This document shows, one piece after another, positions 1 through 47,302 of a DNA stretch of 47,302 nucleotides. The stretch spans positions 1-47,302 of the forward strand of contig JABDKP010000182.1 of NCBI GenBank assembly GCA_013002175.1. The letters run 5' to 3'. The position numbers and the translations under genes are program-made. The first letter of the stretch is position 1, and every line of letters starts with the position of its first letter. A model generated the notes under the pieces. It saw only the letters and a list, made by a program, of their open reading frames with translations. It was not told the DNA's origin and searched no databases. Origin of the DNA: Ilumatobacter sp. (lineage in GTDB: Bacteria; Actinomycetota; Acidimicrobiia; Acidimicrobiales; Ilumatobacteraceae).

Positions 1-51
1 GCCGAGGGGAAGGCGACGCCGCTCCGCCAGGGTGGAATGGTGGTGCCGCTG

Positions 52-546
52 TCAGCTGTCGGCGTCGTCGCCGGTGACCCGCTCGACGGCGCGCTCCTCG
101 ATACGGTCGAGGCGTTCCTGGGCTTCCTCGGCGGTGAGGTCGCCGGCGGCGACCTTGGCCTCGATCCGTTCGGCCTTGCCGTCGACGATCGCCTGGACGA
201 CGTCATCGACAGCGACGCCCTGCGCCGCAGCGATGTCGGCCAGCGACGACCCGGACTCACGGGCCTCGCTCAACTCGTCGGTCGTCAGACCGAGCACCTC
301 GGCCACCGCTTCGTTGTTGCAGCCGCGCCCGCCGCGCCGATCGCCGTCGTCCACGTCGCCGTCGGCCGCTTCGGTGCCGTCGTCGATCGTCTGGAGCCCC
401 GCGGGCTCTGCCACATCTGCGGTCGGCACCGTCGTGGTGGGGTCGGCGGCGTCGTCGCTGGCCTGCGCCACGATGCTGCCGGCGCCGACGACGCCACTGG
501 CGAGGATCGTCGCTGAGAGCACCGCTCTGGTGAGTTTCTTGTTCAT
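52..546 (-). CDS. Secreted small helical protein (DUF2680-like)
   Basis: The ORF track starts at 696, but the ATG at 546 is better: it is preceded by an AAAGGA ribosome site and opens directly with a signal peptide (MNKKLTRAV, then a hydrophobic run ending AQAS). The mature protein of about 135 residues has an acidic, Asp-rich linker. It is followed by a helical segment with the pattern LGLTTDEL, SLADIAAAQGV, VAAGDLTAEEAQERLD. I know this pattern from secreted DUF2680-like proteins of Gram-positive bacteria. Function is unknown; it probably acts outside the membrane. An inverted, purine-rich repeat lies in its promoter region (633-674). Confidence 0.75.
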   Translation of the reverse strand: MNKKLTRAVLSATILASGVVGAGSIVAQASDDAADPTTTVPTADVAEPAGLQTIDDGTEAADGDVDDGDRRGGRGCNNEAVAEVLGLTTDELSEARESGSSLADIAAAQGVAVDDVVQAIVDGKAERIEAKVAAGDLTAEEAQERLDRIEERAVERVTGDDADS

Positions 547-632
547 GGTGATCGTGTCCTTTCGGTGGGTTGCGCCGGGTTCGCCGGCGGTGTCGTTGTC
601 GACATCCACGACGTTCGTCGCCGTGGGTAAAG

Positions 633-674
633 CGATCGATCGAAGAATCGAAGAAGGATCGAAGGATCGATCGG
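633..674. repeat. Short repeats upstream of the secreted protein gene
   Basis: CGATCGATCG occurs at the left edge and ATCGATCG at the right edge. Between them lie degenerate direct copies of ATCGAAGAA/ATCGAAGG. The block sits about 90-130 bp upstream of the 546 start, where a promoter or operator would be expected. A regulatory role is inference. Confidence 0.35.
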
Positions 675-692
675 GCGTGCCTTCGAGACGTG

Positions 693-1472
693 TCAAATGC
701 GACGACGCGTCGATCGCTGCGCCGTCGTCTCGACTGCGAGGTGGTGATGCAGGTCGGACGTCGAGATGCCCGTTCGTGTCGTGAACGCTCGTCCGAACCG
801 GCTGGAGCCGACGGCATCGATCAGATCAGTTGGCTGGATCGCGGTGGCGATCGTCGTCACCGCTGCGAGGAGCGACACGAATGAGAGCATCAGCGCCGGG
901 TCGTCGATCACGTGATGCGGGTCGAGGGTTCGCGCAAACGGCGCCAACGCCACGGCGGGGACGAGCCAGAGCGCAGCGCGCCGGGTCGCGATGTGCGTCG
1001 CGATCGGGCGGCTGAGTGCGAAGAGCAGCGTCACTTGCATCACCAGGTAGAACGCAGATGGGTTCACCCGACCGGCCAGCGTGAACGACAGGTTCAACAC
1101 GATTCCGGCCCACAGCGCGGGCCGCACGTGACGATTCGTGGCCAGGCAGACCGCAATCGACAGCTGGGTCCACACCACCAGCCACGCCACGACCGGTGCG
1201 AGCGGCCCGACCACGTGATCGGCGAACGGCACGAAGAACGGCAGCATCGTGTCGCGCTGTTCGTCGAGGAATCCGATCAGGTTGTCGCCGGTCCACCACG
1301 TCGGATCGATCACCTTCTCGACGCCGGCGCGGAACCAGCCGGCGATCAAGAACAGGTACATCGGAGCGAGCACCGCCAGCTCGCGGCCGCCAACGTGGCG
1401 CGTACGAGGTGAGCCGTGCGTGATCGTGTCGGTCGGGGTCGAAGCGAGCGCGCGAGCGAGGGAGGTCTGCAT
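693..1472 (-). CDS. Multi-pass membrane protein (HTTM/DoxX-like)
   Basis: A 259-residue protein with an ATG start and about six hydrophobic segments. It includes the motifs LFLIAGWFRAGVEKVIDPTWWTG near residue 40 and VVAWLVVWTQLSIAVCLA near 110. The Trp-rich first helix with a charged loop resembles the DoxX/HTTM-like families, but I cannot assign a substrate. It lies upstream of the secreted protein on the same strand with about 146 bp between them, so they may be transcribed separately. Its last roughly 40 residues are polar and basic. Confidence 0.7.
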   Translation of the reverse strand: MQTSLARALASTPTDTITHGSPRTRHVGGRELAVLAPMYLFLIAGWFRAGVEKVIDPTWWTGDNLIGFLDEQRDTMLPFFVPFADHVVGPLAPVVAWLVVWTQLSIAVCLATNRHVRPALWAGIVLNLSFTLAGRVNPSAFYLVMQVTLLFALSRPIATHIATRRAALWLVPAVALAPFARTLDPHHVIDDPALMLSFVSLLAAVTTIATAIQPTDLIDAVGSSRFGRAFTTRTGISTSDLHHHLAVETTAQRSTRRRI

Positions 1473-1643
1473 GGTCGGCCACGGTCGACGTGGCGCTCAA
1501 GAAGTCGCCTCGGGAAATCGAAGACGTTGCGAAGGACGTGCTGACCTACAGGCACGGGGCGGGCTCCCCGAAATCGGTCCGCAACCCGGACGCCCGTTTC
1601 CCATCGGGGGGCGACTTCAGACGGAGCGCTGATCTGCCGATAC
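1473..1643. other. Intergenic region upstream of GGDEF gene
   Basis: This 171-bp divergent spacer must carry promoters for the membrane protein (minus) and the GGDEF gene (plus). A small stem CGGGG...CCCCG lies near 1555-1571. I see no convincing c-di-GMP riboswitch and no small ORF with a ribosome site. Confidence 0.4.
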
Positions 1644-2711
1644 GTGGATGTGTCGACCGATCCGGACGGAAGCTCCTTCGCGAACCTGCGTCGGCCGTTG
1701 CTGATCCAGCGCTTCGTGCTGACGGTCGTCGTCAGCTCGCTGGTCGTGCTGTTGCCGCTCGGACCCGAGCGCTTCACGCTCGCCGCAACGATCTTTGCGG
1801 TCCAGCTCGCGTCGACGTGGTTGATCGAGCGCAAGCGTCGAGAACTGATCGACCAACTCGGGGCCTACCTGCTGGTCGAGCATCTCCTCGTCCTCGTCGC
1901 CGGAATCATCTGCCCGCCGAGTTACGTCGCGGCGTGCATGCTGGGAATCGCGTCGATCGGCATCAACGCCCCGTACCTCACCGTGCAGTGGCTGCGGCGA
2001 ATCACCCCCGTGACCGTGCTCGCAACGATCATCGCCCCGCTCGTCCACGACATCGACGGCGCCGTTCCGATCATCTGCATCTCGACGCTGCTGTGTCTGC
2101 ACATGACATTCAACCGCAGCGGTGCAGTGCTCCTCGCCGCCAGTGCGACGCAACGGGCGCGACACGAGGCGGACCACGACGTGCTGACCGGGCTGGCGAA
2201 TCGGCGCGTACTCGTCAACCGGCTCGACGAGCTCGACGACGACACCGACATCGGTCTGCTGCTGATCGACCTCGACAACTTCAAGGAGATCAACGACAGC
2301 TTCGGCCATGAAGTGGGCGACACCGTGCTGCGCACCGTGGCCACCCGCCTGTCCGACCAATCCGACTCGGTTCTCGCGTTGCGGCTCGGCGGCGACGAAT
2401 TCGCAGTGCTGGTTCCTGGCCCGGCAGAGCAGACCGAAGCCACCGCCGATCGCGTACTCGCGACGTTCGACGTGCCGATCGCGGTCGCCAACGGCGACAT
2501 CGTCGTCGCGGCGTCGATCGGCATGTCCCACACGTCGTCGGCCGAACCGCACGAGCTGATGAGCTTTGCCGACGTGGCGATGTTCGAGGCCAAGCGAACC
2601 GGCGAGGGTCGCTCCTGGTACGTGCCGACGCGGAGCGCATCGAGACACCCGACGGCCGACCGTCGGCGGACTCGCCAGCAGCAGTCGACGAACGAGAACG
2701 TCACCTCGTGA
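1644..2711 (+). CDS. Membrane-anchored diguanylate cyclase (GGDEF)
   Basis: The protein has 355 residues and a GTG start. Residues about 20-165 form five or six hydrophobic segments, followed by the linker RARHEADHDVLTGLANR (171-187) typical of the start of a GGDEF domain. The active-site motif RLGGDEF at 247-253 is intact, so synthesis of c-di-GMP from two GTP at the inner membrane face is expected. No RxxD inhibitory site is visible upstream of GGDEF, suggesting no product inhibition through that site. There is no EAL domain. The following lipoprotein gene may be cotranscribed. Confidence 0.9.
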   Translation: MDVSTDPDGSSFANLRRPLLIQRFVLTVVVSSLVVLLPLGPERFTLAATIFAVQLASTWLIERKRRELIDQLGAYLLVEHLLVLVAGIICPPSYVAACMLGIASIGINAPYLTVQWLRRITPVTVLATIIAPLVHDIDGAVPIICISTLLCLHMTFNRSGAVLLAASATQRARHEADHDVLTGLANRRVLVNRLDELDDDTDIGLLLIDLDNFKEINDSFGHEVGDTVLRTVATRLSDQSDSVLALRLGGDEFAVLVPGPAEQTEATADRVLATFDVPIAVANGDIVVAASIGMSHTSSAEPHELMSFADVAMFEAKRTGEGRSWYVPTRSASRHPTADRRRTRQQQSTNENVTS

Positions 2712-2762
2712 TGACGCCGAAACAGGCCGCGATGCTCGGTGATTGCGTGGGAAAGTGGACCG

Positions 2763-3230
2763 ATGAGATCCGAAACTGACGCCCGAAGCACCGGCAGCCA
2801 TCGGTCGGCCATCTCTCGGCTGCTGCTGCTGCTGCTCGTCGTTCCGACGGCCCTGCTGTTCGGCTGCACGGGCGACGCCCCGAACCTGCAGGGTGTCGCC
2901 GATCAATTCTCGGCGCCGGACACGTGGCGTCCGATGGGTCAGAACGAGGTCTCCGAGACGTTGTGCGTCGGTCCGAGCTGCGACACGATCGTCGTGGCGT
3001 GGGCGGCGCGCGAGGCTCCGACCGGAGCAGAGATCGGCGCACTGATGCAGGCGGCCGGCTGGGCCGGCGCAGAGACGAACGACTGTCAGGTTCGAGCGGA
3101 CGTGACAGGACCGGTCCCATTCTGCCGCGGGACTGCCGAGGTCGCCGGCGCCGACGTCGAGCTCACCGCCTCGGGTCCGATCGTCGGTGTCGACGAGCCA
3201 TACCTCATCACCCTCCACGTCAGCAGCTGA
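2763..3230 (+). CDS. Predicted lipoprotein
   Basis: The ORF track begins at a GTG at 2739. I prefer the ATG at 2763, preceded by a purine-rich stretch, giving 155 residues. A basic N-terminus is followed by a Leu-rich helix and the lipobox LLFGC, so it should be lipidated and held on the outer face of the membrane. The mature part (about 120 residues) contains four further Cys (ETLCVGPSCD, NDCQ, FCRG), probably forming two disulfides. No family recognised. It lies 51 bp after the diguanylate cyclase gene. Confidence 0.7.
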   Translation: MRSETDARSTGSHRSAISRLLLLLLVVPTALLFGCTGDAPNLQGVADQFSAPDTWRPMGQNEVSETLCVGPSCDTIVVAWAAREAPTGAEIGALMQAAGWAGAETNDCQVRADVTGPVPFCRGTAEVAGADVELTASGPIVGVDEPYLITLHVSS

Positions 3231-3310
3231 CGATCGTCGCGTCGCCACGAGCGGCGCCGGCGTCGTCTGCTAACTTCGCCGCGAGTTGAGCGAGGTTTCA
3301 GGGGGAATAC

Positions 3311-5566
3311 ATGAAAACGACGGCGGCGATCGTGAGCTCACTGCTGATGCTTTCGGTTCTGGTGGTGGCCGGGCCGGCGACTGCATCTCACGATGACGCG
3401 GCGTGCACGGACGTCACATTGGTGTTTGCGCGGGGATCGGGTCAGACGCTCAATTTCCGTGAGGCGCCCCGCTTCTTCGAGAAAGTCACGAACCGACTCG
3501 ACGGCATCGGCGTGAACGCGTACGAGTTGGGGGCCGAGGCGCACGACGGTGCGCAGTACCCGGCCTACGGGATTGGCTTCGACAGCCTTCAGTCGTTCAA
3601 GAACCTCATCGAGGCCGACGCCAGCTGGACCGGCCCCGCCGGCGGGGAGTATCGCTCCAGCGTGACCTCCGGGGTGACCGAACTCACCGCATACCTCACT
3701 GCGAGGGCGGCGAGGTGCCCCGACGAGATCTTCGCGATCGGCGGATACTCGCAGGGCGCCCAGGTCGTGGGCGACGCGCTTCCGAATCTGTCGGCGTCGA
3801 CACGCGACCGGATCGCGTACGTTGCACTGTTCGGCGACCCGAAGCTCTATCTGCCGGAGGGCCGGGGGCCGTTCCCGCCGGCCTGCATCGGCAAGCAGTT
3901 CTCCGAATGGCGTCGGGGAAATGTCAGTTGCTTCACGGACAACGGGATACTCGAGGCTCGAAAGCCGTATCTCCCGTCCGATGTGGAGTCACGCTCCGGG
4001 TCCTGGTGTGACCGAAATGATCCGATCTGCAACAACAATCCGGCGGACTTCGTGGTGTCGGCACACAGCTTCTATGCGGACGATGGCGCGGAGATGGACG
4101 AGGCCGCGCGTGAAGTGGCGATCGCCATCGCCGATCGGCTGCCTCCTGAGCAGGCGGAGACAATCGACATATCGATCTTCGTGCTCGCAGCAGGCGCGAA
4201 CGGTATCGATGTCGCATTCGTCATCGATACGACCGGTTCGATGTCCGGACAGATCGGGGCGGCGACGTCCGTCGCCGATCTCGTCGGCACGAACATCATC
4301 AATCTGCGGGGGCGTGTCGCGCTCACCGAGTATCGCGATGCCTTCGACTCGTTCGTCGCCGAGGTGAGGACACCGCTGACGACCGATGTCGGGTTGTTCC
4401 GGTCGTCCCTTGACGACCTCTTCGCGAGCGGTGGGGGCGATTCGCCGGAAGCACTGCTGACCGCGCTGATGACCACCTTCGACGCACTGGACTGGACTCC
4501 CGGTGCGACAAAGGCGGCGGTCGTGCTGACCGACGCCGGGTATCACGACCCTGACGTCGCCAATGGGTGGACCGCCGCCGACGTGGTGCAGCGCAGCCTG
4601 GAGATCGACCCCGTCAACGTCTACCCGGTCGTGCCCGCCTACCTCGAGTCGACCTATCAACCGCTCGCCGACGCGACCGCCGGTCAGGTGATCATCGACT
4701 CCGGCGACACGGCTGCGGCGCTCGTCGAAGCCTTCGAGGCGGTCTCGACCCGTCCCGTGGTCGTGCTGCCGTTCGACCAATACTTCGCCGCACCGGGCGA
4801 CGAGGTGGTCTTCGAGGTCTTCGCCTACGACATCGACGCCGACATCGTCGGCTACGAATGGGATTTCGATGCCGACGGCGTCATCGACCTCGCGACCGAG
4901 GGGCCCACCGCCACCCACGTGTACGCCACGCCGTTCTCGGGGATCTTCGAAGTGCGTGCGACCTCGGCCGACGGTGGCATCGGGAGCGCGGCAGGCACCA
5001 TCGAGGTCAGCGAGTCCGGCCTCGCAGATCGACTGCCCGGACCGGCCACCGGACTCGCCGCGGAACTCGTCGACGAAGCGAACCGAAGCTTCCGGGTCAG
5101 CTGGGACGCCGTGACCGATCCGGATGTGGACGGGTGGGCGCTTCTGAACGGCGACGGCGACCTGCTCGCCCGGCTGGCTCCTGAGATCACCGAGATCGTC
5201 ATCCCCGGCGTGCCCGACGAGGGTGGGACGGTGTCCCTGGTCGCGTTCAACGAATTCGGTTCGAGCGATGTGCGCTCGGTCGAGTTGCCATCCGCGCTCG
5301 GCGATCCGTTGAGCGCGTTGCAGCGCTTGCGAGACGACGTCGCGGGCGCTGGCCTGGCCCGCGGGCTCGAACGCTCGCTGCTGGCGAAGGTCGAGGCCGC
5401 GATCCGTTCGGTCGAGCACGACCGCATGAACCCGGCGTGCGGACAAGTCGGTGCCCTCGCGAACCAACTCGGGTCGTCGGCCGCACGGGATGGCATCGAC
5501 AGCGCCACGCTCGCCGATTGGAGTGCGCGGGCAAACTCGATCCGCGAGCTGCTGGACTGTGGCTGA
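3311..5566 (+). CDS. Secreted cutinase-vWA-PKD multidomain protein
   Basis: A 751-residue exported protein with an AGGGGG ribosome site. Residues 1-26 are a signal peptide. Residues about 30-275 are a cutinase-type alpha/beta hydrolase: LVFARGSGQ, the nucleophile motif GYSQG (Ser147) and late Asp and His (WCDRNDPIC, SAHSFY), so esterase activity is expected. Residues about 298-475 are a von Willebrand A domain with FVIDTTGSMSG as metal-ion motif. Next come a PKD-like domain (about 485-565, YEWDFDADG), an FN3-like domain and a C-terminal helical segment resembling a FIMAH domain (ending LLDCG). The hydrolase is probably tethered or assembled extracellularly through the vWA part. Exact domain limits are estimates. 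Confidence 0.85.
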   Translation: MKTTAAIVSSLLMLSVLVVAGPATASHDDAACTDVTLVFARGSGQTLNFREAPRFFEKVTNRLDGIGVNAYELGAEAHDGAQYPAYGIGFDSLQSFKNLIEADASWTGPAGGEYRSSVTSGVTELTAYLTARAARCPDEIFAIGGYSQGAQVVGDALPNLSASTRDRIAYVALFGDPKLYLPEGRGPFPPACIGKQFSEWRRGNVSCFTDNGILEARKPYLPSDVESRSGSWCDRNDPICNNNPADFVVSAHSFYADDGAEMDEAAREVAIAIADRLPPEQAETIDISIFVLAAGANGIDVAFVIDTTGSMSGQIGAATSVADLVGTNIINLRGRVALTEYRDAFDSFVAEVRTPLTTDVGLFRSSLDDLFASGGGDSPEALLTALMTTFDALDWTPGATKAAVVLTDAGYHDPDVANGWTAADVVQRSLEIDPVNVYPVVPAYLESTYQPLADATAGQVIIDSGDTAAALVEAFEAVSTRPVVVLPFDQYFAAPGDEVVFEVFAYDIDADIVGYEWDFDADGVIDLATEGPTATHVYATPFSGIFEVRATSADGGIGSAAGTIEVSESGLADRLPGPATGLAAELVDEANRSFRVSWDAVTDPDVDGWALLNGDGDLLARLAPEITEIVIPGVPDEGGTVSLVAFNEFGSSDVRSVELPSALGDPLSALQRLRDDVAGAGLARGLERSLLAKVEAAIRSVEHDRMNPACGQVGALANQLGSSAARDGIDSATLADWSARANSIRELLDCG

Positions 5567-5712
5567 CTCGCGGTCGGTGCGTTGGTCTCGGTTCTGATCA
5601 CGCGCTGGCCTGCATCACGACGATCGCGAGCGCCGTGATCGGCAACTGGACCTCGACCTGACAGCCGGTCAGAAGGTTCGGACCTCTCGACGCCGCGTGC
5701 GAAGACCGGTGA
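5567..5712. other. Intergenic region with a short MFS-like sequence fragment
   Basis: This convergent spacer separates the cutinase gene and the 2TM protein gene. Between about 5620 and 5651, read on the minus strand, it encodes VQLPITALAIV. That peptide is identical to a segment of the MFS permease at 13831-15318, and the DNA differs at only two, synonymous, positions over about 32 bp. Sequence on either side does not match. It is recorded as a possible gene remnant; no other feature is seen. Confidence 0.4.
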
Positions 5713-5997
5713 TCAGCGGGTGGAGCGGCTGGGTGGTCCGTCGAGGCGGTGCATCTCTTCGGCGATCTCGGTCTCGGAGATCGGCTTCTGACCGAAGACG
5801 TTCCAGGCGTGCAGGACCACGCCGATGCCCCATCCCGCGATCGGCCAGATCGGCCAGAAGTAGCCGACACCGGATGCCGCCCAGATGACCACGAGCAGGG
5901 CGTTGACAGCGAAGTACAACAGAGCGTGGGTTCTGAAGTCGCGCTTGTCGGTGATGCGGGCGATGGCGGCACTTCTACGTGTGTCGTGCTGATCCAT
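5713..5997 (-). CDS. Small 2TM-domain membrane protein
   Basis: A 94-residue protein beginning MDQHDTRRSAAIARITDKRDFRTHALLYFAVN, with an ATG start and a strong GAGGAGG ribosome site. Two hydrophobic helices (about 25-45 and 48-66) separated by a short WPIWP turn match the 2TM domain family. In other bacteria this domain also occurs attached to histidine kinases or as a solo protein. The C-terminus is a short cytoplasmic helix. Function unknown. Confidence 0.8.
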   Translation of the reverse strand: MDQHDTRRSAAIARITDKRDFRTHALLYFAVNALLVVIWAASGVGYFWPIWPIAGWGIGVVLHAWNVFGQKPISETEIAEEMHRLDGPPSRSTR

Positions 5998-6099
5998 CCT
6001 GAAACCTCCTCAGGTGGGGTGCGTCAGCAACCATCGTCGTCCGGACGACCCGTGGTGGGGAGAGGACAACGTCACGATCCGATGATCACGCCAAGGTCT

Positions 6100-7083
6100 T
6101 CACGCCATGGCGGCGAGCACGCGGCGGTGACCGGTGAAGGGTTTGCGGCCGTGCATCGCCAGCACGTTGTCGATCACCATCACGTCACCCGGCTGCCACG
6201 GGAACACGGCCTCGCACGACCGCGCCACCGTGCGCACGTGCAGCAGGTCGGCGACGTCGATCGGCGAGCCGTCTTCGTAGGTCACGTGGTTGCCGAGCGT
6301 CTCGACGCCGGCAGTGTGGGGATCGATCCGGGGGTCGTCGACGCCACCGAACGCCACCTTCACGCTCGCGACCTCACGATGCCACTGGTCGGCCTGGTTG
6401 TGCCAGCACGTCTCGCCGGTGAGCGCGTGTTCGAGCACTGCGGGGTGAGTTGCGGCCGTGCGCAAGCCGAGGCCGGTCCACTCGAAGTCCATCCCGGCCT
6501 CCCGCAGATACGTCTCGACCGCCGCTCGGTCGCCCGTCTCGAACGTGTCCTGCCACGACTTGCCGACGCCGGGTCGGTCGTCGGCGTCCCACAGGTGCTG
6601 GAGGTAGGTGACGCCCCGCGTCTCGAACCGATCCCGAATCGCAGGATCGAGCCGCGCGTACACCTCGCGCCCGTCGGCGACCGGGGTCTCGCCGCCGGTC
6701 TCGGACGGGGTCAGGCAGCAGAAGAACAGCCGGTCGGGCGACCATCCGGCGTACGACAGCTCGTTGTGGAGGAACACCTCGAGGTGCGCCGGGTACTCGG
6801 TCGACGTGTACACCTGGTCGGCGAGGCCGGTCCTCGGTGAGTCGCCGCCGGTGTAGTTGCGGAGGTCGGGCCGGATCGCGGCGCAGACGGCCCGGAACTC
6901 GGTCGCGGACGTGATCTCGAAGCCCCGGATCAGCACCGCGCCGGCGCGCTGGACGCCCGCCTCGATCGCGTCGCGGTTCGCGTGTGCCCACGCCGCGCCC
7001 GCGGCCGCGCCGGCGTCGGCCGCGTCGCCGGTCTCGGCGAGCAACGGCAGCGACCGGCCGGAGTAGAGCGGATGTGCCTGCAC
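6100..7083 (-). CDS. Clavaminate synthase-like/TauD-family Fe(II)/2OG oxygenase
   Basis: A 327-residue protein with a GTG start behind AAGGAGG. The core matches the TauD/TfdA superfamily. The first half of the iron triad is H106-N-E108 (LHNELSY) rather than HxD, the variant known from clavaminate synthase and SyrP-like hydroxylases. The distal His is in MHGRKPF near 311, and the 2OG-binding Arg is in GHRRVLAAM. It probably hydroxylates an amino acid or peptide-like metabolite in the cytoplasm. It stands alone: no non-ribosomal synthetase or siderophore gene is nearby, so the substrate cannot be guessed. Confidence 0.85.
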   Translation of the reverse strand: MQAHPLYSGRSLPLLAETGDAADAGAAAGAAWAHANRDAIEAGVQRAGAVLIRGFEITSATEFRAVCAAIRPDLRNYTGGDSPRTGLADQVYTSTEYPAHLEVFLHNELSYAGWSPDRLFFCCLTPSETGGETPVADGREVYARLDPAIRDRFETRGVTYLQHLWDADDRPGVGKSWQDTFETGDRAAVETYLREAGMDFEWTGLGLRTAATHPAVLEHALTGETCWHNQADQWHREVASVKVAFGGVDDPRIDPHTAGVETLGNHVTYEDGSPIDVADLLHVRTVARSCEAVFPWQPGDVMVIDNVLAMHGRKPFTGHRRVLAAMA

Positions 7084-7195
7084 GGAATTCCTCCTTGCCC
7101 AGATGATCGCAGCTTCGGCACGCTCCGCCGACCGAACAACGTTGCGTCAACGCACTGCTCGGCGCGCTCGTCGTCGTGCCAGACGTGGCAACCTG

Positions 7196-7606
7196 ATGCA
7201 CGTGGGACAGACACGTGCAACCGTCATCGCCAGGTGGGTCGACACCCGCGCGCAGCTCGTGCGATTCGGCGAGTGGCGGCGTCGCCTGGTCCACGAGCTG
7301 GGCGAACTTCCCGACACGATGCAGCAGTTGCGCCGGGGTGCCGCGAACTTCGAACTCGTCGGCGAGCGGCTGGCGAAGAGTTCGGCGTCACTCGAGGAGA
7401 TCGCCGACCTGTACCAGACGACGATCGCGGAATCCGGCCGCCGGTCTGCGCAGGCGGTCGACGAGCTGCGAACTCAGATCGAAGGGCTCGCCAAGGCTGC
7501 CGGATCGCCCGAACGGATCGCGGCGACGTTGGCCGATGTGCAGCGGGGGTTCGAGTCGATCGCGAGCCTCAACCCGTTCTGGCCCGGCTCCACCCGCAAG
7601 CCGTGA
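7196..7606 (+). CDS. Small helical protein, function unknown
   Basis: The track start at 7103 gives an Arg-rich leader that overlaps the promoter region of the divergent oxygenase. The internal ATG at 7196 (MHVGQTRATVIARWVD) gives a more natural 136-residue protein. It is predicted to be almost all alpha-helical, with heptad-like stretches (LPDTMQQLRRGAANFELVGERLAKSSASLEEIADLY) suggesting a coiled coil. No membrane segment and no recognised family. The ribosome site is weak, so the start is uncertain. Confidence 0.55.
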   Translation: MHVGQTRATVIARWVDTRAQLVRFGEWRRRLVHELGELPDTMQQLRRGAANFELVGERLAKSSASLEEIADLYQTTIAESGRRSAQAVDELRTQIEGLAKAAGSPERIAATLADVQRGFESIASLNPFWPGSTRKP

Positions 7607-7635
7607 TCGGCTCCCGAGCCCGGCCGGCGGCCACA

Positions 7636-7674
7636 GCGCGAGTCGGTGTGGACAGTCCGGCCGTCAGCTCGCGC
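7636..7674. terminator. Candidate bidirectional terminator
   Basis: Perfect 7-bp arms GCGCGAG and CTCGCGC, separated by 25 bases, lie between the convergent ends of the helical protein gene and the glutamine synthetase gene. There is no T-tract, as is common in high-GC actinobacteria. Confidence 0.35.
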
Positions 7675-7681
7675 CGTGACG

Positions 7682-9856
7682 TCACCTGATGAGCAGCATC
7701 TCGCGGTACTTCGGGAGCGGCCAGTACTCGTCCGATACTTCGGCTTCGAGGGCGTCGGCGTGTGTGCGAACCCTGTCCATCAGCTCGCGTAGCGTGCCGG
7801 CGCAGTACTGCATGTGCTCCTCGATCGTGGCGAACTCGCCGACGCTCAACGCCGATTCGAGTTCGCGCACTGCGGCGATCAGCGAGTTCGCCTCCTCGGC
7901 GACCATTTTCACCGGCGACGTCTCCAACTCGACACCGACCGACGCCGCGCCGCTGATCGTGCCGACGAGGTCGGACACGTACGACATCGCCGCCGGATAC
8001 AGCACGGTCTTGGCGAGTTCCGCCGTCGTCTTGGCCTCGACGCCGATCGACAGGATGTACTGCTCGGAGTACACCTCGTAGCGGCTCTCGAGTTCGACGG
8101 GTGACAGCACGCCGGTCCGCTCGAACAGTGCGACGACATCGTCGTCGATCAACGCCGGCAGCGCGTCGGCAGTCGTCGGGATGTCACGCAGGCCACGCTC
8201 CTCGACCGCCGCCTCGTGCCAGTCGGACGAGTAGCCGTCGCCGCCGAAGATCACGTCACCGTGCAGCTCCATCAGCTCCTTGAGCACGGCGGCGACCCCC
8301 TCCGCCTCGCTCTTGCCGGCCTCGAACTCGACCTCGAGCTTGTCGGCGATCCAGTCGAGCGAGTCGGCGAGCATCGTGTTCATCGCGACGAGTGGCCCGG
8401 AGATCGACTGCGACGAGCCGACCGCGCGGAACTCGAACCGGTTGCCCGTGAACGCGAACGGCGAGGTGCGGTTGCGGTCGCCCGGGTCGCGGGTGAACGG
8501 CAGGATCTGCGCGAGACCGAGGTCCATCACGCCACCCCCGTTGGACTCCGCAGTGTTGCCTTCCTTGATGTCGTTGAACACGGCTTCGAGCTGGTCGCCC
8601 AGGTACAGCGAGAGGATGGCCGGCGGCGCTTCGTTGGCACCGAGACGGTGATCGTTGCCGACCGATGCGATCACGGCTCGCAGCAGCGGGCCGTAGAGGT
8701 GCACGCCACGAATGACTGCGCCGCAGAACAGCAGGAAGTTGAGATTTGCGTGCGGTGTCCTGCCGGGGTCGAGCAGGTTGCCCTGGGTGGCGTTGCCGAC
8801 CGACCAATTGACGTGCTTGCCCGATCCGTTGAGCCCGGCGAACGGTTTTTCGTGCAGCAGGCAGACGAAGCCGTGGTCCTTGGCCGTCGATTTCATCAGC
8901 GTCATCATCATCTGCTGGTGATCCGCCGCCACGTTGGCCGCTTCGAACTGGGGGGCGATCTCGAACTGGCCGGGGGCGACTTCGTTGTGGTGCGTCTTCG
9001 CCGGGATGCCGAGCCGGAACAGCTTGTCCTCGAAGTCCTGCATGAACACCTGGACGCGTTCGGGAATCGCCCCGAAGTAGTGATCGTCGAACTCCTGACC
9101 CTTCGGTGACGGTGCGCCGAAGAGCGTGCGACCGGTCAGCAACAGATCCGGCCGGGCGTTCGCGAAATGAGCGTCGACCAGGAAGTACTCCTGCTCCGGC
9201 CCACAGCTCGCGCGCAATGTCTCGATCTCGGTCTCGCCCATCAGCTTCAACACCCGCTGCGCGGCGCGGTCCATCGCGTCGCTGGAACGCAGGAGCGGGA
9301 TCTTCTTGTCGAGCGACTCGCCCGTCCAGGACAGGAAGACGCTCGGAATCATCAACGTCGCGCCGTTGGCGGTGCGCAGCACGTACGCCGGGCTGGTCGG
9401 GTCCCACGCGGTGTACCCCCGTGCGGCGTCGGTCATTCGGAGGCTGCCGTTCGGGAACGACGAGCCGTCGGGTTCACCCTTGATCAGCAGGCTGCCGGTG
9501 AACTCGGTGATCGCCCGGCCGTCGGGGTTCGTGACGATGAACCCGTCGTGCTTCTCCGCGGTGACATTGGTCATCGGGAAGAAGATGTGGGAGAAGAATT
9601 TCACGCCTTTCGCCAGCGCCCAGTCCTTCATCGCCGCGGCGACCACATCGGCGATCGCCGGGTCGAGCGGCGCGCCGGTCTGCACCGTCGTCTTCATCTC
9701 CTTGAACGCATGCTTGGAGAGGCACTCCTCCATCGTCGCCAGGTTGAACACATCCGATGCCCAGATCTCGCTCAGCGGACCGCCGGTGGCGGTCGCGGTC
9801 GTCGCTCGACCGATCACATCGCTGATCGCCTGTCGGCGGACTGGGTTGGCACTCAC
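7682..9856 (-). CDS. glnN: Glutamine synthetase type III
   Basis: This enzyme makes glutamine from glutamate, ammonia and ATP. The track ORF starts at 9931, but a GTG at 9856 follows AAGGAGC and gives 724 residues, the usual size of GSIII (about 700-730) rather than GSI/II. Family signatures are visible: an N-terminal region with WASDVFN, the ATP-site block GLNGSGKHVNWSVG and NRTSPFAFTGNRFEFR. It stands alone, without glnB/amtB or an adenylyltransferase in view. GSIII occurs in cyanobacteria, Bacteroidota and scattered actinobacteria. Confidence 0.95.
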   Translation of the reverse strand: MSANPVRRQAISDVIGRATTATATGGPLSEIWASDVFNLATMEECLSKHAFKEMKTTVQTGAPLDPAIADVVAAAMKDWALAKGVKFFSHIFFPMTNVTAEKHDGFIVTNPDGRAITEFTGSLLIKGEPDGSSFPNGSLRMTDAARGYTAWDPTSPAYVLRTANGATLMIPSVFLSWTGESLDKKIPLLRSSDAMDRAAQRVLKLMGETEIETLRASCGPEQEYFLVDAHFANARPDLLLTGRTLFGAPSPKGQEFDDHYFGAIPERVQVFMQDFEDKLFRLGIPAKTHHNEVAPGQFEIAPQFEAANVAADHQQMMMTLMKSTAKDHGFVCLLHEKPFAGLNGSGKHVNWSVGNATQGNLLDPGRTPHANLNFLLFCGAVIRGVHLYGPLLRAVIASVGNDHRLGANEAPPAILSLYLGDQLEAVFNDIKEGNTAESNGGGVMDLGLAQILPFTRDPGDRNRTSPFAFTGNRFEFRAVGSSQSISGPLVAMNTMLADSLDWIADKLEVEFEAGKSEAEGVAAVLKELMELHGDVIFGGDGYSSDWHEAAVEERGLRDIPTTADALPALIDDDVVALFERTGVLSPVELESRYEVYSEQYILSIGVEAKTTAELAKTVLYPAAMSYVSDLVGTISGAASVGVELETSPVKMVAEEANSLIAAVRELESALSVGEFATIEEHMQYCAGTLRELMDRVRTHADALEAEVSDEYWPLPKYREMLLIR

Positions 9857-10036
9857 GGTTGCTCCTTGGTGTCGGCGGGCCCCGATGGTTCGGGGGAGGG
9901 ATGGTCGCGGGAAGGCACCTGAAACTGACACGTACCCAGATCAGCCCGTGGCGAATCCTCGACGCCCAGCGGTCCGTGCGTGCGCACGTGAGCGCCGCCG
10001 GGTTTGGGTGAGCTCCCATGCGTGCACCCTCGCAGC

Positions 10037-11227
10037 ATGGGCGCACGCGTCGGCACGGACATCCTGCAGCGCGGGATGGCGCGCCTCGGGCACATGCTCG
10101 GTCGGGCGCGTTGGCCGACACGACGCGACGACCTCGTGCGCCGATTCGAAGCGTGGCGCTGGCCCGCATTCCAGATGACCGTTGCCGCCGCGCTCGCGTA
10201 TCTCGCCGCCACCGTGGTCGCCGAGCAATCTGCGAGCTATGCGCCGATCACGGCCGTCGCGGCCATCGGCTTCGGCCGCGAGCGACGGATCGAGCGGGGC
10301 GGGCTGCTGATCGCCGGGCTCGCCGTCGGCGTCGTGGTCGCAGAGGCGACGTCGGCCTGGCTGGGGAGCGTGTGGTGGCAGGTCGGCCTGGTCCTCGGGA
10401 TCAGCGCGTTGATCGCCGGCGTCGTGCTCGACGCCGAACTCGCCGTCGCGTATGCGGCGATCAACGCGGCGGTGCTGATCGCGGTGCCCGGTTCGGAGGG
10501 GTGGGTGCCCGAACGGGCGATCGCGGCCGCCGTCGGCGTCCTCGTGGCCGTCGCCGTCGTGCTGCTGCTGATGCCGCCGTCGCCCCACCGTCAACTGCGG
10601 GTCGGGTTGCGCCGGCTCGGCTCGGCTGCCGCCGACGCCGCGCAGGCTGCCGTGGCCGCGCTCGAGGAGCAGTTCGACCGTGAGAAGTCGGCGGCCCAGG
10701 GCGACGACCGGGCCACGATCGCGGCCGCGCGCCGGCTCGACGACGAGATCGAACGGAACCACTCCGCAGCCGATCATGCACGTCAGATCGGGCGTTGGTC
10801 ACCGATCCGCCGGCTGCGACCGGGCGACGGCACGTACCTGCGTGATCTCGCCCACGATGTCCGGCCGGCGCTGCGGACGATGTCGACGATCGTCCGGTTG
10901 AGCGACCGGATGCTGCTCCACGGGGTCGCCGCGGCTGACCGCACGATCGGGGCGATCGAGGCGGTCGGCGAGATCACCGACGAGACGGTGCGCCAGCTCG
11001 TCGAGCAGCGCGATCTCGACCGGGAGACCCGGCACCGTCTGGAGACCGCGGTCGAACGCCTCGACGGGATGCCGCTCGAACACGCCTCGGAGATCGCAGT
11101 GCACGAGGAGCTGCGTGGCATGTTGCACGACCTCCACCAGGTGGTGGCCCGGCACGGCCAGGCCGACCTCGGCGAGTCCGATCACTTCGGCACCGAACGT
11201 GACGGCATCCGCCTCGGCCCGACGTGA
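10037..11227 (+). CDS. FUSC-like/aromatic-acid-exporter-type membrane protein
   Basis: About 396 residues from the ATG at 10037; a TTG at 10004 is the track start and the ribosome site is poor for both. The N-terminal half has six closely packed hydrophobic segments, starting at WPAFQMTVAAALAYLAATVV, with the short loop SYAPITAVAAIGFGRERRIERG typical of FUSC/ArAE proteins. The C-terminal half is a soluble helical, coiled-coil-like domain with many Arg and Glu. Transport of an organic anion is a family-based guess. It is divergent from glnN. Confidence 0.75.
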   Translation: MGARVGTDILQRGMARLGHMLGRARWPTRRDDLVRRFEAWRWPAFQMTVAAALAYLAATVVAEQSASYAPITAVAAIGFGRERRIERGGLLIAGLAVGVVVAEATSAWLGSVWWQVGLVLGISALIAGVVLDAELAVAYAAINAAVLIAVPGSEGWVPERAIAAAVGVLVAVAVVLLLMPPSPHRQLRVGLRRLGSAAADAAQAAVAALEEQFDREKSAAQGDDRATIAAARRLDDEIERNHSAADHARQIGRWSPIRRLRPGDGTYLRDLAHDVRPALRTMSTIVRLSDRMLLHGVAAADRTIGAIEAVGEITDETVRQLVEQRDLDRETRHRLETAVERLDGMPLEHASEIAVHEELRGMLHDLHQVVARHGQADLGESDHFGTERDGIRLGPT

Positions 11228-11305
11228 CACCCGATGTGAGGCCCGGCGCGGGTACGGCTCGCTCAGGACGGTGTGAGGTGGAACGTCCGGGCTGTGCTCC
11301 GGTCA

Positions 11306-11371
11306 CAGTCGTCGCCGTGCCTGGCACCATTGCGACTCCAGTCGTCGCCGTGCCCGGCACGACTGCGACTC
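11306..11371. repeat. Two adjacent 33-bp palindromic elements
   Basis: Two directly adjacent 33-bp units (11306-11338 and 11339-11371) each begin CAGTCGTCGCCGTGCC and end in a version of GGCAC...GCGACTC. Each unit is itself an imperfect inverted repeat around GTGCC-N-GGCAC; the second unit pairs at 12 of 15 arm positions. They share length and core with the perfect palindromes at 16884 and 26801. They lie in the 225-bp spacer after the FUSC-like gene and before the K+ channel gene. Confidence 0.75.
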
Positions 11372-11452
11372 GGCCGGCGGCAGGTCTCCGCGTCCCGACG
11401 CCCTCGCCGGCTGTGACAACATCGGTGCGGTGAGAACGGTTGGGGTCCCGCC

Positions 11453-13246
11453 ATGTTGAAGTCGCTCGGCGCGACCATGGCCCAGGTCACGCAGCGGCTG
11501 CGCGCCGGCGAGACGACGCCGGAGCCTGGGCGGTACGACCGAGCGCAGCACCTCGCCCACCGTGCCGAGCGACGGCGCCAGCTGAAGACGATTGCGGTCC
11601 TTGCCGTCCTGTTCGTCGCGATGGTCGGCACGTTCAGCTTCGCGTTCCACGAGCTGATGGATCGCGAGGGCCGCTCGTTCTCGTGGCCGACGAGCGTCTA
11701 CTGGACGCTGACCACGATGACGACGCTCGGCTTCGGTGACATCACCTTCGAGTCCGACGCCGGCCGCATCTTCTCGGTGATCGTGCTGCTCTCGGGGTCG
11801 GCGTTCCTGCTCGTGATGCTTCCGTTCGTGTTCATCCAGTTCGTCTTCATCCCCTGGATGAACGATCGCGAGCGGCGGCGCGCGCCCCGGTCAGTGCCGA
11901 GCTCGGTCGCCGGCCATGTCATCCTCACCTCGCTCGGCTCGATCGAAGAGGCCCTGCTCGATCGAGCCGAACAGGCCGGCGTGCCCTACGTCGTCATCGT
12001 CGAGGACGTGGACGACGCCGGACGACTGCACGACGAGGGACGAACGGTGATGCTCGGTGAGCTCGACGACCCGCGCACCTATCACAACGCGCGGGTCGGG
12101 CAGGCCGCGATGGTGGTGGCCACCCAGAACGACCAGACCAACACCAACATCGCATTCACCGTCCGCGAGGTCGCGCCGCAGATCGAGATCGTCGCCAGCG
12201 CCAACTCGCCGGCATCGGTCGACATCTTGGAGATCGCCGGAGCCGACCACGTCGTGCAGCTCGGTGAGATCCTCGGTGAGGCGATGGCGGCCCGCACGCT
12301 CGGACTCGGAGGGAGGAGCCACAAGATCGGCAGCTTCGCCGGTCTGCAGATCGCGGAGGCCGGCGCGGTCGGCACCGACCTGGTCGATCGCACGCTCGCC
12401 GAGTCACGGTTGAGGGATCGGTTCGGGGTGGGGCTGATCGGGGTGTGGGATCGCGGCGACTTCGCGATCGCCACCGCCGACACGGTGCTGCGCGACTCGT
12501 CGATGTTGCTGCTCGCCGCGACGACCGAGCAGCTCGCCGCGTTCGATCACGCGTACGCCACCGACTCGCCGACCGCGAAGAACGCGGTGATCGTCGGTGG
12601 TGGCCGAGTCGGCCGAGCCGTCGGGCGCGCCTTCGCCGCCGAGGGCATCGAGTTCGCGATCGTCGAGCAGTTGGCCGAGCGGCAGCGGGAGGGCGTGCGA
12701 TACGTGATCGGCGACGCCGCTGACCGTCCGGTGCTCGAGGAGGCCGGAATCAGTGACGCCGGCGCGATCCTGATCACGACCCACGACGACAACGTCAACG
12801 TCTACCTGACCCGTTACTGCCGCGGGCTGCGACCGGATGCGCGGATCGTGTCCCGGTCGAGGCTGGACCGCAACGTGTCGACGCTGTACCGAGCCGGCGC
12901 CGACGCCGTGCTGTCGTACGCCGGCACCGGGTCGGCGGCGATCTGGAACCACTTCCGTGGCGACGAGACGTTGCTCGTCGCGCACGGGCTCAACCTGTTC
13001 CGTACGCCGATCCCCCGCGAGCTCGCCGGGACGACGTTGGCCGATGCGCACGTCTACCGGCGCACGCAGTGCAACGTCGTGGCGGTCGAGGCCGGTGGCG
13101 TGATCCGCGGAAACCCCGACCCCCAGCTTCCGCTGCCGCCCGACGGCGAACTCGTGATGGTCGCAACCGACGTCGCCGAGGCCCGGTTCTCCGAGGTCTT
13201 CCCGCACGCCCGGCAACGACCGCTGTTCGATCGCGTCCGGCGCTGA
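11453..13246 (+). CDS. Potassium channel with two RCK/TrkA domains
   Basis: A 597-residue protein. Residues about 43-63 and 100-125 are membrane helices flanking the pore loop YWTLTTMTTLGFGDITF, in which TLGFGD is a K+ selectivity filter. Two cytoplasmic RCK (TrkA-N/TrkA-C) modules follow. The first has a degenerate nucleotide loop (VILTSLGSIEEALL), while the second keeps GGGRVGRAVG followed by an acidic strand end. So the second domain probably binds the regulatory nucleotide. It should be a ligand-gated K+ channel of the 2TM class, relevant to osmotic control. Confidence 0.9.
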   Translation: MLKSLGATMAQVTQRLRAGETTPEPGRYDRAQHLAHRAERRRQLKTIAVLAVLFVAMVGTFSFAFHELMDREGRSFSWPTSVYWTLTTMTTLGFGDITFESDAGRIFSVIVLLSGSAFLLVMLPFVFIQFVFIPWMNDRERRRAPRSVPSSVAGHVILTSLGSIEEALLDRAEQAGVPYVVIVEDVDDAGRLHDEGRTVMLGELDDPRTYHNARVGQAAMVVATQNDQTNTNIAFTVREVAPQIEIVASANSPASVDILEIAGADHVVQLGEILGEAMAARTLGLGGRSHKIGSFAGLQIAEAGAVGTDLVDRTLAESRLRDRFGVGLIGVWDRGDFAIATADTVLRDSSMLLLAATTEQLAAFDHAYATDSPTAKNAVIVGGGRVGRAVGRAFAAEGIEFAIVEQLAERQREGVRYVIGDAADRPVLEEAGISDAGAILITTHDDNVNVYLTRYCRGLRPDARIVSRSRLDRNVSTLYRAGADAVLSYAGTGSAAIWNHFRGDETLLVAHGLNLFRTPIPRELAGTTLADAHVYRRTQCNVVAVEAGGVIRGNPDPQLPLPPDGELVMVATDVAEARFSEVFPHARQRPLFDRVRR

Positions 13247-13334
13247 CGGCCGGCACAACTGCGACTGAGGCGTCGGCGGACGGCGTGTCCTAGGATCGAT
13301 CGTCCGCGCCCGTTCTACGACGAATGAGATCCCG
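13247..13334. other. Spacer with half of a 33-bp element and a possible promoter
   Basis: GGCACAACTGCGACT at about 13255-13269 matches the right arm of the 33-bp palindromes, but the left arm is absent, suggesting a decayed copy. TAGGAT near 13291 could be a -10 element for the following UspA gene. Confidence 0.35.
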
Positions 13335-13841
13335 ATGCATGTGATGGTGGCAACCGACGGCACGCTCGACGCGACGAAGGCGGCCGACTTTGCGGCCCGG
13401 CTGGCGGGCGAGACCGGTCGCGTCACCGTGTACTCCGTCGTCGAAGTCCCGCGTCAGCTGCTCAACGACCTGCGCAGTGCCGCCGCGCCCCCGACCGACA
13501 AGGCAGGTGGCGACGTCCAGTACCGGCGGACCCAGGCCGACGACGCACCAGCGGGGAGCTGGGTCGGCGATGACGCGTTCGTCGGCAACTACGTGAAGCG
13601 GATCGTTGCAACCCGCACCGCGTCGCTCGTCGAGGCACTCGAGGCCGCCGGCGTGGACGTCGAGGTCGTCGGCGCCGAGGGCGAGAGCGCGTCGCGTTCC
13701 GTGCTCGAAGCGGCGCGGACGCACACGCCGGATGTGTTGTGCGTGGGGACGCACGGCGTCGGGCGCTTCGAGGAGTTGCTCGGATCGCTCTCGACGAAGA
13801 TCGCACGGATCGCTCCGTGCCCGGTGCTGCTCATCCGCTGA
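13335..13841 (+). CDS. Universal stress protein (UspA family)
   Basis: A 168-residue cytoplasmic protein with one Usp domain. It begins with the strand MHVMVATDGTLDATKAADFAARLA and ends with the ATP-binding signature GTHGVGRFEELLGSLSTKIARIAPCPVLLIR. ATP binding is therefore likely. The last 11 bp overlap the end of the convergent MFS gene. Its position next to the K+ channel resembles arrangements in which Usp proteins modulate ion transport, but that link is inference. Confidence 0.9.
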   Translation: MHVMVATDGTLDATKAADFAARLAGETGRVTVYSVVEVPRQLLNDLRSAAAPPTDKAGGDVQYRRTQADDAPAGSWVGDDAFVGNYVKRIVATRTASLVEALEAAGVDVEVVGAEGESASRSVLEAARTHTPDVLCVGTHGVGRFEELLGSLSTKIARIAPCPVLLIR

Positions 13842-15318
13842 GCGTCGGCGATGCCACCGCGTCGCGGGTCTGGCGCCACAGCACCGTTGCCGACGCCACA
13901 CACAGCACCGCGACCACACCGCTGAACACGACCACCCAGGTCAGTCCGCCGCCGATCGCATCCAGCGTGGACTGGGAGACGATCGTGCCCTCGCCCTGGA
14001 GTACCTCGCGGACCGTCTCGACGTTGCCGGTCCGGTTGCCGACCACCAACAGCAGGATTGCGCCACCGACGGCCACGCCGTACGTGATGCCGATCGTGCG
14101 GATGAACTGGTGCGCGCTGTTGACCCGGCCCATCTCGCTGTCGCTTGCACTGGCTTGCAGGAAGGTGAGTCCGGCGGTCGAGACGAATCCGATCGACACG
14201 CCGACGAAGAAGAACGAGCCGAACACCAGCGGGATCGGCCACGTGAACGCGATGCCGCAGCCGGCGAGCGCCAGCGCGGGGATCATCACGCACGAGCCGA
14301 GCAGGATCGCGTCCGCTTCACGCCACCGTTCGAGCAGACGGCTGACGGCGAACGCCGCTGACGACCAGCCGACGGTGAGGAACAGCACCGAGAACGCGGA
14401 GAACGCCTCGGAGCGCCCGCGCGTGGTGCGCATGTAGAGCGGGAGGTAGTTGTCGGCCGCAAGACCGGCGATCAGCACCAGGCCGGCCGTGACGTGGATC
14501 CGGTTCAGCGGGAAGCGGGTGATGTGCTGCCGCGAGACCAGCGGTACCGCAGTGCGTCCGGCGTGCGTCCAGTACGCCCCGGCGAGTGCCACTGCCGCGG
14601 CTGCTGCGACGGCGGCGAGCCACCAACGGACACCGATTTGCGAGACCGCGAGCAGCGACGCCGCGACGAGTGCGCTCACCAGCGCGATGCCGCGCGCGTC
14701 CATCACGACCCGCTGCGGTCGCTCGCGGGTGCTCGGCAGCGTGCGCCAGCCGGCGACGATCGCGAGTGCCGTGATCGGCAGCTGGACGATGAAGATCATC
14801 CGCCATCCGGCGACTGCGAGGAGTCCCGCGGTCAGGACGGGGCCGCCGAACCCCAACGTCCCCCACACCATCGAGTTGGCGGCGAACGCCCGCGCCCGGA
14901 GCCGGGGCGGATAGGCGAGCCCGACGGCGGTCAGGGCCACGGAGATCACGAGCCCGCCACCGATGCCCTGCAACGCCCGCGCCGCGACGAGCACCGGCAT
15001 CGTCGGCGAGGCAGCCGCGGCGGCACTGGCGAGCAGGAACCACAGTCCGGTCGCGCGGAACGTCCTCCTGACACCGATCGCGTCGATGATCGGACCGGCG
15101 GTGATCCCTGCGATCGCGGACATCGCGAGGAACGCGGTGACGACCCACGGCAGCAGTGCGACGTCGCCGAGGTCATCGGCGATCGATGGCAGCGCCGCGA
15201 TGAGTGCAAGGCCGTCGTAGGCGACGATCGCGACGATCGTCAGGTTGGCCAGCGTCACCGGCAGGTACTCGGCCGACCAGATCCCGCCTGACGCATCCCC
15301 TTCGCCATCCGATTCCAC
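13831..15318 (-). CDS. MFS multidrug-type transporter (DHA2/EmrB-like)
   Basis: A 495-residue GTG-started protein with about 14 hydrophobic segments. The first-helix region ANLTIVAIVAYDGLALIAALPSIADDLG and the segment ALQGIGGGLVISVALTAVGLAYPPRLRARAFAANSMVWG correspond to the DHA2 drug:H+ antiporter pattern. The substrate is unknown. It follows the ParB-like gene on the same strand with 61 bp between them. Its 3' end overlaps the UspA gene tail to tail, so no terminator fits between them. Confidence 0.85.
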   Translation of the reverse strand: MESDGEGDASGGIWSAEYLPVTLANLTIVAIVAYDGLALIAALPSIADDLGDVALLPWVVTAFLAMSAIAGITAGPIIDAIGVRRTFRATGLWFLLASAAAAASPTMPVLVAARALQGIGGGLVISVALTAVGLAYPPRLRARAFAANSMVWGTLGFGGPVLTAGLLAVAGWRMIFIVQLPITALAIVAGWRTLPSTRERPQRVVMDARGIALVSALVAASLLAVSQIGVRWWLAAVAAAAAVALAGAYWTHAGRTAVPLVSRQHITRFPLNRIHVTAGLVLIAGLAADNYLPLYMRTTRGRSEAFSAFSVLFLTVGWSSAAFAVSRLLERWREADAILLGSCVMIPALALAGCGIAFTWPIPLVFGSFFFVGVSIGFVSTAGLTFLQASASDSEMGRVNSAHQFIRTIGITYGVAVGGAILLLVVGNRTGNVETVREVLQGEGTIVSQSTLDAIGGGLTWVVVFSGVVAVLCVASATVLWRQTRDAVASPTLSG

Positions 15319-15379
15319 CCACGCACGCTACTGCTCGATGCAGCTTGCTTCCAGGGGTTCCCGGCGCGTCGACTCGGTG

Positions 15380-15832
15380 TCAGCGGGCGAACTCGGCTTC
15401 GAACTTCTCCCGGTCGAGCGCCTGCTCGAAGCCGATGACGGACCAGTAGCCGTCGTGCCCGGCGCGGCGCAGGCCCTCGGTGCGATGGTTGCCGTCCTCC
15501 ACGACGAGGTGGTCGTGCTGGAACGTGACGATCAGTGGCGGCGGTTCCCAGCCCTCCTCGATCGACTCCTCCATGCCCTCGACGGTCTCGAGGTCGTCGT
15601 CGCCGAGGCGTTCCAGGGTCGGCTGGTCGGGCGGGCCGGCGAGCCGATGGAGGTCGTCGAACGGCAGGCGGACCGGCCCCGTCCACTCGGTGACCTCCTC
15701 GCGCAGTTGCTTTCCGAGCGCTGCATTGTCGCTGCCGGGGCTTTCGAGGAAGGCGGCGACCCAGGCGGCCAGTTCGTCGCGGTCGGCGGCCGCTTGGGCG
15801 CCGTCGACGGAGAAGTCGTGATCATCGGACAT
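15380..15832 (-). CDS. Stand-alone ParB-like nuclease-fold protein
   Basis: A 150-residue protein whose C-terminal half, PPLIVTFQHDHLVVEDGNHRTEGLRRAG (about 97-126), is the ParB/Srx nucleotide-binding core with the GNHR version of the box. No helix-turn-helix DNA-binding part follows, so it is not a partition ParB. The N-terminal half is acidic. Stand-alone members of this fold can bind nucleotides or act as kinases, but the role here is unknown. It lies between the phosphatase gene (53 bp upstream) and the MFS gene on the same strand, so it may be in an operon. Confidence 0.7.
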   Translation of the reverse strand: MSDDHDFSVDGAQAAADRDELAAWVAAFLESPGSDNAALGKQLREEVTEWTGPVRLPFDDLHRLAGPPDQPTLERLGDDDLETVEGMEESIEEGWEPPPLIVTFQHDHLVVEDGNHRTEGLRRAGHDGYWSVIGFEQALDREKFEAEFAR

Positions 15833-15885
15833 GGCGGTCGACGTACCCGAACGGAACGAGTCTCAACCCTCCGGATCGGGCCTGG

Positions 15886-16515
15886 TCACCCGTCGTCGTC
15901 GAGGTGCCGGGTGTCGTCGTAGCGCCGCAGCGTCCACTGATTCGTCGCCGGGTCGTGCTCCCACTCGGTGAGTCCGGTGTGCGTCGGCACCAGGCGGGCG
16001 CTGACCGCGCCGGTCGGGACCCCCAGCCGCACCCGCATCGACGCCGCGATCACGCCGGCATGGCACACCGCCATGACCGTCTGATCACGATGGTCGGCCG
16101 CGAGGCGGTCCATCGCGGAACGCACCCGGTCGTGGAATCCGTTCCAGCTGTCGCCGCCCGGCGCGAACACACGGTCGGGTTCGGCGGCCATGTCGAACGA
16201 TCCGAACCGGCTCGGGTACTCCGCCCAGTCGACGCCGTCCGCCTCACCGGTGTGCACTTCACACAGATCGCAATCCTGCGGTACGTCGTCGAACCCGAGT
16301 GCCGGGGCGATGATGCCGGCCGTTTCGATCGCACGCGGGATCAGGCTCGTCAGCAGCACGTCGACCGACAATCGCCTGGTCGACGCGAGGTGATCACGGA
16401 GGAGCGAGGCCTGCTCGCGGCCCCGGTCGGTCAACCCACTGCAACCGGTCGGGCCGCCGATCAGTCCGTTGAATCCGGCATGGGCAGCACCGTGGCGAAC
16501 GAAGATCAACCGCAT
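15886..16515 (-). CDS. Histidine phosphatase family protein
   Basis: The ATG at 16515 starts MRLIFVRHGAAHAG, where RHG carries the phospho-accepting His of the phosphoglycerate-mutase-like fold; the longer track ORF is out of keeping with the family. At 209 residues it has the usual size. The second His lies in VMAVCHAGVIAASM. The substrate could be a sugar phosphate or another small phosphoester. Likely cotranscribed with the ParB-like and MFS genes. Confidence 0.9.
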   Translation of the reverse strand: MRLIFVRHGAAHAGFNGLIGGPTGCSGLTDRGREQASLLRDHLASTRRLSVDVLLTSLIPRAIETAGIIAPALGFDDVPQDCDLCEVHTGEADGVDWAEYPSRFGSFDMAAEPDRVFAPGGDSWNGFHDRVRSAMDRLAADHRDQTVMAVCHAGVIAASMRVRLGVPTGAVSARLVPTHTGLTEWEHDPATNQWTLRRYDDTRHLDDDG

Positions 16516-16614
16516 CGTTTCCACGATACGACCGCGGACAATCGAGGCGGCGACCCGCAGGGAGGACGGGTACCGTCGTGCGCGCGTCGGCGCCACAGCG
16601 GCAATACTGACGGC

Positions 16615-16881
16615 ATGAGCAACGACGACAGTGCAGATCCGACGCCGGCCGAGCCCGCCGGCACGGACCCGGTCGGTGCGACGTCGTCCGACGAAGCGAC
16701 CGACGCCCAGCTCGATGCGTACGACCTCGACGGCGACGGCAAGATCTCGATCGTCGAAAACGAGCGGGCGCGGCTCGGCCTGGTCGATGCCCGTCTGGAG
16801 GAGATCGCCGAACAAGGCGGCGTGAAGGGCAAGCTCGCCGAAGCCGCCCACAAGGTCCTCGACGAGTTCGACAACGACTGA
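16615..16881 (+). CDS. Small acidic EF-hand protein
   Basis: Only the last 88 codons of the 15904-16881 ORF are credible; the rest is antisense to the phosphatase. The ATG at 16615 gives a protein with an acidic, low-complexity N-terminus. It then has one textbook EF-hand loop, DLDGDGKISIVE (37-48), with Asp at positions 1, 3 and 5, Gly at 6 and Glu at 12. A helical tail follows. No signal peptide is seen, so it is probably a cytoplasmic Ca2+-binding protein. A TACT-type -10 element six bases upstream of the ATG would make a leaderless transcript. Confidence 0.8.
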   Translation: MSNDDSADPTPAEPAGTDPVGATSSDEATDAQLDAYDLDGDGKISIVENERARLGLVDARLEEIAEQGGVKGKLAEAAHKVLDEFDND

Positions 16882-16883
16882 CC

Positions 16884-16916
16884 CCGACAAAGTTGTGCCA
16901 GGCACAACTTTGTCGG
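16884..16916. terminator. Perfect 33-bp palindrome, bidirectional terminator candidate
   Basis: Arms CCGACAAAGTTGTGCC and GGCACAACTTTGTCGG pair over 16 bp around one central A. It starts 3 bp after the stop of the EF-hand gene, in a convergent intergenic region. The same element, with a different outermost base pair pattern, occurs at 26801-26833. Confidence 0.8.
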
Positions 16917-16938
16917 CCCCTCGGACCGCACGGGGTCA

Positions 16939-16987
16939 GATTCGTCAACCCAGGTTGACACCGGCGTCGAGCCACATTGACGAATTG
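16939..16987. repeat. 49-bp inverted-repeat element, copy 1
   Basis: It begins GATTCGTCAACC and ends TTGACGAATTG, so its ends are inverted repeats (ATTCGTCAA/TTGACGAAT). An internal GTCAACC-CA-GGTTGAC palindrome is also present. The reverse complement of 29695-29743 aligns to it without gaps at about 34 of 49 positions (hand count). It sits between the convergent EF-hand and TetR genes. Confidence 0.65.
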
Positions 16988-17078
16988 CGGCGCCAACGTC
17001 CCCGGACCGCTGGTGCGACGCACGCTGCGTCGCCGGGCGACATCGCGATCGATGCCCGATTCGGGCGCCGCCGGACGC

Positions 17079-17645
17079 TCAGGGGGCGAGCGCGATCGAG
17101 TCGCACTGGGCCAGACCGCGCTCGAGGTCGCGCCGATGCTGGTTGCGCGCCCACTGCAGCCACAGACCGTTCTGGATGACGATCACGTCGGTGGCGCGAT
17201 CGGCCGCCTCCCGCGCCGACAGCCGGGGTCGCGCCTCGCGGATGAGCGTCGAGAGGTTGGCGGCATAGGGGTCGACCATGCTCCGTTCGACGGCGGCGAT
17301 CTCGGCGTCGGTCCGCGCCACCGCCCAGACCGCGATCCACAGCGCGAGGAAGTCGGGGGCGAGGAAGTCGTCGTGGTACGCGCCACGGACGTAGGCCCGG
17401 ACGCGATCGTCGGCGCCGTCGACGCCTGCGAGGGACTCGTTCGTCGTGTCGAGCAGCCGGTTCGTGGCGAGCTGGAACGCGGCCTCGATCATCGAGCGCT
17501 TGTCGTCGAAGTGATAGCTGAGCAGCCCGAGCGACACGTCGGCTTCTCGGGCGACGTTGCGCATGCTCGCCCCGTCGATGCCGTCGCGGGCGATGCACGA
17601 CATCGCTGCGTCGAGGATCTGTTCCTGCGTCTCGGAGAGGGTCAC
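17079..17645 (-). CDS. TetR-family repressor of the ten-gene operon
   Basis: The track ORF starts at 17768, inside the opposite gene's leader. The GTG at 17645 (VTLSETQEQILDAAMSCIARDG) is more plausible and gives 188 residues. The N-terminus is a TetR helix-turn-helix with recognition segment VSLGLLSYHFDDK. The rest is a helical ligand-binding domain resembling BetI-type regulators. It is divergent from the operon starting at 17756, and two matching 16-bp palindromes lie between them. The TetR at 37258 is a paralog with a very similar recognition helix and C-terminus (VIQNGLWLQW versus VIQNGMWLTS). Expected to be a substrate-released repressor. Confidence 0.9.
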   Translation of the reverse strand: MTLSETQEQILDAAMSCIARDGIDGASMRNVAREADVSLGLLSYHFDDKRSMIEAAFQLATNRLLDTTNESLAGVDGADDRVRAYVRGAYHDDFLAPDFLALWIAVWAVARTDAEIAAVERSMVDPYAANLSTLIREARPRLSAREAADRATDVIVIQNGLWLQWARNQHRRDLERGLAQCDSIALAP

Positions 17646-17666
17646 GCAACTCAGTCTGACCGAACA

Positions 17667-17682
17667 CTGGACAATCGTCCAG
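17667..17682. promoter_or_regulatory. TetR operator O1
   Basis: The palindrome CTGGACAATCGTCCAG overlaps the -35 element of the divergent operon. It has the same design as O2 and as the operator at 30446. Confidence 0.7.
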
Positions 17683-17696
17683 TCGGTGCGTACGAT
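17668..17696 (+). promoter_or_regulatory. Promoter of the ten-gene operon
   Basis: TGGACA (17668-17673) and TACGAT (17691-17696) are separated by exactly 17 bp, a good sigma-70/HrdB-type promoter. O1 covers the -35 element, and O2 covers the expected start of transcription near 17703. Confidence 0.65.
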
Positions 17697-17700
17697 GCGA

Positions 17701-17716
17701 CTGGACGAACGTTCAG
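17701..17716. promoter_or_regulatory. TetR operator O2
   Basis: The near-palindrome CTGGACGAACGTTCAG lies 34 bp (centre to centre) from O1 and just downstream of the -10 element. One arm position is unpaired. Confidence 0.65.
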
Positions 17717-17755
17717 CTTCGTCGGTCGGGAAGACGATCGGGGGAAATGGGGCAC

Positions 17756-18628
17756 ATGCCAACGGCATTCGCTGCTGCGGAGATCGACCTGGACGCGCTG
17801 GTCGACCTCGACACGCACCCGATCCACGAGGTCGGCAGCACCGTCCGCTCGGCGCTCGTCGCCGAGGCCCGCGCGCAGATGGGCACGTCGGGCTGCTTCC
17901 GGTTCCCGGGGTTCGTGCGCGCCGAGGCGGTCGAGCGGATGCGCGCCGAGGCCGCCGGACTGCACGACGCGACGTTCTGGTCGCAGATGGATCACAACCC
18001 GTACTTCTCCGAGGACGACGAGTCGTGGCCGGCCGGCCATCCCCGTCGCACGTTCCAGCACCGGCGCAGCGGCTTCATCAACTCCGACATCCTCACCACC
18101 GACTCCGTGCTCCGCCAGTTGTACGACTGCGACGTCCTGCTGCACTTCGTCTGGGAATGCCTCGGCACGCCGCAGCCGATCTACCGCTGGGCAGATCCGC
18201 TCGGTCGCAACCCGTACGGCGTGATGGAGCCGGGCCACGAACTGCCGTGGCACTTCGACGGCAACGAGTTCACCGTCAGCGTCCTCGTCCAGCGCGCCGA
18301 CGCGGGCGGGGTGTTCGAATACGTGCCCAACATCCGACGGCCCGACGCCGAGAACTTCGAGCACGTCGCCCACGTGCTCGCCGGTGGGCGCGACGGCGTG
18401 CGGCAACTCGATCTCGTGCCCGGCGATCTCCAGTTGTTCGCCGGCCGGTTCTCGATGCATCGCGTCACCGAGGTCGAGGGGGCCACGACGCGCTACATCG
18501 GCTTGCCGACGTACGTGCACGACCCGTACCGGATGAATCGCCCATATCACTCGACGTCGATCTACGGCCGGGCGACGCCGCAGCACATCGAACGCGAGCG
18601 GCTGCTCGTCGACGGGTTGGTCGACTGA
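17756..18628 (+). CDS. Fe(II)/2OG oxygenase, HalD/BesD-like fold
   Basis: First gene of the operon. The second ATG (17756) is preferred because GGGGGAAATGGGG lies at ribosome-site distance, giving 290 residues. Iron ligands are H166-F-D168 (LPWHFDGNEFTVSVLVQ) and H235 (RFSMHRVTE), with R246 as likely 2OG contact. This arrangement resembles the HalD/BesD-type family of free amino acid hydroxylases and halogenases. Because the Asp is kept, hydroxylation rather than halogenation is expected. A small amine or amino acid is the probable substrate. Its stop codon overlaps the next start (TGATG). Confidence 0.8.
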   Translation: MPTAFAAAEIDLDALVDLDTHPIHEVGSTVRSALVAEARAQMGTSGCFRFPGFVRAEAVERMRAEAAGLHDATFWSQMDHNPYFSEDDESWPAGHPRRTFQHRRSGFINSDILTTDSVLRQLYDCDVLLHFVWECLGTPQPIYRWADPLGRNPYGVMEPGHELPWHFDGNEFTVSVLVQRADAGGVFEYVPNIRRPDAENFEHVAHVLAGGRDGVRQLDLVPGDLQLFAGRFSMHRVTEVEGATTRYIGLPTYVHDPYRMNRPYHSTSIYGRATPQHIERERLLVDGLVD

Positions 18629-19578
18629 TGATCCGCACGGTCGGCTTCATCGGGCTCGGCAACATGGGTGCCCCGATGGCGAGTCACGTCGTGCGCGCCG
18701 GCTTCACGACCGTCGTCGCCGACCTCGACCCGGCGAAGGTCGCCGCGCTCGTCGCCGACGGGGCCGTCGCCGCCATCGACACCGCGGCTGCCGCGCACGA
18801 TGCGGACGTCGTGCTGACGTCGCTCCCCGGCCCGGCGCAGGTCCGCGCGGTCGGCGAGCAGATCGTCCCGGCGATGCGTCACGGCGCGACGTGGATCGAT
18901 CTCAGCACGAACGACCTCGCCTGCGCGCATCATCTCGCGGACGTGGCCGCCCGGCACGGCATCGACTTGCTCGACGCGCCGGTCACCGGGGGGATCGAAG
19001 GTGCGCGCGCCGGCACGCTCAACGTGCTCGTCGGTGGTGATGTGGACGTGCACCGGCGGTGCCAACCGGTGCTCCGGGCGATCGGCGACCGGTTCGACCT
19101 GATCGGCCCGTACGGCGCCGGCTACACCGCGAAGATCTCGCAGGTGATGCTGTGCTACCTCAACTCGGTGTGCCTCACCGAGGCGCTGCTGCTCGGCGTC
19201 AAGGGCGGCGTCGCCCCGGACGCGATGCTCGACGTCATCCGCAACAGCACCGGGCGCAGCTACGTCGCCGATCGCTACGGGCCCGAGATCCTCGCCGGCA
19301 CCTACGACGCCAGTTTCGACCTCACGCTCGCAGCGAAGGATCTCCGCCTCGCGCTCGAACTCGCCGAGGACGTCGGCGCGACACTCGACTTCACCGCCCG
19401 CGTCAGCGAGCTCTACCGCGACGCCGAGGCGCGCTTCGGCCCGATGGCGCCGCACCTCATCGCGATGCGCGAGATCGAGGAGGCGAACGACCTGGTGCTC
19501 CACGAGCACGAACGCACCACCGCGTACCCCGAACGGCCGGAACCCCAGCGGACCGAACACGAGAGGATGGCCCCATGA
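18628..19578 (+). CDS. NAD(P)-dependent beta-hydroxyacid dehydrogenase (HIBADH family)
   Basis: 316 residues from the ATG at 18628; the upstream part of the 17557 ORF is a shadow of the previous gene. The Rossmann motif GLGNMG (10-14 region), the substrate loop DAPVTGGIEGARAGTL (116-131) and the catalytic Lys169 (GAGYTAK) define the 3-hydroxyisobutyrate/tartronate-semialdehyde reductase family. The usual Asn-Asn after the Lys is replaced (KISQVM). It would oxidise a 3-hydroxy acid or reduce the semialdehyde. The C-terminal tail is unusually long and polar. Confidence 0.9.
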   Translation: MIRTVGFIGLGNMGAPMASHVVRAGFTTVVADLDPAKVAALVADGAVAAIDTAAAAHDADVVLTSLPGPAQVRAVGEQIVPAMRHGATWIDLSTNDLACAHHLADVAARHGIDLLDAPVTGGIEGARAGTLNVLVGGDVDVHRRCQPVLRAIGDRFDLIGPYGAGYTAKISQVMLCYLNSVCLTEALLLGVKGGVAPDAMLDVIRNSTGRSYVADRYGPEILAGTYDASFDLTLAAKDLRLALELAEDVGATLDFTARVSELYRDAEARFGPMAPHLIAMREIEEANDLVLHEHERTTAYPERPEPQRTEHERMAP

Positions 19579-20360
19579 CCGACGAAACCCGCGACCGCGA
19601 GGTCAGCGCCGACGATTTCCGATCGGCCAATGCCGGCAGCTTCACCGGCGACGAGTGGCAGGCGCGCGTCGACCTGGCCGCGATGTATCGGCTCGCCGCC
19701 CACTTCGGCTACGACGACCTGGTCTGGAACCACATCACGATGCGCGTGCCCGGCTCCGATCACGACTTCTTCCTCAACAAGTTCGGTCTGCTCTACAACG
19801 AGGTCACCGCGTCCAACCTGATCAAGGTCGACAGCGACGGCACCGTGCTCGAGGGGCCCGCCGACGTCAACACCGCCGGCTTCGTGATCCACTCCGCGAT
19901 TCACAACGACTTCCCGCAGTGGAAGGTCGTCTTCCACGCCCACGTCCCCGACGCCCTCGCGGTGACGGCGCTCGCCAACGGCTTCGAGCACCTCGTGCAG
20001 GACACCTCGATGCTCTACGGCGAAGTCGGCTACCACGACTGGGAGGGGTTGTCGCTCACGCTGGAGGAGCGCGAGCGTCTCGCCAAGAACATGGACGGCA
20101 ACCGGGCGCTGATCATGCGCAACCACGGCTTCCTCACGGTCGGCGAGACCGCCGGCGAGGCATTCATGGTGATGCACTACCTGATCCGCGGGTGCCGCAC
20201 GTTGCTCAAGGCCTACGGCAGCGGCCTCGACGTCGACCCAGGCCCGACCGACATCTGGGAGCTGTCGAAGCGCCAGTACGACAACTTCCCGCTCGGCAAG
20301 CACGAGTGGCCCGCGCTGTTGCGGCTGCTCGACCAGACCGACCCGAGCTTCCGTCAGTAA
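19575..20360 (+). CDS. Class II aldolase/adducin-family protein
   Basis: 261 residues; its ATG overlaps the preceding stop by ATGA. The zinc-site pattern VVFHAHVPDALAVTAL and MRNHGFLTVGET, plus an N-terminal WNHITMRVPG, identify the class II aldolase fold. Members of this type act on small hydroxy-keto acids, by retro-aldol cleavage or decarboxylation. Pairing with a HIBADH-type dehydrogenase recalls four-carbon acid-sugar catabolism (LtnD/OtnC), but the kinase of that pathway is absent here. Confidence 0.85.
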   Translation: MTDETRDREVSADDFRSANAGSFTGDEWQARVDLAAMYRLAAHFGYDDLVWNHITMRVPGSDHDFFLNKFGLLYNEVTASNLIKVDSDGTVLEGPADVNTAGFVIHSAIHNDFPQWKVVFHAHVPDALAVTALANGFEHLVQDTSMLYGEVGYHDWEGLSLTLEERERLAKNMDGNRALIMRNHGFLTVGETAGEAFMVMHYLIRGCRTLLKAYGSGLDVDPGPTDIWELSKRQYDNFPLGKHEWPALLRLLDQTDPSFRQ

Positions 20361-20374
20361 CGCCCGCCGGGACC

Positions 20375-21460
20375 ATGAAGATCGAGCGCATCGCGACGAC
20401 CCTCGTCGACGTGCCTCTGCGCGCCCCGATCGGCACCGCGATCCACTCGATCCGTTCGGTCGGCTGCGTGCTCGTCGACGTGACGACGGTGGACGGCGCA
20501 ATCGGTCAGTCGTTCGCCTTCACGCTCAACGGCGACCGGTTGCGGGCGCTCGACGAGACGGTCACCGGTCTCGCCCACCTCGCCGTCGGCCGTCCGGTGT
20601 ACGAGACGACGGCGATCTGGGACGCGATCTGGAACGAGATCAACCCGACCGGACACAAGGGCACCACGGTCTCGGCGCTGTCGGCGATCGACGTCGCCTG
20701 CTGGGATGCGTGGGGTCGTACGCTCGGCCAGCCGCTCCATCGCGTGTTCGGGGCGTGCCGCGACTCGGTCGACACCTACGCGAGTTCGGGGCTGTGGCTG
20801 AACGCCTCGATCGACGAGCTCGTCGCGGAGGCCGCCGAGTTCGTTGCGCAGGGGTTCCGGGCGGTGAAGCTGCGGATCGGGTCCGACGATCCGGACGTCG
20901 ATGTGGCACGGGTGCGGGCGGTACGTACCGCAGTGGGTGACGACATCGGCCTGCTCGTCGACGCCAACCAGAAGTTCACGCCGAAGCAGGCGATCCGGCT
21001 CGGCCGTCGGCTGGAGGAGTTCGGCCTGCTGTGGTTCGAGGAACCGGTGTCTGCGGACGACCTCGTCGGACATGCCGACGCTCGCGCTGCGCTCGACACG
21101 CCGATCGCGTCCGGCGAGACCGAGTACACCCGGTTCGGCATGCAGGCGATGCTCGACGCCCGCGCCGCCGACGTACTGATGCCCGACCTCCAGCGGATCG
21201 GCGGCTACACCGAGTTCCGCCGCGCAGCCGCGGCCGCGGCCTCCCGGCACGTGCCGGTGTCGAGCCACTTCTTCACCGAGCACAGCCTCGCCCTCGCCGG
21301 GTCGCTGTCCAACTGCATCTCGGTCGAGCACGTCGACTGGTTCGCGCCGCTGTTCCACGAGCATGCCGAGCTCTGCGACGGACGACTGCTCGTACCCGAC
21401 CGCCCGGGCCACGGCTTCACGTTCGACCCCGCCGCCGTCGACCGGTATCGCGTGCGGTGA
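20375..21460 (+). CDS. Mandelate racemase/muconate lactonizing enzyme family member
   Basis: 361 residues from the ATG at 20375. The barrel shows K165-L-R167, D196-A-N, E222 and E248 as Mg2+ ligands, and the Asp271/His298 dyad, so numbering nearly equals that of mandelate racemase. The KxK motif of mandelate racemase is KxR here, leaving His298 as the more likely base, as in many acid-sugar dehydratases. Betaine or hydroxyproline epimerases of this superfamily are an alternative. It makes or uses an enolate of a carboxylate substrate. The specific substrate is unknown. Confidence 0.88.
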   Translation: MKIERIATTLVDVPLRAPIGTAIHSIRSVGCVLVDVTTVDGAIGQSFAFTLNGDRLRALDETVTGLAHLAVGRPVYETTAIWDAIWNEINPTGHKGTTVSALSAIDVACWDAWGRTLGQPLHRVFGACRDSVDTYASSGLWLNASIDELVAEAAEFVAQGFRAVKLRIGSDDPDVDVARVRAVRTAVGDDIGLLVDANQKFTPKQAIRLGRRLEEFGLLWFEEPVSADDLVGHADARAALDTPIASGETEYTRFGMQAMLDARAADVLMPDLQRIGGYTEFRRAAAAAASRHVPVSSHFFTEHSLALAGSLSNCISVEHVDWFAPLFHEHAELCDGRLLVPDRPGHGFTFDPAAVDRYRVR

Positions 21461-21499
21461 TGCCGGACCTCACCAGCGTGGTCGGCGGCGGGAACGGTC

Positions 21500-22375
21500 A
21501 TGAGTAAGCCCGCGAAGTGGTCGGACCCGGCCCACAAGCTGTTCCCGTACCAGGTCGGCTTCACCGCGCCGCCGATGGATTTCGATGCTGCCCCGAGCGA
21601 CTTCCTGCGGATCTGCCCGCCGACCGTCGGGGTGCACGGCCGGTTGCTCCACGCGCCCGGCTACGCCCACGAGTTGTCGCAACGCGCCGACAACTTCCAC
21701 CTTCTGGACGACGTCGTCCACTGCATGTCGAACGCCGGGGCCGACGTCGTCGGCCAGGTCGGCACGAACTGGGTCCATGCGAACGGAACCGACGTCGACG
21801 ACATTCGCCGCTTCGTTGGCGAGGTCGGCGAGAAGTACGAGACACCGTTCCACATGGCGGGACTGACGCTCGTCGACGCGTGCCAGGCGAACGGCTACGA
21901 GCGCGTCGCGCTGAACTCGGTGTACTTCTGGCCGGACTGGCGCGATGGTGTCGTGCGGTTCCTGCGCAGTGCCGACATCGACGTCGTGTGGTTCGGAAAC
22001 TTCGTCGACCAGGGCTGGTACCCGACCCAGCAGGAGGTCAACGACCTCACCTGGATCTTCCCCGGAGACCTCGCGCTCGCCTCGATGCGCCACGTGCTCG
22101 ACCGGGCGCCGGCCGTCGACGCCATCGTCGTCAACGGGATGTCGAACTACCGCGACTCCTGCGGGCAGCCACAACGCCTCGTCGGCCTCGTCGCCGACAT
22201 CGAAGCCGCGATCGGCACGCCGGTGGTCTCCGCCGACGTGTCGCTGTACTGGGCGATCCTGCGCACGCTCGGCGTCGAGCCGATCGGCCGCCAGGGCTCG
22301 CTGCTGGCGTCGCTCCAGACGCCCGCGGGCCAGCCCGCCACCACCGCACGTACCACGACCGACCATGAGAGGTGA
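21500..22375 (+). CDS. Asp/Glu racemase-fold protein (AMDase/maleate isomerase-like) without catalytic Cys
   Basis: A 291-residue protein resembling arylmalonate decarboxylase and maleate cis-trans isomerase (IGFTAPP start, ADVVGQVGTNW, DAIVVNGMSNYRD). In the catalytic members two Cys lie at the two symmetric loops. Here those loops read GQVGTNWVHANG (85-96) and VNGMSNYRDSCG, with no Cys at the expected positions. It may therefore catalyse a Cys-independent lyase or decarboxylase reaction, or only bind substrate. 39 bp separate it from the enolase-superfamily gene, and the ribosome site is GGGAACGG. Confidence 0.7.
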   Translation: MSKPAKWSDPAHKLFPYQVGFTAPPMDFDAAPSDFLRICPPTVGVHGRLLHAPGYAHELSQRADNFHLLDDVVHCMSNAGADVVGQVGTNWVHANGTDVDDIRRFVGEVGEKYETPFHMAGLTLVDACQANGYERVALNSVYFWPDWRDGVVRFLRSADIDVVWFGNFVDQGWYPTQQEVNDLTWIFPGDLALASMRHVLDRAPAVDAIVVNGMSNYRDSCGQPQRLVGLVADIEAAIGTPVVSADVSLYWAILRTLGVEPIGRQGSLLASLQTPAGQPATTARTTTDHER

Positions 22376-22379
22376 ACCG

Positions 22380-23147
22380 ATGTTCCTGACACTGTGGGCC
22401 ACACCCCGATCGACGTCGACCGCGTTCGAGTGGATGATGCGCCAGCGCGGCGACTTCGACTGCTTCCACGAGCCGTGGAACGAGCTGTACTACTACGGCG
22501 AGGATCGCCGCAGCGACCGCGACCGAAACGTCGAGGCCAAGCCCGGCCACGACTACGCCGCCGTCTGGGCCGACCTCACCGGCCGGGCGAACTCCGGCAA
22601 CGTGTTCGTGAAGGACTTCGCCTACTCGGTCGAGCACGACCTCGACGACGACAAGCTCGACGCGATGACGCACGCGTTCCTGATCCGCGATCCGTTGCGC
22701 GTCGTGCAGGGCCTCGCGAAGCACTGGCCCGACTGCACGTTCGAAGAAGCCGGCTTCGAGTCGCTGCACCGCCTTTTCCAGCGCGTCACCGACCGGCTCG
22801 GACGCGTCCCGCCCGTGATGTACTCGGGCGACCTGCTGGACGACCCGAGCGGTACGACGCAAGCGTTCTGCGCGGCGGTCGGCATCCCGTTCGTGGCCGA
22901 GGCGCTGGCGTGGGAGGCCGGGGACCGCAGCGAGGTGGCGTGGTACGGCGAGGGCACCGGGCCGTGGCACGACAACCTGCGTGCCAGCACCGGCATCAAG
23001 CCGCCGGCCACCGAGTACCCGTCGCTCGACGACAACCCGCGGCTGTTCGAGATCTACGAGCGGTGTGTGCCGCTGTTCGACGACCTGCGGCGGCACGCGT
23101 TCCGCCCGCTTCCGGATCCGGCCGCGTCGCAGCGGCAGGAGGCATGA
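22380..23147 (+). CDS. Sulfotransferase-fold protein
   Basis: The ATG at 22380 follows GAGAGGTGA; the track's longer form would absorb that ribosome site. 255 residues. LWATPRSTSTAFEWMM (5-20) is the 5'-phosphosulfate (PAPS) loop, and HAFLIRDPLRVVQGLAKHW is the 3'-phosphate region with the RDP signature. It may transfer sulfate from PAPS to a hydroxyl group made by another enzyme of the operon. Some proteins of this subgroup are of unknown activity. A sulfotransferase inside a catabolic operon is unusual. Confidence 0.8.
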   Translation: MFLTLWATPRSTSTAFEWMMRQRGDFDCFHEPWNELYYYGEDRRSDRDRNVEAKPGHDYAAVWADLTGRANSGNVFVKDFAYSVEHDLDDDKLDAMTHAFLIRDPLRVVQGLAKHWPDCTFEEAGFESLHRLFQRVTDRLGRVPPVMYSGDLLDDPSGTTQAFCAAVGIPFVAEALAWEAGDRSEVAWYGEGTGPWHDNLRASTGIKPPATEYPSLDDNPRLFEIYERCVPLFDDLRRHAFRPLPDPAASQRQEA

Positions 23148-23148
23148 C

Positions 23149-23919
23149 ATGGAGATCTCGCTCGCCGGCAGGCGTGCGTTCGTGACCGCGGGTGGTGCGG
23201 GGATGGGCAGGGCGACCGTGCTGGCGATGCACCGCCTCGGCGCCGAGGTGTTCACGTGCGATGTCGACCCGACCGGATTGCAGACGCTGCCCGACGGCGT
23301 GTCGTCGTCGGTGTGCGACGTCACGAACTCCGCCGAGCTCGACGCGTTGTTCGATCGGATCCTGCCAGACGGTCTCGACTTCATGATCAACAACGCGGGT
23401 GTCGCCGGGCCGACGAAGCTCGTCGAGGACATCACCGACGACGAGTGGCGCCACACGATGGCAGTCTGCATCGACTCGCACTTCTACTGCGCCCGGCGCG
23501 TCGTGCCCGTGTTCAAACAGCAGCGGCACGGCGCGATCGTCAACCTGATCTCCGGCGCCGGCATCCTCGGATATCCCACGCGTTCGCCCTACGCCGCCGC
23601 GAAGTGGGCGGTCACCGGGTTCACCAAGACCCTCGCGATGGAACTCGGCCCCGACAACATCCGCGTCAACGGCGTGGTGCCGGGCAACGTCAACGGCGAC
23701 CGGATGGAACGGGTGATCACGGCACATGCGGCGACCGAGGGACTCGACGCCGAGGTCGTGCGCCGGATGTACGCGATCGGCACGTCGATGCAGTGCTACG
23801 TCGACCCCGAGGAGATCGCCGACCTGATCATGTTCCTGTGTAGTGACTACGGCCGCCACATCTCGGGGCAGGTGATCGGCGTCGACGGCAACACCGAGAC
23901 GCTCTGGCCGCGGAGCTGA
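23149..23919 (+). CDS. Short-chain dehydrogenase/reductase
   Basis: 256 residues, ATG behind AGGAGG and one base after the previous stop. The cofactor loop is TAGGAGMGRA (with Ala in place of the first Gly), then NNAG, the catalytic Ser in NLISGAGILG and YAAAK. NAD(H) is suggested by the acidic residue at the end of strand two (CDVDP). It would oxidise a secondary alcohol in the pathway. Confidence 0.92.
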   Translation: MEISLAGRRAFVTAGGAGMGRATVLAMHRLGAEVFTCDVDPTGLQTLPDGVSSSVCDVTNSAELDALFDRILPDGLDFMINNAGVAGPTKLVEDITDDEWRHTMAVCIDSHFYCARRVVPVFKQQRHGAIVNLISGAGILGYPTRSPYAAAKWAVTGFTKTLAMELGPDNIRVNGVVPGNVNGDRMERVITAHAATEGLDAEVVRRMYAIGTSMQCYVDPEEIADLIMFLCSDYGRHISGQVIGVDGNTETLWPRS

Positions 23920-23925
23920 ACCGCA

Positions 23926-25188
23926 GTGGGGTCGACGTTGCAGCTCGACGAGCGCGAGCAGCGTTGGCTGTCGGGTGCCGACGGCGAGGCGATGCGACTC
24001 GCGATGCAGATGATGGTGACGGCGGCCGACGTCTCCGACGCCACCGAGTTCGTCGAGATCGAGTTCGCGCACATCAACTCGAGCTTCTACTCGGGTCAGG
24101 TGTCGCTCGACTTCGCCGAGTTCCTGCTCGCCAACGGTGGGTCGTTCGCAGTGCCGACCCACACGAACGCCAGCCTGATCGATTGCTCGACGCCGGAGTT
24201 GCGTGCGGAGCACGATCACCCCGTCGAAGTCGGCGGGGCACGGCGGCTGATGGCGATCTACGCCGAGCTCGGTGCGTCGGCGATGTGGAGCTGCGCGCCG
24301 TACGCGGAACCGACGGGCCGCCCGCGGCAGGGTGCGCATGTCGTCGGTTCGGAATCGAACGCGGTGTCGTTCTTCAACTCGGTGCTGGGTGCGCGGACGA
24401 ACAAGTACGGCGACTTCATCGACGTGTGCGCGGCGATGACCGGCCGCGTGCCGCTCGCCGGCCTCCACACCGATGCCGGGCGCCGCGCATCGCACGTGTT
24501 CGATCTCACGGGCCTGTCGGGCGAGGAACTGGCCGACTCGACACTGCCGCACGTGCTGGGCATCATCCTCGGCCACGAGGCCGGGTCGGCGATACCGGTC
24601 GTCGTGGGCCTCGACACGGCCACGGAGGACGACCTGAAGGCGATCGCGGCAGCCGGCGGCACGTCGGGAGCCGTCGAGATGTTCCACGTCGTCGGGGTCA
24701 CGCCGGAAGCGCGGACCCTCGACGCGGCAACCGCGGGAGTGGTGCCGGCGGGGCGGACGATCGTCGATTCGGCGTTGGTCCGGTCGACGCGAGCCCGGCT
24801 GTCGACATCGACCACGGCGCCCCTGAGTGCGGTGTGCCTGGGGACACCGCACTTCACTGCGAGCGAGTTCGCCGGCCTGCGCGCCGCCCTCGACGGGCGT
24901 CCGGTCGACGGCCGGGTGCAGCTCCTCGTCACGACGAGCCGCGCCGTACTCGCCGAGATCGCTGCACATGGATGGGACGACGAGTTGCGGTCACTCGGTG
25001 TGCAGATCGTCCTCGACACGTGCACCTACTACTCGCCGCGCGCCCGCGGCGTCGACGGGCTCGTGATGACGAACTCGGCGAAGTGGGCGTACTACGCGCC
25101 CGGAATTCTCGGTGTCGACGTCGCATTCGGGTCGCTGCCGGAGTGCGTCGACGCAGCGGTGTCGGGCAAGGTCGGTCGGCGTGACTGA
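23926..25188 (+). CDS. Aconitase X, large (catalytic) subunit
   Basis: 420 residues with a GTG start, seven bases after the SDR stop. The sequence follows the AcnX/DUF521 catalytic domain: PTHTNASLIDCSTPEL, MWSCAPYAEPTGRP, SNAVSFFNSVLGARTNKYGDF and VLDTCTYYSPRARG. Cys87, Cys123 and Cys366 are the likely Fe-S ligands. Bacterial AcnX pairs of this kind are known as cis-3-hydroxy-L-proline dehydratases; archaeal relatives dehydrate mevalonate 5-phosphate. Dehydration of a hydroxylated (amino) acid fits the 2OG oxygenase at the head of the operon. Confidence 0.9.
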   Translation: MGSTLQLDEREQRWLSGADGEAMRLAMQMMVTAADVSDATEFVEIEFAHINSSFYSGQVSLDFAEFLLANGGSFAVPTHTNASLIDCSTPELRAEHDHPVEVGGARRLMAIYAELGASAMWSCAPYAEPTGRPRQGAHVVGSESNAVSFFNSVLGARTNKYGDFIDVCAAMTGRVPLAGLHTDAGRRASHVFDLTGLSGEELADSTLPHVLGIILGHEAGSAIPVVVGLDTATEDDLKAIAAAGGTSGAVEMFHVVGVTPEARTLDAATAGVVPAGRTIVDSALVRSTRARLSTSTTAPLSAVCLGTPHFTASEFAGLRAALDGRPVDGRVQLLVTTSRAVLAEIAAHGWDDELRSLGVQIVLDTCTYYSPRARGVDGLVMTNSAKWAYYAPGILGVDVAFGSLPECVDAAVSGKVGRRD

Positions 25189-25621
25189 GCCCCCCATGCG
25201 CGGTCGGGTGCTGCACGCCGGCGCCGCGTCGGCACCGGCGGCGCGGCTGGACGCTCCGCTCAGCTTCTGGGGCGGGTTCGACCCGGTGACCGGCCGGATC
25301 ATCGACCAGGCCCACCCGCAGGTCGGCGAGTCGCTGACGGGCCGGGTCGTCGTCGTCGGCGGGTCGCGCGGGTCGTCCGGGACGCCGGGCGTCCTCGCAG
25401 AATCGCTGCGCCGCGCGACGGGTCCGGCCGGGCTGATCGTGAACAAGGCGGACGTCAACCTCACGGCCGGTGCACTCGTCGCCGAAGCGCTCTACGAATG
25501 CGTCTGCCCGATCGTGCTCCTCGACGACGCGTCGTTCGCCGACGTCGGGAGTTGGCCGGGCATCGCGATCACGAACGATGGCACCGTCAGCCCGATCGTC
25601 TCCGAGACCGCATCGCCGTGA
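25181..25621 (+). CDS. Aconitase X, small (swivel) subunit
   Basis: 146 residues from the GTG at 25181, overlapping the large subunit stop by 8 bp; an ATG at 25196 is an alternative. VVVVGGSRGSSGTPGVLAESL is the substrate-binding Ser loop of the swivel domain, and GPAGLIVNKADVNLTAGALVAEALY follows. In many organisms the two parts are fused; here they are separate and should form a heterodimer. Confidence 0.9.
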   Translation: MTEPPMRGRVLHAGAASAPAARLDAPLSFWGGFDPVTGRIIDQAHPQVGESLTGRVVVVGGSRGSSGTPGVLAESLRRATGPAGLIVNKADVNLTAGALVAEALYECVCPIVLLDDASFADVGSWPGIAITNDGTVSPIVSETASP

Positions 25622-26802
25622 ACGTCCCCATCGTCCCCGCGCCACCGGTCGACGTCGGCCGGCTCCGCGCACACCGGGTGGGACGCCTGCGGGAGCAGTT
25701 GGCGGAACACGACGTCGATGCGATCGTGTTGACGAACCCGGTCAGCCTGCGATACGCCGCCGACTGGCGTGAGTACGCGCTGTTCCAGGCGCACATCCCG
25801 ACGTACTACCTCGTGATGGACAGCGACGGCCGGCTCACGATGTTCGGCGCCTATGCGACGGACCACCCCACGATCGACGAGTTCCGCGCCGCCCATCATC
25901 CCAACGTCTTCGACGGCGGCCTCGACACCGAGGCGACCGCCGCCGGCTTCGCCGACGACATCGCCGGCGTTGTCGGGACCGGGGCACGCCTCGCCGTCGA
26001 GCGCGTCAACCCGACGTGCGTCGACGCGCTGCGCTGCCACGGCTTCGACGTGGTCGATGCGGAGCCGCTGGTGGAGATCGCCCGCTCGATCAAGTCGACC
26101 GACGAGATCATCTGCATCCGTCACGCGATCGCGGTCGCCGAGGCGGCGATCACGACGATGCGTGAGCGGGCCGTGCCGGGCCTGAGCGAGAACGAGCTGA
26201 TGGCGACGCTGCACCAGGTCAACATCGCCAACGACGGCGACTGGATCGACGGCCGGATGTTGTGCAGCGGCGAGCGCACCAATCCCTGGTACCAGGAAGC
26301 GTCGTCGCGCCGGCTGCGGGCCGGGGAGTTCCTCGCGTTCGACACCGACATGATCGGGCCGTTCGGCTACTGCGCCGACATCTCGCGGACGTGGGTGGTC
26401 GGCGACGGAGAACCGACCGCCGAGCAGCGGGACCGGTACCGGCGGGCCCACGACGAGATCGACCAGTTCGCCGACCTGCTTGCTCCCGGGCGCTCGTTCC
26501 GCGAGCTCTCCGACGCCGCGATGCGCCAACCCGACGAATTCGTCGCCCACCGGTATGCCTGCCTCGCCCACGGCGTCGGCATGAGCGACGAGTGGCCACG
26601 GATCCACCATCGCTGCGATTGGGACGCGCACGGCTACGACGGCGAGGTCCGCGCCGACATGGTGTTGTCGGTCGAGAGCTTCGTCGGCTCGGATCGGGGT
26701 GGCCCTGGCGTGAAGCTGGAGCAGATGTATCTCGTCGGCGAACGCGGCGCCTCGCCGCTGTCGACCTACCCCTACGAACACGCCCTGCTCGCGTCGCCCT
26801 GA
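25618..26802 (+). CDS. DddP-like M24-family lyase (candidate DMSP or related lyase)
   Basis: 394 residues from a GTG overlapping the previous stop (GTGA). It has the pita-bread fold of M24 proteins, but the metal-site motif FDTDMIGPFGYCADISRTW has the DTD pattern I recall from the DMSP lyase DddP, not that of prolidases. All six iron ligands of DddP have counterparts: Asp242, Asp244, Asp254, His318, Glu353 and Glu368. The catalytic base Asp is matched by Asp324 (HGVGMSDEWP). NPWYQE and RYACLAHGVG also match. DddP cleaves DMSP to DMS and acrylate. DddP-like relatives with other substrates exist, and no acrylate genes are nearby, so the substrate is uncertain. Confidence 0.8.
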   Translation: MNVPIVPAPPVDVGRLRAHRVGRLREQLAEHDVDAIVLTNPVSLRYAADWREYALFQAHIPTYYLVMDSDGRLTMFGAYATDHPTIDEFRAAHHPNVFDGGLDTEATAAGFADDIAGVVGTGARLAVERVNPTCVDALRCHGFDVVDAEPLVEIARSIKSTDEIICIRHAIAVAEAAITTMRERAVPGLSENELMATLHQVNIANDGDWIDGRMLCSGERTNPWYQEASSRRLRAGEFLAFDTDMIGPFGYCADISRTWVVGDGEPTAEQRDRYRRAHDEIDQFADLLAPGRSFRELSDAAMRQPDEFVAHRYACLAHGVGMSDEWPRIHHRCDWDAHGYDGEVRADMVLSVESFVGSDRGGPGVKLEQMYLVGERGASPLSTYPYEHALLASP

Positions 26803-26833
26803 GACAAAGTTGTGCCTGGCACAACTTTGTCTC
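26801..26833. terminator. Perfect 33-bp palindrome, bidirectional terminator
   Basis: Arms GAGACAAAGTTGTGCC and GGCACAACTTTGTCTC pair over 16 bp around a central T. The element spans both stop codons of the convergent DddP-like and XRE genes. Compared with 16884-16916, the outermost pairs changed on both sides (CC/GG to GA/TC), keeping the pairing. Confidence 0.85.
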
Positions 26834-27725
26834 ACTCCGCGGCGACGTCGGCGCGGAGGCGGCGGAGCAGCGCGGGCACGTCGGGTGGCTGGACGACGGC
26901 GGCGCGGATCAGGCCGTCGAACTGCTCGACGAACTCCAGTACGTGCGCCTCGCTGTTGAGCACGATGTACATCTGTCCGAGGTACAGCACGGCACGTTGC
27001 AGCCCGAAGATCGTCACCGCCCCCGAGTACCGCTGGCGCCCGTCGTAGAGAAACCAGCGGAAGCCGGGGTAGAGGCGCTCGCACATCTCGATCATGTGGT
27101 CGAGCTGGGCGATGCGCAGTTCGGCGTCGAGCGTGCTCCAGATGTCGTGGCCGTGGGCGAAGTCCTCGAGCGCCTGGATCGAGTTGCAGCACTCGAAGTC
27201 GGTGCCCGGCGCGTGCGCGACGGCGCGCGGTGCCTGCGCGACATCGATCTTCTGCTCGGGCCGAGTGGTGGCGTACCGCGCCACCTCGTGGCGGATCACC
27301 GCGTCGGTCTTCAGCAGGTCCGGCAGCGTCGAGGGGACGTACCGCACCTTCGATCCGATCGACTCGCGGAACCAGCCGATCAGCGCCTCGTCGAGCGGGC
27401 TCAGCTCGCTGCGGCTGACCGACAGCACCTCGTGGAGGATGTCGGCACGGATCGGCCCGGCGCTGGACAGGCCGAGCAGCCAGTCGACGGACACACCGGC
27501 CGCCCGCGAGATCGCAACGAGCGTTTCGGCCCGGGGGAGCCGTCGATTGCCGCTCGACAGCAGCTGCGACAGCGTCGAGCGGTCGATGCCGGCGTCCGCC
27601 GCGAAGTCCGTCTGGGATCGCCCTTCGACATCGAGCAGCTCGCGCAGGCGATCCCGGAACCCGACGAGCACGGCGCCGCCGTTCGACGGTGCCGCGGTCT
27701 CACTCATGTGGTGAGACTGCCACAT
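26832..27725 (-). CDS. XRE-family transcriptional regulator
   Basis: 297 residues. Residues about 18-75 form a Cro/C1-type helix-turn-helix (RSQTDFAADAGIDRSTLSQLLSSGNRRLPRAETLVAISRAAGVSVDWLLG). The remainder (about 200 residues) is a mixed domain with YRW-type aromatic motifs (FRWFLYDGRQRYSGAVTIFGLQ) that probably binds a ligand. The ATG at 27725 lies eight bases after TATAAA on the minus strand, so translation may be nearly leaderless; the ATG at 27707 has no ribosome site. It faces the desaturase gene across a 122-bp divergent spacer and may control it. Confidence 0.85.
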   Translation of the reverse strand: MWQSHHMSETAAPSNGGAVLVGFRDRLRELLDVEGRSQTDFAADAGIDRSTLSQLLSSGNRRLPRAETLVAISRAAGVSVDWLLGLSSAGPIRADILHEVLSVSRSELSPLDEALIGWFRESIGSKVRYVPSTLPDLLKTDAVIRHEVARYATTRPEQKIDVAQAPRAVAHAPGTDFECCNSIQALEDFAHGHDIWSTLDAELRIAQLDHMIEMCERLYPGFRWFLYDGRQRYSGAVTIFGLQRAVLYLGQMYIVLNSEAHVLEFVEQFDGLIRAAVVQPPDVPALLRRLRADVAAE

Positions 27726-27733
27726 CTGTTGCG

Positions 27734-27753
27734 TTTATACAACGATCGTGTTG
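27734..27753. promoter_or_regulatory. XRE -10 element and adjacent palindrome
   Basis: TATAAA (minus strand, 27739-27734) is followed upstream by CAACGATCGTGTTG (27740-27753), an imperfect inverted repeat that could be an operator for the XRE protein. No clear -35 is seen. Confidence 0.35.
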
Positions 27754-27847
27754 AATCGTGCTGAAATGCGATGGATTGTGCGCAAGAGCGTCTTGAGCGC
27801 CGGGCCGATCCTGCCGTTGAGTTGGTGTGAGGAGGATCGCATCGACA

Positions 27848-28858
27848 ATGAATCTGGCGGGACGGGCGAACACCACGCCGGTGGGAGTGGAGTGGCCGAC
27901 GGTGGCTTTGGCCGTGGCGGTGCACGGCAGTTGGCTGGCGATCGTCCTCAGTCACCCGCTCGTGCCGTGGTGGGCGACGACGTTCGCACTGGCGATCGTG
28001 CTCGCATGGCACGGCTCGCTGCAGCACGAGGTGATCCACGGCCACCCGTTTCCGAACCGTCTCGCGAACGACGCGCTCGGGTCGATCCCGCTGTCGCCGC
28101 GCCTGCCCTATCTCGCCTACCGACGTGACCATCTGCGCCATCACGCGTCGCCGTCGCTGACCGACCCGCTCGACGACGTCGAGAGCTACTACTTCACCCC
28201 TGACGAGTGGCGCCGGTTGTCGCACGCCGGCCGCTGGGTGGCGGTCGCGCACACGACGCTGCTCGGCCGGATGCTCCTCGGCCCGCCACGTGAGATCATG
28301 ACGGTGTGGGGCTCGCACTTCCGCGAGATTCGCCGCGGGGACCGCGCGCTCGGCCGGTGGTGGACCGCGCATCTCCTCGGGTGCGTCGTCCTCGGCTCCT
28401 TCGTCGTCGGCGTGGTCGGCATGCCGATCGGGACGTACCTCGGCGCGATCTACGTCGGCCACGGCTTGAGCCTCGTGCGCTCGTTCTGCGAGCATCGCTG
28501 GGTCCCCGGTACAGCCAGCCGGTCGGCGGTCGTGCGCTCCGGGCGATTCTTCAGTCTCTTGTTCCTCAACAACAACCTCCACCACACCCACCACGCCCGT
28601 CCCGGCGCACCGTGGTATCGCCTTCCCGGCCTCGCCGCCTCGCTCGAATCGGATCGAGCAGCCGCTGATGGTGCGGGGTGGTACGACGGGTACCTCGACG
28701 TCGTCCGCCGACATCTGCTGCGGCCGACCGACGTGTTGGTGCACCCGACGTACCCCGATCACCGGCGGGAGTCGGGCCTCGACGGCGGCTTCGAGGATGG
28801 CCGTGCGGGCCCGGTCGTCCAGCCGGCACCGCAGCCGGCACCGCAACCGGCATCGTGA
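27848..28858 (+). CDS. Membrane fatty acid desaturase family protein
   Basis: The ATG at 27848 follows AGGAGG, giving 336 residues. The di-iron His boxes are visible: H60EVIH64, H95LRHH99 and a C-terminal LHHTHH near 240, between hydrophobic segments. This is the integral-membrane desaturase/hydroxylase family (FADS). Substrates include fatty acyl chains but also betaine-like or carotenoid compounds in relatives. Its stop overlaps the start of the PhnD-like gene, so the two are translationally coupled. Confidence 0.88.
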   Translation: MNLAGRANTTPVGVEWPTVALAVAVHGSWLAIVLSHPLVPWWATTFALAIVLAWHGSLQHEVIHGHPFPNRLANDALGSIPLSPRLPYLAYRRDHLRHHASPSLTDPLDDVESYYFTPDEWRRLSHAGRWVAVAHTTLLGRMLLGPPREIMTVWGSHFREIRRGDRALGRWWTAHLLGCVVLGSFVVGVVGMPIGTYLGAIYVGHGLSLVRSFCEHRWVPGTASRSAVVRSGRFFSLLFLNNNLHHTHHARPGAPWYRLPGLAASLESDRAAADGAGWYDGYLDVVRRHLLRPTDVLVHPTYPDHRRESGLDGGFEDGRAGPVVQPAPQPAPQPAS

Positions 28859-29634
28859 CCGGCGTCGCAGCGCTGCGGATGTACGACCTCGACGAGGTCC
28901 GGGCTCCGTGTGAACAGCTCTGGTCAGCGGTCGCGTCGCGGCTCGACGACGCGCCGCGCGAACTGACGTGGACCGGCGCGCCCGGCGTCGAGTGGAGCGA
29001 TCCGGACCTCGTGCTCGGGCAGACGTGCGGGTGGCCGCTCGTCACCGACCTGCGCGACGCCGTCACGGTCGTCGGCGCGTTCGACTACGACATCGCCGGT
29101 GCGGACGGTCGCCCGCAGTACGGCAGCGTGCTCGTCGCGAGCGAGGCGCGCCCGCTCGACGCGTTCCGCAACACCGTCGCCGCGGTGAACGGCACCGACA
29201 GCCTGTCCGGGTGGGTGTCGCTCGGCGTCGCCGTGGCCGACGCCGCACGTCCGGCACCGTTCTTCAGCCGACTCGTCGAGACCGGGTCACATCGTGCCAG
29301 CGTCGAGGCGGTGCGGTCGGGCGACGCGGCACTCGCGTCGATCGACGCGGTGTCGTGGGCGCTGCTGGAACGCCACGTCCCGTCTCTGACACGGGGCCTC
29401 GTCGTCGTCGGCAACGGTCCGACGGTCCCGACACTGCCCTTGATCACGGCTGCGCCCGACCCCGAACCGCTCCGTGACGCGCTCGACGCGGCGCTCGCGG
29501 ATCCCGCGACCGCTGACAGCCGGGCGGTCCTGCTGATCAACGGATTCCACCGCCTCGACCTGTCGTCGTATGAAGCGCTCGTGCGGCTGGGTCCGGTGGC
29601 GAGCGAGACGCTCGGCTGCCGCGCTCACGGGTGA
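28855..29634 (+). CDS. PhnD-like substrate-binding-fold protein without signal peptide
   Basis: 259 residues from a GTG overlapping the desaturase stop (GTGA). Segments such as LVLGQTCGWPLVTDL, YDIAGADGRPQYGSVLVAS and SLSGWVSLGVAV match the type 2 periplasmic-binding fold of phosphate/phosphonate-binding proteins (COG3221-like). No signal peptide or lipobox precedes the domain, and no ABC permease or ATPase is nearby. So it is probably cytoplasmic and acts as an enzyme, sensor or partner of the desaturase. Confidence 0.75.
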   Translation: MTGVAALRMYDLDEVRAPCEQLWSAVASRLDDAPRELTWTGAPGVEWSDPDLVLGQTCGWPLVTDLRDAVTVVGAFDYDIAGADGRPQYGSVLVASEARPLDAFRNTVAAVNGTDSLSGWVSLGVAVADAARPAPFFSRLVETGSHRASVEAVRSGDAALASIDAVSWALLERHVPSLTRGLVVVGNGPTVPTLPLITAAPDPEPLRDALDAALADPATADSRAVLLINGFHRLDLSSYEALVRLGPVASETLGCRAHG

Positions 29635-29694
29635 CCGGGGCACGCGCCCGGCGCAGTGTGCGGACCGCCGACCCCTCCCTGACCGCCGACCGCT

Positions 29695-29743
29695 GAATCC
29701 GTCACCCCCGGTTGACGCGTGTGTCAACTCAGGTTGACGATTC
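29695..29743. repeat. 49-bp inverted-repeat element, copy 2
   Basis: GAATCCGTCACC...GGTTGACGATTC ends surround GTTGAC-GCGTGT-GTCAAC and GTCAACT-CA-GGTTGAC. In reverse orientation it matches 16939-16987. It lies between the convergent PhnD-like and cysteine hydrolase genes and supplies the last codons and stop of the latter. Confidence 0.65.
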
Positions 29744-30412
29744 GGCACGATCGCCGACCGCCGGCCCGGACGTCGGTGAGGGCTCGCCCGAACGACCGCG
29801 ACCGGCGTGTTCGAACGCCGCGATCACCTCATCGGTGGAGCGGCGCGCGCCCGTCTGGAGGTACTCCATCGCACGCAGCGACGCCTCGTGGGCGTCGAGA
29901 CTCGATCCCGCGACGCAGTCCTCGACGACCCGGCAGAAGTAGTCGTGCTGGTGCGCGTCGACGAAGGTGTAGTGCACACACACGTCGGTGTGCCCGCCGA
30001 TCAGGATCAGCGTGTCCGCATCGAGCCCCTTCAGCAGGATCTCCAGCTCGGTGCCGAAGAAGCACGAGTAGCGGCGCTTGCGGATCACGTAGTCGTCCGG
30101 GCCGACGCCGAGCTCCGCGGCGATGTCGGTGCCGGGATCGCCTTCCAAGAGGTGGACGCCCTCGGCGCCGTCGAGCTCGCGGCCGAAGTCGACGAGGTCG
30201 CGCCGATGCGCCTCCTGGAAGAACACGACTGGCACGCCGTTGCGGCGCGCCGCCTCGACCAGGCCGGGGGCACGCTCCATCCGCTCGCCGTACCCGTCCA
30301 TGAACGGCATCGACGACGGGGACCCATCGGTCGATCCGCCGCCCTGGATGTCGATCACGATCAACACCGGGTTGCCCTCGATCAGTTCACGGGACGGTGC
30401 GTCGGCGCTCAT
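29729..30412 (-). CDS. Cysteine hydrolase, isochorismatase-like family
   Basis: 227 residues from the ATG at 30412 (a GTG precedes it). The catalytic triad of the family is present: Asp21 (VLIVIDIQ), Lys112 (VIRKRRYSCFFG) and Cys145 (GGHTDVCVHYT). Relatives include nicotinamidase, N-carbamoylsarcosine amidase and ureido-type amidases; N-carbamoylsarcosine amidase would suit a methylated-amine context, but this is a guess. It is divergent from the choline sulfatase operon with 58 bp between them, so the operator at 30446 may control it too. Confidence 0.85.
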   Translation of the reverse strand: MSADAPSRELIEGNPVLIVIDIQGGGSTDGSPSSMPFMDGYGERMERAPGLVEAARRNGVPVVFFQEAHRRDLVDFGRELDGAEGVHLLEGDPGTDIAAELGVGPDDYVIRKRRYSCFFGTELEILLKGLDADTLILIGGHTDVCVHYTFVDAHQHDYFCRVVEDCVAGSSLDAHEASLRAMEYLQTGARRSTDEVIAAFEHAGRGRSGEPSPTSGPAVGDRAESST

Positions 30413-30435
30413 CACCTCGACGGTAGCAAGCGCGG

Positions 30436-30464
30436 TTGACAGTGGTTGAACGATCGTTCAAGAT
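30436..30464 (+). promoter_or_regulatory. Promoter of the choline sulfatase operon
   Basis: TTGACA (30436-30441) is followed after 17 bp by CAAGAT (30459-30464). The ATG at 30471 would be at or next to the transcription start, implying a leaderless mRNA; no ribosome site is visible. The operator fills the spacer. Confidence 0.6.
30446..30461. promoter_or_regulatory. Perfect 16-bp TetR operator O3
   Basis: TTGAACGATCGTTCAA is fully palindromic and lies between -35 and -10. It shares the pattern yTGrACnAwCGTyCAr with O1 and O2. The likely binder is the TetR at 37258 and possibly its paralog at 17079. Confidence 0.75.
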
Positions 30465-30470
30465 TCGGAC

Positions 30471-31994
30471 ATGCGCAACATTCTGCTGGTGATGGCCGAC
30501 CAGCTCGCGCCGCACTTCACCGGCACGTACGGGCACCCGATCGTGCAGACACCGCACCTCGACGCGCTCGCCGAACGCGGCGCACGATTCGATGCCGCGT
30601 ACTGCCACTCGCCACTCTGCGCGCCATCGCGGTTCACGATGCTCGCCGGCCGGTCGGTGTCGGCGATCGGCGCGTGGGACAACGCCAGCGAGTTCCCCGC
30701 AGCGACGCCGACGATCGCCCACCATCTCGCTCGATGTGGCTACCGCACCGTGCTGACGGGGAAGATGCACTTCGTCGGGCCCGACCAACTCCACGGCTTC
30801 GAGGAGCGGCTGACGACCGACATCTACCCGGCCGACTTTGCGTGGACGCCGAACTGGGACCGTTCCGGCGAGCGGATCGGCAAGTGGTACCACAACATGG
30901 ACGTGGTCCGGGAGGCCGGTCAGGCGGTCGCCACGTACCAGATCGACTTCGACGATGAGGTCGGCCGAACGGCGCGACGCAAGCTCTACGACATCGCCCG
31001 AGACGCCGACGAGCGACCCTTCTTCCTGTGCGCGTCGTTCATCCACCCCCACGATCCGTACGTCGCGCGGCCCGAGTGGTGGGATCGGTACGACAACGCC
31101 GCCATCGACCTGCCCGAGACGTACGACCTCACCACGGCCGACCCGCACACCCGACGAATCCGCGCCGGGATCGAGGCCGACACGGTCGAGACCACCGACG
31201 ATCAGGTACGCAACGCGCGCCGCGCCTACTACGCGAACACGAGCTACTTCGACAACTGGATCGGCGACCTCGTGGCGACGCTCGACGAACTCGGCAAGCT
31301 CGACGACACGGTCGTGATCGTCACGAGCGACCACGGCGACATGCTCGGCGACCGGGGTGCCTGGTTCAAGATGTCGTTCCACGAGCGCTCCGCCCGCGTC
31401 CCACTCGTGATCGCCGGGCCCGATGTCGCACGGTCGACGGTGCCGAACGTCTGCTCCCACCTCGACCTGCTGCCGACACTGCTCGACATCGCCACCGAAG
31501 GCGGCCCGTGGCCGGAACTCGGCACCGAGCTCGACGGTCGCAGCCTCTGGCCCGCCGCGACCGGCGGAACCGACGACGTCGACGAGACGACCGGCGAGTA
31601 CACCGCCGAGATGACGTCGCACCCGATGTTCATGATCCGGCGTGGCGACCACAAGTACATCCACTGCGACACCGACCCGCCGTTGCTCTACGACGTGGCC
31701 GCCGATCCGCTCGAACGGGTGAACCTCGCCGACGACCCCGCGCACGCCGAACTGGCCGCACGTTTCGCCGCCGAGGTGTCGTGCCGCTGGGACAGTGACG
31801 CGATCCGCGAGCGGGTGCTCACGTCGCAGCACGGGCGCCGCTCGATCCACGAGGCGATGGCCACGTCGTCGCGCCTCGTGTCGTGGGATCACCTCCCGAG
31901 CAACGACGTCGCCGACCAGTACGTCCGCAACCACCAGGACTGGGCCGAGACCGGGCCCCGGCTGCGCTACCCCCGATGGGAAGAACCGCAATGA
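30471..31994 (+). CDS. betC: Choline-sulfatase
   Basis: 507 residues. The sulfatase signature C50-A-P-S-R (CxPSR) carries the Cys converted to formylglycine, and metal ligands lie in MADQ and TSDHGDMLGDRG. The C-terminal extension SQHGRRSIHEAMATSSRLVSWDHLPSNDVADQYVRNHQD is typical of BetC and separates it from other sulfatases. It hydrolyses choline-O-sulfate to choline and sulfate in the cytoplasm (no signal peptide). First gene of a seven-gene operon; its stop overlaps the next ATG. Confidence 0.9.
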   Translation: MRNILLVMADQLAPHFTGTYGHPIVQTPHLDALAERGARFDAAYCHSPLCAPSRFTMLAGRSVSAIGAWDNASEFPAATPTIAHHLARCGYRTVLTGKMHFVGPDQLHGFEERLTTDIYPADFAWTPNWDRSGERIGKWYHNMDVVREAGQAVATYQIDFDDEVGRTARRKLYDIARDADERPFFLCASFIHPHDPYVARPEWWDRYDNAAIDLPETYDLTTADPHTRRIRAGIEADTVETTDDQVRNARRAYYANTSYFDNWIGDLVATLDELGKLDDTVVIVTSDHGDMLGDRGAWFKMSFHERSARVPLVIAGPDVARSTVPNVCSHLDLLPTLLDIATEGGPWPELGTELDGRSLWPAATGGTDDVDETTGEYTAEMTSHPMFMIRRGDHKYIHCDTDPPLLYDVAADPLERVNLADDPAHAELAARFAAEVSCRWDSDAIRERVLTSQHGRRSIHEAMATSSRLVSWDHLPSNDVADQYVRNHQDWAETGPRLRYPRWEEPQ

Positions 31995-33154
31995 CCACGC
32001 CCGCCGACATCGCGACGGGCTACCGCGCCGATCCGGCGGCGTCGATGTCGCTGCACGCCGACGCCTACACCCGTCCGGAGTGGTTCGCACTCGAACAGCG
32101 CGCGGTGTTCGGTCGCACCTGGCAATGGCTGTGCCACACAGAGAAGCTGCGCGCTCCCGGCAGCTACGTCGCCGGCGAGGTGGCCGGCATGCCGATCGTC
32201 GCCGTGCGCGACCGCGACGATCAGCTGCGGGCGTTCTACAACGTGTGCCAGCACCGGGCGCACCAACTGCTCGACGGCGAAGGGACGGCGGGGGCGATCG
32301 TGTGCCCGTACCACGGATGGACGTACGACCTCGGTGGGCAGCTCACCGTTGCGCGCAAGACGCAGCACCTCGTCGACTTCGTCCCGGCGGAGATCTGCCT
32401 CGACCAGATCGGCGTCGAGGAGTTCGGTGGCTTCGTCTTCGTCAACCTCGACGTCGACGCGGTGCCGCTCGCCGAGCAGGCCGGTGGCCTCGCCGCCGAG
32501 ATCGCACACTGGGCGCCGGACATCGAACGGCTGACGTTCGCCAAGCGGCTCACCTATGACATCGCATCGAACTGGAAGAACGTCGTCGACAACTTCCTCG
32601 AGTGCTACCACTGCCACATCGCCCACAAGGACTTCGTGTCGCTGGTCGACATGGACACCTACACGGTCACGACGCACGGCATCTACTCCAGTCACATGGC
32701 CGAGGCCGGCCGCTCGGCGAACAGCGCGTACGACGTCAGCGACGCGACCGTTCGCGACCACGCGGTCTGGTGGCTGTGGCCGAACACGTGCCTCATGCGG
32801 TACCCGGGCCGCGGCAACATGATCGTGCTGCAGATCATTCCGGTCGGCCACGACCGCACGCTCGAGACGTACGACTTCTACCTCGAGACGCCGACGCCCG
32901 ACGCGGCCGAGCAGGAGTCGATGCGCTACCTCGACGAGGTGCTCCAGGTCGAGGACATCGCGCTCGTCGAGAGCGTGCAGCGCGGCATGTCGACACCGGC
33001 GTTCACCCAGGGCCGGATCGTCACCGACACGTCCGGGATGATCGGGTCGGGTCTGTCCGAGCACGCGCTCCACCACTTCCACGGCCTCGTCCTCGACGCC
33101 TACACCACACCGGTGACCGTTCACCCGTCGGGGCGGCAGGTGACGTCCGGATGA
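31991..33154 (+). CDS. Rieske non-heme iron oxygenase (CntA/GbcA-type)
   Basis: 387 residues. The Rieske [2Fe-2S] ligands are C86-x-H88 and C105-x2-H108 (CQHRAH, CPYHGW). Mononuclear iron ligands are H207 and H212 (ECYHCHIAH). Glu204 occupies the position of the usual bridging Asp, as I recall for carnitine monooxygenase CntA. Likely substrates are quaternary ammonium compounds (glycine betaine, carnitine, stachydrine-type). Products would be an N-demethylated amine plus formaldehyde, or trimethylamine by C-N cleavage. No reductase gene (GbcB/CntB) lies in the window. Confidence 0.88.
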   Translation: MTTPADIATGYRADPAASMSLHADAYTRPEWFALEQRAVFGRTWQWLCHTEKLRAPGSYVAGEVAGMPIVAVRDRDDQLRAFYNVCQHRAHQLLDGEGTAGAIVCPYHGWTYDLGGQLTVARKTQHLVDFVPAEICLDQIGVEEFGGFVFVNLDVDAVPLAEQAGGLAAEIAHWAPDIERLTFAKRLTYDIASNWKNVVDNFLECYHCHIAHKDFVSLVDMDTYTVTTHGIYSSHMAEAGRSANSAYDVSDATVRDHAVWWLWPNTCLMRYPGRGNMIVLQIIPVGHDRTLETYDFYLETPTPDAAEQESMRYLDEVLQVEDIALVESVQRGMSTPAFTQGRIVTDTSGMIGSGLSEHALHHFHGLVLDAYTTPVTVHPSGRQVTSG

Positions 33155-33936
33155 CCGGCCGGGGGATGCTGGACGGCCGGATCGCGCTCGTCACCGGAGG
33201 GTGCGGTGGGGCCGGGCGGGCGATCTGCGACCGGTTCGACGCCGAAGGTGCCCACGTGTACGCCGGCGACCTGTCCGCGGCGGGCAGCCTCGGCGACGCC
33301 AGCGGGCACGGCACGTTCGTCCGACTCGACGTCACGTCCGAAGCGGACGTGCAGGCAGCGATCGCTCTGATCGAAGAGAAGCACGGCCGACTCGACGTGC
33401 TCGTCAACGCGGCGGGCATCGAGCTGGAGCTGACGGTCGAGGAGACGACCCTCGACCAGTGGAACCGGATCATGGCGATCAACGTCACCGGCACGTTCCT
33501 CGCGTCGAAGTACGCACTGCCGCTGCTGCGCCGGTCCGCGTCCGACGGAGGGAACCCGTCGATCATCAACTTCGGTTCGTACGACGGCTTCATCGCCGAC
33601 CCGAAGCTCGCCGCATACTGCGCGACGAAGGGCGCGGTCCACGCGCTGACGAAGGCGATGGCCTGCGACCACGGCCCGGAGGGGATCCGGGTCAACGCGA
33701 TCTGCCCCGGCTACATCGACACGCCGATGCTCGCCCAGTTCGTGCCCGACGGCGTCGACCCCGAGGCTGCTCGCGCCGAGGCGAGCGCCGTTCACCCGCT
33801 GCGCACGATCGGCACGCCGACCGACATGGCGAACCTCGTCAACTGGTTGGCATCCGACGAGGCGCGCTACGCGACCGGTCAGCTCTGGGTGCTCGACGGC
33901 GGCATCTCCGCACAAGTCCAACAGATGAGGTTCTGA
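33151..33936 (+). CDS. Short-chain dehydrogenase/reductase
   Basis: 261 residues; ATG overlaps the previous stop. TGGCGGAGRAI cofactor loop, AGDLS after strand two (NAD preference), NAAG, the active-site Ser in INFGSYDGF and YCATK. It would oxidise a hydroxylated intermediate (for example a hydroxy acid) of the operon's pathway. No closer assignment is possible from sequence alone. Confidence 0.92.
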   Translation: MTGRGMLDGRIALVTGGCGGAGRAICDRFDAEGAHVYAGDLSAAGSLGDASGHGTFVRLDVTSEADVQAAIALIEEKHGRLDVLVNAAGIELELTVEETTLDQWNRIMAINVTGTFLASKYALPLLRRSASDGGNPSIINFGSYDGFIADPKLAAYCATKGAVHALTKAMACDHGPEGIRVNAICPGYIDTPMLAQFVPDGVDPEAARAEASAVHPLRTIGTPTDMANLVNWLASDEARYATGQLWVLDGGISAQVQQMRF

Positions 33937-34868
33937 TGTCGACCAACCCGGTGATCATCACGTGCGCGCCGACCGGCGGCATCCACACCCCGACGATGTC
34001 ATCGACGCTGCCGATCACGCCCGACCAGATCGCCGAGGCGTCGATCGGCGCAGCCGAGGCGGGCGCGTCGATCATCCACCTCCACGCTCGCGACCCCGAG
34101 ACGGGCAAACCCGACCCGCGGCCCGAGCTGTTCCAGGAGTTCCTGCCGAAAATCAAGGGGGCGTGCGATGCGGTGATCAACGTGTCGACCGGCGGCGGCC
34201 TCGGGATGAGCCGTGAGGAGCGGCTGCTCGCGGCGACGAGCACGTCACCCGAGATGGCGTCGCTCAACGTCGGTTCGCTCAATTTCGGGCTGTTCCCGAT
34301 GCTCGACAAGTACCGCGACTGGCAGCACGACTGGGAACCCGAGTTCCTCGAGATGACGCGCGACTTCATCTTCCGCAACACGTTCGCCGACCTCGAGTAC
34401 ATCGTGAAGGAACTCGGCCAGAACCACGGCACGCGCTTCGAGTTCGAGTGCTACGACCTCGGTCACCTCTACAACCTGTCGTGGCTGATCGACCAGGGCT
34501 GGATCGAGCCGCCGTTCTTCGTACAGATGGTCTTCGGCGTGCTCGGCGGCGTCGGCGCCGACCTCGACAACCTGATGCACATGCACACGATCGCCGACAA
34601 GCTGTTCGGCAACTCGTACGAGTGGTCGGTGCTCGCCGCCGGGCGCCATCAGATGTCGTTCGCCACCCAGGCCGCGATGCTCGGCGGCAACCTGCGCGTC
34701 GGGATGGAGGACAGCCTGTACATCGGGCCAGGCCAGCTGACGCCGTCGAACGCCGCACAGGTCGAGAAGATCCGCACGATCGTCGAGGCCCTCGGCCTGC
34801 GGGTCGCAACGCCCGCGCAGGCGCGTGAGCGCCTCGGGCTGAAAGGAGCGGACCATGTCAACTTCTGA
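33936..34868 (+). CDS. Beta-keto acid cleavage enzyme (BKACE family)
   Basis: 310 residues. The Zn-binding His48 and His50 lie in SIIHLHARDPETGKPDPR, and ITCAPTGGIHTPTMSSTLPITPDQIAEA opens the barrel. Enzymes of this family condense a beta-keto acid with acetyl-CoA, giving acetoacetate and a CoA ester; one known substrate is dehydrocarnitine. With the carnitine-dehydrogenase-like gene downstream, 3-dehydrocarnitine cleavage to betainyl-CoA is the most natural reading. The 3' end overlaps the aldehyde dehydrogenase by 14 bp. Confidence 0.92.
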   Translation: MSTNPVIITCAPTGGIHTPTMSSTLPITPDQIAEASIGAAEAGASIIHLHARDPETGKPDPRPELFQEFLPKIKGACDAVINVSTGGGLGMSREERLLAATSTSPEMASLNVGSLNFGLFPMLDKYRDWQHDWEPEFLEMTRDFIFRNTFADLEYIVKELGQNHGTRFEFECYDLGHLYNLSWLIDQGWIEPPFFVQMVFGVLGGVGADLDNLMHMHTIADKLFGNSYEWSVLAAGRHQMSFATQAAMLGGNLRVGMEDSLYIGPGQLTPSNAAQVEKIRTIVEALGLRVATPAQARERLGLKGADHVNF

Positions 34869-36306
34869 GCTGGACGCCGTCGCCCCCACCGCGACACGAC
34901 TGCTCGTCGGTGGCGAACTGGTCGACGGCGGCGGCCCCCCGGTCGACGTCGTCGACCCGGCCACCGGCGACGTGATCGCGTCGATCCCGACGGCGAGCGC
35001 AGAGCAGGTCGATGCGGCGACTGCGGCGGCGGCTCGCGCGTTCGCCACGTCGTCACGGACGACGCCCGCCGAACGCTCGGCGCTGCTGCACGCGGTCGCC
35101 GACGTGATCGAGGAGCACAGCGCGGAACTCGCGGCGCTCGAATCGCTCGACGTCGGCAAGCCGTGGCCGTCCGCGCACGACGACGAGATGCCGCTGACGA
35201 TCGACACCTACCGCTTCATGGCCGGGGCAGCGCGGACGATCTCCGGTGTCGCCGCCGGCGAGTACGTCGAGGGCCACACGTCGATGATCCGCCGCGACCC
35301 GATCGGCCCGGTCGCGGCGATCGCCCCGTGGAATTACCCGCTGATGATGGCTGCGTGGAAGCTCGCCGCACCGCTGGCCGCGGGGTGCACCGTCGTGCTC
35401 AAACCGTCGGAGATCACCCCGCTGTCGACGCTGCGCCTCGCGGAGTTGCTCGCCGATGTCGTCCCGCCCGGCGTCGTCAACGTCGTCCACGGCGACGGCC
35501 CGACCGTCGGCGAACGGCTGATCAACTCCGCGGACGTCGAGGCGATCAGCGTCACCGGGTCGCCCGCGACCGGGATGGCGGCGATGCGGGCGGCATCGCA
35601 GCAGATCCGCCACGTCCACCTCGAGCTGGGCGGCAAGGCGCCGGTGATCGTGTTCGACGACGCCGACCTCGCCGCGGTCGTGCAGACGATCCGCGAGGGG
35701 TCGTTCTTCAACGCCGGGCAGGACTGCGCCCAGCCGTGCCGGATCATGGCGCAGTCCGGCATCTACGACGACCTCGTCGCCGCGCTCGCCGATGCGGTCG
35801 GCGACATCACGGTCGGGCATCCACGTTCCGACGGTACCGAGATGGGACCACTCGTCAGCGAGCAGCACCGTCACCGCGTCGCCGGGTTCGTCGACCGGGC
35901 TCGCGCAGATGCCGAGGTCGTCACCGGGGGTACCGGCGCGGACGGACCCGGCTTCTTCTATCCGCCGACGATCGTGGCCGACGCGGGCAGCAACGCCGAG
36001 ATCGCGTGCAGCGAGGTGTTCGGGCCGGTCGTGTCGGTGTCGCACTTTGCGGACGCCGACGAAGCCGTCGCGGCCGCCAATGCCGGGAGGTACGGCCTCG
36101 CCTCGTCGGTGTGGACCGCCGACACCGGGCGCGCGATGGACGTCACCAGCCGGTTGCGCTACGGGTTCACCTGGGTCAACACTCACGGCGTCGCCACACC
36201 GGAAATGCCGTGGGCCGCGATGAAGGGGTCGGGCACCGGCTGCGACATGTCGGTGTTCTCGCTGGAGTCGTTCACCGCCGTCCGCCACGTGATGTTCGCC
36301 CATTGA
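34855..36306 (+). CDS. Aldehyde dehydrogenase (betaine/aminoaldehyde type)
   Basis: 483 residues, with AAAGGAG before the ATG. Catalytic residues are Asn160 (APWNYP), Glu257 (LELGGKAP) and Cys291 (NAGQDC). Overall it looks like the ALDH9/BetB-type group, which oxidises betaine aldehyde or related aminoaldehydes with NAD+. In this operon it could oxidise betaine aldehyde, but no choline dehydrogenase/oxidase gene lies next to it. Confidence 0.9.
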   Translation: MSTSELDAVAPTATRLLVGGELVDGGGPPVDVVDPATGDVIASIPTASAEQVDAATAAAARAFATSSRTTPAERSALLHAVADVIEEHSAELAALESLDVGKPWPSAHDDEMPLTIDTYRFMAGAARTISGVAAGEYVEGHTSMIRRDPIGPVAAIAPWNYPLMMAAWKLAAPLAAGCTVVLKPSEITPLSTLRLAELLADVVPPGVVNVVHGDGPTVGERLINSADVEAISVTGSPATGMAAMRAASQQIRHVHLELGGKAPVIVFDDADLAAVVQTIREGSFFNAGQDCAQPCRIMAQSGIYDDLVAALADAVGDITVGHPRSDGTEMGPLVSEQHRHRVAGFVDRARADAEVVTGGTGADGPGFFYPPTIVADAGSNAEIACSEVFGPVVSVSHFADADEAVAAANAGRYGLASSVWTADTGRAMDVTSRLRYGFTWVNTHGVATPEMPWAAMKGSGTGCDMSVFSLESFTAVRHVMFAH

Positions 36307-36307
36307 C

Positions 36308-37261
36308 ATGCACGACCCGATCGCGATCACCCGGACAGCGGCACTCGGCGGGGGAGTGATCGGCGCGAGCTGGACCGCACTGTTCCTCGCGGCCGGCAAG
36401 TCGGTCGCGGTGTTCGACCCCGCGCCGGGCGCCGAGCAGCAGGTGCGCGCGTACGTCGAGACGGCCTGGCCGACGCTCGTCGAGCTCGGCCTCGCCGACC
36501 GGGGGAACCCTGAGGCGGTGTCGTTCCACGACGACGCACGCGCCGCGGTGGACGGCGCGCAGTTCGTCCAGGAGAGCGTCCCAGAACTGCTCGACGTCAA
36601 GCACGCGCTGTTCGCGCAGATCGAAACGGTGCTCGACGCCGATGCGGTCGTCGCGTCGTCCGCGTCGGGACTCACGCTGACCGAGATGCAGGGCGGGTGG
36701 ACGTCGCCGTCGCGTTTCGTGCTCGGCCACCCGTTCAACCCGCCACACCTGATTCCCCTCGTCGAGGTGCTCGGCAACGAGCACACCGCACCCGGGGTCG
36801 TCGACGCGGCCCGTGGGTTCTACGAGTCGGTCGGCAAGGTCACCATCGAGGTGCAGCGCGAGGTCCCGGGCCACGTCGCCAACCGCCTGCAGGCCGCGCT
36901 CTGGCGGGAGGCGATCCATCTCGTCAACGAAGGTGTGGCGTCGCTGGCCGACGTCGACACCGCGGTGTGGGCCGGCCCCGGGCTGCGGTGGGCGGCGATG
37001 GGGCCGACGACCCTGTTCCACCTCGGCGCAGGTGAGGGCGGCCTCGCCTCGTTCTGCCAGCGGTACACCGCCAGCTTCAACCGCTGGTGGGACGACCTCG
37101 GTGACCTCCACCTCGACGACGAGATCGCGGCCGAACTCGTCCGCCAGATGTCCGACGCGTCGGGCGAGCAGACAACCGCCGAGCTGTCCGTTCGGCGCGA
37201 CGCGCTGATCACCGCAATGCTGCGCTCCACCGGCCCGTTGCGCACGACTGAGGAACCGTGA
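36308..37261 (+). CDS. L-carnitine dehydrogenase-like 3-hydroxyacyl dehydrogenase
   Basis: 317 residues. The Rossmann loop is GGGVIGASW (14-22). QESVPELLDVKHALF, GHPFNPPHLIPLVEVLG and REVPGHVANRLQAALWREAIHLVNEGVAS follow the pattern of carnitine dehydrogenase and lambda-crystallin-like enzymes rather than of fatty-acid oxidation proteins. The expected reaction is L-carnitine plus NAD+ to 3-dehydrocarnitine. The C-terminal thioesterase domain fused in some carnitine dehydrogenases is absent. Confidence 0.85.
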   Translation: MHDPIAITRTAALGGGVIGASWTALFLAAGKSVAVFDPAPGAEQQVRAYVETAWPTLVELGLADRGNPEAVSFHDDARAAVDGAQFVQESVPELLDVKHALFAQIETVLDADAVVASSASGLTLTEMQGGWTSPSRFVLGHPFNPPHLIPLVEVLGNEHTAPGVVDAARGFYESVGKVTIEVQREVPGHVANRLQAALWREAIHLVNEGVASLADVDTAVWAGPGLRWAAMGPTTLFHLGAGEGGLASFCQRYTASFNRWWDDLGDLHLDDEIAAELVRQMSDASGEQTTAELSVRRDALITAMLRSTGPLRTTEEP

Positions 37262-37848
37262 CCGTCTTCGAACACCCACCTGGGCGCACCGAACTGAGCG
37301 ACAAGGAGAACCACATCCTCGACGCCGTGCTGACCGTGCTCGCCCGAGGCGGCGTCGCCGGTGTGAGCATGCGGGCCGTCGCGAAAGAGGCGAACGTCGC
37401 GCTCGGCTTGATCAATTACTACTTCGACGACAAGACCTCGCTGATCGCGGCCGCGCTGCGGCGGCTCGGCGACGAGGACGCGCGGATCGTCGAGCCGGAC
37501 ACACGGCTCGATCCGGAGGCTCGTCTGCGGTACGCGTTGCGGCGGGTGCGCGACGCCGAGTTCCTCGCGACCGACTACCTCGGCCTGCGGCTCCAGCTCT
37601 GGTCGCTGGCGAGTGTCGACCCGGTGTTCGCGGAGATCAACAACGCGGGCCAGACGCGGTACCGCGACGGGCTGGCCGCGCTGATCGCAGCCGCACGCCC
37701 GCACCTCAGCGACACAGAGGTGCAGCGTCGAGCGGCGGACGTGCTCGTCATCCAGAACGGCATGTGGCTGACATCGATCCTGATCCTCGACGAGGAGTCG
37801 ATCGAACGGGCTGTCGAACGTTGCGAGGACGTCGCCCTGGCGAGCTGA
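37258..37848 (+). CDS. TetR-family regulator (BetI-like)
   Basis: 196 residues from a GTG overlapping the dehydrogenase stop. The helix-turn-helix ends VALGLINYYFDDKTSLI, close to BetI and to the paralog at 17079. It is the last gene of the operon that has the perfect palindrome O3 in its promoter, so autoregulation by substrate-released repression is likely. Confidence 0.9.
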   Translation: MTVFEHPPGRTELSDKENHILDAVLTVLARGGVAGVSMRAVAKEANVALGLINYYFDDKTSLIAAALRRLGDEDARIVEPDTRLDPEARLRYALRRVRDAEFLATDYLGLRLQLWSLASVDPVFAEINNAGQTRYRDGLAALIAAARPHLSDTEVQRRAADVLVIQNGMWLTSILILDEESIERAVERCEDVALAS

Positions 37849-37949
37849 ACACGACGAGGGTCCCGCGCAACCGGGCCGACCGGCCGGGCTCACTGTCGGC
37901 GGGGTGAGTACGCTCGGTCGCACATGGGATCTGACCGAGTGGCCACGAC

Positions 37950-38345
37950 ATGACCGATGACGAGTTGATCGCGGCGGCACGTCGCAACATCGAGCATTCC
38001 TACGCGCCGTTCTCGAAGTTCCGGACCGGCGCAGTCGTCGTCGGCACGGACGGATCGTTGATTCACGGGACGATCGTGGAGAACGTGTCGCTCGGCCTCG
38101 CAATGTGCGCGGAACGCGTCGCGATGTTCAACGCCGTCGTCGGAGGCACCCGCCCGGTCACGCTCGCACTCGCCGCGCCCGACACCGATGGCGGCCTGAC
38201 GTGGCCGTGCGGCGCCTGCCTGCAGGTCGCGCTGGAGCTCGGTGGTGACGAGTTGCGGATCGTGGTCGGCGACGACGACAGCGGCCCGACCTCCGATGCG
38301 ACCGTCGGCGAACTCCTGCCACGCGGCCCGCACGTCGAGCTCTGA
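37950..38345 (+). CDS. cdd: Cytidine deaminase
   Basis: 131 residues, the size of the homotetrameric class. Zn ligands Cys53, Cys87 and Cys90 and the proton shuttle Glu55 (NVSLGLAMCAERVAM, PCGACLQV) are present. The usual C-R-Q is C-L-Q here. It deaminates cytidine/deoxycytidine for pyrimidine salvage. The neighbouring operon ends about 100 bp upstream, and the cdd gene seems to be a separate unit. Confidence 0.9.
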   Translation: MTDDELIAAARRNIEHSYAPFSKFRTGAVVVGTDGSLIHGTIVENVSLGLAMCAERVAMFNAVVGGTRPVTLALAAPDTDGGLTWPCGACLQVALELGGDELRIVVGDDDSGPTSDATVGELLPRGPHVEL

Positions 38346-38360
38346 GCGCTGACCGCGGCG

Positions 38361-38603
38361 CTATGCGGCGGGGCGGCTGGCCTGGAGCGCGACCATGCCG
38401 AACGCGCGCGTGCGGGCGTTCGCGGGCTGCGTTCCATCGGCGAGCACGTCGATGAGCACGGGCGAGGCCGAGGTCGTGCGGGCGTGGGCGACGATGCCGT
38501 CGATGTCGGCGCCGCCGGCGCGCTCGATGCCGTCTCGCTCGATCGCCCATGCGAGGCGGTCGATCTCACGGTGGACGCTGGTGGCCGTCGGGTTGTCGTT
38601 CAT
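38361..38603 (-). CDS. Small conserved-looking hypothetical protein
   Basis: 80 residues, ATG at 38603 with an excellent GAGGAGGAG ribosome site. Soluble, mixed alpha/beta (MNDNPTATSVHREIDRLAWAIERDGIERAGG...FGMVALQASRPAA). No motif recognised. It is divergent from the LysR gene across 107 bp of comparatively AT-rich DNA, so it is a likely target of that LysR. Confidence 0.6.
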   Translation of the reverse strand: MNDNPTATSVHREIDRLAWAIERDGIERAGGADIDGIVAHARTTSASPVLIDVLADGTQPANARTRAFGMVALQASRPAA

Positions 38604-38688
38604 GATGTCTCCTCCTCGTGAGGGTGGATGGATGTCGATGTGGTTGACGCTACGAACATCGGGTCACAATCACTAGCGATAGATTTTG

Positions 38689-38702
38689 CTGATGATCATT
38701 AG
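38689..38702. promoter_or_regulatory. AT-rich palindrome between LysR and divergent small gene
   Basis: CTGATGATCATTAG is a near-perfect inverted repeat in an AT-rich divergent promoter region, and a second one (CTAGCGATAG) lies at about 38673-38682. Such pairs are typical of LysR autoregulatory sites. Confidence 0.45.
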
Positions 38703-38710
38703 ATAGGCTG

Positions 38711-39640
38711 ATGTTCATGTCAGCCCTCCGAGAACTCGAACTGCGGCACTTGGTCGCCCTCGACGCGGTGGCGAGCGAAGGCACGTTCGGCAGGGCCGCA
38801 GACCGACTCGGCTACACGCAGTCGGCGATCAGCCAACAGATCGCAGCGCTCGAACGGCTCGTCGGGGAGAGGGTGTTCGACCGCCCCGGTGGCCCGCGGC
38901 CGGTCGAGTTGACGCCGTTCGGCGACGTGGTGCTCCGGCACGGACGCGAGCTCCTCAGCCGCGCCGATTCGATGCACGACGAACTCGACCGGTTCCGCAA
39001 CGGCGGCGTCGGACGACTGACGGTCGGCACGTTCCAGAGCGTCTCGTCCGCCGTGCTGCCGGCGCTCGTGCGCAGCATGCGGACTCGTCACCCCGATCTC
39101 GAGATCCGCGGTCGCGAGAGCCCGGACGACCACGAGCTGAACGGGCTGCTCGCCGCCGGCGAGGTCGACGTGAGCTTCATCGGCGGCGCTCCTGCTCCCG
39201 AGTTCGAATGTCGCCACTTGCTCGACGACCCCTTCGTCCTGCTCGCCCAGCCGGGGCGGTTTCCCGACGGCCCCGTCAACGTGAGCGACCTGGTCGGTGA
39301 ACCGATGATCGGCCAGCAGCCGCACTCCTGCCAGCTGCTGAACGAGGGGAGCCTGCGCGCCGCCGGGTGCGACCCGACCTACGTCTTTCGCTCCGAGGAC
39401 AACGGAACGGTCGCGGCGATGGTCAGGTCCGGCATGGGGGTGGCGATCCTGCCGTTCCTCTGCCTCGAGATCGAGGACCCGCGACTGTCGTTCCATCGGC
39501 TCGAGCCGGTGCTCCCGCCCCGCCAGATCACCCTCGCCTGGCGGGCGGGGCGAACGTTGTCGCCGGCCGCCGAGGAGTTCATCGAACTGGCGGACGACGA
39601 GTGCTCCCGCCTGGCCGCGACGATGTCGGCATTCACCTGA
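38711..39640 (+). CDS. LysR-family transcriptional regulator
   Basis: 309 residues. The N-terminal winged helix is clear (ELRHLVALDAVASEGTFGRAADRLGYTQSAISQQIAALERLVG). It is followed by a type 2 periplasmic-binding-fold effector domain (GRLTVGTFQSVSSAVLPALVR..., VRSGMGVAILPF). The start could be either Met1 or Met3. Probably autoregulatory, and it may control the divergent 80-residue protein gene. The heliorhodopsin gene follows 76 bp downstream on the same strand. Confidence 0.9.
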   Translation: MFMSALRELELRHLVALDAVASEGTFGRAADRLGYTQSAISQQIAALERLVGERVFDRPGGPRPVELTPFGDVVLRHGRELLSRADSMHDELDRFRNGGVGRLTVGTFQSVSSAVLPALVRSMRTRHPDLEIRGRESPDDHELNGLLAAGEVDVSFIGGAPAPEFECRHLLDDPFVLLAQPGRFPDGPVNVSDLVGEPMIGQQPHSCQLLNEGSLRAAGCDPTYVFRSEDNGTVAAMVRSGMGVAILPFLCLEIEDPRLSFHRLEPVLPPRQITLAWRAGRTLSPAAEEFIELADDECSRLAATMSAFT

Positions 39641-39716
39641 CCGGTGCGAGCCGTGTGGGATCCTGCGGGCGTTCGCTTCGTCACCCGGCGGTCCCATCCG
39701 CCACGCTGGACACTTC

Positions 39717-40481
39717 ATGGCGAGCGGCTCCGACACACGTGACCAGCGACTGAACCGCCTGTGGCGCTGGAACGTCGGCCTCACGGTGCTCCACGCCGCG
39801 CAGGCCATCGTCGTCGTCGTCCTGGCGAGTGACTTCGCGATCACGATCACGTCGACGTTCCCGACCGGCCCGCCGGGCGCGACCGCTCCGTCGTCGGAGC
39901 CGTTCTTCGACATCCCGATCGGGCCGGCCGTCGCGCTGTTCCTGCTGCTCGCCGCCCTCGACCACGGGGTGACGGCGTCCGTGCTCCGCTCCACGTACGA
40001 GCGTGACCTCGTCGCCGGCATCAATCGCATGCGCTGGATCGAGTACAGCCTGAGCGCAACGCTGATGGTGGTGCTGATCGCGGCGTACAGCGGGATCACC
40101 GACATCTCGGCCGTCGTCGCGGTCATCGGTGCAAACGTGGCGATGATCCTGTTCGGCTGGCTCCAGGAACGGGCCAACCCGCCCGATCGTGATGCGACGA
40201 CGATGCTGCCGTTCTGGTTCGGCACGATTGCCGGGTTGGCGCCGTGGGTGGCGATCGCGATCAACGTCGTCGGGTCCGAGACGGTCCCCGGCTTCGTCTA
40301 CGGCATCGTCGTCGCCCAGTTCGTGTTCTTCTTCAGCTTCGGCGTCAACCAGTGGTTGCAGTACCGCGAGGTCGGTCGCTGGGCCGACTACCTGTTCGGC
40401 GAGCAGACGTACCTCGTGCTCAGCCTCGCCGCGAAGTCGGTGCTCGCCTGGCAGATCTTCGGCGGTTCCCTCGCCGGCTGA
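39717..40481 (+). CDS. Heliorhodopsin
   Basis: 254 residues, seven hydrophobic helices. The retinal-binding Lys240 is in the last helix ([19 protein letters not shown]), and the counterion Glu109 lies in the family motif [12 protein letters not shown]. His26 and His83 may match the retinal-pocket His residues of the family. Heliorhodopsins sit in the membrane in inverted orientation compared with other rhodopsins and behave as slow photosensors without pumping. Fur and katG follow directly, so a link between light and oxidative stress is plausible. Confidence 0.9.
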
Positions 40482-40493
40482 GCGAGGTACGTC

Positions 40494-40511
40494 TCCTGGG
40501 TCGATCCAGGA
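40494..40511. promoter_or_regulatory. 18-bp palindrome upstream of Fur gene
   Basis: TCCTGGGTCGATCCAGGA is palindromic apart from the G/T pair inside. It ends directly before a TTGACT -35 box (40513-40518). It could be an operator for the Fur-KatG unit or a heliorhodopsin terminator hairpin. Confidence 0.45.
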
Positions 40512-40548
40512 CTTGACTGTGTCCAGAATCCGTGCTGAGATGACATCG

Positions 40549-41016
40549 ATGGCCGCCGACGTCGAGCAACTCCTCCGCGACCATGGCGTCCAGGTCACCG
40601 CACAGCGCCTGGCGATCCTGCGCGCGGTCTCGACCCGGCCCCACGTCACCGCCGATGAACTGACCGACGAGGTGCGGTCCGTGATCGGGTCGATCTCGCG
40701 CCAGGCGGTCTACGACACGCTCGGCGTCCTCGTCGACAAGCACCTCGTGCGCCGGATCCAGCCGGCCGGGTCGGCGGCCCGGTACGAGGACCGCGTCGGC
40801 GACAACCATCATCACCTGATCTGTCGCGGCTGTGGCTCCATGTTCGACATCGACTGCGCCGTCGGCGACGTGCCGTGCCTCACCGCCGACGACGACCATG
40901 GCTTCGAGATCGACGAAGCCGAGGTGGTGTACTGGGGCCGCTGCCCGTCGTGCCGGACGTCGACGGCACCCGACGGCACCACCAGATCGAGGTCGTCCGG
41001 CTCTCGGCCGGGCTGA
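40549..41016 (+). CDS. Fur/PerR-family metalloregulator (FurA-like)
   Basis: Two ATGs (40540, 40549) are possible. TTGACT plus 17 bp and TGAGAT would put the transcription start at about 40549, giving a leaderless 155-residue protein, as known for mycobacterial furA. A winged helix ([39 protein letters not shown]) is followed by the metal region [19 protein letters not shown] and the CPSC pair (CxxC twice). Located 81 bp upstream of katG, it is the expected peroxide- or iron-sensing repressor of katG. Confidence 0.88.
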
Positions 41017-43317
<2,301 letters not shown>

Positions 43318-43337
43318 CATCGGCCGCGATGCCTGCA

Positions 43338-43380
43338 CGACGGCGACCTGGGACGACGCGATCGTCCGGGGTCGCCGTCG
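43338..43380 (+). terminator. Strong hairpin after katG
   Basis: CGACGGCGACC and GGTCGCCGTCG pair over 11 bp, with inner arms GGACGA/TCGTCC and loop CGCGA. It lies about 20 bp after the katG stop and has no T-tract. Confidence 0.8.
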
Positions 43381-43413
43381 GCGCGTATCGGAGAGCGAAG
43401 GAGCGGGTGCGCA

Positions 43414-43827
43414 ATGAGTGAAGACGGTCACGACGTCCGAGTCATCGGTCTCGATCACCTGGTGCTGCGGTGCGCAGATGTCGAGACGACGCTGCGCTGG
43501 TACCTCGATCGCTTCGGCCTCGCGCCGGTTCGCGTCGACGAGTGGCGTGCCGGCGGCGCGCCGTTCCCGTCCGTGCGGGTCGACGACCGGACGATCATCG
43601 ACCTCGTCCCGGCCGACGGACCGAGCGGCGGCGGTCACCTCGACCACTTCTGCATCGAGATCGCCGAGACCGATCTCGTCGCGCTGGCCGACGCGGGCGA
43701 GTTCGACGTGGTCGACGGTCCCGGGCCACGCTTCGGCGCGCGCGGGATGGGGAGTTCGCTGTACGTTCGCGACCCCGATGGCACGATCGTCGAGCTGCGC
43801 CACTACGGGGCAGCGCCGGCCGGCTGA
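43414..43827 (+). CDS. VOC-family (glyoxalase/dioxygenase fold) protein
   Basis: 137 residues with a single vicinal-oxygen-chelate module pair. Likely metal ligands are the His in GLDHLVLRC, the His in HLDHFCIE and the Glu in IVELRHY. The central region has a FGARGMGSSLYVRDPDG motif typical of fosfomycin-resistance and glyoxalase-like branches. Substrate unknown. It ends 11 bp before the convergent transpeptidase gene. Confidence 0.82.
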   Translation: MSEDGHDVRVIGLDHLVLRCADVETTLRWYLDRFGLAPVRVDEWRAGGAPFPSVRVDDRTIIDLVPADGPSGGGHLDHFCIEIAETDLVALADAGEFDVVDGPGPRFGARGMGSSLYVRDPDGTIVELRHYGAAPAG

Positions 43828-43838
43828 CAGGCGCCGGC

Positions 43839-44912
43839 TCAGTCGGCGGGGCGATAGTCGCCCTGCACCGTGACGGTCGCCCCGATCCGCGACTCGTTCC
43901 AGGTGGGCGCGGTGACGTCACTGAGGCCGAGCCATGAGATCAGCAGGTCCTGATGCCAGGGAAACATGCGGGCGCAGCCCTTGCTGCGCGGGTCGGGCGG
44001 TACGTAGTTGGCGCCGTGGATCGCCTGACCGTTGTTGAAGTAGATCGGCTTGTACATGTTGCCGTTGAGGGGGTTGTCGGCCTCGACCGGGAACCGCGAG
44101 CTGTCGTGCCAGCCGCCGGTGTCGAGTGCCGGGTCGAAGCGGAACGCGGCGACGCCCTGGGAGTCGCGAGTCTCGAAACCGGGCTCGCCGGTGGAGGTGG
44201 GAAAGACGTTGTCGATCCCGTTGTTGCCCTCGCCGGTGAAGATCACCTGGCAGGTCTTGTCGACGAGCACCCAGCGGCTCGACCAGACGGCCGCGCCGGC
44301 CGGGACCGACAGCGAGGTCGCGTCGAAGAGCGTTGCCTCGTCATCGCCTCCGGGCTGCATGTTGGTCGCGCTCACCGGGAGGCCGAGGCCCATCCGCGCG
44401 GCGCACAGCAGCTGGCGGGTGAGCGGGCCGGAGTCACCGTCGACCGCGAGGTCGGCGATCACGTAGGGGGCGAACAGGTCGTTCAGCTTCTCCTGCTGGC
44501 GGCGGACGGCAGCCGGTGGGGGAGCGAGGCGTGACGCCCCGGTCACGTCGTCGACGTCGTTGTCGATGCAGACGTCGAGCTCGTCGCCGGGGTGGATGAT
44601 GTGGTCGTCGGTCATCCGGTTCTCGGCCTGCAGCTCATCGACGGTGATGCCGTCGAGACGTGCCGAGATCTTCGCCAGGAAGTCGCCGCTGACCACGGTG
44701 ACCGTGCACGACTCCTCGATCGAGTCGGCGGCCGCGTCCGTCGAGACGGTGGTGGGCGTCGGGGTGGCCGCGGCGGTCGTGACCGAGTCGGCCGGTACGG
44801 ACGTCGTGGGTGCGGTCGTCGCCTCGCTGTCTGCGCCGTCGGCAGCGCCGGACGCGCAACCCGCCAGCGCGACCAGTGCCGCCCCGAGCAGCGAACCGGC
44901 CCGACCTCTCAC
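43839..44912 (-). CDS. LysM/peptidoglycan-binding L,D-transpeptidase lipoprotein
   Basis: The GTG at 44912 follows CGGAGCA and opens with a short basic stretch, a hydrophobic helix and the lipobox LAGC; the ATG at 44957 is an alternative. A Thr/Ala-rich linker precedes a LysM-like segment (VTVVSGDFLAKISARLDGITVDELQAENRM). A peptidoglycan-binding-like part follows (LAVDGDSGPLTRQLLCAARM). The C-terminal YkuD domain has the catalytic IHGANYVPPDPRSKGCARM (His...Ser-x-Gly-Cys-x-Arg). It should make 3-3 crosslinks in, or anchor itself to, the cell wall. Confidence 0.85.
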   Translation of the reverse strand: MRGRAGSLLGAALVALAGCASGAADGADSEATTAPTTSVPADSVTTAAATPTPTTVSTDAAADSIEESCTVTVVSGDFLAKISARLDGITVDELQAENRMTDDHIIHPGDELDVCIDNDVDDVTGASRLAPPPAAVRRQQEKLNDLFAPYVIADLAVDGDSGPLTRQLLCAARMGLGLPVSATNMQPGGDDEATLFDATSLSVPAGAAVWSSRWVLVDKTCQVIFTGEGNNGIDNVFPTSTGEPGFETRDSQGVAAFRFDPALDTGGWHDSSRFPVEADNPLNGNMYKPIYFNNGQAIHGANYVPPDPRSKGCARMFPWHQDLLISWLGLSDVTAPTWNESRIGATVTVQGDYRPAD

Positions 44913-44978
44913 TGCTCCGACTGTACCGGTGATCGGCGCAAGGAGGTCGGACGTCATCGAGCGTGGAACACTGGTTCG

Positions 44979-45479
44979 ATGACTCCGTACGAGGCGATCA
45001 TCGGCAAGCGCGACCTGCGGGTGTACACGACCCGCGCCATCCCGGACGACGTGCTGGGACGGGTCCTGCAGGCGGGCAGGATGGCAGGCAGCGCCAAGAA
45101 CGTCGAGGTGAACCGGTTGATCGTGGTCACCGACCAGAGCGTGCAGGATGCGCTGGCGGACGCGGGCGACTACTCGTCGTGGATCGGGTCATCGGCTGCG
45201 ATCGTCGGCGTCGCATCACCGGCGGCCGAGCTGCGGCTGTTCGACGTCGGCCGGCAGGCGCAGAACATGATGATCGCCGCGCACGCCGAGGGGGTCGGCA
45301 GCTGCCCGGTGACCCTGCACCACGCCGACCGTGCGCAGGCTGCGGTCGGACTCCCCGACGACTGGGCGATGCCGATGGTGATCACGCTCGGCTACCCCGT
45401 CGAGGACCATCCCGACAGCCCGCTCAAGCGGACACGCGTGCCGTTGGACGAACTCGTCCGCCACGATCGTTGGAGCTGA
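44979..45479 (+). CDS. Nitroreductase-family protein
   Basis: 166 residues from the ATG at 44979; the upstream part of the track ORF is antisense to the transpeptidase. KRDLRVYTTRAIPDDVLGRVLQAGRMAGSAKNVEVNRLIVV shows the FMN-binding Arg cluster of the family, and QNMMIAAHAEGVGSCPVTLHH follows. It would be an NAD(P)H-dependent FMN oxidoreductase of unknown substrate. Confidence 0.85.
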   Translation: MTPYEAIIGKRDLRVYTTRAIPDDVLGRVLQAGRMAGSAKNVEVNRLIVVTDQSVQDALADAGDYSSWIGSSAAIVGVASPAAELRLFDVGRQAQNMMIAAHAEGVGSCPVTLHHADRAQAAVGLPDDWAMPMVITLGYPVEDHPDSPLKRTRVPLDELVRHDRWS

Positions 45480-45503
45480 GCCGCCGGGACGGCGACCGCC
45501 CCG

Positions 45504-47302
45504 TCAGGATGTTTCGTCCGGTCGGCGGCGGGCCAGTGTCAGCACGACGCCGGCGAGCACCAATGCGAAGGCGATGGGGATCATCGCGTCGGTCGGCGAC
45601 CCGGTCGCGGGGAGCGCAGGGCTACCTGGGTCCTTGCGGTCCTGCGTGGTCCCCGGGGCGAGCCCGAAGCAGCCGACCTCGGTCACCGCATTCGCTCGAA
45701 CGGTGACGACGACGCGCCCGTCCCGCACACCGTCGCTGTCCAGCACGACCACGACGCCGCTCGGGAACGTGTGCGGCACCAACTCGACGGTGTACACGCC
45801 CGGGACGAGGTTGCCCACGACCCACCGGCCGCCGGGGTTGGTTGCCGTCGTCGCGACGACCGTGCCGTTCGCGTCGCGCACGCGCACGCCGATCCCGGCG
45901 CCGGCGGTCGCGCAGGCGCCGGCCGAGTTCCGGCTGTCCAGCGCGACGAGTCCGGTCAGCCCGCCGGTCGGCACGCCCGGTGGGGGCGTCGGGTCGACCA
46001 CGACGGAGGTCGTGGGTGTGCCCGGGACGGTCGTGGGTGTGCCCGGCACGGTCGTCGGTGTACCCGGGACGGTCGATCCGGGCGTGGAGGGCGTGGTGTA
46101 CCCGAAGTCGAGACCGGTGAAGACGCTCCGGGGCGGGGAGAACACGAGCGTCGTCGAGTCGCTGACGCCGTCAGGGTCCTCCGTGTTGGTCGCCCCGGCC
46201 GGCAGCCCGGCGGTGACCGTCACGCGGTACTCGTCCTGCGGGAGATCGCCGAAGAAGTAACTGCCGTCGGCGTTCGTCACGGTCGTGCGGACGACATCAT
46301 CGGCGGTGCCGAGTTGGCCGTCCGGGCCGGGGCCGGTCAGCGTGACCGTCACGCCTGCCAGCAACGCTTCGCCGGCGTCCTGTTGTCCGTTGGCGTTGCT
46401 GTCGAGGTAGATGTTTCCCTGGATCCCGCCGAAGGTCGGTGGTGCCGGCTGGTATCCGAAGTCCGCGTTGCGAACGTCCTCGCCCGGCGCGAGCGAGATC
46501 TGCGTCTTCGAGTCGTTGACGCCGTCAGGATCTGCGGTGTTCGACGAGTTCGGCAAGGCGAAGACCCCTCCGACCTCGACGTGGTAGTCCCCTGGGGCGA
46601 GGTCGGAGAACAGGTACTTGCCGTTCTGGTCGGTCGTGGCGAATCGGATCAGGTCGTCGCCCGTACCGAACACGCCGTCCGGGCCGGCGCCCGTCAGCAC
46701 GACATCCACGCCGGACAGACCGGGCTCATCGGCCGGGTCGCCCATCGCGCCGTCGCCGTTGGTGTCCTGGAAGATCATGTCGCCGATCGATCCGAGGCGC
46801 GGAGTCGTGGGCGGGGGCGCCGTACCGACGTAGCCGAAGTCCTGGTCGATGTTCTGCCGCCCGCCCGACACGGTGACCGTGCTGCGGCCGTCAGGGTTGC
46901 TCGTCCCCTGCGGGTCGAACGTGATGCGCTTTCCAGCGGGGACGCCGCCGGTGACGTCGACCGAGAAGCGGCCGTCCGGAAGGCCGGTCACGAGGTACAT
47001 CCCGTTGCCGTCGGTGACCGCCACCTGCATCACGACGTCGTCACCGCCCCCTCGTTCGCGATCGGGTCCGAGCCACGTGACCGTGACCGCGACGCCCGGC
47101 AATCCGGGTTCGCCGGCGTCGAGCGCGCCGTCACCGTCGAGATCGTGCCACACCTTGTCGCCGATCCGGTTGGATCCGGCCGGTGGCGTGCCGGGGACAG
47201 GCGGCGTCGTCGGGGGGATGGTGGTGCGCGGCGCGGGAGGGGTGGTGCTCGGCGCGGGTGCGGTGGTGCTCGGCGCGGGTGCGGGGGTGCGCGGCGCGGG
47301 TG
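45504..47302 (-). CDS. LPXTG-anchored SdrD-like B-domain repeat protein (5' end outside window)
   Basis: Partial gene: the frame is open to the window edge and its start lies beyond 47302. The track's GTG at 47153 is internal (GDKVWHDLDGDG). Three or more SdrD-type B repeats, each opening with DxDGxG-like loops that bind Ca2+ in relatives (MWHDLDGDG, FQDTNGDG, YLDSNANG), are joined by Pro/Thr-rich linkers. A Cna-B-like domain follows. The C-terminus LPATGSPTDAMIPIAFALVLAGVVLTLARRRP is a complete sortase signal with LPATG, a membrane helix and a basic tail. It is a surface protein, probably for adhesion. Confidence 0.9.
   Translation of the reverse strand, partial: PAPRTPAPAPSTTAPAPSTTPPAPRTTIPPTTPPVPGTPPAGSNRIGDKVWHDLDGDGALDAGEPGLPGVAVTVTWLGPDRERGGGDDVVMQVAVTDGNGMYLVTGLPDGRFSVDVTGGVPAGKRITFDPQGTSNPDGRSTVTVSGGRQNIDQDFGYVGTAPPPTTPRLGSIGDMIFQDTNGDGAMGDPADEPGLSGVDVVLTGAGPDGVFGTGDDLIRFATTDQNGKYLFSDLAPGDYHVEVGGVFALPNSSNTADPDGVNDSKTQISLAPGEDVRNADFGYQPAPPTFGGIQGNIYLDSNANGQQDAGEALLAGVTVTLTGPGPDGQLGTADDVVRTTVTNADGSYFFGDLPQDEYRVTVTAGLPAGATNTEDPDGVSDSTTLVFSPPRSVFTGLDFGYTTPSTPGSTVPGTPTTVPGTPTTVPGTPTTSVVVDPTPPPGVPTGGLTGLVALDSRNSAGACATAGAGIGVRVRDANGTVVATTATNPGGRWVVGNLVPGVYTVELVPHTFPSGVVVVLDSDGVRDGRVVVTVRANAVTEVGCFGLAPGTTQDRKDPGSPALPATGSPTDAMIPIAFALVLAGVVLTLARRRPDETS
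46011..46074. repeat. Three 21-bp repeats encoding VPGTPTT
   Basis: Three tandem units encode VPGTPTT-VPGTPTT-VPGTPTT in the linker before the last domain of the LPXTG protein. Unit sequence differs at a few third positions. Confidence 0.8.
47221..47302. repeat. 21-bp tandem repeats in LPXTG protein linker, cut by window end
   Basis: At least three full units (47221-47241, 47242-47262, 47263-47283) and part of a fourth encode APAPSTT-like heptapeptides on the minus strand. The repeat continues past the window end. Confidence 0.8.

Follow-up and report, generated by a model that had tools for sequence, protein, structure and literature searches.

A predicted cutinase–vWA–PKD esterase of an Ilumatobacter species and its relatives in Saccharibacteria

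The closest described counterparts of the protein considered here are the cutinases of Pfam family PF01083, of which the Fusarium solani enzyme (1CUS) is an example, and the secreted single-domain cutinases of actinobacteria of the Culp type. The same fold is used by the phage enzyme LysB, which acts on mycolyl esters. For the non-catalytic part, the nearest analog is the I-domain plus hybrid domain of integrin beta. The cutinase fold and the vWA and PKD domains are each known; their union in a fused cutinase-vWA family was found neither in a paper nor in an NCBIfam model naming the fused protein. The literature search (cutinases in Saccharibacteria or Patescibacteria, or combined with vWA domains) had open-access scope, where absence is no proof.

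The gene is located on a 47,302-nucleotide stretch of Ilumatobacter sp. DNA (positions 1 to 47,302 of contig JABDKP010000182.1, assembly GCA_013002175.1), hereafter called the window, and all features given below are on its + strand. A single uninterrupted open reading frame at 3311..5566, stop codon included, encodes 751 amino acids and is preceded by a strong ribosome binding site, AGGGGGAA (3300..3307), with the ATG following 3 nt further on. The protein starts with a signal peptide, MKTTAAIVSSLLMLSVLVVAGPATA (residues 1-25, 3311..3385), recognized by inspection and predicted as a helix (residues 3-19) in an AlphaFold model of the 751-residue chain that was built on eight sequences. A cutinase domain, a vWA domain, a PKD domain, an FN3-like sandwich seen in the model only and a helical tail follow in this order. 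The cutinase/vWA/PKD fusion described in the first-pass annotation is real, with one reading frame and all three Pfam scores above their cut-offs. Since the same domain order is present in independent genomes the fusion is no assembly artefact, and a chance fusion was ruled out by its recurrence in many genomes. A foreign DNA island was also rejected, as the GC content of the gene (66%) shows no marked shift from that of the whole window (69%).

The cutinase domain (residues 31-260, 3401..4090) was recognized by the Pfam profile PF01083 with 83.5 bits against a curated cut-off of 25.9 (E 2.1e-23). In an alignment, the catalytic residues Ser147 of the GYSQG motif (3749..3751), Asp237 (4019..4021) and His252 (4064..4066) were unchanged in every one of the 120 family ORFs and also in nine single-domain relatives; Cys233 and Cys240, on either side of the aspartate, were equally invariant. 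Loss of the catalytic His or Asp in a proper alignment had been named as grounds for doubt, and both residues were retained throughout; a dead enzyme was rejected because of the invariant triad, and the proposed intact esterase core is upheld as a prediction. All top 50 PDB matches of a model of residues 28-285 were cutinases or cutinase-like proteins (best E 3.9e-10), among them a cutinase to which degradation of biodegradable plastic is ascribed; model confidence was low around the catalytic Asp and His and in a lid-like insertion at residues 177-232 (3839..4006). With the F. solani enzyme the domain shares the alpha/beta hydrolase fold, the GYSQG nucleophile, the Asp between two cysteines and the His, at ca. 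21% identity in a structural alignment. It differs from that family in its length (ca. 260 instead of ca. 200 amino acids), in its vWA-PKD fusion and in the lid-like insertion, which alignment showed to be family-specific and which holds two extra cysteines, Cys192 and Cys207, and an LPEG motif. Because classical cutinases differ in this part, the substrate cannot be read from them. The Culp-type enzymes share the secreted cutinase fold but are mostly 214-372 amino acid ORFs in which no vWA-PKD part was seen.

The vWA domain (residues 299-480, 4205..4750) matched Pfam VWA_4 at residues 301-461 with 41.7 bits against a cut-off of 27 (E 1.2e-10). All residues of the metal-ion site (MIDAS) are present, namely Asp306-x-Thr308-x-Ser310 in the motif DTTGS (4226..4240), Glu380 (codon at 4448) and Asp408 (codon at 4532). 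In an alignment of 104 rows, Asp306, Ser310, Glu380 and Asp408 were the modal residues in 91-97%, and position 308 was Thr or Ser in 96%. The metal binding ascribed earlier to this domain is thus well founded as a prediction, the MIDAS being complete and conserved. The PKD domain (residues 481-566, 4751..5008) was identified at residues 492-564 with 35.2 bits against a cut-off of 23.5 (E 1.3e-8). Both parts were modeled with confidence, and through them the whole-chain model matched integrin beta headpieces in a structure search. The likeness lies in the predicted vWA-PKD fold and in a D-x-P-E metal-site motif; it is an analogy only and implies no sequence membership, the Pfam Integrin_beta match being below cut-off (E 0.024).

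The more distal domains proposed in the first-pass annotation fared less well than the cutinase, VWA and PKD assignments, which Pfam confirmed. FN3 gave no Pfam profile match in the window protein, and the FN3-like region (residues 577-660, 5039..5290) is based on seven beta strands at residues 580-658 that resemble an FN3-type sandwich in the AlphaFold model; a relative (L013) gave a sub-threshold fn3 match (E 0.03) at the same place. On the C-terminal tail (residues 664-751, 5300..5563), modeled as helices at 666-749, FIMAH (PF22888) scored 13.1 bits against a cut-off of 24.8 (E 0.14), so that only a FIMAH-like resemblance can be stated. A profile search of the rest of the genome gave no FIMAH match above cut-off.

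The genome containing the window is a 3.3 Mb MAG with one cutinase. The rarity suggested earlier was borne out for actinobacteria: in samples of the family (201 genomes), the class (395) and the phylum (397) the full fusion was found nowhere outside the window's own genome, which rules out an architecture common across actinobacteria. The class sample contained cutinase-only ORFs of 355-391 amino acids (family f50) and, separately, vWA-PKD proteins lacking a cutinase, and some genomes of the phylum sample encoded 7-12 cutinases apiece, as mycobacteria do. Relatives with the full domain order included several Candidatus Saccharibacteria as well as two gut Bifidobacteriaceae MAGs and one MAG of Actinomycetaceae. 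One Bifidobacteriaceae locus (L015) ends prematurely within the PKD domain, and the same genome carries a second, full copy (L053).

Saccharibacteria are tiny parasites living on actinobacteria, and what the first-pass annotation missed is that the architecture is common among them. A cutinase was found in 138 of 393 Saccharimonadia genomes, about a third, nearly all of roughly 0.5-1.4 Mb. The other 255 gave no match, which indicates that the lifestyle does not depend on the enzyme. Among 112 ORFs fetched from Saccharimonadia a vWA domain was detected in 101 and not in the remaining 11, and PKD in 42; Pfam independently confirmed Cutinase plus VWA_4 in several. A spread over all Patescibacteria was not seen: only four of 136 genomes in a sample of that phylum matched, each of them also a match in the Saccharimonadia sample. 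Reading of neighboring sequences identified housekeeping genes in many Saccharibacteria loci (a dCMP deaminase-like protein, uracil-DNA glycosylase and a TypA-like GTPase), suggesting an old, stably inherited gene; no conserved partner gene was found next to the Saccharibacteria members.

This distribution bears on the possibility that the protein is a secreted polymer-degrading esterase acting on cutin, suberin or polyester, with the extra domains tethering it to particles and with plant cutin as the substrate in gut and sludge relatives. The cutinase fold, the plastic-degrading structural match and the origin of some relatives from gut metagenomes of plant eaters are consistent with such a role. 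We nevertheless regard it as unlikely, because the family is most widespread in small epibiont genomes, which are not those of polymer degraders, because no carbohydrate- or polymer-binding domain was found in the protein, and because the vWA domain is a module of the protein-ligand type. Nothing was found in support of the polymer surfaces that the first-pass annotation offered as a target, and the distribution agrees better with targets on other cells.

The history of the fusion was examined with two cutinase trees, a quick tree of 125 rows and a smaller careful tree rooted on classical cutinases, and with a quick vWA tree. In the careful tree the family forms one branch (99/97) that sets it apart from the Culp-type outgroup. 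The window cutinase groups with cutinase-only proteins from its own class (98/95); a weakly supported branch (85/78) unites the cutinases of Bifidobacteriaceae and Actinomycetaceae with those of Saccharibacteria. In the vWA tree a branch (86) separates all cutinase-fused vWAs from GDSL-fused and other vWAs. Between the window protein and its Bifidobacteriaceae and Actinomycetaceae relatives the vWA domains are 52-54% identical and the cutinase domains 38-42%. From the two domains' trees and the vWA identity, our reading is that a single fusion took place, was later reduced in the window's class, and was exchanged, in either direction, between actinobacteria and Saccharibacteria.

The better conservation of the vWA domain could also mean that the protein is mainly an adhesin, in which the esterase performs a maintenance or self-processing step such as an intramolecular ester or anchoring reaction. 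This seems very improbable to us, as the catalytic triad is invariant in all family ORFs whereas the vWA domain went undetected in some of those from Saccharimonadia. The replacement of the cutinase by another esterase likewise argues that the hydrolase matters. In Actinomycetaceae and other actinobacterial genomes a GDSL/SGNH esterase precedes the same vWA_4-PKD module (L036, L066 and L101, the last with a sorting-type C-terminal tail). These proteins resemble the cutinase fusions in the module that follows a secreted esterase but have an unrelated enzyme fold, and the branch mentioned above separates their vWAs from the cutinase-fused ones. The occurrence of two unrelated esterase folds on one vWA-PKD module suggests that the module carries an esterase to a surface, which is the best functional clue that we have. 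Two further proteins (L041 and L104), judged by eye, are also of the GDSL-vWA-PKD type.

The C-terminal ends of the family vary. Two relatives (L013 and L014) carry a sorting motif, a hydrophobic segment and a basic tail of the LPXTG type, and the Bifidobacteriaceae and Actinomycetaceae members and some deep Saccharibacteria combine a membrane segment and a basic tail, to which some add an LPXTG-like motif. A hydrophobicity scan of the window protein tail revealed no sorting motif, hydrophobic membrane segment or basic tail. Display outside the cell, as proposed earlier, is supported for relatives with such signals, but the window protein has no recognizable anchor and is probably released. 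In Saccharimonadia, 85 of the 112 ORFs terminate in P-x-[TSAC]-G (P-N-T-G and variants), mostly followed by 2-3 residues and without a membrane segment. In each of two contigs (400 kb and 330 kb) the cutinase-vWA gene was the sole carrier of this short tail (1 ORF of 371 and 1 of 287), and one of these contigs also encodes several ordinary motif-plus-membrane proteins. Stop-codon read-through into a membrane segment beyond the tail was not seen in the two loci L016 and L017. Sortases in vitro accept short C-terminal motifs of this sort; sortase presence was discarded as an explanation because it is uninformative, sortases being encoded in 58 of 59 genomes. It is conceivable, though we hold it to be decidedly unlikely, that the cutinase-vWA protein is the enzyme by which lipid-auxotrophic epibionts throughout Saccharibacteria take acyl chains from their actinobacterial hosts, that its membrane-less PNTG tail works in trans as a genuine sorting signal, perhaps at the host wall, and that the gene passed between epibionts and actinobacteria, a transfer that would explain the window copy. 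As side observations, L126 and L130 bear a sortase-like P-N-T-G-type short tail lacking a membrane segment, and in one Saccharibacteria member an in-frame TAG (L020:6702-6704) precedes the last part of the tail, marking a pseudogene or a sequence error.

We consider it probable (roughly 0.6) that the protein is a secreted cutinase-fold serine esterase, its activity predicted, which is directed to surfaces through a vWA-PKD(-FN3) module for metal-dependent adhesion and is mainly an epibiont tool. This assignment draws on the Pfam domains, the invariant triad, the cutinase fold, the conserved MIDAS and the integrin-like vWA-PKD fold, together with the spread in Saccharimonadia, the GDSL-vWA-PKD parallels and the sorting-type tails of the actinobacterial relatives. 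By binding a surface ligand, on a cell or a matrix, the vWA domain would keep the esterase in contact with lipids or acyl esters at that site, so that fatty acids may be freed or the envelope loosened. For Saccharibacteria the likely target would be the lipid or acylated envelope of the host cell. Such organisms lack membrane-lipid synthesis, and how they obtain lipids is open; they also alter host lipids, and the host forms lipid droplets (PMC10939385). In view of this missing pathway, the fused esterase is a candidate tool to attack or feed on other cells. Predicted to be active, present in about a third of the sampled Saccharimonadia and often lying amid the same housekeeping genes, it offers a concrete candidate for lipid acquisition. 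The 3.3 Mb genome of the window organism is not that of an epibiont and counts against the epibiont role there; the same chemistry likely takes place at cell or particle surfaces, where the probably released protein could help to scavenge lipids or esters, to prey or to compete. The window gene is then better read as a rare actinobacterial representative of a family dominated by epibionts than as a polymer-bound oddity of one actinobacterium.

Alternatively, the esterase may act on the host's acylated outer envelope, on mycolate or other acyl-glycan esters, and aid attachment or lysis by the epibiont, in the manner of the envelope esterases with a cutinase fold known from phages and mycobacteria. 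LysB is a precedent for this fold on mycolyl esters, but mycolates are absent from many hosts of Saccharibacteria, and envelope parasitism is not known from the window organism or from the family members in Bifidobacteriaceae and Actinomycetaceae. We find this explanation rather unlikely, even though mycolic acids matter in resistance to one sludge saccharibacterial parasite, as the title of Rose et al. (2025), cited in PMC12592800, states.

The comparison with a congener was fragmentary and covered the downstream side of the gene: a region encoding small proteins (window 5741-6075) matched a 9.8 kb contig (L268) on which no cutinase gene was apparent. Another multidomain arrangement, judged entirely by eye, was observed in a 1062-amino acid ORF (L199), in which a cutinase at residues 388-629 follows a propeller-like N-terminal region and precedes cell-wall-binding-like repeats.

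Follow-up and report, generated by a model that had tools for sequence, protein, structure and literature searches.

Methylated amines and betaines are major marine currencies of nitrogen and carbon, and for several of them we know of no breakdown route. In the described degradation of gamma-butyrobetaine and carnitine, a 2OG oxygenase is followed by a beta-hydroxyacid dehydrogenase and then by cleavage of a beta-keto acid. The operon described here has the same series of enzyme types; in contrast, its entry enzyme belongs to the HalD/BesD family of amino-acid halogenases, best known for adding chlorine. Moreover, the known route lacks class II aldolase-family, AcnX, sulfotransferase, arylmalonate decarboxylase (AMDase)-like and DddP-like modules, all of which are present in this operon. 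Sulfotransferases of the CurM/Ols type activate beta-hydroxyls for elimination and, to our knowledge, sulfonation-assisted elimination has so far been known from natural-product biosynthesis and from retinol dehydratase.

The window, i.e., the whole stretch analyzed, comprises 47,302 nucleotides of Ilumatobacter sp. (contig JABDKP010000182.1, assembly GCA_013002175.1). Gene calling and family profiles placed ten genes on its forward strand (17747-26802), each with an assigned family (Table 1). The initial annotation had described ten genes on one strand and this mixture of enzyme families, and profile matches for all ten agree with both statements; its claim that starts and stops mostly overlap fails, as the tightly packed genes overlap at four of nine junctions and are separated by gaps of 1-39 bp at five. 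Searches of titles and abstracts in an open-access literature collection found no account of this gene set. The reading toward which we lean is that the operon is TetR-controlled and part of a larger betaine regulon, and that it serves to break down an N-methylated carboxylic acid of the onium (betaine) type. Enzyme families and motifs, the conservation of residues and operators, modular synteny and membership in the regulon were computed; from these we infer each reaction, the order of the steps and the substrate.

Table 1. Features of the operon and its surroundings in the window.
Feature	Position	Strand	Basis
TetR-family regulator, divergent from operon	17079..17645	-	GTG start at 17645
Operator 1, ACTGGACAATCGTCCAGT	17666..17683		pattern search
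Operator 2, CTGGACGAACGTTCAG	17701..17716		pattern search
g1: HalD/BesD-family Fe(II)/2OG oxygenase with HxD, predicted hydroxylase	17747..18628	+	PF23169, motif, AF2 model
g2: HIBADH-type beta-hydroxyacid dehydrogenase	18628..19578	+	PF03446, PF14833
g3: class II aldolase/adducin-family enzyme	19575..20360	+	PF00596, PRK07044 subfamily
g4: enolase-superfamily (MR/MLE), talarate/galactarate dehydratase-like	20375..21460	+	PF13378, PF02746
g5: AMDase/maleate-isomerase-fold protein without conserved cysteine	21500..22375	+	PF17645
g6: PAPS-type sulfotransferase (Sulfotransfer_5)	22380..23147	+	PF19798, AF2 model
g7: SDR dehydrogenase/reductase	23149..23919	+	PF13561
g8: AcnX large subunit, clade with Asp203 to Asn/Gly	23926..25188	+	PF04412, 367 bits
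g9: AcnX swivel subunit, Thr72 to Gly	25181..25621	+	PF01989, alignment to 7cnp
g10: DddP-like M24-fold protein, predicted lyase	25618..26802	+	DddP model, residues
Sister operator TTGAACGATCGTTCAA, precedes companion betaine operon	30446..30461		sole site of its pattern in genome
Companion operon: choline-sulfatase, GbcA-like Rieske, SDR, BKACE, aldehyde dehydrogenase, carnitine-dehydrogenase-like, TetR paralogue	30471..37848	+	family profiles

The first gene product, g1, scores 39.9 bits against the HalD/BesD family PF23169 (cut-off 26), and its profile matches (7u6h, 7u6i and 6nie) cover HalD, HalB and BesD. An AF2 model (pLDDT 91) retrieved HalD, HalA, HalB, BesD and the hydroxylase 7jsd as top Foldseek matches, so that sequence and fold agree on the family. 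With these proteins, g1 shares the fold, the layout of the iron site and a distant sequence similarity, being about 15-19% identical to those with solved structures. In contrast to the halogenases, g1 lacks the Gly of the halide-binding position (HxG), which reads Asp; the WHFD...H motif is invariant in an alignment of 34 homologues, and HxD is found in all 82 homologues listed. The gene context of g1, too, differs in being catabolic. On this hydroxylase motif, g1, although a member of the HalD/BesD family, should hydroxylate its substrate.

Regulatory sequences bear on what this substrate may be. The space between g1 and the divergent TetR gene holds a conserved palindromic operator, ACTGRACGANCGTYCAGT. 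The twin operators reported in the initial annotation are indeed present and are the only two sites of the pattern CTGRACNNNNGTYCAG in the whole 3.33-Mb genome, against 0.02 matches per window expected by chance. An in-frame ATG further upstream of the TetR gene would lengthen its reading frame to 17768, across the operators. In Acidimicrobiia, the operator lies upstream of the HalD-family gene in 23 of 29 loci examined, and TetR homologues are divergent from that gene in 16 of 36 loci. In L159, L162 and L164, a TetR gene resembling the one in the window has an operator copy to itself. The perfect palindrome said to end the operon exists as a sequence (26804-26830) but is not an operon-specific terminator, since this dispersed repeat has 58 copies in the genome, including a second one in the window (16887-16913).

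In relatives, the operator is shared with betaine genes. It precedes an operon of a gamma-butyrobetaine dioxygenase (BBOX)-like enzyme, BKACE and a carnitine-dehydrogenase-like enzyme (L148), another in which a BBOX-like gene adjoins AcnX, swivel, AMDase-like, sulfotransferase and SDR genes (L151), a DmdA-like gene (L149), a DddP-like gene with amine genes (L147) and an SDR-AcnX-swivel set (L172). It also lies before dimethylglycine-dehydrogenase-like (DMGDH-like)/ETF and one-carbon genes, and before TetR and ProVWX transporter genes. The sites in L167, L169, L170 and L171 adjoin nothing readily recognized as a betaine gene and may be due to chance; a reversed-pattern control gave one match in the 395 genomes scanned for the operator. 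In the window, the sister operator stands before the companion operon, whose choline-sulfatase scores 659.5 (curated cut-off 433) and which includes a carnitine-dehydrogenase-like protein, as expected from its earlier assignment to choline sulfate and carnitine. The initial annotation had taken this neighbor as support for its onium theme; the operator regulon supports the theme far more directly than proximity does, and homologous clusters, which contain or adjoin genes for betaine transporters, demethylases and carnitine-type enzymes, point the same way.

Gene order was proposed at the outset as a check on the operon, and a lack of conservation in relatives as a sign against it; this sign holds for the exact order but not for the modules. 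The exact order of ten genes recurs in only one near relative (L004, gene 1 94% identical) and is thus nearly unique, which weighs against the reading, whereas the modules do recur, recombined, in Acidimicrobiia and in marine Proteobacteria, SAR11 among them. SAR11 single-cell genomes contain the core of the operon, and there the HalD-family and aldolase genes are joined to a carnitine-dehydrogenase-like gene, in one operon (L061) together with BKACE, and ProVWX and a BBOX-like gene lie next to such operons. Gamma-butyrobetaine/carnitine-type genes share an operator regulon with this system in relatives and an operon in the SAR11 locus L061. Proteobacterial clusters carry ProVWX or BCCT, and the g5-g6 pair is found again beside Rieske and DMGDH-like demethylases. 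Neighbor counts are lower bounds, as the gene caller produced antisense shadows in some GC-rich loci (L091, L156, L157 and L168). This reshuffling of modules suggests that a common hydroxylated intermediate may feed two or three branches that serve as alternatives to one another.

The core enzymes MR/MLE, HIBADH and aldolase are also typical of acid-sugar catabolism, which weighs against a betaine substrate. Sugar acids are the usual substrates of the families to which g2, g3, g4 and a GhrA-like partner belong. Although g2 clearly belongs to its superfamily, it falls below the cut-off of the 3-hydroxyisobutyrate dehydrogenase equivalog TIGR01692 (202.7 versus 291.6 bits). The aldolase-family protein g3 matches its PRK07044 subfamily (274.7, cut-off 207), has 3ocr, NovR and TqaM as PDB relatives and carries the metal-binding His motifs HAH and NHG; in a hand alignment to a FucA segment, the position that we take to be that of the catalytic Glu73 reads Gly. 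In g4, with 2pp0 and 2og9 as best relatives, the Asp/Glu/Glu metal ligands and the catalytic His are kept. A pathway for an acid sugar or hydroxy acid with no onium group is nevertheless improbable, given the betaine genes in the regulon and neighborhood, and would leave the DddP-type lyase, Rieske and DMGDH-like genes without explanation.

The PDB relative of g5 is 4ix1, an entry with no assigned function; g5 scores 28.2 bits against the arylmalonate decarboxylase model (cut-off 225), and no cysteine, including the catalytic one of that enzyme, is conserved in eight homologues, in keeping with its first description as Cys-less. For the g6 model (pLDDT 90.5), the nearest folds are the CurM and Ols sulfotransferases, with retinol dehydratase also among the matches, at low TM-scores (0.43-0.51). 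Besides the fold of its model, g6 has in common with CurM/Ols a decarboxylase-fold partner (g5) that stays beside it; it differs in being free-standing, without an acyl carrier. Biosynthesis is the known setting of the HalD family and of CurM-like sulfotransferases, and the locus might accordingly make a hydroxylated or sulfated metabolite, but this is highly improbable: the operon lacks a carrier protein, ligase and exporter, uptake systems, demethylases and one-carbon genes nearby are typical of catabolism, and the genes occur in streamlined SAR11 genomes.

What AcnX (g8/g9) has lost are precisely its contacts to the 3-hydroxyproline amine: in the window, Thr72 is replaced by Gly and Asp203 by Asn. 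A residue table and tree showed Asn or Gly at 203 throughout the clade of g8/g9, and the loss is confined to exactly this clade. A Cys at 447 marks the same clade but is also found in a few other AcnX proteins, and at the Cys510 position every two-subunit AcnX examined in the class has Tyr. L-Hydroxyproline clusters carry AcnX (LhpI) or an MR/MLE enzyme (LhpJ) interchangeably (PMC5144071). The same swap between these unrelated cis-3-hydroxyproline dehydratase families is seen in HalD-family clusters, where AcnX, by contrast, lacks the amine-binding residues and other hydroxyproline genes were not recognized. The substrate could therefore be a cyclic betaine (proline or hydroxyproline betaine): g1 would hydroxylate ring C3, AcnX (elsewhere the LhpJ-like enzyme) would dehydrate the quaternary 3-hydroxyproline analogue, and after ring opening the remaining enzymes would break down the open-chain dimethylamino acid. 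With a quaternary ring nitrogen, retention of the ring-stacking Trp35 and loss of both amine contacts would be expected, as observed; however, every AcnX examined in the class retains Trp35, which is thus weak evidence. This scheme leaves unexplained the carnitine-dehydrogenase-like enzyme and BKACE of SAR11 and the BBOX-like enzyme that replaces the HalD-family one, and no pyrroline-carboxylate reductase was recognized; we regard it as doubtful.

The last protein, g10, resembles the DMSP lyase DddP in carrying all six metal ligands together with Tyr366 and Asp377, the two residues proposed to act in catalysis, but scores 294.6 bits against the DddP model, about half of its cut-off of 600, and sits in a betaine and amine context. 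In a sulfonium pathway, g1 would hydroxylate DMSP or a related compound, and dimethyl sulfide would be freed by g10 or g4. The kept DddP residues and the DmdA-like regulon gene (388 bits, cut-off 410) speak for such a route; the low g10 score and a regulon mostly of nitrogen-side enzymes (BBOX-like, carnitine-dehydrogenase-like, BKACE, DMGDH-like and sarcosine-oxidase-like) make it quite unlikely. Ectoine and hydroxyectoine catabolism, in which EutA is AMDase-like and EutD is an M24 protein, was rejected, as g10 reaches 295 bits with DddP but 39 with ectoine hydrolase.

Under the favored reading of a betaine-catabolic operon, the substrate would most likely be a trimethylammonium acid with a straight chain, similar to gamma-butyrobetaine. 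Gamma-butyrobetaine itself is an improbable candidate, because the genome has a separate BBOX-like gene on a 5.4-kb contig (L156). It speaks against the reading that no betaine-binding OpuAC protein was found in this genome, although its assembly is 89% complete and other carriers are possible. The head group of betaine lipids (hydroxymethyl-trimethyl-beta-alanine) would suit HIBADH, AMDase-like and DddP-like chemistry but is not singled out by the evidence. In the proposed scheme, g1 would hydroxylate the betaine at the carbon beta to the carboxylate, the role of gamma-butyrobetaine dioxygenase in carnitine metabolism, and the beta-hydroxy betaine would enter alternative branches. In one, g2 would oxidize it to a beta-keto acid, which g3 would cleave or decarboxylate, with g4 acting at an alpha-proton. 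In the other, the hydroxyl would be removed by g8/g9 through dehydration and/or by g6 and g5 through CurM/Ols-like sulfonation and elimination, with g7 setting the oxidation state. Finally, g10 would release a methylated amine by DddP-type beta-elimination, and the products would pass into glycine-betaine, dimethylglycine and methylamine metabolism. Hydroxylation, AcnX dehydration and cleavage had all been anticipated in the initial annotation; hydroxylation as the first step is consistent with the HxD motif and modeled match to a BesD-family hydroxylase, dehydration with the AcnX residues, and cleavage by a DddP-type lyase with the residues kept in g10.

Tentatively, SAR11, marine Acidimicrobiia and Oceanospirillales may use an undescribed pathway for an onium osmolyte in which a HalD-type fold has taken the place of entry hydroxylase, one branch relies on sulfonation-assisted elimination and the methylated amine leaves by DddP-type release. 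The operon and its operator offer a candidate enzyme set for one marine betaine-type compound, and ACTGRACGANCGTYCAGT provides a handle on the betaine regulon of marine Acidimicrobiia. If borne out, this reading would extend the HalD/BesD family to catabolism and might do the same for sulfonation.

The ten genes predicted by the initial annotation proved to be real, lie on one strand and are densely packed; the junctions are tight, but only four of nine overlap, the other five having gaps of 1-39 bp. By Pfam, the products of g1 to g10 belong, in order, to HalD, HIBADH-type domains, class II aldolase, MR/MLE, AMDase, Sulfotransfer_5, SDR, AcnX, AcnX swivel and M24. Among the matches listed, none of the ten proteins reached an NCBIfam equivalog cut-off, and only the g3 aldolase exceeded a broad subfamily cut-off. 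The twin operators were recovered as two inverted repeats within the 101 bp that separate g1 from the divergently oriented TetR gene. The perfect palindrome closing the operon, AAAGTTGTGCCNGGCACAACTTT, is likewise present, but it is a dispersed element, as the genome contains 58 copies of it and ten congeneric genomes contain none. Both copies in the window lie between convergent genes, and further copies are situated no more than about 60 bp from each of the two g1 paralogues in the genome.

Coordinates of the features discussed (G000, own genome)
Feature	Position	Strand	Remark
TetR gene	17079-17645	-	divergent from g1
Operator pair	17666-17683; 17701-17716
Ten-gene operon, g1-g10	17747-26802	+
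Isochorismatase-like hydrolase gene	29729-30415	-	family by eye
Sister operator, TTGAACGATCGTTCAA	30446-30461		perfect palindrome
Companion operon	30471-37848	+	choline-sulfate/carnitine-type
AAAGTTGTGCCNGGCACAACTTT, window copies	16887-16913; 26804-26830
AAAGTTGTGCCNGGCACAACTTT, copies at g1 paralogues	G000:C139 near 1688; G000:C86 near 5699 and 6472		C86 copies bracket gene
Second HIBADH-HALD pair (L098)	G000:C139:1757-3549

Using g1 as a query against 84,980 species genomes, 79 loci were retrieved, which we grouped with the help of record titles as 36 Acidimicrobiia-type, 21 SAR11-type and 22 others, mostly from Proteobacteria. Conservation of gene order, proposed earlier as a check, held only in part: the exact ten-gene order was found only in locus L004, whereas its parts recur as recombining modules, namely HALD (the HalD/BesD-family oxygenase)-HIBADH-aldolase(-MR/MLE), AMDase-sulfotransferase-SDR(-AcnX-swivel), and M24. 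SAR11 loci are arranged as HALD-HIBADH-aldolase-FrhB-like or as HALD(-HALD)-aldolase-carnitineDH-like-FrhB-like, the latter often preceded by GbcA-like Rieske and M24 genes. In Gamma- and Alphaproteobacteria, portions of this core are accompanied by a LysR gene and by genes for a GhrA-like reductase, an LhpJ-like dehydratase and transporters of the ProVWX or BCCT type. That these genes come together repeatedly in different phyla cannot be put down to chance. The HIBADH-HALD pairing also recurs within the genome itself, as a second, diverged pair is present (L098; paralogous, HALD 42% identical). Six SAR11 loci (L050, L055, L062, L067, L069, L074) carry two tandem HALD paralogues (WHFDSCEF and WHFDGNEF), with GbcA-like Rieske and DddP-like M24 genes upstream of them, which suggests that hydroxylation takes place twice in succession. 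The g5-g6 pair is also found without HALD, adjoining Rieske, DMGDH-like, LhpJ-like and M24 genes. In other Acidimicrobiia (L093, L094, L095, L096, L097), it forms operons of its own, most with DMGDH-like demethylase and LhpJ-like enzymes and several additionally containing genes of the FrhB-like, Rieske, M24 and aminotransferase families; these operons may encode a distinct betaine pathway that has yet to be described.

The case for an N-methylated onium compound as the substrate of the operon rests most strongly on its operator regulon. The twin pattern has no further site in the genome; at 23 of 29 Acidimicrobiia loci, a mismatch-free copy of CTGRACNNNNGTYCAG precedes HALD. When the operator served as a probe for unlinked sites in relatives, sites were found before a BBOX-like (gamma-butyrobetaine dioxygenase), BKACE and carnitine-dehydrogenase-like operon (L148); before MR/MLE, BBOX-like and AcnX-swivel-AMDase-sulfotransferase-SDR genes, where the BBOX-type oxygenase occupies the usual place of HALD (L151); and before a DmdA-like gene (L149) or a DMT permease (L150). 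At L147, the site precedes a DddP-like gene followed by DMT permease, sarcosine-oxidase-like and type III glutamine-synthetase-like genes, with two genes taken by eye as N-methylglutamate synthase subunits. The strict pattern occurs in only 11 of 395 genomes of the class (reversed control, 1 of 395). It precedes a DMGDH-like gene with EtfBA (L158, L160, L161, L163, L165, L166), in some cases divergent from Fhs/MTHFR/FolD-like genes; a TetR gene adjoining a class II aldolase-like gene (L159, L162, L164), with ProVWX also present at L159 and L164; and a HALD operon (L168). Fhs, FolD and EtfBA were assigned by our own reading of the sequences, and ProVWX and MTHFR by similarity to clusters named by eye. 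In another genome (G271), SDR-AcnX-swivel genes carry the near-identical CTGGACGATCGTTCAG (L172). The sister operator, unique in the genome, precedes the companion operon, which terminates in a paralogue of the g1-side TetR regulator. The isochorismatase-like gene, divergent from the choline-sulfatase gene across this operator region, is a possible member of the betaine regulon.

The iron site of g1 (His-Phe-Asp...His) is invariant in 34 homologues; because aligned HalD-family halogenases carry Gly in place of this Asp, g1 is expected to be a hydroxylase. Its AlphaFold model (pLDDT 91) matches HalD, HalA, HalB and BesD, as well as the solved BesD-homologous hydroxylase 7jsd. Judged from residues, g3 has Gly at the position of FucA Glu73 (hand alignment) and resembles NovR, TqaM and 3ocr; thus, decarboxylation or oxidative cleavage would be as likely as retro-aldol cleavage. 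The g6 model best fits the CurM and Ols sulfotransferases, then retinol dehydratase, all with low TM-scores; in these enzymes, sulfonation turns a hydroxyl into a leaving group. Its partner, g5, lacks a conserved cysteine and shows a decarboxylase/racemase fold. Relative to the AtAcnX substrate complex, in which Thr72 and Asp203 hold the ring nitrogen (PMC8184944), g8/g9 keep the carboxylate- and hydroxyl-holding residues and replace these two by Gly and Asn. The clade lacking Asp203 (Asn; Gly in one member) is fully supported, and Asp203 is present in 28 of 28 other AcnX proteins of the class examined; a substrate without an N-H donor would fit these losses. The six metal ligands, Tyr366 and Asp377 of DddP (PMC4108388) are all kept in 19 of 19 g10-like proteins examined, and the full set is not kept in two ordinary M24 proteins; hence, g10 likely catalyses a DddP-type beta-elimination.

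In the pathway that we envisage, HALD, or elsewhere a BBOX-like enzyme, would place a hydroxyl beta to a betaine carboxylate. The product might then be oxidized and cleaved by g2 and g3, dehydrated by g8/g9, or sulfonated and eliminated by g6 and g5, with possible amine release via g10. Within this betaine reading, we consider a straight-chain, carnitine-like intermediate about twice as plausible as a cyclic, proline-betaine-like one: a carnitine-dehydrogenase-like enzyme replaces g2 in part of SAR11, and L061 is a BKACE-HALD-aldolase-carnitineDH-like operon, while the alternation of AcnX and LhpJ speaks for the ring. A literature search in a limited library returned no publication that describes these genes as a set. 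Both the protein families and the kind of system, TetR-controlled betaine catabolism, are already known; as far as that library shows, the novelty lies in the entry enzyme and in how the enzymes are combined.
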